Shown here one piece after another: positions 1 through 64,000 of a DNA stretch of 64,000 bases. How positions within the stretch are numbered: the first letter of the stretch is position 1; each line of letters begins with the position of its first letter. Origin of the DNA: Natronorubrum texcoconense. Lineage in GTDB: Archaea > Halobacteriota > Halobacteria > Halobacteriales > Natrialbaceae. Below the pieces are notes generated by a model. That model saw only the letters and a list, made by a program, of their open reading frames with translations. It was not told where the DNA came from and ran no database searches. The translations under genes were made by a program, and so were the position numbers. Location of the stretch: NCBI RefSeq assembly GCF_900100335.1, contig NZ_FNFE01000005.1:62001-126000 (forward strand), in the 5' to 3' direction.

Positions 1-1261
1 ACGTTCGACAAGGAGCGTCTGAACATCTCGAAACGCGAGCCGTAGGAGAGGAGTTTTCGGGAGTCGCTGACCATCCCGGCGTGCTGGGAGAGCAGGTCGA
101 CCGTGCCGACGTACTCGAGTTGGTGTTCCATACCGAACGGGCTGTCGTTGAACCACCAGGCGGGGCCGATGGTAACGTTGGGGAAGACGCGAGCCATCGT
201 CGCGATCGTCGGATAGTGGGTCGGGTCGATCGTGTACAGGACCATCTCGGTCTCGCCGTCGAACCGGTTGACGAAGTGCTCGAGCGAGTCGGCGAGTTCG
301 ACGTCCCCCGTAGAGATGTCGCCGCCGGCCGCGGGACCCAGCCGGTCGAACAGGTCGTCTCGATAGTTACGAACGGGACCGATGTGGAGTTGCGTCACCC
401 ACCCCTTCTCGGCGTTCAACTCGCCCACGAACTCGAGGAGGAACGCCTGGAAATCCCCGATCTCGCGCTCGGAGAGCGAACCGCCCGCGAGTCCCGTGCG
501 GAAGACGTCCCGCGCTCGCCGCTCGCTGACGGGACGGGAGGTGGGCTGTTCGATACCCAGGTCGCTGGCCCGGCAGCCGCGCTCGTCGAAGTAGTCGTGG
601 GTCGCGGCGAGCGCCTCGCAGAAGCCGTCGAACTCGTCGGCGCTGATCCCGGTTGCGGACTCGAGTTCGTCGACGAACGCGATCCACTCGGGTCGGTCGA
701 TTTTGACCGCGCGGTCCGCCCGCCACGTCGGCACGATATCGACGCCGGACACCTCCTCGGCGGCGCGCTCGTGGTACTCGAGGTCGTCCGTCGGGTCGTC
801 GGTGCTGCCGACGATTTCGACGTTCATCGCCTCGAGGAGCTGCTGGGGCCGCATATCGTCGTCAGCGAGTTGGGTCCTCGTTTCCGTCCAGATCTCGTCG
901 GCCGTGTCCGCCGAAATCGATTTCTCGATCCCGAACCGGCGCTGTAGATCGAGGTGGACCCACTCGTAGGTCGGGTTGCCGGCGAACCGCGGGAACACTT
1001 CCGCGAGCGCGTTCCACTTCTCGCGATTGGGCGCGTCGCCGGTGATCAGTTCCTCGTCGACGCCGCAGTTGCGCATCAGCGCCCAGACGTAGTGATCCGT
1101 GGCGGCCTCGACCTCCCAGATGTCGTTCCAGCCGTCGTTTTCGACGATCTCGGCGACGTCCACGTGGGTGTGGGCGTCGACGATCGGAAGGTCCGCGATT
1201 TCGTCGTACAGTTCTCGCGCGGCGTCCGTCTCGAGCAGATAGTCCTCACCGAGGAAACTCA
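1..1261 (-). CDS. uxaC: Glucuronate isomerase (UxaC), C-terminus cut by window edge
   Basis: Reading down from an ATG at 1261 gives an open frame of 420 codons running off the left edge. Family members are about 470 residues, so roughly the last 50 are missing. The N-terminus has the metal-binding motif DAHTHVD, and further in lie TDDP, HIGPVRN and the GPAWWFNDSP stretch, all characteristic of uronate isomerase. The enzyme converts D-glucuronate to D-fructuronate in the cytoplasm. It fits the GH67 alpha-glucuronidase (7091) that releases glucuronic acid and UxuA (3584) two steps later. A TATA-like attaaaac lies 29 bp upstream of the start, suggesting a leaderless mRNA. Confidence 0.93.
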
Positions 1262-1420
1262 TTGTCTACCGTTTCCAGTGAATCGGATTAAAACTACGGG
1301 TGCGATCCCCCCGACTCGATCGATTCGGTTTCGCGTGGGATGACCGGTCGATTGACGTCGCCCGACAAGCCGGGTTGAAAATGCCCACCTATTTACTGCA
1401 GGTCTCCGAATGTCACGTCG

Positions 1421-2500
1421 ATGAATGGCTCCGATTCGAACGACCTGACCTTCGGCTGTCAGGTCGTCGCGTACGGCGACGTCAACGGAACGATCGAACA
1501 GGCGAAACGCGCCGAGGATGCGGGGTTCGACGTTCTCACGCTTCCCGACCACCTGTTTCACCCGACCGGGTCCGAGGAGTTCCTCGTCGAACCGCCGTGG
1601 GAGGCGTTTACCGTCCTCGGCGCGATCGCACAGCACACCGAGCGAGCGACCCTGATGCCGGGCGTCACCGACTCGGTGCGACGGCATCCGACGGAGCTCG
1701 CACACGCCGTCGCGACGCTCGATCGGATGACCAACGGACGTGCGGGCCTCGGGATCGGCGCGGGTGAGGCGTTCAACTTCGTACCGATCGGAGATATCGA
1801 CTGGGACGACCCGTTCACGCGGTTCGTCGAGGCGGTGAAGGTCGTCGACGGCCTCTGGACGTCCACGCCGGACGAGTGCTTCTCGTTCGACGGCGAGTTC
1901 TTCCAGCTCGAGGACGCACACATGGGCCTCAAGCCGGTCCAGAAGCCACGGCCGCCGCTGTGGGTCGGCGGCTACGGTCCCAGCATGCGCGGCTTTGCGG
2001 GGGCGGTCGCCGACGGCTGGTTCCCTTGGATCCACTCGCCCGATCAGTACGCCGCGGACCTCGACCGCGTGCTCTCGGTCGCCGAAGAAAGGGGACGCGA
2101 TCCCGACGCGATCGACCGCGCCGTGATGGTTCCGACGACCGTCTCCGAGGACGCGGACGAGGCTCAAGCGGTGGGGATCGAACGCAACCGAACGAGTCTG
2201 GCGCTCCGCCCGCCGCTGCTGGCCGACATGGGCTACGAAGACATCGCCGACGACACGCCGATCATGTGGGAGATGGCCTTCGACGAGGAGCAGGAACGGA
2301 AACTGCTGGCGGCCGCCGAGCGCATTCCCGACGAAGCCGTCGACGAGGTGACCGTCTCCGGGGACCCCGAGCGGGCGATCGAGCGGATCGAGGCGTTCGT
2401 CGACGCCGGCGTCGACAACCTGGTGCTCATCCCGGTTGGCGACTTCGAGGAGACGATGCGCCACTACGAAGAGACGATCATCCCGTACTTCGACGAGTAA
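1421..2500 (+). CDS. LLM-class (luciferase-like, F420-dependent type) oxidoreductase
   Basis: The 359-residue protein has the luciferase-like monooxygenase/F420-dependent reductase fold signature: an N-terminal strand, then LPDH, the segment DRMTNGRAGLGIGAGE and a later PLWVGGYGPSM. Haloarchaea use coenzyme F420, so an F420-dependent dehydrogenase or reductase is likelier than a true monooxygenase. Its substrate cannot be read from sequence. It lies between uxaC and uxuA, diverging from the first and ending 26 bp from the stop of the second. A redox role on sugar acids is possible but only inferred from position. A TATA-like box centred near 1393 is 28 bp upstream of the ATG. Confidence 0.85.
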   Translation: MNGSDSNDLTFGCQVVAYGDVNGTIEQAKRAEDAGFDVLTLPDHLFHPTGSEEFLVEPPWEAFTVLGAIAQHTERATLMPGVTDSVRRHPTELAHAVATLDRMTNGRAGLGIGAGEAFNFVPIGDIDWDDPFTRFVEAVKVVDGLWTSTPDECFSFDGEFFQLEDAHMGLKPVQKPRPPLWVGGYGPSMRGFAGAVADGWFPWIHSPDQYAADLDRVLSVAEERGRDPDAIDRAVMVPTTVSEDADEAQAVGIERNRTSLALRPPLLADMGYEDIADDTPIMWEMAFDEEQERKLLAAAERIPDEAVDEVTVSGDPERAIERIEAFVDAGVDNLVLIPVGDFEETMRHYEETIIPYFDE

Positions 2501-2525
2501 CGGAAGACCGGTTTCGAAGAACGGC

Positions 2526-3584
2526 TTACTCGCCGCGCGTCTCGGCGACGCGACCGCGAAGCATCCCGCGGAGGTAGCCGACGGTGAACGCGCGGCCGCG
2601 GTGTTCCCAGTCGGTGTCGTCCTCGAGGTGTGGCGTGTGGTCCGGAATCATCATGCCCTCGAAACCCACCTCGTCGAGCAGCGCGAGCAGTGCGTACTCG
2701 TCGTAGTTGCCCTCGTCGACGAACGTCTCTTTGAACGCCGGCACTGTTCCGTCGACGTCGCGGAAGTGGACGTAGAAGATCTCGTCGCGTTCGCCGAAGT
2801 AGCGGATCACCTCCGCTACGTCCTCACCCATCTGGGACCAACAGCCCAGACAGAGCTCCAGTCCGTGATTGTCGCTCGGCACGAGATCCATCGCCCGCTT
2901 GAAGTTCTCGAAGTTCCGGAACAGTTGGGGTACGCCGCCGAGGCGTTCCATCGGCGGGTCGTTGGGGTGGAGACAGAGCTTGATCCCGGCCTCCTCGGCG
3001 ACCGGGATGACCTCCTCGAGGAAGTACTCGTAGTTCTCCCAGAGCTCCTCCTCGGTGTACTCGCGGTCGTGCGTGTACTCGTCGTCGAGGTCGTCGGCGT
3101 CGAACGACGAGACCGTGGCACCGCCCCGAACCGTGTCAGAGCCGGTCCGCCACACGCCCGCCGGCGCCCAGTGGTAGCCGAAGATCGGGATCCCCGCCTC
3201 GCCCATGTTCCGGATCGTCCGCTTGAGTTTCTCGAGCTGTTCGTCTCGCTTCGGGCCGTTCAGCATCACGTCCTCGTAGAACGAGATCGGGACGTTCTCG
3301 ATGGCGTTGAGGCGGATCCCTGCGGCTTCGACGCGCTCGCGAAGGGCGACCAGGTTCTCGACCGACCACTCGCCGTCGCCCTCGAGGGGCATCCGCTCGT
3401 CGTCGGGCATGTGCTCGTAGTCGGGATCGTACTGGTACATATTCAGGAGGATGTCGTCGACCCCGAGCTGCTTGATGTAGCGGAGTCGCTTCTCGCTCGG
3501 ATCCATGAACTGCCCGACGCCGATCCGCATCGGCAACTCGTCGAACTCGTCTGAGCGGACGTCTCCGCTAGTGTCGGAAGACAT
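2526..3584 (-). CDS. uxuA: Mannonate dehydratase (UxuA)
   Basis: A 352-residue TIM-barrel protein of the UxuA family. Near the N-terminus it carries MRIGVGQF and a segment on ordering of the barrel, then LCLHPNDPP, a conserved LCLGCWSQMGEDV stretch and VHFRDVDG near the C-terminus. These include the Cys, His and Asp positions expected to hold the divalent metal. It dehydrates D-mannonate to 2-keto-3-deoxygluconate. An upstream in-frame ATG at 3605 exists, but a TATA-like ttaaat near 3613 lies 29 bp from the ATG at 3584, so 3584 is preferred. With uxaC and GH67 it forms the glucuronate arm of xylan degradation. The intervening fructuronate reductase is not obvious in this window. Confidence 0.93.
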   Translation of the reverse strand: MSSDTSGDVRSDEFDELPMRIGVGQFMDPSEKRLRYIKQLGVDDILLNMYQYDPDYEHMPDDERMPLEGDGEWSVENLVALRERVEAAGIRLNAIENVPISFYEDVMLNGPKRDEQLEKLKRTIRNMGEAGIPIFGYHWAPAGVWRTGSDTVRGGATVSSFDADDLDDEYTHDREYTEEELWENYEYFLEEVIPVAEEAGIKLCLHPNDPPMERLGGVPQLFRNFENFKRAMDLVPSDNHGLELCLGCWSQMGEDVAEVIRYFGERDEIFYVHFRDVDGTVPAFKETFVDEGNYDEYALLALLDEVGFEGMMIPDHTPHLEDDTDWEHRGRAFTVGYLRGMLRGRVAETRGE

Positions 3585-3657
3585 TACGCGAGTACAGACA
3601 CCCACACGAGTTAAATGTTGTTCGAAGCGACCGATCGCACAACCGCAACTCGACGAC

Positions 3658-4023
3658 TCACACCGTCACGTCTCCCTTCGAGTCCCAGATCGCCGTCACC
3701 ATATCGACGAAGACCGCGGTTCGAATCGGATGGCCGTCGTCGTCGGTCCGCTCGAGCGGACTCTCTCTGACGTTGGCGACGAACGCTTCGGTGTACGCCC
3801 AGTCGACCAGCGCGTCGCGAACGTCGAACGTGATCGTGTCGTCCTCGTCGGTCGACAGCCACGAGACGGTACTCTGTCGGGGCTCGTACTCGAGCGTGTA
3901 CGTCTCGCCGCCCACCAACTCGAGTATCGCGGACATCTGACCGATCTCGAGTCGCTCGTGTTCGCCCTCCAGGAAGAGGGTTCCGTCCTCGATCGTGGCG
4001 TCGTAGCGTAGCGGTTCCGTCAT
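3658..4023 (-). CDS. Conserved small acidic haloarchaeal protein, function unknown
   Basis: An ATG-initiated 121-residue acidic protein with no signal peptide or membrane segment. It begins MTEPLRYDATIEDGTLFLEG and appears rich in beta strands; I recognise no catalytic motif. Codon use (strong G/C at third positions) is typical of the neighbouring real genes, and it lies between uxuA and a small membrane-protein gene on the same strand. The longer overlapping frame at 3611-4087 is Arg-rich and looks like its shadow. Function cannot be assigned. Confidence 0.7.
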   Translation of the reverse strand: MTEPLRYDATIEDGTLFLEGEHERLEIGQMSAILELVGGETYTLEYEPRQSTVSWLSTDEDDTITFDVRDALVDWAYTEAFVANVRESPLERTDDDGHPIRTAVFVDMVTAIWDSKGDVTV

Positions 4024-4111
4024 CTGTGCTACCGTAGAACACCATCGTAGTTATAGTTAGCTCACGAGACCGACTCGTCGATGCCATCTCTCTCCCTGCA
4101 GTGAGCTGCGA

Positions 4112-4348
4112 TCACCGGCGTCGCTCTCGCTCTTCGAATGGGTCTCGAGCCGGATCTTCCGCCGCCTCGAAGTCGCGCAACCGGCGCTTGTACTCCAGGT
4201 ATCCGCCGCCGCCGAACAGGAGTCCGAGGACGAGGCCGGCAATCGGGTCGCCCCGGGTCGTAAAGTACAACGCTCCCAGGAGACCGAGCAGCACGGACGC
4301 CCACATCGCTCGACGGGCGAACAGCCGTTGTCGATCGGTAGTCGTCAT
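4112..4348 (-). CDS. Small two-helix membrane protein
   Basis: From the ATG at 4348 this encodes about 78 residues. A short basic N-terminus is followed by two closely spaced hydrophobic helices (residues about 12-30 and 36-52), then a strongly charged Arg/Glu-rich tail. An in-frame ATG 21 bases upstream is possible. It resembles the many uncharacterised small membrane proteins of haloarchaea and has no family motif I can name. It is divergent from the GH10 xylanase gene at 4454. Confidence 0.65.
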   Translation of the reverse strand: MTTTDRQRLFARRAMWASVLLGLLGALYFTTRGDPIAGLVLGLLFGGGGYLEYKRRLRDFEAAEDPARDPFEERERRR

Positions 4349-4453
4349 ACCTGCTCGTTTGAACACCACCTATACAATCCTTGCGCCGCCGTAAGCGGTC
4401 GTTCGGCTGCCGCGACCCGACGCTTTATGTGTATTGGCAGCGCTTTTCGAACG

Positions 4454-5437
4454 ATGTCAGCCGAGCCAACCGAGTCGACACTCCGAGACGTCGCCGACGA
4501 GCGCGAGTTCACCATCGGTACCGCGATCGATCCCGACTCGCTCCGCCGCGATCCCAGTTACTGGAAGACGGCCTCGAGCGAGTTCAACGCCGTCACGCCC
4601 GAGAACGCCCTGAAGATGGGGCCGTTGCGGCCGTCACGACACACGTACGACTTCAGAGATGCCGACGCGGTCGTCAACTTCGGCCGCGAGAACGACATGA
4701 CCGTCCGCGGACACACCCTCGTCTGGCACAACCAGAAACCCGAGTGGTTCCAGGCGTGGGACTACACCGACGAGCAACTACGCCAGTTCTTGCGGGAACA
4801 CATCCACACCGTCGTCGGTCGCTACCGCGAGACGGTAGACGCCTGGGACGTCGTCAACGAGGCCGTCGCCGACGACGGCTCGATGCGCCGAACGGTGTGG
4901 TCCGACGCGCTGGGCGAAGACTACCTCGAGGAGGCGTTCACCTGGGCCCGCGAGGTCAACCCGGACGCTGATCTCTACTACAACGACTACGGCGCCGACG
5001 AGATCAACGAGAAGTCCGACGCGATCTACGACCTGCTGGAGGGGCTGCTCGAGCGCGACGTGCCGATCGACGGCGTCGGGTTGCAGCTTCACGCCCTGGG
5101 CGACCACCCGGACCCCGACTCGATCGCCGAAAACATCGAGCGATTCCGGGATCTCGGCCTCGAGGTCCAGATCACCGAGATGGACGTCGCCTTCCACGCC
5201 GACGACGTGCCGGCGGACGCACTCGAGATTCAGGCCGACTACTACCGCGAGGTCGTCGAGGCCTGTCTCGAGGCGGGCTGTGACACGATCGTTACGTGGG
5301 ACGTCCACGACGCTAATTCGTGGCTGCGGAGCTTCAAGGACTTCGGCGAACGCTACTCCGGTGATCCGTTGCTGTTCGACGACCGGTACGAGCGAAAGCC
5401 CGCGTACTACGCGGTGAGGGACGCGCTCGAGGAGTAG
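4454..5437 (+). CDS. Intracellular endo-1,4-beta-xylanase, glycoside hydrolase family 10
   Basis: The open frame extends upstream, but the ATG at 4454 follows a TATA-like ctttatg by 28 bp and gives a compact 327-residue GH10 domain. The acid/base Glu is in WDVVNEAV (about residue 136) and the nucleophile Glu in ITEMDV (about residue 242). The substrate-binding stretches RGHTLVWHNQ and YYNDYGADE are also present. No signal peptide is visible, so the enzyme probably cuts imported xylo-oligosaccharides in the cytoplasm, like known intracellular GH10 enzymes. It ends 16 bp from the stop of the convergent secreted GH10 gene. Confidence 0.93.
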   Translation: MSAEPTESTLRDVADEREFTIGTAIDPDSLRRDPSYWKTASSEFNAVTPENALKMGPLRPSRHTYDFRDADAVVNFGRENDMTVRGHTLVWHNQKPEWFQAWDYTDEQLRQFLREHIHTVVGRYRETVDAWDVVNEAVADDGSMRRTVWSDALGEDYLEEAFTWAREVNPDADLYYNDYGADEINEKSDAIYDLLEGLLERDVPIDGVGLQLHALGDHPDPDSIAENIERFRDLGLEVQITEMDVAFHADDVPADALEIQADYYREVVEACLEAGCDTIVTWDVHDANSWLRSFKDFGERYSGDPLLFDDRYERKPAYYAVRDALEE

Positions 5438-5453
5438 CCGACTCGGCCGGATC

Positions 5454-6977
5454 TCATTTCTCGTCGCGTTCGTCGCCGCCTCGAACGAGCGCGTAGCCTG
5501 CGAGTCCCAACAGTCCGGCGACCGCGGAACTGACGCCCAGTCCCGGCGTGCTGTCGTCGGCGTCGGTAGCGTCGACCTCGAGTTCGATCTCGACGGTCGC
5601 TCCACCGTCCGCGAGCGTCGTGGTGGTGGTCTCCGACGTGCCATCGTAGCGGGCGGTGATCTCGTACTCACCCTTGAACCCGGACGTCTGGTACGTTCCG
5701 TCTTCGGTCTCGCCCGTCTCGTCGGTCCACCACTCGCCGAAGACGAGGTCGGTGTAGGCGTCGTATGCGGGTTTCGGTTCCCAGTCGTCGAAGAACAGTG
5801 GGGCCTCGTCTCGCCAGTGCTCGCCGTCCCAGAACCCCCACATCAGGAAGTCCGTCGTGTCCGGATGACTGAACACGGTCTTCAGGAACGTATACAGGAA
5901 CTCGCCTTTCTCTTCGGGACCCTCCCAGGGGCCGCCCTCGGTGTCGAACTCCGTTACGCGGAGTTCCGCGCCGTAATCGGCGTACTCGTCGAGTCCGTCC
6001 AAGATCCCTTCGGGCGTCAGGGTCTCATCGGCGCTGAAGTGACACTGCATGCCGATGCCGTCGAGGTCGACGTCCTCCTCGAGCAGGAACTCGATCTGCC
6101 GTCGGTAGCTCTCCCTGGCGTACTCGTGAGGGCCGGCGAGCGTGTTGTAGTCGTTGACGTCGACGGCGACGCCGAGTTCCTCGCCTAACTCGTCGGCCGC
6201 CCGATACCACTCCGCGAGTACGGGCGCTTCGACGGGATCGACGTCATCGCCGTCGATAGCCTCGATCATCGAGGGCTCGTGGAACACCTCGTTGACCACG
6301 TCCCACTGGTCGATCTCGTCGCCGTAACGGGTGATGATCTCCTCGAGGTGTTCGAAACTTCGCTCACGAACGTATTCGGGATCGAGGTCGGGATCGGTCG
6401 CGCCGCCGTCTTCCCACTCGATCCCCATCGCCTCCACGACGTCCGGTGGGACGGCCCACGCATCGACGTTCCCCCACAAACAGGTGTGGCCGCGCATGTC
6501 GAGTCCCCGCTCACCGAGCCACGCGGTCGCGTCGTCCGCGAGGTCCGGATCTTCCTCGAAGAAGCGCCACTTGTGCTGGTTCTCGAGGACGGCCGTGTTG
6601 AACAGTTCGGGAATGTACTGGCGGTACTCGTCGCCGGCTTCCGTCTCGTTGATCAGCGTAGTGGCGTCCACGGCGGTTCCGAAGCCGTACTCGTGTTCGT
6701 GCAGTTCGACGTCGACGTCGGCGCCGTCGATCGCGTTCCCGTCGACGTCGGTCACGACGATCTCGAGGTCGGCCGTCCGGTGGTTCCGGATCCGTTCGTC
6801 GGCGGCCGCTTCCCAGTCGTCCCCGTCTGAACCGAGTGCGGTCGCGCCGTCGACGCCGACGCCCAGCCCGCTGGCACCGGCGAGAGCCCCCAGAGACCAG
6901 AGAACGGGTCGTCGATGGACGGCTGATCGAGCGGTACGCTGCGGTCGTCCCATGCGGCTTTCTGGCATGCTACTCAT
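5454..6977 (-). CDS. Secreted GH10 family xylanase with C-terminal surface-anchor-like tail
   Basis: A 507-residue protein. The first 45 residues have a twin-Arg followed by a hydrophobic run (HRRPVLWSLGALAGASG), resembling a Tat export signal. Residues about 60-110 form a beta-rich region with DADVDVELHEHEYGFGTA-like features that commonly precedes GH10 domains. The catalytic domain has the acid/base Glu in WDVVNEVFHE (about 230) and the nucleophile in RVTEFDTE (about 343). An immunoglobulin-like segment follows. The end reads TPGLG, a hydrophobic helix and a charged tail, resembling the PGF-CTERM archaeosortase signal. The start could also be the ATG at 6968. It is divergent from GH67. Confidence 0.88.
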   Translation of the reverse strand: MSSMPESRMGRPQRTARSAVHRRPVLWSLGALAGASGLGVGVDGATALGSDGDDWEAAADERIRNHRTADLEIVVTDVDGNAIDGADVDVELHEHEYGFGTAVDATTLINETEAGDEYRQYIPELFNTAVLENQHKWRFFEEDPDLADDATAWLGERGLDMRGHTCLWGNVDAWAVPPDVVEAMGIEWEDGGATDPDLDPEYVRERSFEHLEEIITRYGDEIDQWDVVNEVFHEPSMIEAIDGDDVDPVEAPVLAEWYRAADELGEELGVAVDVNDYNTLAGPHEYARESYRRQIEFLLEEDVDLDGIGMQCHFSADETLTPEGILDGLDEYADYGAELRVTEFDTEGGPWEGPEEKGEFLYTFLKTVFSHPDTTDFLMWGFWDGEHWRDEAPLFFDDWEPKPAYDAYTDLVFGEWWTDETGETEDGTYQTSGFKGEYEITARYDGTSETTTTTLADGGATVEIELEVDATDADDSTPGLGVSSAVAGLLGLAGYALVRGGDERDEK

Positions 6978-7090
6978 TCGCTTATTGGCGAACGACGATA
7001 ACTGTTAGCGTTTCAGAACGAAACCGGATGGCGAACGGTGTTACCGGTAACCGAGAACACTTTTACCTCTGCTCGCAGTCGTCAATACGA

Positions 7091-9166
7091 ATGTTCGAGA
7101 CGAACTACGACGACTGTTGGCTCCGGTACGAGCGAGTCGACGACGACGAGTTGCGCACGTCGTACCGACAGCGGCTTTCACACGCCTACGTCTCCGAGGG
7201 GGCACCGGAACTGGGCGCCGTCCGAGCGGAACTCGGTCGAGGCTTCGAGGGCCTCCTGGGTCGGGAACCGCATCTTTGGCAGCATCCACCACGTTCGATC
7301 GAGCGGTTTCTGGTAATCGGCCACCCCGAGGAGATGCGCCCGATCAGCGAGACGATCGATCCCGACGAGATCTGGACCCTCGCCGAGGATGGGTACGTCA
7401 TCCGCACCGTCGAGTGGGAAGAGCACGAGTGCACCGTCGTTACGGCCCCGAGCGACCGCGGCCTCGTCTACGGTACCTTTCACCTGCTTCGCCTCCTCGC
7501 GCTCGGCGAACCGATCGACGACCTCGATATCGTCGAAGAGCCGGCGAACAATTCGAGAATCCTCAATCACTGGGATAACCCGTTTCGTCGCTCCGTCGAG
7601 CGCGGCTACGCTGGCCAGTCGATCTTCGACTGGGAGCGACTCCCCGACCTCCGGGAGCGGTACGTCGACTACGCCCGACTGCTCGCGTCGCTCGGAATCA
7701 ACGGTATCGTGCCGAACAACGTCAATACGGGTATCCCGTCCCGTCCGACCGCGAACGACGCCGTCGCTGAGCGAGCGGGCTGGCAGCTCCTCGAGTCCGA
7801 AAACCTCGAAAAAGTCGAGGCGCTGGCCTCGGTCTTTCGCCGGTACGGAATCCGGACCTACCTGTCGGTGAACTACGCCGCGCCGATCCGCTTAGGTGGG
7901 CTCGAGACGGCCGATCCGCTGGATCCAGAAGTCCAACAGTGGTGGCAGGACAAGGCCGACGAAGTGTACGACGTGATCCCCGACTTCGGCGGCTTCCTCG
8001 TGAAGGCCGATTCGGAGGGCCAGCCGGGGCCCTACGACTACGACCGGTCCCACGCCGAGGGTGCCAACGTCCTCGCGGAGGCGCTCGAGCCACACGGCGG
8101 CCGCGTCTGGTGGCGCGCGTTCGTCTACTCCGAGCACGACGACCGCGCCGTCCAGGCCTACGAGACGTTCGAACCGATCGACGGGGAGTTCCACGAGAAC
8201 GTTACCGTGCAGATCAAGAACGGGCCGATCGACTTCCAGCAGCGCGAACCCATCTCGACGCTTTTCGGTGCGATGCCCGAGACCGATCTGGGCTGTGAAC
8301 TTCAACTCACGGGCGAGTACACCGGGCAGGGCGTCCACGCCACGTACCACGTCCCGATGTGGAAGGAGATCCTCGAGTTCGACACCTACGCCGACGGCGA
8401 GGGGACGCCGGTGAAGGACGTCCTCGCGGACCGCGAGGGCCAGGGCATCGCGGGCGTCGGCATCGTCGGCGAGGACCCCAACTGGACCGGGAACTACCTC
8501 CTCCAGTCCAACCTCTACGGCTTCGGTCGGCTCTGCTGGGATCCCGATCTAACTGCCGAGGAGATCACCGACGAGTGGGTCCGCCAGACGTTCGGGCACG
8601 ACGAAACGGTCGTCGAGACGGTCAGCGATATGTTGCTCGAGTCGTGGGACGCCTGCATCGACTACCACACCGGCGGTCTCGGACTGATGCACATGATGTA
8701 CAACGGCGAAGCCGCCCTCGAGAACCACTACGATCCGGCCCCCGAGGAGTGGCCCGAGTACGTCGGCGCGACCGGGGACGGAATCGGCGTCGACCGCACC
8801 TCGAGCGGCAGCGGCTACGCCGCGCAGTACCGCGCCCCGCTCACCGACCTGTACGACGATCCCGAGACGTGTCCCGAGGAGTTGTTGCTGTTCTTCCACC
8901 ACCTTCCGTGGGAGTACGAACTCCCGGACGGGACGACCGTCGTCCAGCGGCTGTACGACAACTGCTTCGACGGCGTCGAAGCGGTCCGCGAACTACGAGC
9001 CAGGTGGAACGGGCTCGAGGGGCGTGTCGACGACCGCCGATATCGTCACGTCGCCGAGCGGTTCGACGAGCACGTCGTGCAGGCCGAGCGCTGGCGTGAC
9101 GCTCTCTGTGCGTACTTCTACGATCACTCGACGGTCGCGGACGAAAACGGACGGGTTCCTCGGTGA
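7091..9166 (+). CDS. Alpha-glucuronidase, glycoside hydrolase family 67
   Basis: The ATG at 7091 gives 691 residues, the usual GH67 length, and lies 28 bp from a TATA-like cttttac; longer upstream starts are less likely. The N-terminal MFETNYDDCWLRY, central RILNHWDN, GINGIVPNNVN, GGFLVKADSEGQPGP and C-terminal TGGLGLMHMM are all family features. It removes (4-O-methyl)glucuronic acid from the non-reducing end of xylo-oligosaccharides. There is no signal peptide, so it is cytoplasmic and depends on import of aldouronic acids. This is consistent with the intracellular GH10 and the Opp-type transport genes nearby. Confidence 0.95.
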   Translation: MFETNYDDCWLRYERVDDDELRTSYRQRLSHAYVSEGAPELGAVRAELGRGFEGLLGREPHLWQHPPRSIERFLVIGHPEEMRPISETIDPDEIWTLAEDGYVIRTVEWEEHECTVVTAPSDRGLVYGTFHLLRLLALGEPIDDLDIVEEPANNSRILNHWDNPFRRSVERGYAGQSIFDWERLPDLRERYVDYARLLASLGINGIVPNNVNTGIPSRPTANDAVAERAGWQLLESENLEKVEALASVFRRYGIRTYLSVNYAAPIRLGGLETADPLDPEVQQWWQDKADEVYDVIPDFGGFLVKADSEGQPGPYDYDRSHAEGANVLAEALEPHGGRVWWRAFVYSEHDDRAVQAYETFEPIDGEFHENVTVQIKNGPIDFQQREPISTLFGAMPETDLGCELQLTGEYTGQGVHATYHVPMWKEILEFDTYADGEGTPVKDVLADREGQGIAGVGIVGEDPNWTGNYLLQSNLYGFGRLCWDPDLTAEEITDEWVRQTFGHDETVVETVSDMLLESWDACIDYHTGGLGLMHMMYNGEAALENHYDPAPEEWPEYVGATGDGIGVDRTSSGSGYAAQYRAPLTDLYDDPETCPEELLLFFHHLPWEYELPDGTTVVQRLYDNCFDGVEAVRELRARWNGLEGRVDDRRYRHVAERFDEHVVQAERWRDALCAYFYDHSTVADENGRVPR

Positions 9167-9333
9167 CTCAGGCCAGTCCGTCTGGCTCCGTCCGTCGACG
9201 GCACCCGAATCGATGCGCCAAGATGTCGCTGATCGGCCAGCTGCACGAGGACGACGGCTGGCGCGTCGCCGACGGTGTGTCGTAATCGTCCCGAAAAAGC
9301 CCGCTCGAACCGACGGTCGAAACGAGAACGGCG

Positions 9334-9582
9334 TTACTCGAGATCCGAGCGGCTAATTCGCCACTGTCGGAGCACTTCAGTGCTGTACGCGAGGGTATAG
9401 AGGGCGGCGTAGCCGATCACGCAGATAATCAGCGCGACCATCGCGTACAGGGCGAGAAATCCAGCGACGGAGTTAATACCGGCAATTTCGGCGACTGCCG
9501 ACAGTCCGAGCAGGACGCCAGCGACCGGCACGAGTGCGAGTAGGTACGGATGGTCGAATCGGTCCGTGTACGCATCGATCAT
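9334..9582 (-). CDS. Small membrane protein, function unknown
   Basis: Two ATG starts are in frame (9603 and 9582). A TATA-like sequence centred near 9609 is 27 bp from the second, so 9582 is chosen, giving 82 residues. The protein has two to three hydrophobic helices (about residues 10-30, 35-60) and a short charged C-terminus. No recognisable domain is present. The neighbouring divergent gene at 9714 also encodes a small two-helix membrane protein. Confidence 0.6.
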   Translation of the reverse strand: MIDAYTDRFDHPYLLALVPVAGVLLGLSAVAEIAGINSVAGFLALYAMVALIICVIGYAALYTLAYSTEVLRQWRISRSDLE

Positions 9583-9713
9583 GATACCGAGTGACGATGG
9601 CATGGCATATCAATCATGCGGTCTCTCACCGCCGATAGATCGATTCCAGGTCCGACGAGACGGACGAACCACCCCCACGTTTATTTAGTCTGGTCCGCTA
9701 CCCTCCGCTACCA

Positions 9714-9935
9714 ATGGCAAACCGACCGCCGGCTCGCGCATCGAGTTTCAGTAGCCAGCTCTGGATCTGGATGCTCGCCTTCTCGACCGCGCTGTTACTG
9801 TTACTCGGATGGTCGTTTCTCCACCTCGAGCCCGGAACGCCGTCGTACGTGATCGGACAGGTCAGCGCGATCGTCCTGAGTCTCACGATACTCGGCACGC
9901 TCGTCGCGCTGCTCTCCGACTGGGAACCGTTCTAA
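9714..9935 (+). CDS. Small two-helix membrane protein, function unknown
   Basis: Encodes 73 residues with two clear hydrophobic helices (about residues 15-36 and 45-66) and a short acidic end. A TATA-like tttattta lies about 30 bp upstream of the ATG. No family can be assigned. The convergent Opp ATPase gene ends 58 bp downstream on the other strand. Confidence 0.6.
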   Translation: MANRPPARASSFSSQLWIWMLAFSTALLLLLGWSFLHLEPGTPSYVIGQVSAIVLSLTILGTLVALLSDWEPF

Positions 9936-9993
9936 CGACGGACGGAAAAAATCGGTCAGGAGTTGTGGCCCGACGTCGACGAATCCGCTCCGG

Positions 9994-11163
9994 TCAGGAG
10001 GAGGCTTCGTCGACCGTCGAGGAGTCGTCCGTCGACGACTCCTCAAGCGGTGCGTCGTCGGTGAGTTCGTCGCTCTGCCAGTACTCGTGGTCTTCGACCT
10101 CGCGGAAGCACTTCGTCCGGTGGTACTGTTCGCTCTCACTGTCGTAGAGATCCGGCGTCTCCTGGCGACAGGCTTCTCGCGCGTCCGGACACCGCGTGTG
10201 GAACCGACAGCCAGTCGGCGGGTTGGTCGCGTCCGGAATGTCGATCTTTCTGACCGGCGGAGATTCGCGCATCGCCTGTTCGGCCTGTTCGGGATTGAGC
10301 TTCGGCGTCGCCCACTGTAACACCTTGGTGTAGGGGTGCTGTGGATTCTCGATGATCTCCTCTGCGGTCCCGATTTCGACGATCTCGCCGAGATACATCA
10401 CCGCGATTCTTCCGCCGGATTTGCCGGCCAGATAGCGCGCGTTCGCGAGGTCGTGACTGATGAATACGAACGAGGTGTCGAAGAGCTCCTGCATCTCGAG
10501 GAAGAGATCCATCACGCCGATTCGCAGCGAGACGTCGAGTGCGCTGACCGCCTCGTCGGCGAGGATGACCTCGGGTTCGATGAGCAGCGCGCGAATGAGC
10601 GCGACGCGTTGCTGTTCGCCGCCGGAGAGCTGATGGACGTACCGCTCGGCGTAGTCCTCCGGTGGACTGATTCCCGTCCGTTTCAGCATCGTCAGGATTC
10701 GACTACGGCGTTCGGCGTAGTTGAGGTGGGGATGCCACCGCTTGAGCGGCACCGCGAGATTCTCGAGGACGGATCGGTACGGGTTGAGCGCGGAGCCCGG
10801 GTCCTGATGGATGATCTGGAGCGATCGACGGATCTCTTCGAAGCTGATGCCGTCGTCGTCGCCGTCGCGGACCTCCCAGATGTCGTGGCCGCGGTACTCG
10901 ACCGAGCCGCCGGTCGGCCGGGTGAGTCCGACCATCGTCTTTCCGAGGGTGGTCTTCCCACAGCCGCTCTCGCCGACGAGCGCGAGCACGTCGTTCTCGC
11001 CGAGATCCAGATCGATGTCGTCGACGGCCCGAACGGCCGGATCCTCCGTCAGTCCGATTCGGTCGCTGAGCCACGAGGGGGCGACCGAGTTCAGCATCGA
11101 CGAGTCCTCGAAGTGTACCTCGAGATCGCGGACCGAGACCACCGGTTCGTCACGGTCGCTCAT
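9994..11163 (-). CDS. Opp/Dpp-type ABC transporter ATP-binding protein (OppF-like)
   Basis: The start at 11163 overlaps the end of the OppD-like gene in an ATGA tetranucleotide, indicating translational coupling. The 389-residue protein has Walker A GESGCGKTT, the signature LSGGEQQR and Walker B LADEAVSALD, with H-loop FISHD. The C-terminal oligopeptide/dipeptide domain contains GCRFHTRCPDAREAC, whose Cys residues are conserved in this subfamily. OppF energises uptake together with OppD, two permeases and a binding protein. No Opp permease lies nearby. Linkage to xylan genes suggests xylo-oligosaccharide uptake, as for Opp-type sugar transporters in Thermotoga. The extreme C-terminus is Ser/Asp/Glu-rich. 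Confidence 0.9.
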   Translation of the reverse strand: MSDRDEPVVSVRDLEVHFEDSSMLNSVAPSWLSDRIGLTEDPAVRAVDDIDLDLGENDVLALVGESGCGKTTLGKTMVGLTRPTGGSVEYRGHDIWEVRDGDDDGISFEEIRRSLQIIHQDPGSALNPYRSVLENLAVPLKRWHPHLNYAERRSRILTMLKRTGISPPEDYAERYVHQLSGGEQQRVALIRALLIEPEVILADEAVSALDVSLRIGVMDLFLEMQELFDTSFVFISHDLANARYLAGKSGGRIAVMYLGEIVEIGTAEEIIENPQHPYTKVLQWATPKLNPEQAEQAMRESPPVRKIDIPDATNPPTGCRFHTRCPDAREACRQETPDLYDSESEQYHRTKCFREVEDHEYWQSDELTDDAPLEESSTDDSSTVDEASS

Positions 11164-12221
11164 CGGTCCTCGCCTCCGAATGCGAGCGGAACCGCCTCGT
11201 CCGCCTCTTCCCAGTAGTGACAGCGAACCTCGTGGTCGTCCGTAACGGGCTGGTACCGGGGGTCCTCGTCCCTGCATCGGCGGTCACTTAGCGGACATCT
11301 GGGGTGGTACGAACAGCCCGCCGGGTGACTGACGGGGTCGGGACTTTCGCCTTCGATCGGACGCATCTCGTCGAGCGAGATCTCGAGGTTCGGGGTGGAT
11401 TTGAGCAGTGCTCGCGTGTACGGGTGGGCTGCGTTCCCGAGAATTTCGGTCGCTTCGCCGACTTCGACGAACTCGAAGGCGTAGAGGACGGCCATCCGGT
11501 CGGCGAAGCCGGAGACGATCGGGAGGTCGTGGCTGATGAACACGAGCGTGAGATCGTACTTGTCCTTGATGTCGTACAGTAAGTTGAGAATCGACCGCTG
11601 CATCAACAGGTCGAGCGCGGCGGTCGGCTCGTCCATCACGAGGACCTCCGGCTCTAAGATCAGACTCAGCGCGATCAGCGCGCGCTGTTTTTGGCCGCCG
11701 CTTAGCTCGTGGGGAAACGACGAGAGCATTCGATCGGGATCGAGGTGGAGATCGACGAACAGTTGTCGAGCGCGTTCGATTCCTTCGTCTTCGTCCCAGC
11801 CGTGGGCGTTCAACGTCTCTTCGAAGTGCTCGCCGATACTCATCGTCGGGTTGAACGCGCTCATCGCGCCCTGAAACACCATCGAAATCTTCTCCCACCG
11901 CAGTTCGCGAAGTTCCCACGGTCGTAAGTTGAGGACGTCGATCGGCTCGCCGTCTTCCGGGTAGTACGTGATCTCCCCGGTCAGGATACCGGGGTCGACG
12001 ACGGCGTCTAAGAGCGCGTCGGCGAACATCGACTTTCCGCTCCCACTCTCGCCGACGACGCCGAGCGTTTCTCCGCGATTGATGTCGATGCTGACGTCGT
12101 TGAGCACCTTCGATGTCCCCTTGTCCATATCGAACCGAACGCTCGCGTTTCGAACCGTGATTATCGGCTCGCCCGAGGTTCGATGGGTCGATTCCGTCGA
12201 TTTTGCTGCATCACTTGCCAT
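11160..12221 (-). CDS. Opp/Dpp-type ABC transporter ATP-binding protein (OppD-like)
   Basis: A 353-residue ATPase with Walker A GESGSGKSM, signature LSGGQKQR and Walker B LVMDEPTAALD. It ends in the Opp/Dpp C-terminal Cys region (AGCSYHPRCPLSDRRC). It is the first gene of an oppD-oppF pair with a 4-bp overlap. A TATA-like box for this strand lies near 12325-12334, with an inverted repeat at 12294-12314 at the expected transcription start, so the mRNA probably has a leader of about 80 nt. The matching solute-binding protein is probably the divergent lipoprotein at 13704, and the permease genes are absent from the window. Confidence 0.9.
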   Translation of the reverse strand: MASDAAKSTESTHRTSGEPIITVRNASVRFDMDKGTSKVLNDVSIDINRGETLGVVGESGSGKSMFADALLDAVVDPGILTGEITYYPEDGEPIDVLNLRPWELRELRWEKISMVFQGAMSAFNPTMSIGEHFEETLNAHGWDEDEGIERARQLFVDLHLDPDRMLSSFPHELSGGQKQRALIALSLILEPEVLVMDEPTAALDLLMQRSILNLLYDIKDKYDLTLVFISHDLPIVSGFADRMAVLYAFEFVEVGEATEILGNAAHPYTRALLKSTPNLEISLDEMRPIEGESPDPVSHPAGCSYHPRCPLSDRRCRDEDPRYQPVTDDHEVRCHYWEEADEAVPLAFGGEDR

Positions 12222-12293
12222 TGATACTCACCTTCTGTAAAATCCGTTCGCTCGATCGCGACACCTGATACCGAGGTTCCGTGAACCGAACAC

Positions 12294-12314
12294 ACGTGAC
12301 ATTGAGTATCACGT
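12294..12314 (-). promoter_or_regulatory. Inverted repeat at the oppD promoter (putative operator)
   Basis: acgtga and tcacgt form 6-bp inverted arms separated by 9 bp. The element sits just downstream (on the minus strand) of the AT-rich box at 12325-12334, where transcription of oppD would start. The geometry fits a repressor site; the regulator is not identified. Confidence 0.4.
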
Positions 12315-12438
12315 TCGGGCTTTTCTTATATATGTCCTTCCATCACACCTATTCGTCCGTTTGCCACCCGACGACACGGGGACGGCCGACGAGGCGTCGT
12401 ATCCGTAGTACGCGCGAAGATCAGTTACTGGCCGTGTC

Positions 12439-12451
12439 GAACGGTACGTTC
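12439..12451 (+). promoter_or_regulatory. Short palindrome upstream of the first gfo6 TATA box
   Basis: gaacggtacgttc is a 5-bp inverted repeat around gta, located about 17 bp upstream of the TATA-like tttatt (12465-12470), which is itself 27 bp from the gfo6 start. The position, just upstream of BRE/TATA, fits an activator or repressor site. Confidence 0.35.
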
Positions 12452-12494
12452 CTAATCGGCGTGATTTATTAGACTACATCCTGAACTCGATCGT

Positions 12495-13574
12495 ATGGAG
12501 CCAAACGACTTCAGTGCGTATCTCGACTCGTTCACGGATCGAGAGTGGCAGGAAACGGCGGAAGACGGTGAAAACGTTCGATTCGCCCTGATCGGCCTCG
12601 GCTGGTGGACGTCCGACAAGGCGATGCCCGCGATCGACGCGTCGACGTTCTGTGAGACGACCGCCGTCGTGAGTCGTTCGAAGGAGAAGGCTGAACGGGT
12701 CGCGTCCGAACACGAGTCGGTCGAAGTCGGCCTCTCGGGAGAGGAGTTTCACGACGGCGTCGCGACCGACGCCTACGACGCCGTCTACGTCTGTACGCCC
12801 AACGCCCGCCACCTCGAGTTCGTCGAGAGCGCGGCGGCACACGGCAAGGCGATTCTGTGTGAGAAACCGATGGAAGCGACGCTCGAGCGCGCACAGCGGC
12901 TCGCGGACGCCTGCGATTCTGCCGACGTGATGGCGATGATCGCCTATCGGATGCACACGGAGCCGGCGGTCAGACGCGCGCGAGAACTCGTCCGTTCCGG
13001 GGCGATCGGCGAACCGCGCTTCGTTCACGGCTCCATGTCCCAGTCCATCACCGGGTGGGGCCGAGAGCAGTGGCGACTCGACAGCGACCTCGTCGGGGAC
13101 GGAGCGAGCGTCACGGACCTCGGTATCTATCCGATCAACACGACGCGATTCGTTCTCGACCGCGATCCGATCGCCGCCCAGTCGATGATGCACTCGAGCC
13201 ACGACTACTTCGAGGACGTACCGGACGAGGTCGCTTCGTTCACCATCGCGTTCGAGGACGACGTGTACGCGACCTGCACGGCCAGTCAACACTCGTCGAT
13301 GGATAGCTTCCTGAAGATCGTCGGGAGCGAGGGGACCGTGACGATCGACCCCGCGTTCCACATGGCAAGCAGCCTCGAGGTTTCGATCGAGAACACGACC
13401 GTCGACGTGGAGACGCCGCAGGTCGATCAGATGGAAGAGGAGTTCGACTACTTCGCGGACTGTCTCCTCGCCGGACGACGTCCGGACGCCACTCCCGAAC
13501 ACGGACTCGTCGACATGCGAACGCTCGAAGCGATCTACGAGGCGGCCGAGCGAGGCGAGACGGTTTCGATCTAA
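12495..13574 (+). CDS. gfo6: Gfo/Idh/MocA oxidoreductase, D-xylose 1-dehydrogenase type (copy 1)
   Basis: The 359-residue protein has an N-terminal Rossmann fold with ALIGLGWWT, the conserved EKP motif in LCEKPMEAT and the C-terminal Gfo/Idh/MocA domain (VTDLGIYPINTTRF). Its overall layout matches the haloarchaeal NADP-dependent D-xylose dehydrogenase (XacA in Haloferax volcanii), which makes xylono-lactone. It belongs with xacE, xacF and xacD downstream. A second, clearly related copy lies at 20523. The TATA-like box is 27 bp upstream of the ATG, implying a leaderless transcript. Confidence 0.87.
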   Translation: MEPNDFSAYLDSFTDREWQETAEDGENVRFALIGLGWWTSDKAMPAIDASTFCETTAVVSRSKEKAERVASEHESVEVGLSGEEFHDGVATDAYDAVYVCTPNARHLEFVESAAAHGKAILCEKPMEATLERAQRLADACDSADVMAMIAYRMHTEPAVRRARELVRSGAIGEPRFVHGSMSQSITGWGREQWRLDSDLVGDGASVTDLGIYPINTTRFVLDRDPIAAQSMMHSSHDYFEDVPDEVASFTIAFEDDVYATCTASQHSSMDSFLKIVGSEGTVTIDPAFHMASSLEVSIENTTVDVETPQVDQMEEEFDYFADCLLAGRRPDATPEHGLVDMRTLEAIYEAAERGETVSI

Positions 13575-13684
13575 CCCGCTACTCCATCGGTCGGTATTCG
13601 AATCTCATCTCTCATAATTAGTGCCGAAAATATGAATATCCAAACTAACTACTCAGTGTGGGATGGTACCCCGAAACACTTATC

Positions 13685-13700
13685 ATGTATTATAATACAT
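13685..13700 (+). promoter_or_regulatory. Perfect 16-bp palindrome before the Opp binding-protein start
   Basis: atgtattataatacat is a perfect palindrome ending 3 bp before the ATG at 13704. A TATA-like cttatca precedes it at 13679-13685. A palindrome between TATA and start codon is the usual place for a repressor operator in archaea. It is also AT-rich, so part of it could serve as the TATA element. Confidence 0.5.
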
Positions 13701-13703
13701 ATT

Positions 13704-15524
13704 ATGACGATGCCAGCAAAGAAACATCGCCAGGAGTATCTGACGCGGCGTCGGATCCTGGCAGCAACCGGTGCGACAGGTGCAGCGACACTCGCGGGCT
13801 GTTTCGGTGGAGATGACGACGCGTCGGACTTACTGGGTGGCGATTTCGACGAGGTCGACATCGAATACCCGGAAGACTACGAAGACGAGATGAACGAGGT
13901 CGTCCCGTCCGGCGCAGTCAACCCGTTCAACGGCGAGTATACTTTCAACCCGTACCACACCTCTTGGAACGCGGGAGACGCCCAGGAGACGATGTACGAG
14001 TACCTCTCCGTCTACAACACGGACGATGGAGAGTTCATTCACCGCATTGCAGAGGGGTGGGAGATCGACGAGGAAACCCGTCTCACGACGGTCGAGATCA
14101 GCGACGAGTACGGCTGGTCCAACGGGACCCCTATCACCGCCGGCGACTTCGTGACCGCACTCAAGCTGGAGGCGTACATGGAGATGGGTCTCCAGCAGTA
14201 CGTCGACCCCGAGGACGGCATTCGAGTCGTCGACGACCACACGTTCGAGATCGAACCGCGAGAGGAGTACGTCGGTCTCGAGGAGGAACTCTGGTTGAAT
14301 CAATGGGCTGAAATGCTCCTCGACGTCTCCGAGGAGCAGTTCGGTCCCATCGTCGAGGAGTTCGAGAGTGCGACCGACGACGAGATCGAGGACGTTCAGC
14401 GGGACCTCGTTTCGGCCGCCCCCCACTGGGATCAGATTCTGGTATCGGGTCCGTTCATGTTCGTCGAAGCGAACGAAGAGTACGCAGATCAGGTTCCGAA
14501 CCAGAATCATCCGGTCGCACAGGACTGGGACTTCTACCTCCGACACGGACAGTACGAGGGCGAACAGGGGCTCCAGGCGGGAGAGGTCGACTGGGAACAC
14601 AACGATCCGACGATCGAGGACCTCCCGGACAAGTACGACGAACCGCCGGTGTCGTTCTCCGGGCAGACGTTCGCGATCATCTTCGGTCGGGACGACGAGT
14701 ACATTCGGGACTATCCGGAAGTTCGGCAGGCGCTCGCGTACGCCGTCGATATGGAACACGTCGTCAATGTCGCCAGTCCGGGAACGCCGGTCGACACCTA
14801 CTCCGCCGGGATCGACATCGGTTACGCCGAGCACTTCGTCGAGGACGACGTTCTGGACGCGATGCCGAACTACGCGCCCCAGGACACCGACGCTGCCCAG
14901 GAGTTACTCGAGGGCGTCGGCTTCAGCTACGAGGGCGGTGCGTGGTACACGCCCGACGGAGACGAGTGGACGCTGAACTTCCCGGTAGGCGACTGGTTCA
15001 GAGATTCGTCGCAGATAATCTCCGACAACCTCGCCGAATTCGGGATCGACATGGATCACTACGTCAACGAGATGCCGACGTGGCAATCGGAGAGCGAGGC
15101 CGATCTCGACTTCGATCTGACCGTCCACCTGAACTACGGGATGGCGCGGCAGTATCATGCTCACTCCGACCTGTACGAGGAGATGTACAACCCCAACAGG
15201 GGCGTTCTCACCGAGCGAAACCTCTTCGAGGAAGAAGTCGAGGTATCCGAGATCGGAAACCCGGACGGCGGGACGGAGACGGTCAATATTCCCGACGAAC
15301 TCGACGGAATCGCGACCGCAGAAGACGAGGACGAAGCGATAGCGCACGCGACCAAGCTCGCGTGGGTACACAATCAGCTCCTGCCCGCCGCGATGGTCCA
15401 CCCGTGGAGCGAACACTACTGGGTGAACGTCGGCGACTGGGACTTCGATCTCGACTCGGACGCCTGGTTGACCTCGAATCGGATCACTCACTACCTCCTT
15501 GAGCACGGTCTCTCGCCGGAGTAA
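13704..15524 (+). CDS. Opp/Dpp-type ABC transporter solute-binding lipoprotein (SBP family 5)
   Basis: Starting at 13704 (13710 is also possible) this encodes about 606 residues. The N-terminus has TRRRILAATG followed by a hydrophobic run and LAGC, a Tat signal with lipobox, so the mature protein is lipid-anchored outside the cell. An acidic linker follows. The body has the SBP-5 features of opp/dpp proteins, such as SNGTPITAGDFVTALK and YPEVRQALAYAVDMEHV. With the OppD/OppF-like ATPases it would import oligomers, probably xylo-oligosaccharides by context. It has its own promoter and is not in an operon with permeases. Confidence 0.9.
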   Translation: MTMPAKKHRQEYLTRRRILAATGATGAATLAGCFGGDDDASDLLGGDFDEVDIEYPEDYEDEMNEVVPSGAVNPFNGEYTFNPYHTSWNAGDAQETMYEYLSVYNTDDGEFIHRIAEGWEIDEETRLTTVEISDEYGWSNGTPITAGDFVTALKLEAYMEMGLQQYVDPEDGIRVVDDHTFEIEPREEYVGLEEELWLNQWAEMLLDVSEEQFGPIVEEFESATDDEIEDVQRDLVSAAPHWDQILVSGPFMFVEANEEYADQVPNQNHPVAQDWDFYLRHGQYEGEQGLQAGEVDWEHNDPTIEDLPDKYDEPPVSFSGQTFAIIFGRDDEYIRDYPEVRQALAYAVDMEHVVNVASPGTPVDTYSAGIDIGYAEHFVEDDVLDAMPNYAPQDTDAAQELLEGVGFSYEGGAWYTPDGDEWTLNFPVGDWFRDSSQIISDNLAEFGIDMDHYVNEMPTWQSESEADLDFDLTVHLNYGMARQYHAHSDLYEEMYNPNRGVLTERNLFEEEVEVSEIGNPDGGTETVNIPDELDGIATAEDEDEAIAHATKLAWVHNQLLPAAMVHPWSEHYWVNVGDWDFDLDSDAWLTSNRITHYLLEHGLSPE

Positions 15525-15724
15525 TCCGACGGAACCCGACGGCGTCGAGTTGATCGAACAGTCCGTTTTTTCGTACCGCCGCTCCCGTCATCGCCAGTGA
15601 CGGACGAGGATTGTCGACGAGTGAGACGGCTCCGAGCGCATTCGGTTCGGTTTGGCTGTGAACCAGAAAGAGACCGCTCGCCGTCCGACGGCCGCGCCGG
15701 CCGTCTCGGTGCCGAGTAGATCGG

Positions 15725-16597
15725 TCAGACTTCGACGACGGTGTTCGAGAGCGTCCCGATCTCCTCGAGGCCAATTTCGATCTCGTCGCCCTCGCGGAGC
15801 GTGAACTCCTCGTCTGGGACCAGTGACGTCCCCGTCAGGAGGACCGAAACGTCGGGGACGGCGTTGTGATCCACGTAACAGTCGACCAGTTCCTCCACGG
15901 ATCGGACCATCTTGTCCGTGTTCGTCGACTCGTCGTAGAGGACGTCGTCGCCCCGACTGATCGTCATCCACATCTCGAGGTCGTGTGGATCGTCGATCGA
16001 GTCGGCCGAGCGGACGCAGGGGCCGATCGAACAACACCGGTCGTACACCTTCGCCTGTGGGAGGTAGAGCGGATTCTGCCCCTCTATCGAGCGGCTACTC
16101 ATGTCGTTGCCGATCGTGTAGCCGACGATGTCGCCTTCGAAGAGGACGACACCGAGTTCCGGTTCGGGGACGTCCCACTCCGAATCGGCGCGAATGCCGA
16201 CGCCCTCGTTCGGACCGACGGTTCGGTCCGGCGTCGCCTTGAAGAACACTTCCGGCCGGTCGTTCTCGTAGACGTCCAGATACATGTCCGGCATGGAACT
16301 CTCGGCCTTGCGCGCTTCCTCGCTGATCCGATACGTGACGCCCGCCGCCCAGATCTCCCCCGAGGAGACGGGAGTCGTCGGCGGACTCTCCTCCAGTGCC
16401 TCGGCGGAGAGGTCGGCCGCGTCCCCGAGCAGGCTGTCGGCGACGGCGTCGACGGATTGGTTGGTGATCGCTGACGCCCGAAGGAGGTCCTCGAACGTCT
16501 GCAGTTGTGACGTTGCCGCGGTGAGATCTGACAGTGATCCCGCCGTTTCCACTACGAGACGAGGGGAACCCCCCTCGCAAAGCTGGTAGTAACGCAT
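15725..16597 (-). CDS. xacE: 2-keto-3-deoxyxylonate dehydratase, fumarylacetoacetase family
   Basis: The ATG at 16597 lies 30 bp from a TATA-like ctaatatg and begins MRYYQL; an earlier ATG at 16627 lacks such support. The 290-residue protein has the FAH-family catalytic domain in its C-terminal two thirds. This includes AAGVTYRISEEARKAE, the acidic metal-binding region DVPEPELG, VVGYTIGNDMSSRSIEGQNP-like features and LTGTSLVP. It matches the haloarchaeal enzyme (XacE) that converts 2-keto-3-deoxyxylonate to alpha-ketoglutarate semialdehyde. It is transcribed divergently from xacF, the next enzyme, sharing a 170-bp promoter region. Confidence 0.87.
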   Translation of the reverse strand: MRYYQLCEGGSPRLVVETAGSLSDLTAATSQLQTFEDLLRASAITNQSVDAVADSLLGDAADLSAEALEESPPTTPVSSGEIWAAGVTYRISEEARKAESSMPDMYLDVYENDRPEVFFKATPDRTVGPNEGVGIRADSEWDVPEPELGVVLFEGDIVGYTIGNDMSSRSIEGQNPLYLPQAKVYDRCCSIGPCVRSADSIDDPHDLEMWMTISRGDDVLYDESTNTDKMVRSVEELVDCYVDHNAVPDVSVLLTGTSLVPDEEFTLREGDEIEIGLEEIGTLSNTVVEV

Positions 16598-16731
16598 GTA
16601 GCTACCACCCCCTTTTCGCCCAACCATATTAGCTCTGGTGCTCGGGGCACTCTCCCGACGGGCCGACGAAAACGCTGTGTGAGACAGTACAGCCTCCGGA
16701 ACGAGCGAGTGCTCTCGAAGCGGAGAGTTTG

Positions 16732-16755
16732 GTATAGATCACAAGAATTCTATAC
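16732..16755. promoter_or_regulatory. Inverted repeat in the xacE-xacF divergent promoter
   Basis: gtataga and tctatac form perfect 7-bp arms with a 10-bp spacer. The left arm lies 33 bp upstream of the GTG start of xacF and could be its TATA box, which would put the right arm between TATA and start. This is a candidate operator for xylose control. Confidence 0.4.
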
Positions 16756-16767
16756 TCCCGCCCCGAT

Positions 16768-18225
16768 GTGTCTGCCGTGACCGCACGCTACCAGAACTAC
16801 GTGAGCGGCGAGTGGACCGACTCCGAGACGAACGAGACCTTCGAGAGTACCGATCCGGCGGCACCGGCGGAAGTCGTCGCCGAGTATCCCGACTCGAGCG
16901 TCGCCGATGCGAACGCGGCCGTCGAAGCCGCGGCGGAGGCCCAGGACGACTGGGCGGATACGCCCGCACCCGAACGGGGCGCAATCCTGCGAGAGGCGGC
17001 GTCGATCCTCGCCGACCGCAAGGCGGAGCTTACCGAACTCCTCACTCGCGAGGAAGGCAAGACCCACGCCGAAGCCGGCGGTGAGGTCCAGCGGGCCGTC
17101 GACATCTTCTACTACTACGCGGAGAAGACCCGCGACCTCGGCGGGTCGGTTAAATCCGCGAGCGGGCCGCGGACGAACCTCTACACCGTCGACGAGCCAG
17201 TTGGTGTCGTCTCGCTGGTGACGCCGTGGAACTATCCGATCGCCATCCCGGCCTGGAAGCTCGCGCCGGCGCTCGCGACCGGCAACACGGTCGCGATGAA
17301 GCCCGCGAAGGTCGCTCCCGGCGTCGCCGTCGAACTCTTCGAGGCGCTCGACGAAGCCGGACTGCCCGAGGGCGTCGCGAACGTCGTCACCGGCCCAGGC
17401 AGCACCGTCGGGGACGCACTCGTCACCCACGAGGACGTCGACGCCGTCTCCTTTACCGGCTCCGGGAAGGTCGGCCACATGGTCTACGACTCGGCCACCG
17501 ACGACGGCAAGCGCGTCCAGACCGAACTCGGCGGGAAGAACCCGACCGTCGTCTCCGACAGCGCCGACGTCGAGGAAGCCGCCGAAATCGTCGCTGCAGG
17601 CGCGTTCGGCGTCACTGGCCAGGCCTGCACCGCCTGTTCACGCGCGATCGTGCACACGGACGTCTACGACGAGTTCGTCGACGCGGTCGTCGCGGAGGCT
17701 GAATCGATCGAGATCGGTCCCGGCGACGAGTACGATATGGGGCCACAGGTTACCGAGAGCGAACTCGAGGGAACCCTCGACTACATCGGGATCGCCGAGG
17801 ACGAGGGTGCGACCCTCGAGACGGGCGGCGGCCAGCCCGACGGCGAGCGATTCGGCGACGGCTACTACGTCGAGCCGACGGTCTTCTCGGACGTCGAGAA
17901 CGACTTCCGTATCGCTCAGGAGGAGGTGTTCGGCCCCGTCCTCGCCGTGATCGAAGTCGAGGACTTCGAGGACGGTCTCGAGACCGCAAACGACGTCGAC
18001 TACGGCCTCTCGGCGAGTATCGTCACGGACGATCACACCGAAGCGGAGCGCTTCGTCGACGAGGTCGAGGCCGGTGTCGCCAAAATCAACGCGAAGACGA
18101 CCGGCCTCGAGCTGCACGTTCCGTTCGGCGGGTTCAAGCAGTCCTCGAGCGAGACCTGGCGCGAGCAGGGTGACGCCGGGATCGACTTCTACACGATCGA
18201 GAAAACCGTCTACGACAGTTTCTGA
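16768..18225 (+). CDS. xacF: Alpha-ketoglutarate semialdehyde dehydrogenase (aldehyde dehydrogenase superfamily)
   Basis: A 485-residue aldehyde dehydrogenase starting at a GTG at 16768 (a second GTG at 16777 is possible). It has the cofactor motif TPWNYP, the general-base Glu in TELGGKNP and the catalytic Cys in GQACTACSR (about residues 285-290), followed by the EEVFGPVL segment. By family and context it oxidises alpha-ketoglutarate semialdehyde to alpha-ketoglutarate, the last step of the oxidative pentose pathway (XacF). It is divergent from xacE and followed by xacD. Confidence 0.88.
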   Translation: MSAVTARYQNYVSGEWTDSETNETFESTDPAAPAEVVAEYPDSSVADANAAVEAAAEAQDDWADTPAPERGAILREAASILADRKAELTELLTREEGKTHAEAGGEVQRAVDIFYYYAEKTRDLGGSVKSASGPRTNLYTVDEPVGVVSLVTPWNYPIAIPAWKLAPALATGNTVAMKPAKVAPGVAVELFEALDEAGLPEGVANVVTGPGSTVGDALVTHEDVDAVSFTGSGKVGHMVYDSATDDGKRVQTELGGKNPTVVSDSADVEEAAEIVAAGAFGVTGQACTACSRAIVHTDVYDEFVDAVVAEAESIEIGPGDEYDMGPQVTESELEGTLDYIGIAEDEGATLETGGGQPDGERFGDGYYVEPTVFSDVENDFRIAQEEVFGPVLAVIEVEDFEDGLETANDVDYGLSASIVTDDHTEAERFVDEVEAGVAKINAKTTGLELHVPFGGFKQSSSETWREQGDAGIDFYTIEKTVYDSF

Positions 18226-18398
18226 CGGAGCCGACGGCGCGCGACGACGACAATCATTTTTCGAGGACGTTCCCTGTTGAGCGAGCCGTCAGCACTGCTT
18301 CGGAACTGGAATCCACCCACGCAGAACGCATCGGCGGTACCAGTGCCAGTAGTCGACATGCCAAACGTGATATACCCCGCCGAATATATGTCGATCGT

Positions 18399-19634
18399 AT
18401 GCCGAACTACCGGACGCTACACGATCCGAACGCAGAGTATACGATGCGCGACCTCTCGGCGGAGACGATGAACTTAGACGCCGACCGCGGACCACGCGAT
18501 GTGGAGATCACGGACGTCCAGACGACGATGGTCGACGGCAACTACCCGTGGATCCTCGTTCGCGTCTACACGGACGCCGGACTGGTCGGAACGGGCGAGT
18601 CCTACTGGGGCGGCGGCGACGACGCGATCATCGAACGGATGACGCCGTTCCTCGTCGGCGAGAACCCGCTCGATATCGACCGACTGTACGAACACCTCAT
18701 CCAGAAGATGTCCGGCGAAGGCTCGATCTCGGGCAAGGTCGTCTCGGCCATCTCGGGCATCGAGATCGCGCTCCACGACGTCGCGGGCAAGATCCTCGAC
18801 GTTCCCGCGTACCAACTCGTCGGCGGGAAGTACCGCGACGAGGTCCGAATCTACTGTGACCTGCACACCGAGGACGAGGCCAACCCGGTCGCGTGTGCCG
18901 ACGAAGGCGAACGCGTCGTCGAAGAGTTGGGGTACGACGCCATCAAGTTCGACCTGGACGTTCCCTCCGGCCACGAGAAAGACCGCGCGAACCGCCACCT
19001 TCGCGGCCCCGAAATCGACCACAAGGTCGAGATCGTCCGCGAGGTCACCGAACGCGTCGGGGACAGAGCCGACGTGGCGTTCGACTGCCACTGGTCGTTC
19101 TCCGCCGGCTCCGCGAAACGACTCGCCCGCGAACTCGAGGCGTACGACGTCTGGTGGCTCGAGGACCCCGTGCCGCCGGAGAACCACGACGTCCAGCGCG
19201 AGGTCACCCAGTCGACGACGACGCCGATCACCGTCGGGGAGAACGTCTACCGGACCCACGGCCAGCGTCGGCTGCTCGAGGAACAGGCGGTGGACATCAT
19301 CGCGCCGGACCTGCCCCGCGTGGGCGGGATGCGCGAGACGCAGAAGGTAGCACAGCTCGCGGATCTCTACTACACGCCCGTGGCGATGCACAACGTCTCC
19401 TCGCCGATCGGGACGATGGCGTCCGCACAGGTCGCCGCAGCGATCCCCAACTCGCTGGCCGTCGAGTACCACTCCTACCAGTTGGACTGGTGGGAGGACC
19501 TGGTCGAGGAAGACAACCTCATCGAGAACGGGCGCATGGCGGTTCCCGAGAAACCGGGGCTCGGACTCACGCTCGATCTCGACGCGGTCGAGGAGTACAT
19601 GGTCGAGGGCGAGACTCTCTTCGATGAAGCGTAG
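18399..19634 (+). CDS. xacD: D-xylonate dehydratase, enolase (mandelate racemase) superfamily
   Basis: A 411-residue enolase-superfamily protein. The N-terminal cap domain includes GTGESYWGGGDD; the barrel has a Lys in AIKFDLDV and metal-binding acids in VAFDCHW, WWLEDPVP and TVGENVY, ending with a conserved HNVSSPIG. It fits the haloarchaeal xylonate dehydratase XacD, which makes 2-keto-3-deoxyxylonate. The ATG lies 27 bp from a TATA-like gatata, so the mRNA is probably leaderless. It lies 173 bp after xacF on the same strand with its own promoter. An L-arabonate activity is also possible. Confidence 0.88.
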   Translation: MPNYRTLHDPNAEYTMRDLSAETMNLDADRGPRDVEITDVQTTMVDGNYPWILVRVYTDAGLVGTGESYWGGGDDAIIERMTPFLVGENPLDIDRLYEHLIQKMSGEGSISGKVVSAISGIEIALHDVAGKILDVPAYQLVGGKYRDEVRIYCDLHTEDEANPVACADEGERVVEELGYDAIKFDLDVPSGHEKDRANRHLRGPEIDHKVEIVREVTERVGDRADVAFDCHWSFSAGSAKRLARELEAYDVWWLEDPVPPENHDVQREVTQSTTTPITVGENVYRTHGQRRLLEEQAVDIIAPDLPRVGGMRETQKVAQLADLYYTPVAMHNVSSPIGTMASAQVAAAIPNSLAVEYHSYQLDWWEDLVEEDNLIENGRMAVPEKPGLGLTLDLDAVEEYMVEGETLFDEA

Positions 19635-20522
19635 CTTCCTCGGGCTCACTGCGATCCGCTCAGCGGTGTTCGACGCGGCATAAGCCGACGTCATACTCGC
19701 GGAGTTCTGTCCGGGTCGTTCGGCGGGAGTAGCTCCGCCGAACACACGAACCGCCCCTCTCCCATAGCAACCCGGCCTTTTTCGGACGGTCTCGTGGTAC
19801 ACAGCGAAGCCGCCGATTCTTCAGATGTACAGCGCCGGTAGTCGCGACGCTGGATCGCCGTGACTGACACGACGGCCGACTATTGCAGCCCGTTTCTGCC
19901 GACGGTGTCCACGATGCCAACGTTCGCCAGCGTCAACGGGCTCACACCGTCGGCGCGGAAGCGAGATCGCCGTCGACGCCCACTCGTGACGACAGCTCCT
20001 CGAGTCGCACGGAATACTATTTTCCGCTACAGAACAGTATCTACCACTACAGAACAACACCTGCGTTATACACGGTATGCCACGACAGCCGTTGGCAATG
20101 TTCCGTGTCGACGGTACAACCGCTGAGTACGTGATTGGCGGTCTACTGAGCCGATTTTACTATCGCTTCGAGATACTCAGCCCTCCCTCTCGACTCGAGC
20201 CGTCGGCGAACGATCGATTACGCTCCACTGCTGTAACAGTCGGTTCGAACTACCGATAGACGTCTCATATTACAGCCGTACGTTTGTCACGGCACTGTTG
20301 CTAGCTTCCAGTCCGATCTCTCGAGGGGGCTACTAGCTACGTCAATCGACTGATTCACCGGACAACTCGTGAGAAGACGAATTAGTGTCGCAGCCTGACG
20401 AACATCTGTTCTGTGAGGGAGAACACTGTTCTCGTAACTAGTACGATCCGGAAGTATACTGAGAAATCGAGCCGAGAGGACCGACGCGAACGATTTTAAG
20501 CCCCGTTGACGGAATGAGGTGC
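19635..20522. other. 888-bp intergenic region with repeated motifs, no gene recognised
   Basis: No convincing coding frame is present; frames here are short and lack family features. It contains two direct copies of ctacagaaca at 20027-20036 and 20047-20056, exactly 20 bp apart. A reverse copy of the acagaaca core lies at 20407-20414, and a gagaac-act-gttctc palindrome at 20419-20433. The promoter of the second gfo6 gene lies at its right end. Confidence 0.6.
20419..20433 (+). promoter_or_regulatory. 15-bp palindrome upstream of the second gfo6 gene
   Basis: gagaac and gttctc flank act as perfect 6-bp arms. It lies about 60 bp upstream of the TATA-like ttttaa (20494-20499) of the gfo6 paralogue and overlaps a neighbouring gttct/agaac pair, suggesting a clustered binding site. 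Confidence 0.4.
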
Positions 20523-21605
20523 ATGGAAACTCGTTCCGTACTCGACCGGTTCGGAGAACGCGATTGGGAGACGGAGACCGACGGAACCGTCCGCTTCGCA
20601 CTGGTCGGTCTCGGCTGGTGGACCGTCGATGTCGTTATTCCCGCGATCGAGCAATCGGCGTCCTGCGAGACGACCGTCCTCGTCAGTTCCTCCGCAGAGA
20701 AAGCAAAGCGGCTGGCCGACCGACACGAAGTTTCCGAGGCGATCACCTACGACGACTTCCACGACGGCGCCGCGACCGATGCGTACGACGCGGTCTACGT
20801 CGGGACGCCGAACGCGTACCACCTCGAGTACGTCGAGACCGCCGCCGAACTCGGCAAGGCCGTCCTCTGTGAGAAGCCCCTCGAGGCGACCGTCGAACGC
20901 GCCGAACGACTCGTCGAGGCCGCCGAGGACGCCGATATTCCGCTGATGACGGCCTACCGGATGCAGACCGAACCTGCCGTCAGGCGAGCGAAAGAACTCA
21001 TCGAGGACGGTTTCGTCGGCGAGCCGACTCACGTCTACGGCAACAACACCCAGCCGATCCTCGAGATGAATCCGGATCCCGACCAGTGGCGGCTCGATCC
21101 CGACGTCACCGGCTACGGCACCTCCGTGATGGATCTCGGAATCTACCCGATCAACACCGCGCGATTCCTCCTCGAGCGCGATCCCGTGCGGGTGAGCGCG
21201 CGGATGGCTTCCTCGCACGAGGCGTTCGAGGACGTTCCCGATCAGACGGCGACGTTTACACTCACGCTCGAGGGTGATCTGCCGCTGGTCTGTACGACCA
21301 GCCAGCACGCTCAGCAGGATACGCAGCTCAAGATCATCGGCACCGAGGGAACGATCGAACTCACGCCCGCGTTCCACGGTGAGGCGACGCTTCACCTCTC
21401 GTCGGGGAGCCTCCGTGCGACGATCGAGGATACCGACTACGGCGCCGTCGAGGAGATGCGCGAGGAGTTTGCTTACTTTGCCGATCGCGTCGAAAGCGGT
21501 GCGCCGATCCTCCCCGACGGCCGCCACGGACTCGCGGATATGCGAACGATCCGAGCGATCCACGAGGCCGCCGAGTACGACGGCCCAATCGATATCGACC
21601 ACTGA
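20523..21605 (+). CDS. gfo6: Gfo/Idh/MocA oxidoreductase, D-xylose 1-dehydrogenase type (copy 2)
   Basis: An upstream ATG at 20514 is in frame. The ATG at 20523 is chosen because it is 26-27 bp from the TATA-like ttttaa at 20494-20499. The 360-residue protein keeps ALVGLGWWTVD, the EKP motif in LCEKPLEAT and MDLGIYPINTARF, and is clearly paralogous to the protein at 12495 over its whole length. It may be a second xylose dehydrogenase or act on another pentose such as arabinose. It is followed after 58 bp by a zinc dehydrogenase that has its own promoter. Confidence 0.85.
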   Translation: METRSVLDRFGERDWETETDGTVRFALVGLGWWTVDVVIPAIEQSASCETTVLVSSSAEKAKRLADRHEVSEAITYDDFHDGAATDAYDAVYVGTPNAYHLEYVETAAELGKAVLCEKPLEATVERAERLVEAAEDADIPLMTAYRMQTEPAVRRAKELIEDGFVGEPTHVYGNNTQPILEMNPDPDQWRLDPDVTGYGTSVMDLGIYPINTARFLLERDPVRVSARMASSHEAFEDVPDQTATFTLTLEGDLPLVCTTSQHAQQDTQLKIIGTEGTIELTPAFHGEATLHLSSGSLRATIEDTDYGAVEEMREEFAYFADRVESGAPILPDGRHGLADMRTIRAIHEAAEYDGPIDIDH

Positions 21606-21663
21606 TTCGGAGCCGGATCAGTCACTCCCATAGAATTATACTCGTCGCCGAAGGACGTGAGAT

Positions 21664-22707
21664 ATGCACGCACTTGCTAAAACGAGTCGGGAGTACGGAC
21701 GAATGGAACTCGTCGACCGCGAGCGTCCGGAGCCGGCACCTGATGAAGTGTTGATCGAAGTCGATTACGCGGGCCTCTGCGGCAGCGACGCGGGGATCTA
21801 CAAGTTCAAATCGGCATTCGAACGGATGTCGCTTCCCACGACCATCGGTCACGAGTACACCGGCCGCGTCGTCGACGTCGGTGAGAGCGTTACGATGTTC
21901 GAACTGGGCGATCGCGTCGTCGAGCGACCGATTCGTAGCTGTGGCACCTGCTATCAGTGTCAGATCGGCGAAGAAAACGTCTGCCAGGACGCGGTCATCA
22001 CCGGCGTCGACCACGACGGCGCGTACGCGGGATACATCGCCGTTCCCGAAACCGCGCTCCAACACGTCCCCAGCGACGTTGACCCCGAGCACGCCGCGCT
22101 CGTCGAACCGACGAGCATCGGCGCTCGAGCGGTCATCCGGAACTCGCGCGTCGGTGCCGGATCGCGCGTCATGGTCGCCGGCCCGGGACCGATCGGACTC
22201 CTGACGGCCCAGATTGCCGACGCCCAAGGCGGTGACGTCGTCGTCGCCGGCGTCAGCAGCGACACCAACTATCGGCTCCCACTCGCCGAGGAACTCGGCT
22301 TCCGAACGCTCAACGTCGAGGAACACGACCTCGAGACTGCCCGCGGAGAACTGACCGACGGCGTCGGTTACGACGTCGTCTTCGACACGACCGGCCACCC
22401 CTCCGGACTGACGATGGCCGTCGACGAGGTGCGAAAGGGCGGCCAGATCGTCATGGTTGGCCAGACGGGCGAGACGACGATGGAGTACTCGCCGCTCGTC
22501 CGCGCGGAGATCGACCTGCAGTGTTCCTACGCCTCGACTTGGGAGGACTTCGAGCGGTCGATGCGTCTCATCGAGCCCGGCGATGTCGACCTCGAGACGC
22601 TCCTCGATGATCGGTACTCGCTGCTCGAGGCCGACGAGGCGTTCGAAGCGTTCCTGGCGGGAGACACCTGCAAACCCGTCTTCGACGTTAGTGTGATGCG
22701 AGAGTAA
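21664..22707 (+). CDS. Zinc-dependent medium-chain alcohol/polyol dehydrogenase
   Basis: A 347-residue MDR-family enzyme. The catalytic zinc ligands lie in GLCGSD (Cys) and GHEYTGR (His-Glu); the structural zinc site is the four-Cys run CGTCYQCQIGEENVC at about residues 95-110. The Rossmann motif is VAGPGPIGLL. It resembles threonine, sorbitol or L-iditol dehydrogenases, so it should oxidise a polyol or reduce a keto-sugar. In this context it is a candidate for the unassigned fructuronate reductase step, but the sequence does not prove this. A TATA-like attata lies about 27 bp upstream of the ATG. Confidence 0.85.
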   Translation: MHALAKTSREYGRMELVDRERPEPAPDEVLIEVDYAGLCGSDAGIYKFKSAFERMSLPTTIGHEYTGRVVDVGESVTMFELGDRVVERPIRSCGTCYQCQIGEENVCQDAVITGVDHDGAYAGYIAVPETALQHVPSDVDPEHAALVEPTSIGARAVIRNSRVGAGSRVMVAGPGPIGLLTAQIADAQGGDVVVAGVSSDTNYRLPLAEELGFRTLNVEEHDLETARGELTDGVGYDVVFDTTGHPSGLTMAVDEVRKGGQIVMVGQTGETTMEYSPLVRAEIDLQCSYASTWEDFERSMRLIEPGDVDLETLLDDRYSLLEADEAFEAFLAGDTCKPVFDVSVMRE

Positions 22708-23334
22708 GTCGTTTTAGACGGCCGTTCTGACCACTTCGACGCGCTTTCCGTTCGAAACCTCGCCGCGCAGGTGATCATCGAGGCTGCCGAAGAGGCACTC
22801 ATCGAGCGTTCGGTCTTCACCGTACTGAGCGAGGGGAACGAGTCAGGAACACTGGTGCCTCTTCGGCCGACTGTCACCGAATTATTTAGTAGCCTCCGTC
22901 ACGTTGTCGAGAACGGGTCGTCAACAGTCGTCAGCCATCAGCCGCGTCTCGCCGTGATCACGAGCATCCCTACAGTCGTAGCTCGACGGATCGATGCTCC
23001 GACGACCCACTCTTCGAATTGGGCACTCTGAATCGCGGTGTTCGTAGGGCGGTTCGTTGTTTGTGGACGATCCATCGAGACCAGAGCAGCACATCGCCAC
23101 AGCTCTTGTGTACGCCGCTTGCGTCGCCGTCCGCTTCAAGGGGGTAACGGCCGTCGCCTTCGGTCCGCTCGAAACCAGCAGGTACGCGAATTTCCTTCTT
23201 GAGAGCGATCAGCGAGAGCTAGCGATCCGGTGTCGTGGTCTCCGACGACCGATGCAACTGCGTTCGAGAATGCACGCGTTGGTTCGACGATCGTCGTAGT
23301 AAGGTTTTAGTAATCAGCGATAGTGCGCTGTGCT
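22708..23334. other. 627-bp intergenic region, no gene recognised
   Basis: One open stretch continues after the dehydrogenase stop to about 23031, but it has no clear start signal or confident family match. The rest has no coding signature. The promoter of the zinc-ribbon gene (TATA-like ttttag at 23305-23310) is at the right end. The region may hold decayed coding DNA, since a pseudogene follows. Confidence 0.5.
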
Positions 23335-23436
23335 ATGAAGTACGAGTGTCCTCGTTGTACTCGAACGATCGCGGTGGATCAGCATCCTATGGGTTGCCCG
23401 GACTGCGGGTTTCTCCCGAAACACGGTGCCGACTAA
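23335..23436 (+). CDS. 33-residue zinc-ribbon (CPxC) microprotein
   Basis: A very short gene: ATG at 23335 and TAA at 23434-23436. It encodes 33 residues with two Cys pairs, CPRC near the N-terminus and CPDCG near residue 22, a typical small zinc ribbon. A TATA-like ttttag is centred 28 bp upstream of the ATG, matching the leaderless spacing of neighbours. Haloarchaea are known to encode many such small zinc-finger proteins, several of which affect growth or biofilm in Haloferax. Its target is unknown. It ends against the remnant of a beta-galactosidase gene on the opposite strand. Confidence 0.7.
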   Translation: MKYECPRCTRTIAVDQHPMGCPDCGFLPKHGAD

Positions 23437-24010
23437 CCCCCTACTGATTCCCGCTCCCAGAGCCGAACGCGCGTCGGAAGCCGCTCGACGTCGTCGACGA
23501 GGTGGTGCGTCGGGGCGACCAGCGCCCGATAGGTGGAGAGATCCGACTCGGACGTCACGACGTCGACGGTGACACCGTGAGCGCGCAGTGCCCGGTAGTA
23601 CGTCAGCGCGTGCTCCCAGTAGTCGAAGTCGGGGTGCATCGGTTGCTCTTCGAGCGCCCACAGGCTCTCGTAGTCGACGACGATGGCGACGTCGGCGGAC
23701 GGCTACGGACAGTCGAGGTCCGAGAGCGCCGAGAACTCCGCCGCGGCGTCCGCGGCACCCTCGTAGCCTCGAGCCGGTGAGCTGTCGGCGTACTGAGCAC
23801 CGCCCGCATCCCGTGGCCGCCGACGAGGTCGAGGACTTCATCGAGCCACTCGACGTCGAACGCGCCGGGTTCGGGTTCGATGCGTGACCAGGCGAACTCG
23901 CCCATGCGGACGTACTCGATACCGGCGTCGGCCATGTGCTGAACGTCGGTCTCCCACCGATCGCGCGGCCAGTGCTCCGGAAAGTAACAGACTCAGATGT
24001 GTATACCGAC
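23433..24010 (-). pseudogene. bga: Decayed GH42 beta-galactosidase (bga) remnant
   Basis: Reading the minus strand, VCYFPEHWPRDRWETDV continues into MADAGIEYVRMGEFAWSRIEPE and MRAVLSTPTA, the N-terminus of haloarchaeal GH42 beta-galactosidase. The frame then jumps directly to GYEGAADAAAEFSALSDLDC, a stop, then VDYESLWALEEQP and MHPDFDYWEHALTYYRALRAHG. These correspond to a part about 350 residues further on in Haloferax BgaH. So there is a large internal deletion, a frame change, an in-frame stop, a stop at the N-terminus (where ATC TGA GTC replaces an intact start) and a missing C-terminus. It cannot make active enzyme. Confidence 0.85.
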
Positions 24011-24112
24011 TGCACAGTCTTCGCTCTCGAAAGTCTTTGCTGCAGACTCCAGGGGGCTGTCAGTGCGCTCCCACCCAAAGAATATTAACGGTCGCTTTCG
24101 AACGTGTTTACC

Positions 24113-25309
24113 ATGAGTTCGATCGACTTTACTAGCGTGAGAAAGGTGTACGACGGTGAGATCGTCGCCGTCGACGGATTCGATCTCACGATCGAGAGCG
24201 GCGAGTTCCTGACGCTCGTGGGCCCGAGCGGTTCCGGGAAGTCGACGCTGCTGCGAATGGTCGCCGGCCTCGAGGATATCACCGACGGAACGATATCGAT
24301 CGGCGGGGAGACCGTCAACAAACTCCCGCCGCGTCACCGCGACATCGCGATGGTGTTCCAAAGCTACGCACTGTACCCCCACCTGAGCGTCCGCGAGAAC
24401 ATGGCGTTCGGTCTCAAACGATCGACCAATCTGTCCGACGAGGAGATCTACGAGCGCGTCGATGACGTCGCCGAACTCATGGGCATTCCCGAGTTACTCG
24501 ACGACCGACCGAAACAGCTCTCGGGCGGTCAGCAACAGCGCGTGGCGACCGGGCGGGCGATCGTCAGAGAGCCCGCCGTCTTCCTGTTCGACGAGCCGCT
24601 GTCGAACCTCGATGCGAAACTCCGTAAGCACATGCGAACCGAACTCCAGCGGATGCAACAGGAACTCGAGACCACGGCCATCTACGTTACCCACGACCAG
24701 GAGGAGGCGATGACGATGTCCGACCGAATCGCCATCCTCAATCACGGCGAACTCCAGCAGGTCGGCACGCCTCGAGACGTCTACAACCACCCGCGGAACC
24801 TGTTCGTCGCCCAGTTCATCGGCAGTCCGTCGATGAACGTCTTCGACGTGACCTACGAGCCGACGGACGACGGCGGCCGACTCGTCGGCGACGTCGACCT
24901 CGAGATCGACGCCGAACGAGCGGCCCAGATCGAGGACGCGACCACCGACGAGTTGAAACTCGGCGTCCGTCCCGAAGACGTCAGCGTCAGCCGGACGAGC
25001 AGCGAGGAACACGTCGCCGCCTACGTCGACATCATCGAGCCGCTGGGCGGACACGATCTGCTGTACTTCGAACTGGAAGACACCGGGAGTCTCGTCTCGA
25101 CGGAAGCCGCCACCCTCAGCGACGATGCGGCGCCGGAGACGGAGGTCCAAGAGCGCAAGGCGTTCATCGAACCCGAGTCGATCTCCGAGGACGCACACGA
25201 AGTGTTTCTGCACTTCGACCTCGAGCAGATCCACGTGTTCGACGCCGACACCGGTCTCAATGTCGCCCACCTCGATGAACTGGAACGGGAAATCGCCCCG
25301 TCTGCATAA
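24113..25309 (+). CDS. Sugar ABC transporter ATP-binding protein (MalK/UgpC type)
   Basis: The ATG at 24113 lies 28 bp from a TATA-like aatattaa and is preferred over 24104. The 398-residue protein has Walker A GPSGSGKST, signature LSGGQQQR, Walker B LFDEPLSNLD and H-loop VTHDQEEA. A C-terminal TOBE-type domain (LGVRPEDVSV) follows. It is the CUT1 sugar-importer ATPase and should serve the binding protein and two permeases at 28127-31550. A YIP1-type gene starts 6 bp after its stop. Confidence 0.9.
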   Translation: MSSIDFTSVRKVYDGEIVAVDGFDLTIESGEFLTLVGPSGSGKSTLLRMVAGLEDITDGTISIGGETVNKLPPRHRDIAMVFQSYALYPHLSVRENMAFGLKRSTNLSDEEIYERVDDVAELMGIPELLDDRPKQLSGGQQQRVATGRAIVREPAVFLFDEPLSNLDAKLRKHMRTELQRMQQELETTAIYVTHDQEEAMTMSDRIAILNHGELQQVGTPRDVYNHPRNLFVAQFIGSPSMNVFDVTYEPTDDGGRLVGDVDLEIDAERAAQIEDATTDELKLGVRPEDVSVSRTSSEEHVAAYVDIIEPLGGHDLLYFELEDTGSLVSTEAATLSDDAAPETEVQERKAFIEPESISEDAHEVFLHFDLEQIHVFDADTGLNVAHLDELEREIAPSA

Positions 25310-25315
25310 GCAACG

Positions 25316-26008
25316 ATGGGTCGCAACGCCAACGACGACCGTCGCCCCTCGAACTGGACGGTGATTCGACCGTGGCGCAAGCTCGTCCAATCGAACGATA
25401 TCGACGGGATGATTCGCGTGGTCCGACGGTACGGCTGGTTGCCGGCGCTGTTCGGACTCGCACTCCACTCGCTCGCTCGCGGTGCCTTCGAGTACCTCAG
25501 CGAGCCGTTTATCATCGTCGAAGGCTACGTCTTTCCCGGGTGGCCCGCGGCGCTCGTCGTCAACGTCCTCTTCGGCTCGTTCGTCGTCATCTTCTCGTGG
25601 TTTTGCTACTTCGGACTCGTCGGCGTCATCGCCGGCTTTCTCTCGGACGAGGAGGATATGGTCGCGGATATGTTCAAGTTCGGCGGCTATCTGACGGTCC
25701 TGTTCGCACCGGTCTTCCTCGTCGGCTCGGTGGTGATCGCGACCATCAGCGTTCCCGACGGCGTGAGCGCGGACGCGGCCGCACAGAACGGTGACGGCAC
25801 AGTCGAGTTCGCGACGACGGCGTACTCGTTCGTCTACGACTCGACGCAGATGCACGCGGTTCGCATCCTCAAGGCTACCGCCTGGGTCGTGACGGGATTC
25901 CTGCTATTGCCCGTCGTCCAACACCTGTACGACATTGACGAGAAACGAAGCGTCGTGAGCGTGCTGCCGGTGACGCTCGTCGGCGTGATCACCGCGTTCT
26001 TGCTCTGA
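25316..26008 (+). CDS. YIP1-type multi-pass membrane protein
   Basis: A 230-residue protein with about five hydrophobic helices (residues about 42-62, 75-108, 120-145, 180-203, 210-228) and a hydrophilic N-terminus of 35 residues. Helix layout and local motifs resemble YIP1-domain proteins found near archaeal transporters. It starts 6 bp after the sugar ATPase and is probably co-transcribed with it. Its stop codon abuts the stop of the antisense chaperonin gene with no spacer. A transporter accessory role is inferred from position only. Confidence 0.65.
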   Translation: MGRNANDDRRPSNWTVIRPWRKLVQSNDIDGMIRVVRRYGWLPALFGLALHSLARGAFEYLSEPFIIVEGYVFPGWPAALVVNVLFGSFVVIFSWFCYFGLVGVIAGFLSDEEDMVADMFKFGGYLTVLFAPVFLVGSVVIATISVPDGVSADAAAQNGDGTVEFATTAYSFVYDSTQMHAVRILKATAWVVTGFLLLPVVQHLYDIDEKRSVVSVLPVTLVGVITAFLL

Positions 26009-27652
26009 CTATCGGCCGATTTCGTCCAGGTCGATCGGTGGGGACGTATCGAACACGACGTTGTCGACCCTGAACAACGAGTTCGCGAACTCGACGCTCC
26101 AGGCCAAATTGTTCGTCCGAATCAGCTGGGCGTCGAGTGCGTCACTGGCTGTAACGGTATCCTCGACGATCCGGCCGGAGGCATCGATCCCTGCGTGCGT
26201 GTGTCCAGCGTCGTGGTGCGTGCGCAGTTCGGTCAGGGCATCGATCGGGTCGTGGCCCGCATTTCGCGCCAACGTCTGCGGGATCGACTCGAGGACGGTC
26301 GCGAACTCCTCGACGGCCAGCTGCTCGCGCCCGTCGAATCTCGGGGCTAACTGCCGGACGGCTCTCGCCGCTTCGACCTCGGCCGCGCCGCCGCCGGGGA
26401 GCGCGACGGGTCGCTTGATCGCCGCGCGAACCGCGTTGAGACCGGCCGTGATTCGTCGTTTCGCCTCGTCGGCGGCGCTCTCGGTGCCGCCACGGACGAC
26501 CAGCCCGACGGTCTGCGGATCGACACCGTCTGGAGCCGTGACCTCCAGCCACGTCTTGTCGTTCTGTGCCTCGCGCAATCTGACCGTCCCGCGACCGAAC
26601 TCGTCGGGTGTCGCGGGTTCGCCGGGTGTGACCGGCCCGCGGATCGTCGCCCCGGTCACCCGCGACAGGACGTCGATGGACGAGTCCTTGACGTTTCGGA
26701 AACACACGACGCCGCGTGCAGCCAGTTGTTCGCCGATCTCGTGGGTTACGTCGCCGGTGGCGAAGACCGCCGCACAGTTCGAGTCGGCGATCGACGCCGC
26801 GATCCGCTCGCCGTCGGTCTCGCGGTCGTCGAACCCGTCGGCGCAGTCGGCACTGACCGTCACGGAACCGGCCGTGATCTCGCGGGGCTGAAGCGAGCCG
26901 TCGACGAGGAGGACGTCGCCGTCGACGGGCAGCAGGTGTGCGACCATCGGATCGTCCGGCAGAAGCGTTCCGGGGATCACCGACGACGACGACGCGTCGC
27001 CCCCGGGAATCGCTTCGATGGAGACGTACCCGATGTGGACGCGGTCCCGCTCCGGTTCCCACGCCCGAAAGACGGCGTCGACGACGTCGTCGGCGAACTG
27101 TTCGAGCGGCCAGGCGCCGAGGCGACCGTTGGTCATCCCGCTGTGTGCGATCCGCTCGAGCACCGATTCGTCGAACGCGGCTCGCGTCGTCGGTCGGTCG
27201 GCGTCTGCGACTGGAATTCCGATCTCGTCCCAGACCTCGAGCGTTCGCTGTGCGCCGATCGAGAACCCCTCGATGACGTCGACGGGTGGAACGCCAGCCT
27301 CGATCAGATCCACGCCGCTCGTCAGAAGATCGCTGGCCAACAGTACCGTCGTGGTCGTCCCGTCACCGAGTGCGTCTTCGTGGTCCTCCGCGAGCGCGAT
27401 GAACCGGTTCGCGATCGGGTGATCCGTCTCGCCCTCGAACTCCTCGAGGATCGCGACGCCGTTGTTGGTGACGAACGTGCGGAGCCTATCGTCGTCCATT
27501 CGCCGCACGATCATCTTGTCGGCGCCTAACGGTCCGAGCGTGCTTCGGACGAGCTCGCCCATCTCGCGGGCAGCCTGTTGGATCCCGCTCCTCGTTTCGC
27601 CCGCGGACAGCTGTTCCCAGCTGACGGCTGCGGACGCGTTAGCGTCCGGCAT
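26009..27652 (-). CDS. Divergent group II chaperonin (thermosome/TCP-1 family), predicted hydrolysis-defective
   Basis: A 547-residue chaperonin with LGPLGADKM near the N-terminus, GDGTTTT (residues 96-102), RGGT (387-390), PGGGAAEVE (419-427) and LARNAGHDPIDAL near the C-terminus. Two catalytic positions differ from ATP-hydrolysing chaperonins. The NDG motif is NNG (Asn64, GroEL Asp52 position), and the Asp of the DDAL motif (GroEL Asp398 position) aligns with Ala403. The Mg-binding Asp97 is kept. This suggests ATP binding without normal hydrolysis. A purine-rich ggaggtg precedes the ATG by about 12 nt. It is antisense between the ATPase/YIP1 genes and the binding-protein gene of a sugar transporter. 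Confidence 0.88.
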   Translation of the reverse strand: MPDANASAAVSWEQLSAGETRSGIQQAAREMGELVRSTLGPLGADKMIVRRMDDDRLRTFVTNNGVAILEEFEGETDHPIANRFIALAEDHEDALGDGTTTTVLLASDLLTSGVDLIEAGVPPVDVIEGFSIGAQRTLEVWDEIGIPVADADRPTTRAAFDESVLERIAHSGMTNGRLGAWPLEQFADDVVDAVFRAWEPERDRVHIGYVSIEAIPGGDASSSSVIPGTLLPDDPMVAHLLPVDGDVLLVDGSLQPREITAGSVTVSADCADGFDDRETDGERIAASIADSNCAAVFATGDVTHEIGEQLAARGVVCFRNVKDSSIDVLSRVTGATIRGPVTPGEPATPDEFGRGTVRLREAQNDKTWLEVTAPDGVDPQTVGLVVRGGTESAADEAKRRITAGLNAVRAAIKRPVALPGGGAAEVEAARAVRQLAPRFDGREQLAVEEFATVLESIPQTLARNAGHDPIDALTELRTHHDAGHTHAGIDASGRIVEDTVTASDALDAQLIRTNNLAWSVEFANSLFRVDNVVFDTSPPIDLDEIGR

Positions 27653-27724
27653 TTATCGGAGACACCTCCGTACTGTGCGTGCGACGTTCCGTACTGGGTA
27701 GGGGGTATCGTCCATCGTCGACAC

Positions 27725-27916
27725 CTACCGGATGAACAGCCGGTCGACGATAAGCGATAGTGCGATCACCAGAACCAGGAGGTAGGTAATCTCGAATATC
27801 AATCCCCATCCCTGTGTGAGTATGAACCAGACGCCAGCGGCGGCGAGGAGTAGAAACCCGACCGCAAGCGCCCCAGCGGTACCTACCGTTCGCGATTCGA
27901 TAGTTTGGACTGCCAT
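27725..27916 (-). CDS. Small two-helix membrane protein
   Basis: Encodes 63 residues: a short polar start, a hydrophobic helix at about 14-32, a second at about 38-58 and a basic end. No family is recognised. It is on the same strand as, and 72 bp upstream of, the divergent chaperonin, so the two may be co-expressed. It diverges from the sugar-binding protein gene. Confidence 0.6.
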   Translation of the reverse strand: MAVQTIESRTVGTAGALAVGFLLLAAAGVWFILTQGWGLIFEITYLLVLVIALSLIVDRLFIR

Positions 27917-28095
27917 GATCGTTCGAGGAATTGGGTCGGACCCTCATAAAAGATTGCCCTCCACCGTCTGTTGTGTGACGGACGCGCTGAAATCACGACG
28001 TTCGATAGCCGACCGTACTGGACAATATATCTTCAAAGCCACGTATAGCGGAGTGTTCGGCCGTGATAACCAAATCGTGTGACAGATATACGAAG

Positions 28096-28103
28096 TTATT
28101 TAT
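28096..28103 (+). promoter_or_regulatory. TATA box of the CUT1 sugar-transport operon
   Basis: ttatttat is centred about 27 bp upstream of the ATG at 28127. The spacing implies that transcription begins at or next to the start codon, and decides against the earlier in-frame start at 28079. Confidence 0.6.
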
Positions 28104-28126
28104 GGGTTAGTCGGTATCTCTATGGT

Positions 28127-29677
28127 ATGTCAGGGAGAGCCACGTCTGGCAGAGACAGTGGTAGTGATCGACCGGACTGCACAGCCACGCCGAGTTCCGA
28201 TCCGGCTGCGGACGACGAGTACTCGCGCCGCGGGTTCATGGAAACTGCGGGCGCGATGGCTACGGCAGGGGCGACTGCCGGGTTAGCAGGGTGTACCGGC
28301 GGGACGAGCGAAGGGGACTTCCTCTGGTGGACGATGCGGGGCTACATCCCCGAGGAGGAGGAAGCGATCAGGAACGCCGCAGAAGAGTTCGAGGACTGGT
28401 ACGATGGCGAGGTCAACCTCACCACCGACGTCGTGACGTGGAACCAGGTCTTCGAACAGTGGATGTCCGCCATCCAGGGCCAAAGCACGCCCAACGTCAG
28501 CGAGATGGCCAACGAACACGCCGTCGACTACGGTTCCTCCGGCGTCGTCCAGCCGAACACGGAACTGTTCGAGGAGTACGACGACTGGTACGAAACGCCG
28601 TCGTTCTGGGGGCAGTACGAGGACGACGTTTGGGGGTTCCCCTGGTTCATCGAGGTTCGGAACCTCTATGCGAACATGGACATCCTCGAGGACGCCGGTC
28701 ACGATAGCATCCCCGAGACGTGGGAAGAGATGGTTCACATGGCGATGGACGTCGTCGACGAGACCGACAAGACCGGCTTCGTCTCGAGTGGTTCTCAGGA
28801 CACGGGGACCGGACAGGCACTCTACGGTGCGACCGTCCAGTCCGGCGGCTCGTTCTTCGATCACGACGGCGAGCAGTGGTCCGTCGAGTTAGACTCTCCG
28901 ACGTCGCTGTTCAGTCACCTCTGGATGGCGAGCTTCCAGGAGGAGTGGGATATCGGTCCCGGCGGCTGGGCGGGAATGGACGGCACCGACGCCGAGCAGC
29001 TGTACCGCGGCGGCGACGTCGCGTTCATGATCAACTCCGGCGACACCGCCAACGAGATGGCCAGCGACGGCGAGGAGGTCGGAGAGGTCACCGAACTCAG
29101 TACGATTCCGGAGGGACCGATGGGGACCAACACCGCCTTCATGGGTGGCAGCTGTCTCTCGGCGTTCGAGTCGGATTACACCCAACACGACGTCGACGAC
29201 GAGCAGTCGATGGAGTTCATCCGGTACATGACGCTTCCCGACACCATGGAAGGATACTTTCCGGAAGCGGCACCGAACTTCTTGCCAGTTCGGGAGGCTC
29301 AGGATGAGATCCAGCCGTTCACCGAGAACACGACGGATATTCCCGACGAGTGGATCGACGCGCGACTCGAGCAAGCCGAAGACACTGCCCGCTACGGGAT
29401 CTCCGGTCCCGAACAGAACGCGCCGTTCCTCGGCGATCTGGAGGGAACCACGGACGCGTATTCGATTGCGATTTCTGCGATCCTCGGTGCAGACGAGGAT
29501 CCGAAGGAAGCGATCGTCAGCCAGGCGAATCAGGTTCGAGAGACGATCACCGACGAAGTCGATTACGATCTCGGGGAGAATACGGACGAGCCGGACCTCG
29601 ACGACGCACCCGACGAACTGCAGGCGTGGATTCAGGGCGACGGCGACACGCCTCAGATCTGGAACCCGTACGAGTGA
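28127..29677 (+). CDS. Sugar ABC transporter solute-binding lipoprotein (SBP family 1)
   Basis: The start at 28127 is set by the TATA spacing and gives 516 residues. A polar 35-residue lead is followed by SRRGFMETAGAMA and LAGC, a Tat signal with lipobox. The mature protein has SBP-1 features: a segment WTMRGYIP, IPETWEEMVHMAMDV, GGDVAFMINSGD and MEFIRYMT. It should bind a mono- or oligosaccharide outside the membrane. Two CUT1 permeases follow, 44 bp and then 2 bp apart. The nearby dead beta-galactosidase, HAD phosphatase and AGE epimerase suggest a sugar other than xylan, but the ligand is not known. Confidence 0.9.
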   Translation: MSGRATSGRDSGSDRPDCTATPSSDPAADDEYSRRGFMETAGAMATAGATAGLAGCTGGTSEGDFLWWTMRGYIPEEEEAIRNAAEEFEDWYDGEVNLTTDVVTWNQVFEQWMSAIQGQSTPNVSEMANEHAVDYGSSGVVQPNTELFEEYDDWYETPSFWGQYEDDVWGFPWFIEVRNLYANMDILEDAGHDSIPETWEEMVHMAMDVVDETDKTGFVSSGSQDTGTGQALYGATVQSGGSFFDHDGEQWSVELDSPTSLFSHLWMASFQEEWDIGPGGWAGMDGTDAEQLYRGGDVAFMINSGDTANEMASDGEEVGEVTELSTIPEGPMGTNTAFMGGSCLSAFESDYTQHDVDDEQSMEFIRYMTLPDTMEGYFPEAAPNFLPVREAQDEIQPFTENTTDIPDEWIDARLEQAEDTARYGISGPEQNAPFLGDLEGTTDAYSIAISAILGADEDPKEAIVSQANQVRETITDEVDYDLGENTDEPDLDDAPDELQAWIQGDGDTPQIWNPYE

Positions 29678-29721
29678 GATCGACACACGATGACACATCC
29701 CCCGTCACCATCTACTAACGC

Positions 29722-30648
29722 ATGTCGACCATAGGTAAGCTCCGTCAGTTCGAACTTCCGAGAGAGTACTACCACTGGCTCTCGAAAGAGAGCGTCTGGG
29801 GGTGGCTGTTCCTCCTCCCCTCGCTGCTCGTCCTCGGTCTCGTTAGCGTCTACCCGCTCACTCGAGGAATCTATCTCAGCTTCTTCGAGTACGATGGAAT
29901 CGGCGATCCCGAGTGGGTCGGCCTCGACCACTACGCGACCATCCTCGGGTGGACCGAGTTCTGGATCGTCATGCGGAACACGCTGGTCTGGGCGTTCGCG
30001 GCCGTCGTGATCATGGCGACGATCGGACTGGGGTTCGCGATCATGCTCAACCGCGAGTTTCGCGGCCGTTCGATCGCGACGACGCTCCTGTTGCTCCCCT
30101 GGGCAGTGCCGTTCATCTCGATCGCGCTGAACTGGCGGCTGATGTACAACTTCGAACTGGGCCCGCTCAACGGCTTCCTCCGGCTCGCCGGGATCAGCGA
30201 CGGGCTGCCGTGGATCGCGAGTTCGCGGTACGCGTTGTTCTCGGTGATGCTCGCTTGGGTCTGGCGTAACTTCCCCTTCTTCATGCTCACCTTCCTGGCG
30301 GGCATGAAGGGGATTCCGGGCGACCTCTACGAGGCGGCTCGAGTCGACGGCTCCTCGAAGATCGATTCGTTTCGCCACATCACGCTGCCGTTCCTCCAGC
30401 CGGTCGTGGTCGTGATGACGCTGCTCATGAGCCTCTGGTCGCTCAACCACTTCACGTTGATCTACGTGATGACCGGCGGCGGCCCGGGCAACTCCTCGAT
30501 GGTGTTGCCGGTCTACATCTACCAGCAGGCGTTCCACTTCGGTAACATGGGACTGGCCAGTGCGATCGCGGTCGTCATGCTGCTGGTCATGCTGACGTAC
30601 GGCCTGATCTATCTGCGACTGTACCGCGAAGACGTTGGAGGGAAATAA
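29722..30648 (+). CDS. Sugar ABC transporter permease (MalF/UgpA type)
   Basis: A 308-residue permease with about six transmembrane helices. The first begins near residue 30 (WLFLLPSLLVLGLVSVYPL). The EAA coupling loop is visible as LYEAARVDGSSKIDSFRHI (about residues 205-225), which contacts the ATPase. It forms the channel with the next gene, separated by 2 bp. The ATPase partner is probably the one at 24113. Confidence 0.92.
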   Translation: MSTIGKLRQFELPREYYHWLSKESVWGWLFLLPSLLVLGLVSVYPLTRGIYLSFFEYDGIGDPEWVGLDHYATILGWTEFWIVMRNTLVWAFAAVVIMATIGLGFAIMLNREFRGRSIATTLLLLPWAVPFISIALNWRLMYNFELGPLNGFLRLAGISDGLPWIASSRYALFSVMLAWVWRNFPFFMLTFLAGMKGIPGDLYEAARVDGSSKIDSFRHITLPFLQPVVVVMTLLMSLWSLNHFTLIYVMTGGGPGNSSMVLPVYIYQQAFHFGNMGLASAIAVVMLLVMLTYGLIYLRLYREDVGGK

Positions 30649-30650
30649 CG

Positions 30651-31550
30651 ATGGCAACGGACACACAAGCGGTTCCCGAAGAAGAATCGAACACCGGCCC
30701 CCTGGGGCTGAACGATCGTCAGGTCGAGCGAGTCAAAACGATCGGGTTCCACGCGACGCTGTGGTCGCTCATCGCGCTCGTTCTGTTCCCCGTCTTCTGG
30801 ATGTTCGTCGTCTCGGTCAACCAGACGGGGTTCGGGGCGTTCGTCAGCGATCCCATCGGCTGGGCGTTGGGCGCGGACCTCTCCGGCTACTATCGAGTCT
30901 GGTACGAATCCGACTTCCCGTTCTGGTTCCAGAACAGTCTGATCGTCAGCATCGGCGCGACGGTGCTGAGCGTCGCCGTCTGTACGCTCGGCGCGTACAG
31001 CATCGGTCGGCTTCGATACCGCGGCCGCACGGCGATGGCGACGTTCCTGCTGATCACGCAGATGTTTCCGGCCATTCTGGTCGCGATCCCGCTGTTCCTC
31101 GTATTCCGGGACTTCGGGCTGTTCAACACGCTGACCGGGCTCGTGATCGCGTACGTCGCGTTCACGCTTCCGTTCGCGATCTGGATGTTGCGCGGATTCT
31201 ACGAGAACCTCCCCGAGTCTCTCGAGGAGGCGGCGATGATCGACGGGAGTACCCGCTTCGGTGCTGTCGTCCGGGTCATCCTCCCGTTGTCGGCCCCAGC
31301 GATCGCGACGACGGCGATCTTCACGTGGGTACTCGCGTGGAACGAGTTCGTCTTCGCGTTGGTCCTGATCAACGATTCCGAAAAGCAGACGCTCCCGCCG
31401 GGAATGGGCCAGTGGATCGGACAGCAAGCGCTCAACTGGGACATGATCATGGCCGGCGCACTCGGGGCGACGATCCCGATGTTGATCGTCTTCTTCCTGC
31501 TCCAGAGCTACATCGTCAAAGGGCTGGCTGAAGGCGCTGTCAAGTCGTAA
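30651..31550 (+). CDS. Sugar ABC transporter permease (MalG/UgpE type)
   Basis: A 299-residue permease with six helices, the first near residue 33. The EAA loop LEEAAMIDGSTRFGAVVRV (about 190-210) is intact. It starts 2 bp after the previous permease stop and completes the SBP-permease-permease operon. No ATPase follows; the ATPase lies upstream at 24113 beyond the antisense chaperonin. Confidence 0.92.
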   Translation: MATDTQAVPEEESNTGPLGLNDRQVERVKTIGFHATLWSLIALVLFPVFWMFVVSVNQTGFGAFVSDPIGWALGADLSGYYRVWYESDFPFWFQNSLIVSIGATVLSVAVCTLGAYSIGRLRYRGRTAMATFLLITQMFPAILVAIPLFLVFRDFGLFNTLTGLVIAYVAFTLPFAIWMLRGFYENLPESLEEAAMIDGSTRFGAVVRVILPLSAPAIATTAIFTWVLAWNEFVFALVLINDSEKQTLPPGMGQWIGQQALNWDMIMAGALGATIPMLIVFFLLQSYIVKGLAEGAVKS

Positions 31551-32170
31551 TCGACGGCAGGAAACGGCACTCGTTACGATACTCTCCGTTTTCGTCTACT
31601 CACGCGCCGAGCGTGGAAACCGAGGATCGATCGGGAGAACGTAGCCTTCGTATCTCGGACTGAGATACTACCACTGCCCTCAGTATCGCAACGTCGATTC
31701 CACGTGAGAAAATAGTGTTCTGTATACGTGCATAACAACCGATAGCGACTGCTACGGACGATGGGATCTACCCTGGATTCGGTCGACGACACCGACCACG
31801 AACGAATCGATTCTGATGGGGAAATCGTCATCCACATTCCGCCGAGCACCTGAACACACCGATGCGGTGGTACAGATTACACCCCGGGTGGCAGTGATTG
31901 GTATCCATCGACTTCGGATCGAACTGTCGCGAGCGGGACGACGGCTACGGAAACGAAATGCACTCGTGCGTAGTCAGTTCTGTCAGCGTCAATAGTGTTT
32001 TCGTATACAGAATACGGTCGGGTACGCTATCCTCTCGATTCTGACCCGAGCGCCAATGCGTGACACCTCTTCAGCGGCGTACACCGGTACAGCACACTCC
32101 TTCAGTATCTCACTGAATGGAGCATCTCTCGTTTCACCTCGAACGCATCACCCTCGACACAATCGGTGGA
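31551..32170. other. 620-bp intergenic region with repeated motif
   Basis: No confident gene. Two similar boxes, aatagtgttctgtatac (31711) and aatagtgttttcgtatac (31991), lie 280 bp apart. The first contains tgttctgt, the reverse of a motif repeated at 20027-20056. A 30-codon frame at 31761-31853 is listed separately. Confidence 0.5.
31761..31853 (+). CDS. Possible 30-residue acidic microprotein or gene remnant
   Basis: ATG at 31761 to TGA at 31851-31853 encodes 30 acidic residues ending in GEIVIHIPPST. A TATA-like cataac is centred about 28 bp upstream, matching leaderless spacing in this window, and codon choice is like real genes. No family match is known to me. It could be a small protein or the surviving start of a lost gene. 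Confidence 0.3.
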   Translation: MGSTLDSVDDTDHERIDSDGEIVIHIPPST

Positions 32171-32818
32171 TCATTCGAGGTAGCCAGTCACGGTCGTCCG
32201 AAGTGCTGCTGGGTCCGGCGCCGTCGAGTCAGCGTCCGGAAGCGGTTCGGCGACGCCGCTTCGTTGAAATCGGATGACGGTTGCACCGGCCGCAGCCGCT
32301 GCAGCGACCCCGCTTTCGGAATCTTCCACGACGAGACAGTCGGTCGGATCGACCTCGAGAGACTCGGCCGCTCGCTCGTACACGTGCGGTGCGGGTTTCC
32401 CCGGCGCGTCGACGTCTTCGGCGCTCACGAGGACGTCCATCGGACCGAGGTCGAACCGCTCGACGACGTGTTCGATCCAGGGTCGCGGCGACGAAGAGAC
32501 GATTCCTACGGAAATGTCCTGATCGCGGATAGTTTCGACGAGTGCGGACAGTTGCGGCGTGAGGGTCACGTGGTCGGCGTAAATCCGTTCGCCGGCATCT
32601 CTGAGTCGACTTTCGACCGCGAGCCGATCGTCGGCCAGCCCGTGGCGGCGCTCGAGTTCGACGAGCGTTTCTTCGAAGCTGCGGCCGGTTACCGCGTCGA
32701 CTGACAGGTCGGCGTCGACGAGCGGAAACACCACGTCTCGCCACAATCGGTGCCAGTGCTCTTCGGAATCGACGAGCACGCCGTCCATGTCGAACAACAC
32801 CGCGTGAAATTGGGACAT
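32171..32818 (-). CDS. HAD-superfamily phosphatase, beta-phosphoglucomutase-like
   Basis: A 215-residue HAD hydrolase. Motif I is DMDGVLVDSE (nucleophile and acid/base Asp), motif II is in GIVSSSPRPW, motif III Lys is in GKPAPHVY and motif IV is VVEDSESG. The cap (residues about 15-85) is of the C1 type seen in beta-phosphoglucomutases and small sugar phosphatases. It probably dephosphorylates or isomerises a sugar phosphate in the cytoplasm. It lies between the CUT1 transporter and the AGE epimerase; the exact substrate is unknown. Confidence 0.88.
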   Translation of the reverse strand: MSQFHAVLFDMDGVLVDSEEHWHRLWRDVVFPLVDADLSVDAVTGRSFEETLVELERRHGLADDRLAVESRLRDAGERIYADHVTLTPQLSALVETIRDQDISVGIVSSSPRPWIEHVVERFDLGPMDVLVSAEDVDAPGKPAPHVYERAAESLEVDPTDCLVVEDSESGVAAAAAAGATVIRFQRSGVAEPLPDADSTAPDPAALRTTVTGYLE

Positions 32819-33588
32819 ACGCGGCAGTCGCCGTCGTCCGGCAAATGCGTGTCGGTTCGCCCCGTTTTCCGTTGCGTGGGCTGCGTCGGTTATACCGTTG
32901 CGGACGACCGGAACGATTTCATCTAATCGTTCGGTCCCCGTTACGATGGGTCGGATCGGCAGGTCGTATGCGACGCTGCTCGCAGGTGTGACGGCTTCGA
33001 CGTCCGCTCTGCCCTGTCTTATCGAAGGGGTGAAGTAACGTGGTGCTCACCGAACTGACAACGAACGTCACCGTTCTCGAGTCGATCTCACTCTGTTTTC
33101 AACCTCGGTGGACGAGTACATCCATGCAGTTGCCGTTCGGCAACAAGTCGAGAACCGCACATCACCTCTGTCCACGAGATCGATCGAGGAGTACCGGGTT
33201 GGTCGTCTGGCGTTCCCAGCATCAAACAGGTGGGAACCGCTGAAGGACCGGTGAACGGACAGTTTCAACGGGTCGGTTCAGTGGTATCCAGTAGTATCGC
33301 TGCAAGACTATTGTTCGACAAGTCAGAATATCGTCCCTTCAGGTATACGGGGGTACGATTGTAAACCAGACAGCGAATCACCGTCACGTGAACAGTACGA
33401 GATCTCAGTGAGCAGTAAGTTGAGCGACCGCGGTAGCACTGATACGGCCACCGACAGTGATCGATAGAAAAATTGACAGCAGCAATCTCGTCTGAACCTG
33501 GTTGAAAAACATCATATGTGAGTGACTATACGCTGGACGAGTCACAGATCACGGTCGAAAATATCGGCGATCGGTTCCCCGAGGACGG
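32819..33588. other. 770-bp intergenic region, no gene recognised
   Basis: Upstream of the HAD gene and downstream of the AGE gene (both minus strand). Base composition is lower in GC than the flanking genes. I see no coding frame with family features and no clear repeat. The HAD promoter should lie within its first 60 bp. Confidence 0.5.
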
Positions 33589-34851
33589 CTACAGTCGGTC
33601 GAGCGCGGCGATACACTCGAGAAGCGCCCGGCCGTTGTGGTACGCCCCTTTGTAGACGGCGCCCTTACGGCCGACCGGCTCGAGGGTTTCGTCGACGCCG
33701 GAGTGCCACTCGCCGTGGTCGCGGTCGATCTGGTGCTCGTCGAGGAACGCCCACGTCTCTGCGAAGACGTCGAAGTAGCGCTCGTCGCCGGTGCGTTCGT
33801 AGGTGCGTAGGGCACTGGTCATGCACTCGGCCTGGACCCACCAGGCTTTGATGCGAAAGCTTGCGGGTTCGTCGAAGCCGCCGTAGAAGTAGAAGCCGCC
33901 GTCTTCGTCGTCGTACCCGTACTCGAGGGAGTAGTCCCACAGCGTCTCGAAGAACTCGCGGTAGAGAGCCGTCGAAATATCGAGCGCGTCGGCGGCCTCC
34001 ATGACGAGCCAGACGTTCTCGAGGTCGTGTCCGTACGAGACGACCTGAAACTCCTCGTCGTCGATCTTTGGCGACCAGTCGGGATCGTACTTGTCCGTAC
34101 AGAAGCCGCGTCTCTTCCGGTAGACCGTTCCGGTGAGGATGGCGAGCAGTTCGTGCAGGCGGTCGCGTCCGCGGTCGGTGTCGAACGCTTCGTAGTAGGT
34201 CGTAAACGCCTCCATGAGATGGAGGTGGGTGTTCATCAGCTTCAGCGTCGGATCGAGGACGCTGTCGCCCGACTCCTTGGGGGACCAGTCGGGCTCGATG
34301 TTCTCGAGGTAGGTCTGGCCCTCGGTGATCGGCTCCCACTCGGGCGTGAAGTACTCGACGTAGCCGCCGTGCTCGTCGTCTTTTGCGTGTTCGTCCAGCA
34401 GATCGACGAGCTCGTGGGCGTACGCGGCCGCCTCATCGTCCCCGTTGGCGCGGGCGTACTCCGAGAGCGCGTAGAGACCGAACGACTGTCCGTACAGGTG
34501 TTTGTTCGGTTTGCTCGTCGTCCCGTCGCGCTCGACTTCCCACACGAAGCCGCCGTTGGCTTCGTCCCACATCTCGTCGAGCAGAAACGCGACCCCGTGG
34601 TCGGCGATTTCGCGGTACTCGTCGCCGTACCCCTCGCGGGCGAGGCGCGCCGTCAGCCAGACCATGCGCGCTTGCGTGACGACCTGTTTGTTCCCGTTGC
34701 CGGCGAACTCGCCGCGTTCGTCGTAGCTCGTGAGGAACCCCCCGTGTTCGTCGTCGATGCTTCGCGGGAACCAGAACCCGAGGACGTTGTCCGTCAGCGT
34801 CTGCTCGAGCGACGAGCGATACTCGTCCGTTCGCGTGGCTAAATCGGCCAT
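33589..34851 (-). CDS. AGE-family epimerase/isomerase (N-acylglucosamine 2-epimerase superfamily)
   Basis: The open frame extends to 35430, but the ATG at 34851 starts the conserved protein (420 residues) and lies about 33 bp from an AT-rich ataataat element on the minus strand. It shows alpha/alpha-barrel features: GFWFPRSIDDEHGGF, QARMVWLTARLAREG, LMNTHLHLMEAF, VVSYGHDLENVWLV and WWVQAE, including the conserved His positions. Members interconvert sugars at C2, such as cellobiose to glucosyl-mannose or mannose to fructose. With the CUT1 transporter and HAD phosphatase it suggests disaccharide processing; the sugar is not determined. Confidence 0.87.
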   Translation of the reverse strand: MADLATRTDEYRSSLEQTLTDNVLGFWFPRSIDDEHGGFLTSYDERGEFAGNGNKQVVTQARMVWLTARLAREGYGDEYREIADHGVAFLLDEMWDEANGGFVWEVERDGTTSKPNKHLYGQSFGLYALSEYARANGDDEAAAYAHELVDLLDEHAKDDEHGGYVEYFTPEWEPITEGQTYLENIEPDWSPKESGDSVLDPTLKLMNTHLHLMEAFTTYYEAFDTDRGRDRLHELLAILTGTVYRKRRGFCTDKYDPDWSPKIDDEEFQVVSYGHDLENVWLVMEAADALDISTALYREFFETLWDYSLEYGYDDEDGGFYFYGGFDEPASFRIKAWWVQAECMTSALRTYERTGDERYFDVFAETWAFLDEHQIDRDHGEWHSGVDETLEPVGRKGAVYKGAYHNGRALLECIAALDRL

Positions 34852-35733
34852 AACGCGTAGTCGATAGGACGAATCGGGGGATAATAATACCGATCTCGGC
34901 GGGTGTATCTCGGACAGCACGGCAGCAAGTAGTTCGTCTTTGAGTATGTCGTGGGTGCAGTGACGTCGCCGACGGCTCGGAACCGAATCGGGTTCGAGGA
35001 GGATGCCCGCGCACGACCACAGACGACATCGATTGGTGGAATCTGTGTAGCGACAAGTAACCGCTAGTGTTGCGAAGCGGCGACCGGCAGATATAATCAT
35101 ATACTGATATGTGCACGAAAGCATATTTTTATAGATATAGTGCCCTTTCGTCGATTGGAGCCACTGTGATCTGCGTACAATCGGCGGCAATTCGTCGCGT
35201 GTCGTGTCTACCGACGACTGTTCCTTGGGTTCCGGACCGGTCAGTTTAGGAGTTCGACCTGAGCGAGAACGCTCGACAAAGGCGAAGATAGTCAACCTCG
35301 CGACGGGTAGCGGTATCGAACTGGAATGAGTGGTGTTAAACCGATAGTCTGCACCAGTACCACCGTCGAAACGGAACCATTCCCGAACCGAGAACGGAAC
35401 AGAGACGTTGTCTGTCCCTGGAGGGTCCAACTGGAGCGATCTCGTTACTCGATCGATCCGCGGTCGAAACGATCGTACTCGAAGTCGCGAGACGATAGTA
35501 GAAGTGTCCTACTCCCGGTACTCGAACAGTTGCGTACGATCTGAGTTAGTGTGGCTCGAGTTCTCTCTTTCGGAGGGAGATAATGATGATATGACTGTTG
35601 TGTTTCATTCCCATAAAATCGATACTATGGGGTGTCTGGTCAGGGGTATAATAGGAACCTTGATTACATACATACTGGCGTAAACCAGTCGTGACCCAAA
35701 TATTTTTTAGCCACCAGTCGATAGCTTCAGTCA
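34852..35733. other. 882-bp AT-richer intergenic region
   Basis: Divergent spacer between the AGE gene and rdfA. It contains several AT-rich patches, for example around 35085-35145 and 35570-35710. No coding frame here has family features or credible codon use. The rdfA TATA-like attttttag lies at 35702-35709. Confidence 0.5.
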
Positions 35734-36384
35734 GTGACCGAACGCACCCAGTCGTCCGACTCGGAGACCTCGTGTGGATGTAAGCTCGGACGCGTCGCCG
35801 ACGAGTACGGGCTCCAGAGCCTCGACGACCAACTGGTCGGCTACTGGACCGGCGAGCGGGACGAAAAGATGAGCACGCGCCAACTCGCGACCTACGTAAA
35901 CCAGCGAGTGCTCGAGACCGCACTCGAGGACGCGAACGTCCTCCTCAAAGACGGCGAGATCGAAAACACCTACCGACTGCTGACCGACGACGACGTCAGC
36001 AGCGGGACACAGGTGCAGACGCGAAACGAACTCGAGCGCGACGGCGTGCCGATCGACGAGGTCGAGTCGAACTTCGTCTCCCACCAGACGGTTTACAACC
36101 ACCTGACGGACTGTCTGGCAGCGACGCTCGAGACGCCGAGCGACGACGAACGAGTGGAACGAAGCGCCGACAAACTCGGCGCACTGCAGAACAGAACCGA
36201 GGCGGTGACGTCGGATACGATCGCCCAACTCGAGCGAAACGGAATCCTCGACCTCGGCGAGTTCAACGTGACCGTCTCCGTGACCGTAACGTGCGAGGAC
36301 TGCCTCCAGGAGTACCCGATTCGGACGTTGCTGGACGAACGATCCTGCGATTGCCAGGACGCGACCGCGGACGATTCGGCATAG
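35734..36384 (+). CDS. rdfA: Rod-determining factor RdfA-type protein
   Basis: A GTG-started 216-residue protein; the GTG is 29 bp from a TATA-like attttttag, and no better ATG fits. The N-terminus has CGCKLGRVADEYGL and the C-terminus has CEDC and CDC pairs, suggesting zinc binding. The middle contains RQLATYVNQRVLETALEDA, typical of the haloarchaeal RdfA family. In Haloferax volcanii RdfA is needed for rod-shape formation. As in other haloarchaea it is followed by an archaea-specific SMC-related gene (88 bp). Haloarchaea carry several paralogous pairs, so this copy may have another role. Confidence 0.8.
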   Translation: MTERTQSSDSETSCGCKLGRVADEYGLQSLDDQLVGYWTGERDEKMSTRQLATYVNQRVLETALEDANVLLKDGEIENTYRLLTDDDVSSGTQVQTRNELERDGVPIDEVESNFVSHQTVYNHLTDCLAATLETPSDDERVERSADKLGALQNRTEAVTSDTIAQLERNGILDLGEFNVTVSVTVTCEDCLQEYPIRTLLDERSCDCQDATADDSA

Positions 36385-36471
36385 CAGGGAATCAAACCGA
36401 CGATCTCGGAGCGTCGTTCACCGCGCACGGAAGGGGCAAAATATTTTTGATGGGAGCGAGAACGCGGTGAT

Positions 36472-38448
36472 ATGAAAAGTGAACTGGATAGGGCGGAACG
36501 TGATACTCCGGAGCAAGCGACGCTCTTCGTCGACAATATCGGCGGCATCGACGAGACGGAGGTCTCGTTTCAGCGAGGGGCAACGGTGCTCTCGGGACGA
36601 AACGCAACCAACCGAACATCGCTGTTACAGGCGATCATGGCCGCACTGGGGAGCGATCAAGTCAGTCTCAAAGCCGACGCTGAGGAGGGGCAGGCGGAGC
36701 TCGAGCTCGGTGACGAAACCTACCGACGGACGCTACAGCGTCGAAACGGTACTATCGTTACCGACGGCGAGCCCTACCTCGACGACCCCGAGCTCGCGGA
36801 CCTCTTTGCGTTCCTGCTCGAATCGAACGAGGCGCGACGCGCCGTCGCACGCGGCGACGATCTCCGCGAACTGATCATGCGCCCGGTCGACACCGACGCG
36901 ATCAAGGCCGAAATCGAGCAGTGTCAGCGACGGAAACAGGAGATCGACGATCAGCTCGCGGAGCTGGACGAACTCGAAGGCAAGCTGCCCGACCTCGAGG
37001 CAAAGCGGACCCGAGTGACCGACGAGATCGAGACGCTCGAAGAAGAGCTGGAGGAGGCACAGGCTGAGCTCGACGAGACCAACGTCGACGTCGACGAACG
37101 GCGGGAAGAGCAGTCCGAACTCGAGACGAAACTCGAGGAACTCCGCGAGACCCGCTCCGATCTCGAACGCGTTCGCGATCGGATCGAAACCGAACGGGAA
37201 AGCATCGACGCGCTCGAGGAAGAGCGAGAGGAGGTCGAGGAGCGCCTCGACTCGCTCTCGTCCGGCGACGAGTCGGAGGTGAGCCGACTCGAGGCCGAGA
37301 TCGAGACGCTTCAGGACGAGAAGGCGGCGCTCTCCGACGAGATCTCGCAGCTCCAGAGCACGATTCAGTTCAACGAACAGCTCCTCGACGAGCAGGAGTC
37401 GGTGCTCCCGGAAGCCGACGAGGACGACGAGCCGGTGACGGACCAGCTTCTGGCGGACTCGGAGACGGTCACCTGTTGGACCTGCGGTTCGTCGGTCGCC
37501 CGCGACCAGATCGAAACGACGATCGAACAGCTTCGAACCGCGCGCCAGGAGCGACTCGAGGAACGATCGGGGATCAGCGCCGAACTCGACGAGAAGCGGG
37601 AGACGCTGTCCACGATCAACGAGAACCGCACCGAGTACCGTCAGACGCAGCGACGCCTCGACTCGATCGACGACGAGATCGAGCGGCGACGCGAGCGCAT
37701 CGAGGCGTCGACGGCCGACCGCGAGGAGCTTACCGACGAAGTCGACGAGCTGGAGGACACGATCGACGACCTCGAGACCGACGACTACAGCGGGGTCCTC
37801 GACCAGCACAAGGAGGTCAATCAGCTCGAGTTCAAACTGGAGCGAAAGGAACGCGAACGCGACGATCTCGACGACCGAATGGCGTCGATCGAGGACCGCC
37901 TCGACGAGCGCGAGACGCTCGAGGCCCGACGCGACGACATCACCGACGAACTGACCGATCTGCGCACGCGGATCGACCAAATCGAGGCCGACGCGGTCGA
38001 AGCCTTCAACGAGCACATGGAGAACCTCCTCGAGGTGCTCGAGTACGGCAACCTCGATCGGATCTGGATCGATCGGACTACCCAGGAAGTCCGCGAGGGA
38101 CGACGGAAGGTGTCGCGCTCGTCGTTCGATCTCAAAATCGTCCGCAGCACCGACGAGGGGGCGGCCTACGAGGACACGATCGACCACCTGAGCGAGAGCG
38201 AGCGAGAGGTGACGGGGCTCGTCTTCGCCCTCGCGGGCTACCTCGTCCACGACGTCTACGAAACGGTTCCGTTCATGCTTCTGGACTCGCTCGAGGCGAT
38301 CGACTCCGAGCGGATCGCGATGCTCGTCGACTACTTCGAGTCCTACGTGCCGTACCTCGTCGTGGCGCTGCTCGACGAGGACGCACAAGCAGTCGAAGTC
38401 GACCACGGCGTGATCACGGAGATCGACTCGGCGTCGGCGGCCCAGTAA
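36472..38448 (+). CDS. Archaea-specific SMC-related protein (Rad50-like coiled coil)
   Basis: A 658-residue ABC-type ATPase relative. The N-terminal lobe has GRNATNRTS (residues 42-50) in the Walker A place, without the usual Lys. Long heptad-rich coiled coils follow (about 140-320 and 340-510) around a zinc hook CWTC (Cys335, Cys338). The C-terminal lobe carries a signature-like LSESEREVTGL and FMLLDSLEAID (601-611), with Asp-Ser in place of the usual Asp-Glu. This degenerate nucleotide site appears typical of the family. It is paired with rdfA and probably co-expressed; a role in DNA or cell-shape organisation is inferred. Confidence 0.85.
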   Translation: MKSELDRAERDTPEQATLFVDNIGGIDETEVSFQRGATVLSGRNATNRTSLLQAIMAALGSDQVSLKADAEEGQAELELGDETYRRTLQRRNGTIVTDGEPYLDDPELADLFAFLLESNEARRAVARGDDLRELIMRPVDTDAIKAEIEQCQRRKQEIDDQLAELDELEGKLPDLEAKRTRVTDEIETLEEELEEAQAELDETNVDVDERREEQSELETKLEELRETRSDLERVRDRIETERESIDALEEEREEVEERLDSLSSGDESEVSRLEAEIETLQDEKAALSDEISQLQSTIQFNEQLLDEQESVLPEADEDDEPVTDQLLADSETVTCWTCGSSVARDQIETTIEQLRTARQERLEERSGISAELDEKRETLSTINENRTEYRQTQRRLDSIDDEIERRRERIEASTADREELTDEVDELEDTIDDLETDDYSGVLDQHKEVNQLEFKLERKERERDDLDDRMASIEDRLDERETLEARRDDITDELTDLRTRIDQIEADAVEAFNEHMENLLEVLEYGNLDRIWIDRTTQEVREGRRKVSRSSFDLKIVRSTDEGAAYEDTIDHLSESEREVTGLVFALAGYLVHDVYETVPFMLLDSLEAIDSERIAMLVDYFESYVPYLVVALLDEDAQAVEVDHGVITEIDSASAAQ

Positions 38449-38543
38449 CGGAGATTCGGTCCCGGGCTTTTTTGCGCACAAGCGGTCGGTTGACGGGAGC
38501 AGAACCTGGAACTGGCCGTGCCGTTGCTCATGCGGCGAACCGA

Positions 38544-38660
38544 ATGCGGCGGGTAGCAGCGACAATAGGTGCAATAGGCTTAATAGTGACAATAGGCACA
38601 GTAGTTTCAATAGGTACAATAGGTCTGGAGAGTGCGATCATACGATTTCAGCATAGATAG
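38544..38660 (+). CDS. Possible 38-residue hydrophobic peptide containing tandem TIG-like triplets
   Basis: ATG at 38544 to TAG at 38658-38660. The peptide begins MRRVAATIGAIG and continues with hydrophobic triplets ending in Gly or Val, then a short basic tail, so it could span a membrane once. The coding stretch coincides with a 9-bp tandem repeat, and each unit encodes one triplet. No promoter or family evidence supports expression, so it may be incidental. Confidence 0.25.
   Translation: MRRVAATIGAIGLIVTIGTVVSIGTIGLESAIIRFQHR
38562..38624 (+). repeat. 9-bp minisatellite-like tandem repeat, seven units
   Basis: Seven consecutive 9-bp units of consensus (a/g)caatagg(t/c), some diverged (for example ttaatagtg and acagtagtt). 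It lies about 115 bp downstream of the SMC-related gene. Units of 9 bp keep the reading frame of the small ORF that spans them. Confidence 0.75.
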
Positions 38661-39329
38661 TGGCACTCAATAGAATTATCTGCATTCGGAGTAGTATTCT
38701 ATACTCATTTCACGGTGATAGGTATTCTCTCTCCAATATCGGTCTCGAATCAGAGTCTTCCCCCCGTCACCGGTTCCCGAAAAATTGATCCCGTCTACGA
38801 ATAAAACTCCTACGTGACCGTGTTCTGCGGATCGATCGAGGTATCCTATAAAAGACGCACGGTCACGGCCAAAGCGCCCGAAACTGCTTCATACGCGCGC
38901 TTCACTCGGTATGTGAGATAGGCCGTTCGCTCGAGACCGCATCGCTAACTGACGAGCAAACCGACGGTACCGTCGCGCTCGTCGTGGGCTGAAAATATAT
39001 TATCACTCGACCATCACATTTGTCAACTCGTTCGAAGGCGAGTATTTGGACATTTTCGAGAGCGTAACTGACTGATTTCAGAGTAGTATACAAAATAGGG
39101 ACGACGCCGATCCGAAACCGAATACGAGTGCGACGGGAGTTACCGACGATCTCCGTGGCGTGTGACATCGGTTCCTCGAGGGAGACCGATCCCAATGTAA
39201 TCGCATACCGACCCGGTTTCGACGCAGTCGCTCGACTCGAGCGAACCGTCGTCGACGAGGGCGCTTCAGCAGCCCTTCACGATCGGTCTCCCACATCGGG
39301 CCGTTCGAGGAGGTAGAGCTAAATGCTCG

Positions 39330-39346
39330 CTGCACACAGTGTGCAG
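39330..39346 (+). promoter_or_regulatory. Perfect palindrome between TATA box and start of the two-ATPase operon
   Basis: ctgcacac and gtgtgcag are 8-bp inverted arms around a single a. The TATA-like ctaaatg is at 39319-39325 and the ATG at 39349, 27 bp apart. The palindrome therefore fills the space up to the expected transcription start and is well placed for a repressor. Confidence 0.6.
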
Positions 39347-39348
39347 TG

Positions 39349-40476
39349 ATGACGGCTACCGCAATAGCGATCGAGTCAGTGACCAAATCGTTTCGCAGCG
39401 AGACGGTGCTTCGGGATATCCAACTGGAGGTCGAAAGCGGCGAGTTCTGCGTCGTGCTCGGCCCGAGCGGCTGTGGAAAGAGTACGCTCCTCAAGTGTAT
39501 CGCCGGATTGATCGAGTCCGACGACGGGACGATCGCGCTCGACGGTCGTGACGCGGCCGACCTCTCCGTCCAGGATCGGAATCTGGGCTACGTGTTCCAG
39601 GAGTTCGAAGAGACGTTGTTCCCCCACAAGACCGTCGCGGAGAACATCGCGTTCGGTCTCGAGCAACGGGACGACCCGCCCACTCAGTCGGAGATTGACG
39701 AGACGATCGACGAGATGTTGACCCTGTTAGCGATCGAGGAGACGCGGGACGATCTCCCGGGAGCGCTCTCGGGCGGACAACAACAACGCGTGGAGTTGGC
39801 GCGACAGCTGTGTCGCAACTGCGAGGTGATGCTCTTCGACGACCCGTTGGCCGACCTCGACTACAAGCTACAGAAACGCATGGAACTCGAGATGCGAAGC
39901 CTCCACGCGGACCTCGGGAGCACGTTCCTCTACATCACGCACAACCAGGACCAGGCGCTCAAACTCGCCGACAAGCTGGTCGTGATGAACCGCGGCATGA
40001 TCGAACAGATCGGCACCCCGGAAACGGTGTATCACAACCCGAAGAACGCGTTCGTCTGCCGGTTCGTCGGTGACTCGAACGCGCTCGTGACGAACGGCAA
40101 GCCGACCGAGGTCGGCGACGGTGTCGTGGACGTCCAGACCGAGGTCGGTCCGATGCGGGCGACTGCCCAGAACGGGACCGAGTCGGAGACCGGAATGCTG
40201 ATCGTCCGACCCGAGGCCGTCTCGCTCGAAACGGACGACTGTGACGTAACAGTCACGGGCGTTCTCGAAGGCCGAACGTACACCGGCGAAACCACCGAGT
40301 TCGCGGTGTCACTCGACGGAACCGACCGCGAGTTCTACGTCGTCGTTCCGGACAACCCCGAGATCGGTGCGATCGGTGATCCGATCGATCTCGGCTGGAA
40401 CGTCGACGACGCGCTCTACTTCGACGAACTCAGCGTAACCGACACCGTTACCATCACGGATCTCATTGAAGAATGA
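39349..40476 (+). CDS. ABC transporter ATP-binding protein with altered Walker B (PotA type, first of pair)
   Basis: An earlier GTG at 39346 is in frame, but TATA spacing favours the ATG at 39349, giving 375 residues. Walker A is GPSGCGKST and the signature is LSGGQQQR. Walker B reads MLFDDPLADLD, so the catalytic Glu position (residue 165) is Asp. The H-loop His is present in ITHNQDQ. A TOBE-like C-terminal domain follows. It overlaps the next ATPase gene by 4 bp (ATGA), implying equal co-production and perhaps a heterodimer with one weak site. The partners are probably the binding protein and permeases at 44112-49232. Confidence 0.88.
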   Translation: MTATAIAIESVTKSFRSETVLRDIQLEVESGEFCVVLGPSGCGKSTLLKCIAGLIESDDGTIALDGRDAADLSVQDRNLGYVFQEFEETLFPHKTVAENIAFGLEQRDDPPTQSEIDETIDEMLTLLAIEETRDDLPGALSGGQQQRVELARQLCRNCEVMLFDDPLADLDYKLQKRMELEMRSLHADLGSTFLYITHNQDQALKLADKLVVMNRGMIEQIGTPETVYHNPKNAFVCRFVGDSNALVTNGKPTEVGDGVVDVQTEVGPMRATAQNGTESETGMLIVRPEAVSLETDDCDVTVTGVLEGRTYTGETTEFAVSLDGTDREFYVVVPDNPEIGAIGDPIDLGWNVDDALYFDELSVTDTVTITDLIEE

Positions 40477-41678
40477 CAATGTCTGACATAGAACCCACCG
40501 AGGCGGACGTGTCGCCGCCCGAACCGGCGCTCGACGAATCGCAATCAGTTGCGCTCGAAGTCGACGAACTGACGAAGATCTACCCCGACGGAACCGTCGC
40601 CGTCGAAGAGATCAGCTTCAGTATCAGTGAGGGAGATTTCTGCGTGCTGATCGGTCCCAGCGGCTGTGGGAAGTCGACGACGCTGCACTCGCTCGTCGGC
40701 AAAATCCCGGTGACGGAGGGAACGATACGGCTCGGAGGCGAAGACATCACCGACGAGCCAACCTACGAACGCGACATCGGGCTCGTCTTTCAGGACTTCC
40801 AGCTGTTTCCACACCTGACGGTCGAGGAGAACATCGGCTACGGACTGGAACGTCTGCAGGTCGACGCAGACGACCGCACGGCTCGTGTCGAGGACATGAT
40901 CGAGATGATGCGTCTCGAGGAGCTGGTCGATCGCCACCCCGAGGAGCTCTCGGCCGGGCAGAAACAGCGCGTCGCACTCGCCCGGAGCATGGTCCTCAAG
41001 CCGAAACTCCTCCTGCTGGACGAACCGCTGGGAGACATGGACTACAAGCTCCAGAAACACATGGAACGAGAGCTGCTCCGACTCCACCGCCAGCTCGACA
41101 CGACGTTCGTCTACGTCACGCACGATCAGACGCAGGCGATGCGACTGGCCGATCAGATCGTCGTCATGAACGACGGCAAGATCGAGCAATCCGACTCCGT
41201 CGAGCGCGTTTACAACGATCCGGCGACGGCGTTCGTTTCGGCGTTCGTCGGCGACTCGAACATCTTCACGGGCGAACTGACCGACGTCAGCGACGACGGC
41301 AGTTACGCGCACATCGAGACGCCGCTCGGGACGTTTCTCGCGACGACGGCGAATCTTCGATCCGAACCGACGTCCCTCGTCGGGGAACGGATCCCCTTCT
41401 CGGTCCGGCCGCAGTACCTCGAGGTCACCGACGAACTGGACAACAGCGTCAGTTGTCAGGTCGAAGACGTTATCCACCAGCCCGGATCGGGGACGCAAGT
41501 AATCCTCGAGGCGACCACGCCCGAGGGGGCGGCCCACGAAATTCAGCTGAAGTCGTTCGACCGAATCGATCCCACGGGTACCGTCGACGTCGGCTGGAGC
41601 GCGGATCACGCGACGCTGCTCGAGCAGACGAGTATCGTCGACGGAATCGATCTCGAGACCGATATTCTCGGCGAATGA
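40473..41678 (+). CDS. ABC transporter ATP-binding protein (PotA type, second of pair)
   Basis: A 401-residue ATPase beginning in the ATGA overlap with the previous gene. It has Walker A GPSGCGKST, a slightly changed signature LSAGQKQR and an intact Walker B LLLLDEPLGDMD. The H-loop is VTHDQTQA, and a C-terminal TOBE domain includes FSVRPQYLEV. The catalytic Glu is kept here, unlike in the first ATPase. It is expected to energise the PotD/B/C-like components encoded downstream. Its stop is 45 bp from the stop of the convergent DUF3830 gene. Confidence 0.9.
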   Translation: MTMSDIEPTEADVSPPEPALDESQSVALEVDELTKIYPDGTVAVEEISFSISEGDFCVLIGPSGCGKSTTLHSLVGKIPVTEGTIRLGGEDITDEPTYERDIGLVFQDFQLFPHLTVEENIGYGLERLQVDADDRTARVEDMIEMMRLEELVDRHPEELSAGQKQRVALARSMVLKPKLLLLDEPLGDMDYKLQKHMERELLRLHRQLDTTFVYVTHDQTQAMRLADQIVVMNDGKIEQSDSVERVYNDPATAFVSAFVGDSNIFTGELTDVSDDGSYAHIETPLGTFLATTANLRSEPTSLVGERIPFSVRPQYLEVTDELDNSVSCQVEDVIHQPGSGTQVILEATTPEGAAHEIQLKSFDRIDPTGTVDVGWSADHATLLEQTSIVDGIDLETDILGE

Positions 41679-41723
41679 GCGAGCAAGCGCGGGGTCGTGG
41701 CCCCTCTCGTCGCGATCCTCCCG

Positions 41724-42170
41724 TTACGATTGGTCCGCGTCAGACTCCCGAATTCGTACGGTAACCGGCTGAACGCCGTCTCTAAGGGTCAGTTCTTCCA
41801 GTGCGGTGAGTTCCGCCCGTGTCGCCTCGAGCGTGCCGACGTGGTTGCCGGCGAGCTCGCCGGCGGGGCTCTTGAAACAGGTGGGGCCGCAGGCGACCAG
41901 AATCTCCTGTTCGTTTCTGTAGCCGGGGTATAGCAGAATGTCACCGCGAGACGGGTAGACGGTGTGGTTCTCTCGGGGGAGCTCCGGGAGGTCGATCTCG
42001 TCGATGTTGATCCACGTCGCGTGGCCGCTCCACCGGACGTGCATCAGCTCCGAGGTCAGCGGGAGGATATCTTGTAGCGCACGAACCGACTCGGGAGCCT
42101 CCGACTCGAGGAGCGGTGCGACGTACGTGTTCTCGCCGACGGTGAGGTGGAGTTCGCTCACGACGCTCAC
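41724..42170 (-). CDS. DUF3830 family protein
   Basis: The GTG at 42170 overlaps the SDR stop in a GTGA tetranucleotide and starts a 148-residue protein; the much longer upstream frame is Arg-rich shadow of the SDR gene. It carries ENHTVYPSRGDILLYPG, a typical DUF3830 core, and AGELAGNHVGTL near the C-terminus. Such proteins have a cyclophilin-like beta-barrel fold. They often occur beside hydantoinase, racemase and amidohydrolase genes, as here, but the reaction is unknown. It is translationally coupled to the SDR. Confidence 0.82.
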   Translation of the reverse strand: MSVVSELHLTVGENTYVAPLLESEAPESVRALQDILPLTSELMHVRWSGHATWINIDEIDLPELPRENHTVYPSRGDILLYPGYRNEQEILVACGPTCFKSPAGELAGNHVGTLEATRAELTALEELTLRDGVQPVTVRIRESDADQS

Positions 42171-42940
42171 CACGCGGTCCAGCCGCCGTCGACGCGCAGG
42201 ACGTGACCGGTGACGAACTCGCTTTCCTCGCCCGCCAGAAACAGCGCGGCGTCGGCGACGTCGTCGGGGGTCCCGAACCGAGGCCACGGCGTCGACGCCT
42301 GCCAGTCGGCGAGCAGTTCCTCGTCGGTCTCCCGCCACTCGGCGTTCTGTGCGGTCTCGATGATGCCCGGCGCCAGCGCGTTGACGTTGATCTCGTCGGC
42401 CGCGTAGTCGAGGGCCATCTGGCGCGTCAGATTGGAGACGCCCCCTTTCGAGGCGCAGTAGGCCGCGCTGTTCTCTCCGCCGACCAGCCCGTAGATCGAC
42501 GAGAGGTTGATGATCTTCCCGTGGTCGCTCTTTTTCAAGAGCGGGAGCGCGTGTTTGCTCGCGAGGAACACCCCCCGGAGGTTGACGTCCATGATGGCGT
42601 CGTACTCGTCCGCGGGCGCCTCGTGGGCCTGATTCTGGAAGTAGATCCCCGCGTTGTTCACGAGGATATCGAGCCCACCGAACTCGTCGGTCGCCGTCTC
42701 GAGCGCCGCCTCGATGTCGTCCTCGTCGGTCACGTCCAGTTCGACGAACTCGTAGTCGGCGTCGACCGCGTCGAGTCGGTCGAAGACGGACTCTTCGTCC
42801 TCGAGTTTCGGTTCACGTCTCACGTCGGTGACGACGACGCTCGCGCCTTCGGCGCCGAACGTCGATGCGATCGCGTTTCCGATGCCCGAACTCGCACCCG
42901 TGACGAGTGCGACACGGCCGTCTAGGCGTCCTTGTGTCAT
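42167..42940 (-). CDS. Short-chain dehydrogenase/reductase (FabG type)
   Basis: A 257-residue SDR with the nucleotide motif TGASSGIG, the NNAG motif and catalytic Ser in NLSSIYG. The YCASK (Tyr-x-x-x-Lys) active site and a C-terminal DGGW follow. It interconverts an alcohol and ketone using NAD(P)H. It is the middle gene of an asparaginase-SDR-DUF3830 operon and overlaps DUF3830 by 4 bp. In the proposed cyclic-amide pathway it could oxidise a hydroxy-acyl intermediate. Confidence 0.92.
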   Translation of the reverse strand: MTQGRLDGRVALVTGASSGIGNAIASTFGAEGASVVVTDVRREPKLEDEESVFDRLDAVDADYEFVELDVTDEDDIEAALETATDEFGGLDILVNNAGIYFQNQAHEAPADEYDAIMDVNLRGVFLASKHALPLLKKSDHGKIINLSSIYGLVGGENSAAYCASKGGVSNLTRQMALDYAADEINVNALAPGIIETAQNAEWRETDEELLADWQASTPWPRFGTPDDVADAALFLAGEESEFVTGHVLRVDGGWTAW

Positions 42941-42985
42941 GCGTCACCAACATCTATGGCCGGGGAGAAATAGCTACCGTTTGGC

Positions 42986-43957
42986 TCACTCGCCGGCGTA
43001 CAGTCGCCGTCGCTCCTCGAGGTCGTCGTCGACCGAACAGACGACGGCCAGTTTGATCCGGGCCTTGTGAGCCGGCAGCTCACCGCCGTGGATCGCCCCG
43101 TGTGAACGGAGTGTGCTGCCGCCGCCAGCGCCGCCGTACACCGGGGCCGTCGTCCCGGCCTGACAGCGCGACGTAACAACCACGGGGGTTTCGTCGGCGA
43201 CGGCATCGTCGATCGCGTCGCCGAGCGCGCTCGTCGTGTTCCCGAGGCCCGTTCCGTCGACGACGAGTCCGTCGATGCCGTCCTCGAGCGCTCGATCGAT
43301 CGGTCGACGCCCCACGCCGGCGCCGCTGGCGACGACCGCGACGTCGCTCGTCACGTCCTCCACGTCGAACGTCTGCGAGTAACTCCTCGGCTCGCGGACG
43401 ATTCGAAGCTCCGAGCGCGTCACGGAGGCGACCGGCGCCGTGCTCGGCGAGTCGAAGGTCTCGAGCGCGCTGGTGTGGGTCTTCGTCACATCGCGGGCGG
43501 CGTGGACTTCGTCGTTCGTGACCACGTAGACGCCGTCGTCGAACCGGTCGTGAGTGACGGTTCTCACCGCCGCCAGCAGGTTCGCTGGCCCGTCAGGGCT
43601 GACCTCGTCGGGCCGTCGTTGTGCACCCGTGAACGCGACCGGAATCCCACCGTCGAGGACGAGATCGAGGAAGTACGCCGACTCCTCGATCGTATCAGTT
43701 CCGTGGGTGACGACGATGCCGTCCGCGCCGTCGGCCGCGACGCGCCGGGCGGCAGCCGCCAACTCGGTCATCGTCTCGAACCCCATATCGTAGCTCGGAA
43801 TCTGGGCAACCTCTTCGACCTCGATCTCGGCGTGACGCTCGAGGTCCGGGACGGCATCGACCAGTTCGGCCCCGCGTTTGCTCGGCGTCGCACCGCCCGA
43901 CGCGCTCGTGCTCGCGATCGTTCCGCCCGTTCCGAGGACGACAACAGTTGGTGGCAT
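42986..43957 (-). CDS. Asparaginase family amidohydrolase
   Basis: A 323-residue protein with both type I/II asparaginase threonine motifs: GTGGTIAS at the N-terminus and VTHGTDTIEES at about residues 83-93. FTGAQRRPDEVSPDGPANL follows. The reaction is hydrolysis of a side-chain amide, with L-asparagine the default substrate. Its place first in an operon with an SDR and DUF3830 protein, inside an amide-degrading island, makes a non-asparagine amide possible. A TATA-like agataacc is centred about 26 bp upstream. Confidence 0.9.
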   Translation of the reverse strand: MPPTVVVLGTGGTIASTSASGGATPSKRGAELVDAVPDLERHAEIEVEEVAQIPSYDMGFETMTELAAAARRVAADGADGIVVTHGTDTIEESAYFLDLVLDGGIPVAFTGAQRRPDEVSPDGPANLLAAVRTVTHDRFDDGVYVVTNDEVHAARDVTKTHTSALETFDSPSTAPVASVTRSELRIVREPRSYSQTFDVEDVTSDVAVVASGAGVGRRPIDRALEDGIDGLVVDGTGLGNTTSALGDAIDDAVADETPVVVTSRCQAGTTAPVYGGAGGGSTLRSHGAIHGGELPAHKARIKLAVVCSVDDDLEERRRLYAGE

Positions 43958-44050
43958 ACATCACGATCACCCGTACATTGGTTATCTCTTTCGCACGATC
44001 GATAGCTTCCTCGGAATGTTCAACTGAAGACCGTCTTATCGTGTAACATC

Positions 44051-44075
44051 TCCTCTTCTGAGGTCCCTAAGAGGA
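44051..44075 (+). promoter_or_regulatory. Inverted repeat upstream of the PotD-like gene
   Basis: tcctctt and aagagga form perfect 7-bp arms with an 11-bp spacer, immediately upstream of the TATA-like tttaata (about 44079-44085), which is 30 bp from the ATG at 44112. The place fits an activator site or an operator over BRE. Confidence 0.45.
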
Positions 44076-44111
44076 ACGTTTAATACGGCACGGTGTGTGT
44101 GACAGCCTGTA

Positions 44112-45440
44112 ATGCCAGACGGTATCAGTAGACGAAACTTTGTTGCGTACGGTGGAGCAGCAGCGGGCGCCGCGCTCGCGGGATGTGTGGGTGGCGACGA
44201 CGGACCGGCACGTCCGCTCGAGTGGATTGGCCCGGACTGGGCGGTCAGCGACGAACAGGCCGCGAAGATGGAGGAGATGTCCGACGTCGAAGTGAACACG
44301 ACGATCGCGACGATCGGTGACACGCAGGCACAGCTCCTCGGCGGCGGCTCCGAGAACACGGACGTGTTCACCTCGGACACGACCGGCTCCGGAGCGCTCA
44401 CTCGAGACAACCCGGTGACGATTCCGATGCCGGTCGAGGACCTGGACAACTGGGACGAAGAGCAGATTTCCGATCTGTTCACGAACCCGGAGGAGCGGTT
44501 GAGCCACCTCGGCGAGCAGGTCGAGACGGTCAATCGAGAGCTGTGGGTCGACGGGGACAGCCGCGACGAGATCCTGTTCTCGCCGTACGCCTACAACTTC
44601 GACGCGATGGGGTACAACCCGTCGTACGTCGACGACGTCTCCCTGTGGAGTGCGCAGTTCGACGAACAGTACGAAGGCGAAGTGATCGTCGGGGAGACGG
44701 CGGCGATCACTATCCCGCAGGCGATCATGCACCTGCTCGACAACGACATGATCGACGGAGACATCGGCGAGTTGAACGACCCGACGGAGGACCAGCTCGA
44801 TACGGCGATCGACTTCCTCATCGAGCAGAAAGAGGCCGGCCAGTTCCGCTCGACCTGGGAAGCGTACGGCGAGTCCGTGACGCTCATGGCCGGTGAGGAA
44901 GCGGTCATTGGCGACATCTGGCAGCCGGCGGCGATGGACGTTCGCCGCGAGGGGACGCCGTGTACATACGCGACGATGAGCGAAGGTATCCAGGGCTACC
45001 GGTACTGGTACGGCGGGATGGCGACGCTCGAGGGTGCGGAGGAGCGCCAGAACGTCGATCAGGTCACGTTCCTGTACGACAAGGTTCACCTCGGCGCGTG
45101 GTTCCCCGGCTTCGTGCAGGGTCGCGGCTACTCGGTTCCCCACTACGAGAACGAGGAACTCGTCCGCGACGGCTCGGACGACTCCGGCGAGGGGATGGGT
45201 CCGGAGTACTACGACTGGGCGTACCGCGGCGAGGCCACGTACGAGGAGATCGACGAACCGGCACTGTTCGATCCGCTCGACTACGACTGGTCGATGGAAG
45301 AGGGCGATCCCGACTCGGACGGCGGCACCCGCGATAGCGGACCGATCGAGGAACGGATCGACCGCATCGGGTTCTTCCAGATCTGGCCCAGCGAGGCGGA
45401 CTACATGGTCTCGCGCTGGGAGGACTTCCAGGCCGCCTGA
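44112..45440 (+). CDS. PotD-like ABC transporter solute-binding lipoprotein
   Basis: A 442-residue protein. The N-terminus has SRRNFVAYGGAAAGAALAGC, a Tat signal with lipobox. The mature part has the SBP family of spermidine/putrescine-type transporters: a segment with DTQAQLLGGG, FSPYAYNFDAMGYNP, an EEAVIGDIWQ stretch and GIQGYRYWYGG. This class also binds thiamine, opines and other small organic ions. It starts an operon with a PotB-like permease 48 bp downstream. Linked hydantoinase, asparaginase and racemase genes suggest a nitrogenous, perhaps cyclic, ligand. Confidence 0.88.
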   Translation: MPDGISRRNFVAYGGAAAGAALAGCVGGDDGPARPLEWIGPDWAVSDEQAAKMEEMSDVEVNTTIATIGDTQAQLLGGGSENTDVFTSDTTGSGALTRDNPVTIPMPVEDLDNWDEEQISDLFTNPEERLSHLGEQVETVNRELWVDGDSRDEILFSPYAYNFDAMGYNPSYVDDVSLWSAQFDEQYEGEVIVGETAAITIPQAIMHLLDNDMIDGDIGELNDPTEDQLDTAIDFLIEQKEAGQFRSTWEAYGESVTLMAGEEAVIGDIWQPAAMDVRREGTPCTYATMSEGIQGYRYWYGGMATLEGAEERQNVDQVTFLYDKVHLGAWFPGFVQGRGYSVPHYENEELVRDGSDDSGEGMGPEYYDWAYRGEATYEEIDEPALFDPLDYDWSMEEGDPDSDGGTRDSGPIEERIDRIGFFQIWPSEADYMVSRWEDFQAA

Positions 45441-45488
45441 ACAGAACATGCTTTCGACACTTTCAACACAACCAGCGAGACGAATCAA

Positions 45489-46397
45489 ATGAGTTCCGAA
45501 CCGAAAACCGGAGCGTTGAGTCGCCTGGGTATCGACAAAGACGATCTGAACAACGAGGTAACCGGCCTGATAGCACCGACGGTCATCTGGTTTACCGTCT
45601 TCTTGCTCCTGCCGCTGCTGGTTATCCTCTACTACAGCTTCCTCACCTACTCGTCGTTCAACGTGATCCACGAGTTCACGCTCTCGGCCTGGATCGACGG
45701 CGTGTTCGGTTCCGGTGCGGTCCGCGGTGCGTTCGTCCGAACGATCGGGGTCGGAATCGTCGTCACCCTCATCACGCTCGTGTTCGGCTACCCGCTCGCG
45801 TACTATCTCCGATTCCACACCACGCCCATGGTCGGACTCGTCCTGCTGTTGTTCCTCGTCATCCCGTTCTGGACGTCGGAACTGATCCGGACGTTCGGCT
45901 GGTTCCCGATCCTGGGTCGAAACGGGATCATCAACGGACTACTGATGAACCTGGGGATCACCAGCGGGCCGATCGGCTGGCTCCTGTTCTCGTCGTTCTC
46001 CCAGGCGGTCGGCTACCTCCAGAACTACGTGGTGTTCATGGCGGCACCGATCTACATCTCGCTCTCGCAGATCGACGAGGGACTGCTCAACGCGTCCGAA
46101 ACGCTTCGCGGCAATCCCATCGAAACGTTCCGGAACGTCACGTGGCCGCTGAGCCTGCCCGGCGTCGCGATCGGCTGTATGTTCACGTTCGTCCTCACGA
46201 TCGGGAACTTCACCGTTCCGTCGTTCCTCAGCGGCGGTGCCAACACTGTTCCCACCCTGATCTACAGCCGCTACAGCCAGGGTCTGAACTACCCGTCGGC
46301 CGCCGCGCTCTCGATCACGCTACTCGTCGTGATCTTCGCGTTCGTGTTCCTCCTGTTCCGCGTCGTCGACATCACCGAGATCGCGAGCCAGGAGTAA
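45489..46397 (+). CDS. PotB-like ABC transporter permease
   Basis: A 302-residue permease with six helices, the first near residue 32 (FTVFLLLPLLVILYYSF). The EAA-like loop reads LLNASETLRGNPIETFRNVTWPL (key Ala, Gly at about 197-204). It belongs to the spermidine/putrescine permease class. It follows the binding protein in an operon. The partner permease is not next to it, because an antisense chaperonin gene lies between them. Confidence 0.9.
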   Translation: MSSEPKTGALSRLGIDKDDLNNEVTGLIAPTVIWFTVFLLLPLLVILYYSFLTYSSFNVIHEFTLSAWIDGVFGSGAVRGAFVRTIGVGIVVTLITLVFGYPLAYYLRFHTTPMVGLVLLLFLVIPFWTSELIRTFGWFPILGRNGIINGLLMNLGITSGPIGWLLFSSFSQAVGYLQNYVVFMAAPIYISLSQIDEGLLNASETLRGNPIETFRNVTWPLSLPGVAIGCMFTFVLTIGNFTVPSFLSGGANTVPTLIYSRYSQGLNYPSAAALSITLLVVIFAFVFLLFRVVDITEIASQE

Positions 46398-46476
46398 CTC
46401 GAGACGGACTTTTCTGACGGAGTTCACCCGACAGTCGGCGACTCGGCAATCGAGCCGTCCCGACCCGCAAAAACGC

Positions 46477-48249
46477 TCACTCGTGCCAGATCGTATCGTC
46501 CCGCTCGTCGAGATACGCCTGATGGTTCTCCGCGTGTTCGTCGTAGATCGCATCTCCCGGCTGCGTCGGCTCCTCGCTGAAGGTCGCATCGAGCGCGTCG
46601 TCGACGCGGAGCACGAGCGACGCGACGTCGACCGCGTGCTGATAACACCGGAGCCGGATCGCCGTCGGATCGAGCAGACCGGCCTCGAGTACGTCGTCGA
46701 TCTCCCCGGCGGGGAAGACGAGCCCCGGCGTGGTGCCGTTCGTCGCGTTCGTCGTTGCTTCCCGGAGCGACGTGAGTGTCGTCAGCGTGTCCATCCCCGC
46801 GTTCCGGGCAAGCGTCGAGAGGAATCGGTCCGTCGCGTCGGCGAACGCCTGGAACGCGAGCTGTTCCCGTCCGTCCGCCTCGAGTGCGGCGTCGCGGAGC
46901 GCGCTCGCCAGTTCGAGCTCCGTCGCCCCGCCACCGGGGAGGACGCCCGCTGGACCGGTCGTCTCCCCCATCGCCGTCGCGACCGCGGCGACAGCCTTTC
47001 GGATCTCCGTCGCCGCCTGCGCGCCGAGTTGGCCGTGAACGCCGCGCAGGAGGAACGTGACCGACGCCGGGTCGGAACACTCGTCGAACACCACCATGCG
47101 TCGGCGCTTTCGGCGACCCTGCCGTTTGTCGATCGTCTGCTGTTCGACCAGTCCCGCGTGGCCGAGGTCCGCCGACGTCACGTCGGTGGGATCGACGACC
47201 GGCGTCGCGCCGGTTGCACTCGCTAACTGCGCGAGTTTGAGGCGGTTGACACCGCGAATACCCACGATCCCGTGTTCGACGAGGAGCTCCTGATAGGCGT
47301 CGTTGATGCCGGTTCTGGTCACGACGACGTCGACGCCAGCGTCGACGAGACCCGCGACGACCTCCTCGCGGCGGTTCGCGAACACGTCGTCGAACGCGTC
47401 GATCTCGTCGGGCGATTCGATGACGAGTCGCTCGCCGTCCTGCTGAAAGTCCGGGTCCTGCAGGCCACCGGTCTTGCCGTCGTTGGCCTTCCCGCGCTTG
47501 AATCCGCTGATGACGAGGACGTTCGCGTCCTCCACCCGGCTCGGCATTCGATCGTCACAGATATCGTTTCGATCGAGCACCGTCCCGAAGACGAGTCGCG
47601 AGTCGTCGATCGAGCCCGAGCGAATCTGCCGAATGGCGAGCGTCTCCTCGTCCGGCATCCCGATCTGTCTCGCCGCCTCGACGGCGCCGCTCGCCCACGC
47701 TTCCCGCGCGTTTCCGACGTCGTTTCCCGTCATCGCCGATCGCGCGACCATCTCCGCGGCAGCCGTCGGATCCTCGAACGACTCGAGCGGACGCGAGAGC
47801 GACTCTATCGTTTGCTCGACACAGTCGAGTGCAGCGGTGTAGCCGTCCTCGATGGTCGTCGGATGGACGCCCATCTCGAGCAGGCGTTCCCCTTCGTCCA
47901 GCAGCGCGCCGAGCAGTACTACGGTGGTCGCGATCCCGTCGGGAACGAGCTCTCCCTCGACGTCCGTCGTTCCCGGGCGTTCCGGGGCGACGAGCCGGCG
48001 GATAATCGGCCCCATCGGGTGTTCGACCGGCAGCTCCTCGAGAATGGTCGCCCCGTCGCTGCTGACCGTATCGACCCGCGTCTCCGGCTCCCCCGGCTCC
48101 CGTTCCGTCTTCCCCGCACGGCTTTGGATCAGGGTCTCGTGGGAGAGCGGCCCCAGCGAGCTCTCGAGGACGCCGCGGATCGCTCGAGCGGCGACGATAT
48201 TTGCGTGTGGAAACTGTATTTCCGCCTCCGAATCGGTTGTGTCTCCCAT
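46477..48249 (-). CDS. Highly divergent group II chaperonin, predicted hydrolysis-defective
   Basis: The ATG at 48249 is preferred to 48264 because a TATA-like tttttacc is centred near 48284; this gives 590 residues. Chaperonin features are LGPLSHETL, SSDGATIL (Asp65), PDGIATTVVL (Asp104, replacing GDGTTT), LLRGV (401-405), PGGGATELEL (438-447) and LARNAG. A basic insertion KRQGRRKRRR lies at about 375-384. The position of GroEL Asp398 aligns with Lys418, so normal ATP hydrolysis is unlikely. It is inserted antisense between the two permeases of a PotABCD-type transporter. It is distinct from, but similarly placed to, the chaperonin at 26009. Confidence 0.85.
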   Translation of the reverse strand: MGDTTDSEAEIQFPHANIVAARAIRGVLESSLGPLSHETLIQSRAGKTEREPGEPETRVDTVSSDGATILEELPVEHPMGPIIRRLVAPERPGTTDVEGELVPDGIATTVVLLGALLDEGERLLEMGVHPTTIEDGYTAALDCVEQTIESLSRPLESFEDPTAAAEMVARSAMTGNDVGNAREAWASGAVEAARQIGMPDEETLAIRQIRSGSIDDSRLVFGTVLDRNDICDDRMPSRVEDANVLVISGFKRGKANDGKTGGLQDPDFQQDGERLVIESPDEIDAFDDVFANRREEVVAGLVDAGVDVVVTRTGINDAYQELLVEHGIVGIRGVNRLKLAQLASATGATPVVDPTDVTSADLGHAGLVEQQTIDKRQGRRKRRRMVVFDECSDPASVTFLLRGVHGQLGAQAATEIRKAVAAVATAMGETTGPAGVLPGGGATELELASALRDAALEADGREQLAFQAFADATDRFLSTLARNAGMDTLTTLTSLREATTNATNGTTPGLVFPAGEIDDVLEAGLLDPTAIRLRCYQHAVDVASLVLRVDDALDATFSEEPTQPGDAIYDEHAENHQAYLDERDDTIWHE

Positions 48250-48351
48250 CTTCGATACTGTCATTCCGTCGGGCAGCAGGTAAAAACCTATCCCGCGTCG
48301 CCACCGGTGGCGATCACGCGCGGTCGCGTCTCACGGCCCCAGCGCAGCATC

Positions 48352-48360
48352 TTTATATAA
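48352..48360 (+). promoter_or_regulatory. Separate TATA box for the PotC-like permease
   Basis: tttatataa is centred 28 bp upstream of the ATG at 48384, the leaderless spacing. It shows that the second permease has its own promoter, as required because the antisense chaperonin separates it from the first. Confidence 0.65.
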
Positions 48361-48383
48361 TATGCCACCAGTACTCAAGGTAG

Positions 48384-49232
48384 ATGGCGACAAAGCACAC
48401 TTCGGTCGACAAGCAGATGGATCGATCTGCGCTCACGCGGCTCGTGCAGTGGGTCGATATGAAACGCCTGTTGGCAGCGTACTTTATCCTGATCTCACTG
48501 TATATTTACGCGCCAATGCTCGCGCTGATCGCCTTTTCGTTCAACTCGGGCGGGATCTCGCCGCCGTATCAGGGGTTCACGCTGGCGTGGTACAGCGAAC
48601 TCGCGGCGAACCAGGGGATCATCAACTCGGTCCTGCGATCGATCCAACTCGCACTCGTCGTGACGGTGATCACGACGGTGCTGGGGACGGCTGCGGCACT
48701 CGCGTACCGCTTCGACTTCCGCGGGCGGAAGCTGTTCCTCTACCTGATCGTGCTCGGGATCATCACCCCGGGGATCGCGTTCAGCGTCGGTTCGACGCTG
48801 TTGCTCAACGAGGTACTCGGTCTGTCGCGGTCGATGTGGGTTGCCCTGCCGGCACACGTCGTCTGGACGCTCCCGTTCGCGGTGATCGTGCTGCTCGCCG
48901 GCTTCCCGCCGAACCTGGCCCAGAACGAGGAGGCCGCGCGAGTGATGGGTGCGGATCGAGTAACCACGTTCCGCGAGATCGTGTTGCCACAGATCGCCCC
49001 GACGGTCCTCGGTGCGGCCGTCTTCGCGTTCACGCTCTCGTACAACGAGGCCGAACGCGGCCTGCTCCTCGTCGGACGTGACCGAACGATGCCCATGGAA
49101 GTGTTCAGCATCGCATCCGCCGAGCGGGCGACCCCGGAGCTGTTCGCCCTCGGGAGCGTAACGACGGTGTTCTCGACGATCCTTCTCCTCGTCGCGGGGG
49201 GTCTCGTCGTCTACGGCGCCAGACAGTCCTGA
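48384..49232 (+). CDS. PotC-like ABC transporter permease
   Basis: A 282-residue permease with six helices; the first is at about residue 30. The EAA-type loop reads NEEAARVMGADRVTTFREI (about 188-207). It pairs with the PotB-like permease at 45489 to form the channel energised by the ATPase pair at 39349-41678. It has a strong TATA box of its own. The NodB-type deacetylase gene follows after 103 bp with another promoter. Confidence 0.9.
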   Translation: MATKHTSVDKQMDRSALTRLVQWVDMKRLLAAYFILISLYIYAPMLALIAFSFNSGGISPPYQGFTLAWYSELAANQGIINSVLRSIQLALVVTVITTVLGTAAALAYRFDFRGRKLFLYLIVLGIITPGIAFSVGSTLLLNEVLGLSRSMWVALPAHVVWTLPFAVIVLLAGFPPNLAQNEEAARVMGADRVTTFREIVLPQIAPTVLGAAVFAFTLSYNEAERGLLLVGRDRTMPMEVFSIASAERATPELFALGSVTTVFSTILLLVAGGLVVYGARQS

Positions 49233-49335
49233 CGGAGCGCTACCGAAGCGACGCTTCCGCGGACCGAATATGCGTGTTACTATCAATCAACCACAAGAAA
49301 AGGCTTTTTAGGTACCCCTCGAACCTCAATTCGCA

Positions 49336-50172
49336 ATGACGTCCAAAGTCTGCCTTTCGTACGACTTCGACGCAGTATCGACGTGGCTCTGGTCATACGA
49401 CTCCTGGGATATGCCGACACGACACTCCCGGGGCGTATACGGAGCCAACATCGGCGCACCGCGGTTGCTCGACCTCCACGACAAACACGACATCCCGGCG
49501 ACGTGGTTCGTTCCCGGCCACACGATCGACAGCTTCCCGGAGATCAGCGCCGAGGTGTGGGACCGCGGCTACGACATCCAACACCACGGCTGGAGCCACA
49601 CCGGGCCCGCAACCTACGAGACCAAAGAGGACGAGAAAGCCGACGTCGAGCGAGCGATCGACTCGATCGTCGACCTCACCGGGCGCAAACCCACCGGCTA
49701 TCGCTCTCCCGCGTGGGACTACTCCGCGAACACCCTCGACATCTTAGACGAGGTCGGCATCGAGTGGGACTCGAGCAAGATGGCCTCCGACTTCGAACCC
49801 CACTGGCTCTACGGCGGCTGGAGCGCCCCCGAGGACGGTGCGTACGACCGCGGAGAGCCCACCGATATCGTCGAACTCCCCGTCTCCTGGCAGCGCGACG
49901 ACTGGCCCGCACTGACGTTCACCTGGGCGCGGCCACACCGCATGGGCTACGTAAGCGAGGACTCGCTGTTCCAGCGCTACTACGACCAGTTCGACTGGAT
50001 GCACGAGAACGTCGACGACGGCGTCTTCATCCTGACTCTCCACCCGCAGGTCATCGGCCAGGCCCACCGCATCTCGCGACTCGAGGAACTGATCGAGCAC
50101 ATGAAGAGCAAGGACGACGTCGAGTTCGAGGAGATGGACGCCGTCGCCACCGAGTTCCGCGAGAACAACTGA
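49336..50172 (+). CDS. NodB-homology (polysaccharide deacetylase/allantoinase PuuE-like) hydrolase
   Basis: A 278-residue cytoplasmic protein with the NodB metal-dependent hydrolase layout: SYDFDAVSTW at the N-terminus (Asp motif), the metal-binding HGWSH, the GYRSPAWDYS motif and ILTLHPQVIGQ (His) near the end. There is no signal peptide. Cytoplasmic members of this group include PuuE-type allantoinases that open a cyclic amide rather than deacetylate glycans, which would suit this locus. A TATA-like cttttta is centred 29 bp upstream. It converges on the PH/SHOCT gene across a large hairpin. Confidence 0.85.
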   Translation: MTSKVCLSYDFDAVSTWLWSYDSWDMPTRHSRGVYGANIGAPRLLDLHDKHDIPATWFVPGHTIDSFPEISAEVWDRGYDIQHHGWSHTGPATYETKEDEKADVERAIDSIVDLTGRKPTGYRSPAWDYSANTLDILDEVGIEWDSSKMASDFEPHWLYGGWSAPEDGAYDRGEPTDIVELPVSWQRDDWPALTFTWARPHRMGYVSEDSLFQRYYDQFDWMHENVDDGVFILTLHPQVIGQAHRISRLEELIEHMKSKDDVEFEEMDAVATEFRENN

Positions 50173-50178
50173 GACGGA

Positions 50179-50245
50179 TTACTGTAACGAGTTACCGGCC
50201 CAACCGCGATCCGGAGGCGGTTGCGCCGGAAATGAATTACAGTAA
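50179..50245. terminator. Large symmetric hairpin between convergent genes (putative bidirectional terminator)
   Basis: Outer arms ttactgtaa (50179-50187) and ttacagtaa (50237-50245) are perfect inverted repeats. Inner 13-bp arms (50195-50207 and 50217-50229) pair with one C-C mismatch around a 9-nt loop. The two unpaired spacers are both 7 nt. It lies between two convergent genes, so termination is the simple reading. Origin as a small palindromic mobile element is also possible. Confidence 0.55.
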
Positions 50246-50297
50246 ACCGTATGAGACGGCGGTCCCGTACCGGGTTTCGAACCGATTGCCGACCACT

Positions 50298-50882
50298 CTA
50301 CTCCAGCAACTCCCGTTTCATCGTCTCGAACTCGCGTTCCGTGAGGTGGCCCCGTTCGAATAAGGCCTCGAGTCGCTCGAGCGAATCGAACGAGTCGTCG
50401 TCCGATTCGGCCGCTAACTGCTGGCGAATCGTCGAACAGGCTGCGGTTGCGTCGTCGGTGGCACTCCGCCCGACGTCGATGTAGTACCGTTTCGGTCCGC
50501 GGAGCACGAGCCGCTGGTTGCCGTTCGCCGTCTCCAGCGTCGCTTCCCCCAGTTCGTCGTAGGGTATCGATCGGTACTCGTGATCGGCGGGCGCTTCGCG
50601 TTGAATCACGATCAACAGCCGTCGGTCCGTCACGAGCGTCAGCAGGTCGCGGCCGCGACTCGCCATCTTGCGGGTTCGGCTCTCCTCGCGACGGTCGCGG
50701 TCGTCGTCGTTCGTCTCGTAATCCATGATCCGCCCGCGAAGCGCGTACTGAACCCGTTCGTCGTCGTCCAGTCGCTCGCGGAGTTGGCGCCGATCCGGCT
50801 CCCCGATCTCGAGTCCGTCCACCCCCTCGTCGTCGATCGCTCGAGCGTCGCCCTGTCGACTCGGTTGCTCGTCGAATGGCAT
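50298..50882 (-). CDS. PH-like and SHOCT domain protein
   Basis: A 194-residue acidic, soluble protein. Residues about 75-150 form a PH-like domain (LLTLVTDRRLLIVIQ, SIPYDELGEATLE, YYIDVG). The last 30 residues are a SHOCT domain with LEALFERGHLTEREFETMKRELL. SHOCT domains are short helical pairs thought to help assembly or membrane and nucleic-acid contact. There is no membrane segment. A TATA-like gtatatac is centred 27 bp upstream. The function is unknown and it does not obviously belong to the catabolic island. Confidence 0.8.
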   Translation of the reverse strand: MPFDEQPSRQGDARAIDDEGVDGLEIGEPDRRQLRERLDDDERVQYALRGRIMDYETNDDDRDRREESRTRKMASRGRDLLTLVTDRRLLIVIQREAPADHEYRSIPYDELGEATLETANGNQRLVLRGPKRYYIDVGRSATDDATAACSTIRQQLAAESDDDSFDSLERLEALFERGHLTEREFETMKRELLE

Positions 50883-51096
50883 ACGAATCGATGATCGCGG
50901 ACACGTATATACGTTCTCGAGCGACCAGCCGACACCGAGTCAGCGACCGTCTCCGGACGCCACGTTGCAGTTCGTAGCGATAACAGCTATAGCGATTCGC
51001 CGAGAACGAATACTACTCTCAAAACTCGGCGTCCGGCCGCCGACGATACCGTCGGAACGGTCAGGACCGCCGTAGACACCGCCCCGAGAGGACCCT

Positions 51097-51663
51097 ATGA
51101 CAACAGACGACCAAACGGACGGAGAAACGCGCATCGTCGAGGGATGGCACGGCCGATACTACGAGGACTTCGAGGTCGGCGATATCTACAAGCATCCCTT
51201 CGGCCGCACCGTCACCGAGACGGACAACGTCTGGCTGACGAACGTGACGATGAACCTCAACCCGATGCACTTCAACGAAGCGTACGCCGCCGAGACGGAG
51301 TTCGGCGAACGGCTCGTCGACGGCACGTTCGTCATCGCGCTGGTCGTCGGGATGAGCGTGATCGACATCTCGGTCAACGCCACGGCCAACCTCGGCTACG
51401 ACGATATCCGCCATCACGGACCCGTCTATCACGGCGATACGCTCTTTGCCGAAAGCGAGGTGATCGACAAACGCGAGAGCGGCTCCCGAGACCACGTCGG
51501 GATCGTCACGACCGAACTGCGCGGCTACAATCAGGATGGCGACCTCGTGATCTCCCTCGAGCGAACGCCGATGGTGCTCAAACGCGAGCACGCACAGCCC
51601 AGCGCGGCGAAACCCCCGGGATGGCCGGAGGGGATCGGAACGCAGCCGGAGACCGACTCATGA
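51097..51663 (+). CDS. MaoC-like (R)-specific enoyl-CoA hydratase family protein
   Basis: A 188-residue single hot-dog domain protein. It begins with GRYYEDFEVGDIYKHPFGRTVTETD-type features, then the MHFNEAYA motif (Asn/His catalytic region replacing the usual DxNPxH), GPVYHGDTL and a long C-terminal tail. Relatives hydrate enoyl-CoA or mesaconyl/methylfumaryl-CoA. A purine-rich gagagg lies about 6 nt before the ATG. The stop overlaps the CoA-transferase start by 4 bp (ATGA), coupling hydration to CoA transfer. Confidence 0.87.
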   Translation: MTTDDQTDGETRIVEGWHGRYYEDFEVGDIYKHPFGRTVTETDNVWLTNVTMNLNPMHFNEAYAAETEFGERLVDGTFVIALVVGMSVIDISVNATANLGYDDIRHHGPVYHGDTLFAESEVIDKRESGSRDHVGIVTTELRGYNQDGDLVISLERTPMVLKREHAQPSAAKPPGWPEGIGTQPETDS

Positions 51664-53102
51664 GCGGCCGACTCGAGAAGACGGACGCGCCGGTCGACGC
51701 CGCGACGGCCGCCGCCCACGTCGACCCCGATGCGGTCGTCGCCGTGAGCGGGTTCGGCGCGGTCGGCTACCCGAAAGCCCTTCCGCTGGCCCTTGCGGCC
51801 GACGATCGCGACCTCTCGCTGACGATCATCAGCGGGGGCAGCGTCGGTAAGGAGATCGACACGGCACTCGTCGAAGCGGACGCGATCGCTCGTCGCTATC
51901 CCTACCAGGCGAGAGCCGCGGCGCGGGAGGCGGTCAACGACGAAACGATCGCCTTTCAGGATCGGTTCATCTCGAAACTGGGCGACGAGGTCGAACTCGG
52001 ACACGTTCCGGCGCCCGACGTCGCGATCGTCGAGGCGGTGGCCGTCGGCGACGGCTGGTTCGTCCCCTCGCTCTCGATCGGCCACACCGTCGCGTACGTC
52101 AGGGCTGCGGAGAAGCTGATCATCGAGGTGAACGACTCGATTCCGCGCGACGTCGGCCGGTTTCACGACGTCTACGAGCGCTCGCTGCCGCCGAATCGAG
52201 AGTCGATCCCGCTCGAGGGGCCGGCGGACCGAATCGGCGACTCGCGGATCGAGTTCGATCCGGCGAATCTCCTCGCCGTCGTCGAGACCGAGGCGGCCGA
52301 CGATCCGTACGACTTCCGCGAGCCCTCGGCGACCGACCGGGAGATCGCCGCGAACCTCGCGACGTTCCTCGAGTCCGAACTCGAGCGCTGTTCGATGTTC
52401 GACGACCGGATCGCCCTTCAGTTCGGCGTCGGAAGCCTCGGAAACGCGCTCATGGGCGCGCTGTCGTCGATCGACTTCGGCGACCGGGACGTCTACTACT
52501 ACGGCGAGGTGTTTCAGGACGGGTTGCTCGAGATGATCGAGAACGGGACGCTCGCGGGCGCCAGCGCGACGGCGTTCGCCCTTACCTCGGCTGGCCAACA
52601 GCGGCTGTTCGACGACATCGACGGCTACAGCGAGTCGATCGTCCTTCGGCCCGCGGACCTCTCGAACAACCCGGCGCTGATCGATCGGTTCGGCGTCGTC
52701 GGGATCAACAGCGCCATCGAGGTCGATCTCTACGGACACGCGAACTCGACGCACGTCGACGGCTCGCGCGTGCTGAACGGGGTCGGCGGCAGCGGCGATT
52801 TCAACCGAAACGCCGCCCTCTCGATTACGACGCTTCCCTCGAGACACGGCGCGGAGACGTCGTGTATCGTCCCGATGTGTCCGCACGTCGACCACTCGGA
52901 GCACGACATCTCGGTCGTGATCACCGAACAGGGCGTCGCCGACCTCCGCGGGCGCTCGCCTCGCGAGCGCAGCCGGCTGCTCATCGAGCACTGCGGCCAC
53001 CCGCAGTTCGTCGACGACCTCGAGGCGTACGTCGCCCGCGGCGAGACGGGGGGCGGTCACATTCCCCACCACCTCGGGTCGGCGTTCGACTGGCGATCCT
53101 GA
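51660..53102 (+). CDS. Acetyl-CoA hydrolase/CoA-transferase family protein
   Basis: The ATG overlaps the MaoC stop; the upstream open frame is a shadow. The 480-residue protein has the two-domain layout of family I CoA-transferases (succinyl-CoA:acetate, 4-hydroxybutyrate CoA-transferase). The probable catalytic Glu is Glu283 in YYYGEVFQDG. GVGGSGDFNRNA (Gly-rich CoA site) and ITEQGVADLRG lie in the second half. It would activate a carboxylic acid as its CoA ester for the MaoC and acyl-CoA dehydrogenase enzymes. The acid is not known. Confidence 0.88.
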   Translation: MSGRLEKTDAPVDAATAAAHVDPDAVVAVSGFGAVGYPKALPLALAADDRDLSLTIISGGSVGKEIDTALVEADAIARRYPYQARAAAREAVNDETIAFQDRFISKLGDEVELGHVPAPDVAIVEAVAVGDGWFVPSLSIGHTVAYVRAAEKLIIEVNDSIPRDVGRFHDVYERSLPPNRESIPLEGPADRIGDSRIEFDPANLLAVVETEAADDPYDFREPSATDREIAANLATFLESELERCSMFDDRIALQFGVGSLGNALMGALSSIDFGDRDVYYYGEVFQDGLLEMIENGTLAGASATAFALTSAGQQRLFDDIDGYSESIVLRPADLSNNPALIDRFGVVGINSAIEVDLYGHANSTHVDGSRVLNGVGGSGDFNRNAALSITTLPSRHGAETSCIVPMCPHVDHSEHDISVVITEQGVADLRGRSPRERSRLLIEHCGHPQFVDDLEAYVARGETGGGHIPHHLGSAFDWRS

Positions 53103-53204
53103 CGCCGGGCCGACGGTACTATCGTTACAGCGGCGGTGCGGCGCGGTTCGACCGGAGAAACAGCTTTGCCCGTCCCCGTCCACCTCTCCCCGTGGCGCGA
53201 GACT

Positions 53205-53936
53205 ATGAAAATCAAAGCTATCAATCCGAACACCACCCTCGAGATGACCGAGAACATCGGCGCGGTCGCGAACAAGTACACGAGCGACGACACTGAAGTC
53301 GTCGCCGCCTCCCCCGACCGCGGGCCGATCAGTATCGAATCCTACTACGACGACTACCTCGCCGTCCCCGGCATCCTCGACGAGATCCTCAAGGACGAGG
53401 ACGACGAGTTCGACGCGTTCGTCAACTCCTGCTGGGGCGATCCGGGGCTCGACGCCTGCCGCGAAGTCACCGACAAACCGGTCGTCGGCATCGCCGAGGG
53501 CTCGATGTACGTCGCGAACATGCTGGGAGCGAACTTCTCGGTCGTCACGATCCTCCCTCGAGCGCGCGATTTCATCGAGGAAGCGGTCAGAAAGACGGGG
53601 CTGGACGGCCACTGCGCGTCGGTCCGCTGTACCGAGTTGACCGTCGTCGAAACCGAAAACACGCGTGACGCGGCCGCGGAGGCCCTTCTCGAGGCGAGCT
53701 GGGAGGCGGTCGAGGAGGACGGCGCCGAAGTGATCTGTCTCGGCTGCGCCGGGATGGGCGGCCTCGACGAACCGCTCGAAGCTGAACTGCCCGTCCCCGT
53801 CATCGACAGCGTCGGCGCGGGGGCCGTGCTCGCGGAGAGTCTCGTCCAGCTCGGCAAGCGCACGAGCACGGTTAGAACCTACAAACGGCCGGAGTCGAAG
53901 GAGATCGTCGGCTACCCCGAACGCTACCAGTTGTAG
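53205..53936 (+). CDS. Asp/Glu/hydantoin racemase family protein
   Basis: The ATG at 53205 begins MKIKAINPNTT, the standard start of the family, so the 23 upstream codons are excluded; length is 243 residues. The two catalytic Cys positions are Cys76 in NSCWGDPG and Cys181 in LGCAGM. Members racemise hydantoins, aspartate or glutamate, or act as maleate isomerase or decarboxylase. Being close to two hydantoinase pairs favours hydantoin racemase (HyuE-like) or a related epimerase. Confidence 0.88.
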   Translation: MKIKAINPNTTLEMTENIGAVANKYTSDDTEVVAASPDRGPISIESYYDDYLAVPGILDEILKDEDDEFDAFVNSCWGDPGLDACREVTDKPVVGIAEGSMYVANMLGANFSVVTILPRARDFIEEAVRKTGLDGHCASVRCTELTVVETENTRDAAAEALLEASWEAVEEDGAEVICLGCAGMGGLDEPLEAELPVPVIDSVGAGAVLAESLVQLGKRTSTVRTYKRPESKEIVGYPERYQL

Positions 53937-54874
53937 GCACGGACTCAAGCGGTCAGTCTCCCTTCCGTTCTCGATTCGACTCAGCCCGACGAGCACCCGC
54001 TCTCCAGAAGATTCGAGCGCCGAACGTGTGGAACGAAGAGCAACACAATCGGGCGTCGTTCGTCATCGTCGAACTTTATATGTGATCGACCACCGTTCGC
54101 CGGACGAATCGAGACTCGAGAACGTTTCCGACTATTCTCTCCGAAAATTACAAAAGTACATTCGTAAATTTGGCCAGGTATGTCCGCTATCGGAGATGAT
54201 CATTTGCAGACGTGGCAGTGCTGAAATCTATGCGTTACATACGTACTTCTGTAAATAATCGCGGAGAACCACCCGTCAACGGGGAGACAGAACCCGCGAT
54301 TCGATCGGGTACGACGAGGACCTATGGCGCTGCAGTACTGCGGTTTCCGCACTAATCGACTGTGGTGTACCCGTTCGATAACGCCGCCTTTTATATACTA
54401 ATAGTCATCGTGAGATCATGAGTTTGAAAATTGACCCTCACCAGCCTATATTCATTATATCTCCATATATTGCACCAAATCACCATTTATACTCGCAAAT
54501 CATTCCGATGCAGTTTCTAAGATCGGGAATTTGTTTGTAGTTCGAATATTTAGGCGTCAGCGATTTGAACGGGAGGGCCATGATAGGCAAACCCACCCAT
54601 GATTTCGAAGCCAGGCGTCGACCACTCGAATCGATTCCTGACAGACACATCACAGAAGAACGATGTCGTTCGGTAACAACGAACCTTTTATACCCAAACG
54701 CCAAGGGTCGCCGTCGGTCTGACAGTAATTCGTCGCTCTGAGACGGGTACGGCGCCGGCTGAACCAAAACAGTCGAAAAGGGAATCGGATCCTCGAGCGG
54801 TTCAGTTCGATAGCGCGTCGATACCGAAACTCAGCGATGGAGTCGCCGTGGGTCGAGTACGGACGACTCGGCAG
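53937..54874. other. 938-bp AT-rich intergenic region
   Basis: From about 54060 to 54560 the GC content is clearly lower than in flanking genes. A strong TATA-like ttttatata at 54389-54397 precedes a 40-codon AT-rich frame starting at 54418, whose codon use is not haloarchaeal. No family is recognised. It may hold a remnant of foreign DNA or an uncharacterised RNA. Confidence 0.45.
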
Positions 54875-56080
54875 TCAGTACGATCGCGGAAGCCCAAGCA
54901 CGTTCTCCCCCACGTAGTTGAGGACGAGTTCCTGGGTGATCGGCACGAGTCGCGTGAGTCGCGCTTCCCGAAAGTAGCGTTCGACGTCGTACTCCCGAGC
55001 GACGCCGAACCCGCCGTGGGCCTGGACGGCGGCATCGGCGCCTGCGAAGGCGGCTTCGGCAGCCAGATACTTCGCCATGTTCGCCTGCGCGCCGACGCCC
55101 CTTCCGGACTCCCCGTCGACCGCGCTCGCGGCGCTGTAGGTCAGTTGCTTTGCGGCCTGTAGTTCGGCGTACGCCTTCGCCAGCGGATGCTGGATAGCCT
55201 GATTCATCCCGATCGGGCGGTCGAACACCACACGCTCGTTCGCGTAGTCGACGCCCGTTCGGATCGCCAGTTCGCCGAGTCCGAGACACTCCGCCGCGAT
55301 CACCAGCCGCTCCTCGTTGAGTCCGTCCAGCAGCTGATAGAAGCCGTTTCCGCGCTCGCCGACGAGATTGTCCGCGGGAACCCGCAGGTCGTCGAACCAG
55401 AGTTCGGAGGCGCCGACGGCGTTGCTGGCCGACTTCGGAATCGATCGCATCGTCAACGTTCCGGCGTCGACGGCGTCGTCGATGTCGACGAGGAACATCG
55501 AGATCCCCTTCGTTCGCTTTTCGGCCGCCGATTTCGGCGTCGTTCGGGCCACGACCAGCAGATAGTCGCTCGCGTCGACCCGCGAGATCCAGATCTTCTG
55601 TCCGTTGATCACGTACTCCCCTTCCTGCTCTTCAGCGAACGTTTCGATAGACGTGGAGTCCGAACCCGCGTTCGGTTCGGTGAGTCCGAGCGACTGAATC
55701 GCGACGTCCCCCGCTGCAACGTCCGGCAGCAACCGTTCTTTGAGTTCGTCGCTGCCGTGGCGGACGATCGGCACGGAGTTGTAAATCCCGCCGTGAATCG
55801 CTTGTGCGGCAGCGAACCCGCCGCCGCTCGCCGCGATCTCCTCCATCATCACGACGACTTCCGCCGTCCCCATCCCGGCCCCGCCGTACGCTTCGGGGAC
55901 GAGGATCCCCAGCCAGCCGTGATCTGCCAGTTCCGTCACGAACTCCGTCGGGTATTCGGCCGCGCGGTCTTTCTCCCGCCAGTACTCGTCGTCGAACTCG
56001 CTGCAGATATCGCGAATGCTGTCCCTGACGAGTTCCTGCTGCGCAGTCAGCGCTACGGTATCCGTCGCTACTGTGGCCAT
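54875..56080 (-). CDS. Acyl-CoA dehydrogenase
   Basis: The ATG at 56080 is chosen over the GTG at 56083 (a TATA-like gtttatc is centred 29 bp upstream); length is 401 residues. It has LTEPNAGSDS, the FAD/substrate segment WISRVDASDY, DRPIGMNQAIQHPLA and QAHGGFGVAREYDVERYFREARL, all standard. The catalytic Glu is not assigned with certainty. It introduces a double bond into an acyl-CoA using FAD. It is divergent from hyuA and, with MaoC and SDR, gives a beta-oxidation-like set. Confidence 0.93.
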   Translation of the reverse strand: MATVATDTVALTAQQELVRDSIRDICSEFDDEYWREKDRAAEYPTEFVTELADHGWLGILVPEAYGGAGMGTAEVVVMMEEIAASGGGFAAAQAIHGGIYNSVPIVRHGSDELKERLLPDVAAGDVAIQSLGLTEPNAGSDSTSIETFAEEQEGEYVINGQKIWISRVDASDYLLVVARTTPKSAAEKRTKGISMFLVDIDDAVDAGTLTMRSIPKSASNAVGASELWFDDLRVPADNLVGERGNGFYQLLDGLNEERLVIAAECLGLGELAIRTGVDYANERVVFDRPIGMNQAIQHPLAKAYAELQAAKQLTYSAASAVDGESGRGVGAQANMAKYLAAEAAFAGADAAVQAHGGFGVAREYDVERYFREARLTRLVPITQELVLNYVGENVLGLPRSY

Positions 56081-56250
56081 CACTATTCCTTGTGTGGTCG
56101 GCGAGATAAACTTACGCGTGGCTGGTGTTCGCCGGCCGTCACATCGCCGTGAGCGGCCGACGAGGAGGACTCGCGATCGAATCGCCGCCAGCGAACCGCT
56201 ATCCGCCGAGGGAAACGGTTAACTCCTCGAGCGCAGAGTATTGGGTGTGC

Positions 56251-58353
56251 ATGGCTAGCAAGAGTAGTACCAGCGGAAGCGAGATCCGCGTCGGCGTCGA
56301 CGTCGGTGGGACGAACACCGACGTGATCCTCGTCACCGACGAGGACGAGTTCACCTTCAAAACGCCGTCGACCGCGGATCCGTCGGAGTCGACGATCACC
56401 GGGATCGTGGAGGTGTGTCGCCACGCCGGCATCGATCCCGGCGCGGTCGACCAGATCCTCCACGGAACGACGGTGGCGACGAACGCCCTCATCGAACACG
56501 AAGGGGCGCGAACCGGACTCCTCACGACGAAGGGCTTTCGGGACGTCCTCCACATCGGTCGGCACCGAAAGCCACACAGCTTCTCCCTCCAGCAGACGAT
56601 CCCCTGGCAGGAACACCCGATCGTCGAACGACGACATCGAAAGGAGGTCACGGAGCGCGTCTACCCGCCCGGCGACGTCATCACGCCGTTAGACGAGGAC
56701 GAAGTGCTCGAGCACGCCGGCGAGCTCGTCGACGACGGCGTCGAGTCGATCGCGGTCTGTTATCTCCATTCCTATCTGAACCGCGATCACGAGGATCGGA
56801 CGAAAGAACTCCTCCAGGAGGAGTTTCCGGACGTCAGCGTCTCGACCTCGAGCGACGTCGTCGCCCAGTTCCGGGAGTTCGAGCGGTTCACGACGACGGC
56901 GATCAACGCGCGGTTAGAACCCGTGCTGTCGACGTACCTCAATCGCCTCAGCAATGGGCTCGCCGACGAAGGGTTCGACGCGGAGGTGCTCATCATGCAG
57001 TCTAACGGTGGGATGGCGAGCGTCCGAAACGTGGCCGAACGCCCCGTCACGACGCTCGTCTCCGGACCGGCTGCCGGTGTGCTCTCGGCGGAGTTCGAAG
57101 GGAACCACGTCGACGAACCGAATCTGGTCATGCTCGACATGGGCGGCACCAGCGCCGATATCTCCGTGATCCCGGGGCGCGTGCTCGAGCGCGACCCCCG
57201 CGACAGCACCGTCGGCGGGTACCCCACGATCACGCCGATGCTCGACATCGAAACGATCGGTGCTGGCGGCGGTTCGATCGCCTGGTTCGACGACGCGATG
57301 GGGTTCAACGTCGGACCGAAGAGCGCCGGCGCTGACCCCGGCCCGGCGTGTTACGCCCGCGGCAACGATCGGCCGACGACGACCGACGCCCAGGTCGTCC
57401 TCGGACGGATCGATCCCGACAGCTTCCTCGGGGGCGACCTCGACCTCGAGCCCGAGCGCTCTCGAGAAGCACTGCAGACGAAGCTCTGCGATCGCACCGA
57501 TCAGGCGCAGTTCGAGACGCCCGAAAAAGCCGCGCTCGCGGCGCTCGAGGTCGCGAACACGAACATGTATCGGGCGATCCGCGAACAGACCGTCCAGCGC
57601 GGGTACGACCCGCGGGAGTACACGATGGTCGCATTCGGCGGCGCCGGCCCGATGCACGGCGCGAGCATCGCCGAGAAGCTGGACGTGTCGACGGTGCTGG
57701 TTCCGCCGTCGCCGGGGATCGCCTCCGCTCGCGGGCTTCTGACGGGGAACGTCAAGTACGACTACCAGCAGACGGTCAGCAGTCGACTCGAGGAGGTCGA
57801 CGGCGCGTTCGTCGACGAGGCGTTCGAACGACTCGAGGATCGCGGACGCGAGCAGTTAGCGCGCGACGAGATCGACTCCTCGAAGTGGACGTTCAGATCG
57901 TCGGTCGACTGCCTGTACGACGGGCAGGGCTACGAACTGAACATCGACTTCGACGGCACGGACGGGGACTGGCACGCCAGACTCCGCGAGCAGTTCGAGG
58001 CGAAACACGAGGCCGAGTACGGCCACTACTTCGAGGACGACCCCGTCGAACTCCTCAACGTGCGCGTGACCGCGATCGGCGACGTGCAGTCCTATGCACC
58101 CCCCGAAATCCCGGCGACGGGGGATCTCTCCGCGGCCCAGACGACGGAGTCGACGGTCGTCTTCGGAACGGCCGACGACCCCGAGGAGATGACCGTTCCG
58201 CGGTACGACCGCGCGAAACTGGCGGCCGAACACGTGATCGGCGGGCCGGCCGTCATCGACGAGTTCGACAGCACGGTCGTCGTCAACCCCGGTTGGGAGG
58301 CGACCATCGGCGAGAACGGATCGATCAAACTGCGGACGGAGAGCGACAAATGA
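56251..58353 (+). CDS. hyuA: Hydantoinase/oxoprolinase family subunit A (first pair)
   Basis: The ATG at 56251 begins a 700-residue protein; upstream codons are not family-like. It has the ATPase-fold motifs VGVDVGGTNTD (residues 14-24), HGTTVATNALIE, LDMGGTSADIS, IGAGGGSIAWFD and FGGAGPMHG. This superfamily (N-methylhydantoinase, 5-oxoprolinase, caprolactamase, acetone carboxylase) uses ATP to activate a carbonyl, often of a cyclic amide. It overlaps hyuB by 4 bp (ATGA), so the subunits are made together. The substrate is unknown. Confidence 0.92.
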   Translation: MASKSSTSGSEIRVGVDVGGTNTDVILVTDEDEFTFKTPSTADPSESTITGIVEVCRHAGIDPGAVDQILHGTTVATNALIEHEGARTGLLTTKGFRDVLHIGRHRKPHSFSLQQTIPWQEHPIVERRHRKEVTERVYPPGDVITPLDEDEVLEHAGELVDDGVESIAVCYLHSYLNRDHEDRTKELLQEEFPDVSVSTSSDVVAQFREFERFTTTAINARLEPVLSTYLNRLSNGLADEGFDAEVLIMQSNGGMASVRNVAERPVTTLVSGPAAGVLSAEFEGNHVDEPNLVMLDMGGTSADISVIPGRVLERDPRDSTVGGYPTITPMLDIETIGAGGGSIAWFDDAMGFNVGPKSAGADPGPACYARGNDRPTTTDAQVVLGRIDPDSFLGGDLDLEPERSREALQTKLCDRTDQAQFETPEKAALAALEVANTNMYRAIREQTVQRGYDPREYTMVAFGGAGPMHGASIAEKLDVSTVLVPPSPGIASARGLLTGNVKYDYQQTVSSRLEEVDGAFVDEAFERLEDRGREQLARDEIDSSKWTFRSSVDCLYDGQGYELNIDFDGTDGDWHARLREQFEAKHEAEYGHYFEDDPVELLNVRVTAIGDVQSYAPPEIPATGDLSAAQTTESTVVFGTADDPEEMTVPRYDRAKLAAEHVIGGPAVIDEFDSTVVVNPGWEATIGENGSIKLRTESDK

Positions 58354-60185
58354 CCGAGAACCCCCACGAAACGAACCGAACGGAGGCAACGGACGACGAA
58401 CGCGCGGAGACGACGGCGGCGGACGTCCTCCGCGAGCGGGACATCGACCCGGTGACGATGCAGGTCATCGGCGGCGAACTCGACACGATCGCCCAGGAGA
58501 TGGGGTACAAACTCATCCGCTCGTCGTACTCCTCGATCATCCGCGAGAGCGAGGACATGGGCGCGGGGATTTTCACCACCGACTGTCGCGAGCTGTGCGA
58601 GAGCGACTCCACGCCGATGCACGTCGGCTCGCTCATCGGCTACCTCGACGGCATGTACGAGACGTTCGAGGAGCGCGGCGTCGATCGCGAGGACGTCATC
58701 AACGAGGGCGACGTCTTCATCCACAACCACCCCCACTACGGGGCGAGCCACTCGCCGGATATCGCCGTCGCCGTGCCCATTTTCTACGAGGGCGAACACA
58801 TCGCCTGGGCGGCCAACACGGCCCATCATCTCGATATCGGCTCGGCGACGCCCGGCCTCGCGATCGACCTCGAGGACATGTACGCCGAGGGGAGCTTGTT
58901 CCGAGCGACGAAGGTGTACGAGGAGGGCGAACGAGTCGACGGCATCTGGGACTTCATCGAGGATAACGTTCGAACTCCGCGAGAGGTCATCGGCGACCTC
59001 CAGGCCCAGATATCCTCCTGTAACGTTGGGAAGGATCGATACCTCGACCTCGTCGAGAAGTACGGCCTCGAGGAGATCCAACACGCCGGCGAGGCGCTCA
59101 TGGACTACGCCGAGGCACTGTTGCGCAACGAGATTCGGACGATCCCCGACGGCACCTACTACGCCGAGGACTACCTCGACGACGACGGCCGTAACCGGGA
59201 CGTCCCCCTGAAGATCGCCGCGGAGGTGACCGTCGACGGCAGCGACATCACCGTCGACATGAGCAAGTCCGCCGATCAGACGCCGACGGGGTATAACATC
59301 CCGTTCCACGGCTCGACCGACGTCTGCATCTACTTCACGATCCGATCGCTGTTGATGGACACCTTCGTCCGCGACGAGTACCTCCCGCAGAACTCGGGGA
59401 CGTTCGCGCCGGTCCACCCGAAGGCCCGGCCGGGCTGTATGTTCAACCCGACGCCGCCGACGTCGGCGTTCGCCCGCATCAACCAGGTCGACAAGATGAG
59501 CGATCTCATCATCAAAGCGCTCGCGGATGCGATCCCCGAGCGGGTCTGTGCGGGCACCTGCGGTCAAGTGTACTTCGTGAGCTACGGCGGGACGAACGAC
59601 GCGGGCGAGTACTGGGTCTACCTCGAGGTGAACGAGGGCTCCTACGGCGGCCGACCCGGGGCTGACGGCCTCGACGCGGTCGACGCGCTCGTCCACAACA
59701 CGAAGAACCGGCCCGTCGAGGACATCGAGCTCTCGCACCCCATGCGCCTCGAGCGCTACGGGCTCCGCGAAGACGGCCACGGCGCCGGTCGGACTCGAGG
59801 CGGTCACGGGATCGTCCGGGAGTCTCGCTTCCTGACGGACGCCGTGATGACGATGGAAGGCGACGGGAACAGCTACCGCCCGCACGGACTCTTCGGCGGC
59901 GGCGAGGGGACCCACGGCGACCTCCAGCACATCAAAGCCGACGGCGAGGTGCTTGACCTGCACTCGAAGGAGTCCGGCTACAAGTTCGAAGCCGACGACC
60001 GCGTGCTCATCAAGACGGCGAGCGGCGGCGGCTACGGCGATCCGCACGAGCGGCCGGCGGACACCGTCTACGAGGACTATCTGGACGGGTTGGTGTCGGC
60101 GACCGACGCCCGGGATGAGTACGGTGTCGTCATCGAGGACGGAACCCTCGATACGGCGGCGACGGCGGAACTGCGCGGCGAATAG
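58350..60185 (+). CDS. hyuB: Hydantoinase/oxoprolinase family subunit B (first pair)
   Basis: Starts in the ATGA overlap with hyuA and encodes 611 residues. An unstructured acidic lead of about 35 residues is followed by DPVTMQVIGGELDTIAQEMG, then ESEDMGAGIFTTDCRELCE. HNHPHYGASHSPD (His/Asp metal-binding region) comes next, and SGGGYGDPHERP near the end. With HyuA it forms a heteromeric ATP-dependent amidohydrolase. Its stop converges with the amidase gene 61 bp away. Confidence 0.92.
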   Translation: MTENPHETNRTEATDDERAETTAADVLRERDIDPVTMQVIGGELDTIAQEMGYKLIRSSYSSIIRESEDMGAGIFTTDCRELCESDSTPMHVGSLIGYLDGMYETFEERGVDREDVINEGDVFIHNHPHYGASHSPDIAVAVPIFYEGEHIAWAANTAHHLDIGSATPGLAIDLEDMYAEGSLFRATKVYEEGERVDGIWDFIEDNVRTPREVIGDLQAQISSCNVGKDRYLDLVEKYGLEEIQHAGEALMDYAEALLRNEIRTIPDGTYYAEDYLDDDGRNRDVPLKIAAEVTVDGSDITVDMSKSADQTPTGYNIPFHGSTDVCIYFTIRSLLMDTFVRDEYLPQNSGTFAPVHPKARPGCMFNPTPPTSAFARINQVDKMSDLIIKALADAIPERVCAGTCGQVYFVSYGGTNDAGEYWVYLEVNEGSYGGRPGADGLDAVDALVHNTKNRPVEDIELSHPMRLERYGLREDGHGAGRTRGGHGIVRESRFLTDAVMTMEGDGNSYRPHGLFGGGEGTHGDLQHIKADGEVLDLHSKESGYKFEADDRVLIKTASGGGYGDPHERPADTVYEDYLDGLVSATDARDEYGVVIEDGTLDTAATAELRGE

Positions 60186-60245
60186 TCGGCATCGTTTCTT
60201 CGGTTTTCAGTGCGTTTCAGTCCGTCCGAGTGGCGCGTCGATCGA

Positions 60246-61676
60246 TCAGTCGGCGACGCGCTCTAACGCCCGCGCCACGCGGAGTGCTCGAGCGTCCTCG
60301 AACTGCGGGGCGACCGCCTGCGCGCTCACCGGCAGGCCGTCGACCGACGTCACCGGGACCGTCACGGCCGGCGTTCCGGCGATGTTGAACGGGGCGGTGT
60401 TGCCGAGGATCGGGAGCAGATCCGCTCGAGTCGTGACCGTCTCGACCGCCGGCGGCCGAACGCGAAGCGTCGGCGTGACGAGGGCGTCGACGGCCTCGAA
60501 CGCGGTCTCGAGTCGGGCGGAGAAGGCGAGTCCCTCCTCGCGAGCGGCGGCGTAGGAGGCCCCGCCGCTGGTCATGTCGAGGAACGCGGGCGGCAGGATG
60601 CGCCTCGCGACGTGTTCGCCCAGTCCCGCCTCTCGGGCCGACTCGAACGCCTGACGGAGGGTTTCGTCGTAGCCCGTCCCCTGCCCTCTGGTGACGCCGT
60701 TACCGGACACGAGCCACGAGAATTCCGCCGCGCCGATGTTGAGGTACGCCGCCTCGGTATCGCCCAGGTCGAGTTCGACGGACTCCGTCTCGATCCCGAG
60801 CGTCGACAGCCGGTCGGTGACCGTCCGAACGGCGTCGGCGACCTCGTCCGATGCGCGCTCGAACGGCGTGTCGGGGATGCCGACGGTTAGCCCGTCGACG
60901 TCGTCGAGGTCCTCGAGCGTTTCGAGCGCGACCGACCGATCTGCCGAGGTCGGATCGAGAGGGTCCCGCCCGGCCATCGCCGCCAGCGCGCTGGCGGCCG
61001 TCGAGACGTCCCGCGTCATCGGTCCGATCGTGTCCAACGAGGGGGCGAAGTCGACGAAGCCGTTCCGCGGCACGAGCCGGTGGGACGGCTTGACGCCGAC
61101 GATGCCGCAGCAGGCCGACGGGATGCGGATGCTGCCGCCCGTATCGGAGCCGAGTGCGACGTCGACGGTGCCGGCCGCGACGGCCGCCGCGCTGCCACTC
61201 GAGGAGCCGCCAGCGACGATATCGGGATCGATCGGATTCGTGACGTGCCCGAAGTCGCTGAACTCGCCCGTGGGTCCCATCGCGAACGGCTCCATGTTGG
61301 CCTTGCCGACGAGTCCGGCGCCGGCTTCGAGGAGGCGGTCGACCGCCGGCGCGGTGAACGACGGAACCACCGAGTAGGCCGCGGAGCCGCAGGTCATCTC
61401 GAGGTCGGAAACGGCGATGTTGTCCTTGACCGCGAGCGTCTTGCCGAAGAGCGGACCCGAGTCGGTACGGACTCGCGGCTCGTCGAAAACGGCCAGTAGC
61501 GCGTTCTCCTCGTCCTCGGAGCGGTGGCCGGCGCCCTCGCTGGTCCGAACGGAAGCCGCCGCGTGCTCCTCGCCGGCGGTCGCCGTCTCGAGAATCTCCT
61601 CGAGAATTGACTCGGGGAGGTCGAACCCGAGGCGATCGGCCTGGGTTCGCATCTCGGCGAGGTCGGACTCGCTCAT
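60246..61676 (-). CDS. Amidase signature family hydrolase
   Basis: The ATG at 61676 (MSESDL) gives 476 residues; 61721 is also in frame. The Ser-cisSer-Lys site is present: Lys in LAVKDNIAV, cis-Ser in GGSSSGSAAA and the Ser nucleophile in GSDTGGSIRIPS. It hydrolyses a linear amide to acid and ammonia in the cytoplasm. Lying between two hydantoinase pairs, it may cleave the carbamoyl or amide product of ring opening. It is divergent from the second hyuA. Confidence 0.9.
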   Translation of the reverse strand: MSESDLAEMRTQADRLGFDLPESILEEILETATAGEEHAAASVRTSEGAGHRSEDEENALLAVFDEPRVRTDSGPLFGKTLAVKDNIAVSDLEMTCGSAAYSVVPSFTAPAVDRLLEAGAGLVGKANMEPFAMGPTGEFSDFGHVTNPIDPDIVAGGSSSGSAAAVAAGTVDVALGSDTGGSIRIPSACCGIVGVKPSHRLVPRNGFVDFAPSLDTIGPMTRDVSTAASALAAMAGRDPLDPTSADRSVALETLEDLDDVDGLTVGIPDTPFERASDEVADAVRTVTDRLSTLGIETESVELDLGDTEAAYLNIGAAEFSWLVSGNGVTRGQGTGYDETLRQAFESAREAGLGEHVARRILPPAFLDMTSGGASYAAAREEGLAFSARLETAFEAVDALVTPTLRVRPPAVETVTTRADLLPILGNTAPFNIAGTPAVTVPVTSVDGLPVSAQAVAPQFEDARALRVARALERVAD

Positions 61677-61913
61677 CGGCGTTCCCCCTCGGTTCGGCTC
61701 GATCGATCGCTTCGACGCCATCGTTCGCCGCACAGTTGCTCGTTCGCGTTCGGAGTCCGTCGGCGGCGCTGTCCGTGACACTGGAAACCCAGGCTCATGC
61801 GTTCGACTCTCTCCCGTCGACCTTAGTCGTATCGACGTCGACCGCGTCGGCCGTCTGTACCCAGCGTTTTCGACTAAAACGTTATATAGCACTTGCGTGT
61901 CCTTCTACGTGAG

Positions 61914-61923
61914 ATGATATCAT
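61914..61923 (+). promoter_or_regulatory. 10-bp palindrome overlapping the second hyuA start
   Basis: atgatatcat is a perfect palindrome ending on the ATG at 61922-61924, and a TATA-like gttatata lies at about 61881-61888. Such short palindromes can arise by chance, so this is a weak operator candidate. Confidence 0.25.
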
Positions 61924-63946
61924 GACTCGAGCCGGTATCGATATCGGCGGGACGTTCACCGACCTCATCGTGTTCGACGAAGAGACCGGGACGATCGAGA
62001 TTACGAAGACGCCGTCGACGCCGGAGAACTCCGCAAAGGGAGTGATCAACGGGCTGACGAAGGCGGAGACGGAGATCAGCGATCTGGACTTCTTCTCGCA
62101 CGGCTCGACCGTCGGGACCAACGCGCTGATCGAACGGGAACTGCCGCGAACGGGACTGATAACGACGGCGGGCTTTCGCGACGTCCACGAAATCCGTGAC
62201 GCGACCAAGGAGGACGTCTGGGACGCCTACACCGACGTCGCAGAGCCGTACGTAACCCGGCGGGATCGGCTCGAGGTGACGGAGCGAATCGATTACAACG
62301 GAGAGGTCGTGGCGCCGCTCGACGAGGACGACGTTCGCGAGGCCGTCAAGATCTTCGAGAAACGGGGCATCGAAACCATCGCGATCTCGCTGGTTAACGC
62401 CTACGTCAACGGCGATCACGAGCGTCGAGTCAAGGAAATCGTCGAGGCGGAACACCCAGACGCGTTCGTCTGTTGCTCCCACGAGATCCTGCCCGAGATG
62501 TTCGAGCACGAGCGGACGAGCACGACGATCGTCAACGCGGCGCTGGTGCCCGTCGTCAGGGAGTACCTGACCGATCTCGCACGCCAACTCGGAGAACGCG
62601 GCTACGACAACGACGTGCTCGCGATGCACTCCGGCGGCGGCGTGATGACCACCGACGCGATCGCCTACTACGCGGCCCGAATCGCGAACTCCGGGCCGAC
62701 GGCGGGAGCGATCGCCGGACAGTACATCGCCGAGCAGTGCGGGTTCGACAACGCCATCGGCTTCGACATGGGCGGCACCAGCGTCGACGTCTCGCTCACC
62801 TACGGCGGCGACATCGAGATGACCGACGAGTGGGCCGTCGAGTACGGCTATCCGATCATGTTCCCCTCGACGGACATCAAGACGATCGGGGCGGGCGGCG
62901 GCTCGATCGCCTGGATCGACGAGGGCGGCTCGCTCCGCGTCGGGCCCCGAAGCCAGGGCGCGGATCCCGGCCCCGCCTGTTACATGCGCGGCGGCGACAA
63001 GCCCACGATCACCGACGCGAACGTGTTGCTGGGCTGGGTCGACCCCGACAAGTTCCTGGGCGGGGAGATGGACGCGACCGCCGGCCCGTCTCGAGACGTC
63101 ATCGAACGCGAAATCGCGGAGCCGCTCGGTCTCGAGATCACCGAGGCGGCCTCCGCCATCGAGCAGATCGCGATCGCGAACATGTGCAACGCCGTCAGGC
63201 TCGTCTCGACGAGCAAGGGGTACGACCCCCGCGACTTCGCGATCGTCGCCTTCGGCGGCGCCGGCCCGATGCACGCCGCCCACGTGGCCGAGGAGATGAA
63301 CATCCCGAACGTGATCGTCCCGCCGTACCCCGGAATCAACTCCGCGCTTGGCTGTCTGCTCGTCGACGTCGAGCACGACCTCTCGAAGACGTTCGTCGCG
63401 AACGCGACCGAGGAAATCGTCGACGACTTAGAGGAGACGCTTCGGGAAGTCGAGGCGGAGATTCTCGACCGCCTGCGCGCCGAAGAGATCGCGGACGACC
63501 AGATCCGGCTCGAGCACGAGGTGAAGATGCGCTACGCGGGCCAGTGGCGGTCGCTGGCCGTGCCGTGTTCGTTACCGATCGAGAGCGTCGAGGCAATCCG
63601 CGAGCGGTTCCACGAGGAACACGAGCGCGTCTACGCCTACTCGGATCGCGACGCGACCGTCGAGATATACGGCATCCGCGTCACGGGACGCGGCGTCGTC
63701 GAAAAGCCGTCATTCCCGGAGATCGATTCGGGGGGTCTCGAGGACGCCCACCTCGGCACGCGCGAGGTGTACTTCGAGTCGGCCGGCGAGTTCGTCGAGA
63801 CCGACCTCTACCAACGCGAGCGACTGGGCGCGGGCGAGACGGTTAGCGGCCCCGCGATCGTCGAACAGATGGACTCCACCGTGGTCGTCCCGCCGGAAGC
63901 CACGGCGGAAGTCGAAGCGACGGGGAACCTGATCATCGAGATATAA
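61922..63946 (+). CDS. hyuA: Hydantoinase/oxoprolinase family subunit A (second pair)
   Basis: A 674-residue protein with AGIDIGGTFTDLIV at the N-terminus, HGSTVGTNALIE, FDMGGTSVDVS, IGAGGGSIAWID and FGGAGPMHAAHVAEE. It is a clear paralogue of the protein at 56251 but differs throughout, so the two pairs probably act on different substrates or steps. The next gene, starting 2 bp after its stop, is the matching B subunit. A TATA-like box lies about 36 bp upstream of the ATG. Confidence 0.92.
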   Translation: MTRAGIDIGGTFTDLIVFDEETGTIEITKTPSTPENSAKGVINGLTKAETEISDLDFFSHGSTVGTNALIERELPRTGLITTAGFRDVHEIRDATKEDVWDAYTDVAEPYVTRRDRLEVTERIDYNGEVVAPLDEDDVREAVKIFEKRGIETIAISLVNAYVNGDHERRVKEIVEAEHPDAFVCCSHEILPEMFEHERTSTTIVNAALVPVVREYLTDLARQLGERGYDNDVLAMHSGGGVMTTDAIAYYAARIANSGPTAGAIAGQYIAEQCGFDNAIGFDMGGTSVDVSLTYGGDIEMTDEWAVEYGYPIMFPSTDIKTIGAGGGSIAWIDEGGSLRVGPRSQGADPGPACYMRGGDKPTITDANVLLGWVDPDKFLGGEMDATAGPSRDVIEREIAEPLGLEITEAASAIEQIAIANMCNAVRLVSTSKGYDPRDFAIVAFGGAGPMHAAHVAEEMNIPNVIVPPYPGINSALGCLLVDVEHDLSKTFVANATEEIVDDLEETLREVEAEILDRLRAEEIADDQIRLEHEVKMRYAGQWRSLAVPCSLPIESVEAIRERFHEEHERVYAYSDRDATVEIYGIRVTGRGVVEKPSFPEIDSGGLEDAHLGTREVYFESAGEFVETDLYQRERLGAGETVSGPAIVEQMDSTVVVPPEATAEVEATGNLIIEI

Positions 63947-63948
63947 CC

Positions 63949-64000
63949 ATGTCACAATCCAACGCACACACCGATATCGACCTCGACCCGGTCACGTTCG
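63949..64000 (+). CDS. hyuB: Start of hydantoinase subunit B (second pair), cut by window edge
   Basis: ATG at 63949, 2 bp after the hyuA stop, followed by 17 codons ending in DIDLDPVTF, which matches the DPVT start of the B-subunit domain at 58350. Only the N-terminus is inside the window; the identification also rests on the hyuA-hyuB gene order. Confidence 0.75.
   Translation, partial: MSQSNAHTDIDLDPVTF

What the first reader, a model, noticed from the sequence alone, without database searches (positions are those of the whole stretch)
46477..48249. Second, independent divergent chaperonin antisense between two permease genes
This 590-residue chaperonin keeps the NDG-type Asp65 and Asp104 but has PDGIATT for GDGTTT, Lys418 at the GroEL Asp398 position and a basic insertion near 375-384. 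It divides the PotB- and PotC-like permease genes. Two unrelated-looking transporters in one window each holding an antisense divergent chaperonin is unlikely to be chance, and suggests a repeated association of chaperonin-like proteins with solute import modules.
Basis: partly seen in the sequence, partly recalled or inferred. Interest (0 to 1): 0.78.

Follow-up and report, generated by a model that had tools for sequence, protein, structure and literature searches.

The report
Chaperonin dedicated to a nutrient importer
In salt-loving archaea, odd copies of the barrel-shaped protein-folding machine are fixed partners of particular nutrient-uptake (or amide-degrading) gene sets rather than general housekeepers, and the copy in this window travels without exception with one importer although it has lost the residue that normally burns ATP.

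Summary
Window 46477-48249 (-) encodes a 590-aa group II chaperonin-fold protein (CPN_B) set against, and between, PotB- and PotC-like permease genes. It is not a decaying housekeeping copy: it is a separate, well-supported family under purifying selection (dN/dS 0.13-0.26). Its shared features are loss of the catalytic Asp (Lys in 14 of 15), PDG[VI] in place of GDGTT, Asn for the nucleotide-sensing Lys, an Arg/Lys-rich hairpin and a C-terminal tail without the GGM repeat. In 392 haloarchaeal genomes CPN_B occurs in 15 and the PotC orthologue in exactly those 15. The window's other chaperonin (CPN_A) and its permease share exactly 17 genomes. A scan of 34 genomes found 22 further accessory-chaperonin loci: 17 lie within 5 kb of ABC-importer permeases and 5 beside acetamidase/formamidase, against 0 of 33 controls (Fisher p = 4e-10 for permeases). 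One origin for all accessory families is rejected (AU p = 0.002), so recruitment recurred. Best reading: client-dedicated chaperonins, working like MmoG/MimG of bacterial monooxygenase operons; here probably an ATP-binding, hydrolysis-deficient subunit that assists a component of the importer. The client is not shown. The window's two chaperonins may share one origin.

The parts
46477..48249 (-). CPN_B, divergent group II chaperonin (590 aa; alternative in-frame start at 48264)
   Evidence: Pfam PF00118 298 bits; 14 further orthologues; AF2 pLDDT 81.6, pTM 0.81
48250..48383 (.). 134-bp shared divergent promoter region: TATA-like GGTTTTTACC (about 48279-48288) reading toward CPN_B and TTTATATA (about 48352-48359) reading toward PotC
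   Evidence: sequence; both elements recognisable in most related loci L066-L068, L070 and L076, less clearly in L069; promoter function inferred
45489..46397 (+). PotB-like permease, convergent with CPN_B (about 80 bp gap)
   Evidence: PF00528 weak, NCBIfam PotB-like 137 bits
48384..49232 (+). PotC-like permease, divergent from CPN_B
   Evidence: PF00528; orthologue in exactly the 15 CPN_B genomes
44112..45440 (+). Solute-binding lipoprotein with Tat twin-arginine motif (SRRNF) and lipobox (LAGC); candidate client
   Evidence: (just below Pfam cut-off), motif
39346..40476 (+). PotA-like ATPase 1 of the importer
   Evidence: PF00005; found at all 14 other CPN_B loci
40473..41678 (+). PotA-like ATPase 2 of the importer
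   Evidence: PF00005; found at all 14 other CPN_B loci
49336..50172 (+). Polysaccharide-deacetylase/PuuE-like enzyme, usual but not universal partner
   Evidence: PF01522; close orthologue at 10 of 14 loci
42986..43957 (-). Asparaginase-family enzyme (variable cluster member)
   Evidence: 8 of 14 loci
42167..42940 (-). SDR oxidoreductase (variable cluster member)
   Evidence: 7 of 14 loci
51144..53102 (+). Acetyl-CoA hydrolase/transferase-like (variable cluster member)
   Evidence: 4 of 14 loci
53136..53936 (+). Asp/Glu/hydantoin racemase (variable cluster member)
   Evidence: PF01177; 5 of 14 loci
26009..27652 (-). CPN_A, second divergent chaperonin, separate family
   Evidence: PF00118 311 bits; family in 17 of 392 genomes
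24104..25309 (+). MalK-type ATPase of the CPN_A importer
   Evidence: near CPN_A at all other loci
28079..29677 (+). SBP of the CPN_A importer with internal Tat motif (SRRGFM)
   Evidence: motif
29722..30648 (+). Permease 1 of the CPN_A importer
   Evidence: PF00528; orthologue in exactly the 17 CPN_A genomes
30651..31550 (+). Permease 2 of the CPN_A importer
   Evidence: PF00528

Best explanation
CPN_B is a client-dedicated group II chaperonin (or chaperonin subunit), the one non-transport gene fixed in an importer module of two PotA-like ATPases, PotB, PotC and a Tat-type solute-binding lipoprotein, usually set in an amide/ureide-catabolism island. Shown: it is an old conserved family under purifying selection, inherited without exception with this importer; it keeps the chaperonin fold and two nucleotide-binding Asp residues; it has lost the hydrolytic Asp and the nucleotide-sensing-loop Lys and carries family-specific elements (Arg/Lys hairpin, own C-terminal tail); it is arranged divergently from PotC in the window and at many other loci. 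Inferred: it binds ATP but hydrolyses it little or not at all, so it acts either as a non-cycling holdase/assembly scaffold or as a specialised subunit in rings with CCT1-3, which supply the hydrolysis. Its client is a component of the module; the best guess is the solute-binding protein, which must fold in the cytoplasm before Tat export, with the PotA ATPases next. CPN_A and other accessory families would do the same for other importers or for acetamidase/formamidase.
For: Exact two-way co-occurrence of CPN_B with its PotC (15/392) and of CPN_A with its permease (17/392). Linkage persists through inversions and reordering, and at the 14 other loci only transporter genes are as constant as the chaperonin, catabolic genes being variable. 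Twelve loci fetched separately by name agree (in one, Halobium, the permeases lie outside the fetched stretch), as do two annotated B plasmids. 17/22 further accessory loci lie by importer permeases and 5/22 by acetamidase/formamidase, against 0/33 controls. Recruitment is not single: family C stems from cct2 and E groups with cct1, one accessory clade rejected. fmdA and the chaperonin lie about 30 bp apart in one direction in Haloarcula marismortui and Natronomonas pharaonis, where a single soluble enzyme is the obvious client. Family-wide loss of the catalytic Asp with conserved new motifs and tail. dN/dS 0.13-0.26. Twin-arginine motifs in 11 of 11 SBP44 orthologues in the fetched stretches and in most SBP28 ones whose start could be read. 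Mm-Cpn D386A binds but cannot hydrolyse ATP (PMC5019054).
Against: No direct evidence of physical interaction or of a client. Tat-type SBPs are common in haloarchaea (established knowledge), so they do not explain why this SBP needs a private chaperonin. CPN_B is usually on the strand opposite the transporter genes, so it is not co-transcribed with most of them. In Halobium and Haladaptatus the permease lies about 14-16 kb from CPN_B, and CPN_B sits beside an amidohydrolase and the deacetylase instead. D386A greatly weakens client folding by Mm-Cpn, so a hydrolysis-dead protein may not fold clients alone.
Confidence: 0.6

Rival explanations
1. Regulator or sensor: the hydrolysis-deficient chaperonin-like protein binds ATP and/or the solute or a transporter part and controls transcription or activity of the importer, like a divergently encoded local regulator.
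For: Divergent gene arrangement sharing a 134-bp promoter region with PotC; ATPase loss with retained nucleotide-binding Asp residues and a conserved basic hairpin.
Against: No DNA-binding domain was found by Pfam; the model is a complete chaperonin; some B loci encode an IclR regulator of their own; accessory families C and E keep the catalytic residues, and E and some F members are co-directional with their partners.
Confidence: 0.15
2. The client is a catabolic enzyme of the island (for example the PuuE-like deacetylase, an amidase or an amidohydrolase) and the importer is linked only because both serve one substrate.
For: Family F pairs with an amidase-type enzyme, acetamidase/formamidase; in L073-L075 CPN_B is beside amidohydrolase, amidase and deacetylase genes with the permease 14-16 kb off.
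Against: No single enzyme is present at every B locus: close deacetylase orthologues at 10 of 14, asparaginase 8 of 14, SDR 7 of 14, whereas the transporter genes always are.
Confidence: 0.15
3. Passenger: the chaperonin is carried along by a mobile megaplasmid gene island without functional link to the importer.
For: Patchy distribution across 9 genera and 6 families, often on plasmids.
Against: Gene order is reshuffled and other cargo comes and goes while chaperonin and transporter stay; the same kind of association arose with other chaperonin lineages and other transporters; purifying selection.
Confidence: 0.07
4. General extra folding capacity or a decaying thermosome duplicate.
For: Loss of the catalytic Asp and a higher rate than several neighbours (dN/dS 0.13-0.26 against 0.03-0.15 for SBP, PotB, PotC and deacetylase).
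Against: Old monophyletic family (100/100), still under purifying selection, with newly conserved motifs and tail; in the 392 genomes never found without its importer.
Confidence: 0.03

Closest known systems
Thermosome / CCT1-3 (haloarchaeal housekeeping group II chaperonins; Mm-Cpn of Methanococcus maripaludis)
   Same: Fold and full-length homology (298 bits; 30-35% identity to haloarchaeal thermosomes; Foldseek TM 0.83-0.88 normalised to most thermosome chains); the two nucleotide-binding Asp residues
   Different: Separate family; catalytic Asp, GDGTT motif, NSL Lys and the GGM-type tail absent; Arg/Lys hairpin and new tail added; linked to one importer
MmoG / MimG, GroEL-like proteins of bacterial soluble di-iron monooxygenase operons
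   Same: A chaperonin paralogue encoded inside one functional gene cluster and thought to serve that cluster's protein (MmoG: PMC9324122; MimG from general knowledge)
   Different: Group I (GroEL-like), soluble oxygenase client; here group II, importer-linked, hydrolysis-deficient, in archaea
Vertebrate BBS chaperonin-like proteins (MKKS/BBS6, BBS10, BBS12)
   Same: Divergent group II paralogues; MKKS and BBS12 have altered ATP-hydrolysis motifs (PMC2846930); BBS6/10/12 act in assembly of the BBSome (general knowledge)
   Different: Eukaryotic; no operon or importer link; separate descent
PotABCD / MalFGK-type ABC importers
   Same: The partner modules are ordinary members of these transporter types
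   Different: None of the described importers known to me carries a chaperonin as a fixed gene

Membership tests
Group II chaperonin (Cpn60/TCP-1 superfamily) | Full-length Cpn60_TCP1 homology and three-domain fold | tested here: met
   PF00118 298 bits, residues 26-553; AF2 model matches Mm-Cpn and thermosome chains over nearly the whole length
Group II chaperonin (Cpn60/TCP-1 superfamily) | Nucleotide-binding Asp in NDG and in GDGTT | tested here: met
   Asp65 and Asp104 invariant in 15 of 15
Active thermosome | Catalytic Asp (Mm-Cpn Asp386) | tested here: not met
   Lys in 14 of 15, Gln in 1; alignment caveat between Lys418 and Ala422, no Asp either way
Active thermosome | GDGTT[TS] phosphate-binding motif | tested here: not met
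   PDG[VI] or similar without the Thr run
Active thermosome | Nucleotide-sensing-loop Lys (TGK) | tested here: not met
   TGND in 15 of 15; role of this Lys from general knowledge
NCBIfam thermosome subunit models | Score above curated cut-offs | tested here: not met
   298 against 450 (alpha), 286 against 400 (beta), 293 against 671 bits (TIGR02339)
Group II chaperonin (Cpn60/TCP-1 superfamily) | Built-in lid and double-ring assembly | not testable with these tools
   Single-chain model only; the lid region (about 249-277) is poorly predicted
MmoG/MimG-like dedicated chaperonin | Encoded inside the client's gene cluster | tested here: met
   Clustered with the importer at all loci examined; within 1.3 kb of a permease at 12 of 15 and about 14-16 kb at 3. 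That the importer is the client is not shown
MmoG/MimG-like dedicated chaperonin | Group I (GroEL-like) sequence | tested here: not met
   GroEL models 54-82 bits against cut-offs of 352 or more
MmoG/MimG-like dedicated chaperonin | Client needs it for folding | not testable with these tools
   requires experiment

The most novel reading that the evidence does not exclude
Haloarchaea run a modular system in which thermosome paralogues are repeatedly recruited as one-client assembly factors for ABC importers and amide hydrolases. CPN_B is the extreme form: a hydrolysis-dead subunit that, alone or in mixed rings with CCT1-3, holds the importer's Tat-exported binding protein or ATPase until assembly, its client specificity written in the family-specific hairpin and C-terminal tail.
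Probability: 0.3. Interest if true: 0.88.

Novelty: new variant of a known kind. Interest (0 to 1): 0.77.

Why it matters
Chaperonins are treated as generalists, and what individual archaeal paralogues do is largely open. Here natural one-to-one pairs of chaperonin and presumed client have arisen several times, with graded loss of the ATPase, in a group that includes genetically tractable halophiles. This makes client specificity, and the need for hydrolysis, directly testable, and it gives an archaeal counterpart to MmoG and to the BBS chaperonin-like assembly factors. It also means that 'thermosome subunit' annotations on haloarchaeal megaplasmids often mark specialised partners of nutrient-uptake modules, not housekeeping genes.

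Tried and rejected
Decaying housekeeping copy: rejected by tree and dN/dS. Chance adjacency: rejected by co-occurrence and controls. A single origin of all accessory chaperonins: rejected (AU p = 0.002); a common origin of A and B, or of A, B and D, not rejected (p = 0.23 and 0.42). A particular catabolic enzyme as universal partner of CPN_B: no enzyme is at all loci. Ten literature searches found no report of thermosome paralogues tied to importers or to acetamidase; an acetamidase study in Halorubrum lacusprofundi does not mention a chaperonin. Mirror-tree comparison to name the client was not run, because the whole cluster is inherited together.

Full report
WHAT IS THERE. The minus-strand ORF at 46477-48249 encodes 590 aa (595 from an in-frame ATG at 48264). 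Pfam gives Cpn60_TCP1 at 298 bits over residues 26-553. NCBIfam thermosome models match well below their cut-offs (298 against 450 for alpha). Without templates, AlphaFold2 gives a confident chaperonin (pLDDT 81.6, pTM 0.81) whose best PDB matches are Methanococcus maripaludis Cpn and thermosomes (TM 0.83-0.88 normalised to most of these chains). It lies opposite and between PotB-like (45489-46397) and PotC-like (48384-49232) permease genes; upstream are a solute-binding protein (44112-45440) and two PotA-like ATPases (39346-41678). The genome holds five Cpn60_TCP1 genes: three housekeeping thermosomes elsewhere, CPN_B, and CPN_A at 26009-27652.

A REAL, CONSTRAINED FAMILY. In 392 genomes of the order, 15 have a CPN_B orthologue (448-1280 bits); every other best hit is a thermosome at 217 bits or less. 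Pairwise dN/dS against four congeneric loci is 0.13-0.26. Family-wide features: Asp65 and Asp104 invariant; the catalytic Asp is Lys in 14 and Gln in one; PDG[VI] replaces GDGTT in most; TGND replaces TGKG in all; an Arg/Lys-rich stretch at 374-384 in all; and in most members a C-terminal tail of the type GDAIYDExAExHQxxLEExDxTIW, where two of the three housekeeping thermosomes of this genome, and relatives, end in GGM repeats. Pairwise alignment leaves open whether Lys418 or Ala422 faces the Asp386 position; no Asp is there either way. Mm-Cpn D386A binds but cannot hydrolyse ATP and complements GroEL loss poorly (PMC5019054).

LOCKED TO ITS IMPORTER. The PotC orthologue is found in 15 of 392 genomes, exactly the 15 with CPN_B, and no other genome has a hit at 1e-60. 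The genera are nine, the families six, and presence is patchy within them. At the 14 other loci both PotA genes are always present, and SBP, PotB and PotC at 11 inside the 20-kb stretch; at the remaining three PotC lies 14-16 kb away, and SBP and PotB were seen beside PotC in the one annotated longer stretch. Deacetylase (10), asparaginase (8) and SDR (7) come and go. Orders and orientations change, the linkage does not. Loci fetched separately by organism name (Natronorubrum bangense, Halorarius halobius, Halobellus rarus and clavatus, and others) and annotated plasmids of Haloarcula litorea and Halobellus limi agree. The islands carry amidases, hydantoinase/oxoprolinase, racemase and PuuE-like genes, so the solute is probably an amide or ureide; this is inference.

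THE SECOND CHAPERONIN. CPN_A's family is in 17 genomes; its importer's permease is in exactly those 17 (at least 417 bits, next hit 212). MalK, SBP and both permeases surround it at all loci, in several arrangements. Its ATPase is in decline rather than lost: the GDG-TT motif is kept, the catalytic Asp is kept in some lineages and lost in others, and NNG replaces NDG only in this genome and one congener.

A GENERAL PATTERN. A Pfam scan of 34 genomes (chosen for size and for carrying A or B, not for neighbours of the new genes) showed further divergent chaperonins. Of 22 such loci, 17 lie within 5 kb of an ABC-importer permease and the other 5 within 3.2 kb of an acetamidase/formamidase gene; of 33 control loci (31 housekeeping, 2 near-housekeeping copies) none has either within 5 kb (Fisher p = 3.9e-10 for permeases). 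Family C pairs with MalK/MalFG-type genes, D is a chaperonin pair beside MalFGK-type genes, E follows Opp/Dpp-type genes, F pairs with fmdA. In Haloarcula marismortui pNG700 and Natronomonas pharaonis PL131, fmdA and the chaperonin are about 30 bp apart in one direction. Annotated plasmids mostly agree; one Natrinema plasmid copy does not, and a Haladaptatus pair has only an SBP gene several kb off in the stretch read. The loci are related within families, so the p-value overstates independence; eight families with several contexts is the fairer count.

ORIGINS. Families A to F are each one side of a branch (99-100% support). C stems from cct2 (100/99 for the joint clade) and E groups with cct1 (97/96); holding all accessory genes as one clade is rejected (AU p = 0.002). 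A, B and D are deep and long-branched; a common origin is not rejected. So recruitment to importers happened at least three times on this tree (C, E, and one or more of the deep families), but the window's two chaperonins need not be independent of each other.

HOW IT MAY WORK. Dedicated folding or assembly of one module protein is the reading that covers all families, including F, where one soluble enzyme is the neighbour. For importers the cytosol-folded parts are the ATPases and the SBP; SBP44 orthologues found carry RRNF/RRNFM-type twin-arginine motifs and mostly lipoboxes, as do most SBP28 orthologues whose start could be read, and Tat substrates are exported folded (established knowledge). 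CPN_B would bind ATP without hydrolysing it, as a holdase or scaffold, or in mixed rings driven by CCT1-3. The 134-bp region between CPN_B and PotC holds two oppositely directed TATA-like elements recognisable at most related loci with this arrangement, suggesting joint expression. Steps from 'binds ATP' onward are inference.

KNOWN RELATIVES. MmoG of methane monooxygenase operons is the closest functional parallel (PMC9324122), MimG likewise (general knowledge), but both are GroEL-like. Vertebrate BBS chaperonin-like proteins parallel the loss of the hydrolysis motif (PMC2846930). No report of importer-linked thermosome paralogues was found in ten searches of an open-access library; subscription papers were not covered.

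LIMITS.

Noticed in passing
L111, L099, L108, L110, L142; L165 (Haloarcula marismortui pNG700), L166 (Natronomonas pharaonis PL131): A chaperonin family sits beside acetamidase/formamidase (fmdA), in a two-gene operon-like arrangement in two well-known species; the five chaperonins read in full end in a conserved tail with GYPWA[IV]GH, mostly His-rich.
   Followed up: partly
L103, L104, L105, L107 (also L170): Pairs of two unlike divergent chaperonins encoded side by side, mostly in opposite directions, beside MalFGK-type genes; the second member (D2) lacks the catalytic Asp in all sequences seen and most D1 members do too.
   Followed up: partly
L112-L115, L141: Chaperonins close to cct1 beside Opp/Dpp-type importer genes keep all catalytic residues but carry an insertion at the same hairpin as the basic insertion of CPN_B.
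   Followed up: partly
L095 (G156), about 9524-9530: CPN_A of this genome is split into two reading frames at about residue 274 (frameshift or assembly error) although its importer genes are present.
   Followed up: no
L109 / L094 (G271): One cluster carries two chaperonins, CPN_A and a cct1-like one (50% identical to cct1), around the same importer.
   Followed up: no
window 25316-26008 (+): A 230-aa ORF between MalK and CPN_A has no Pfam match.
   Followed up: no
window 36472-38448 (+): An AAA_23 / SMC-like protein of 658 aa; a 37% identical relative lies near the acetamidase-linked chaperonin in L110.
   Followed up: no
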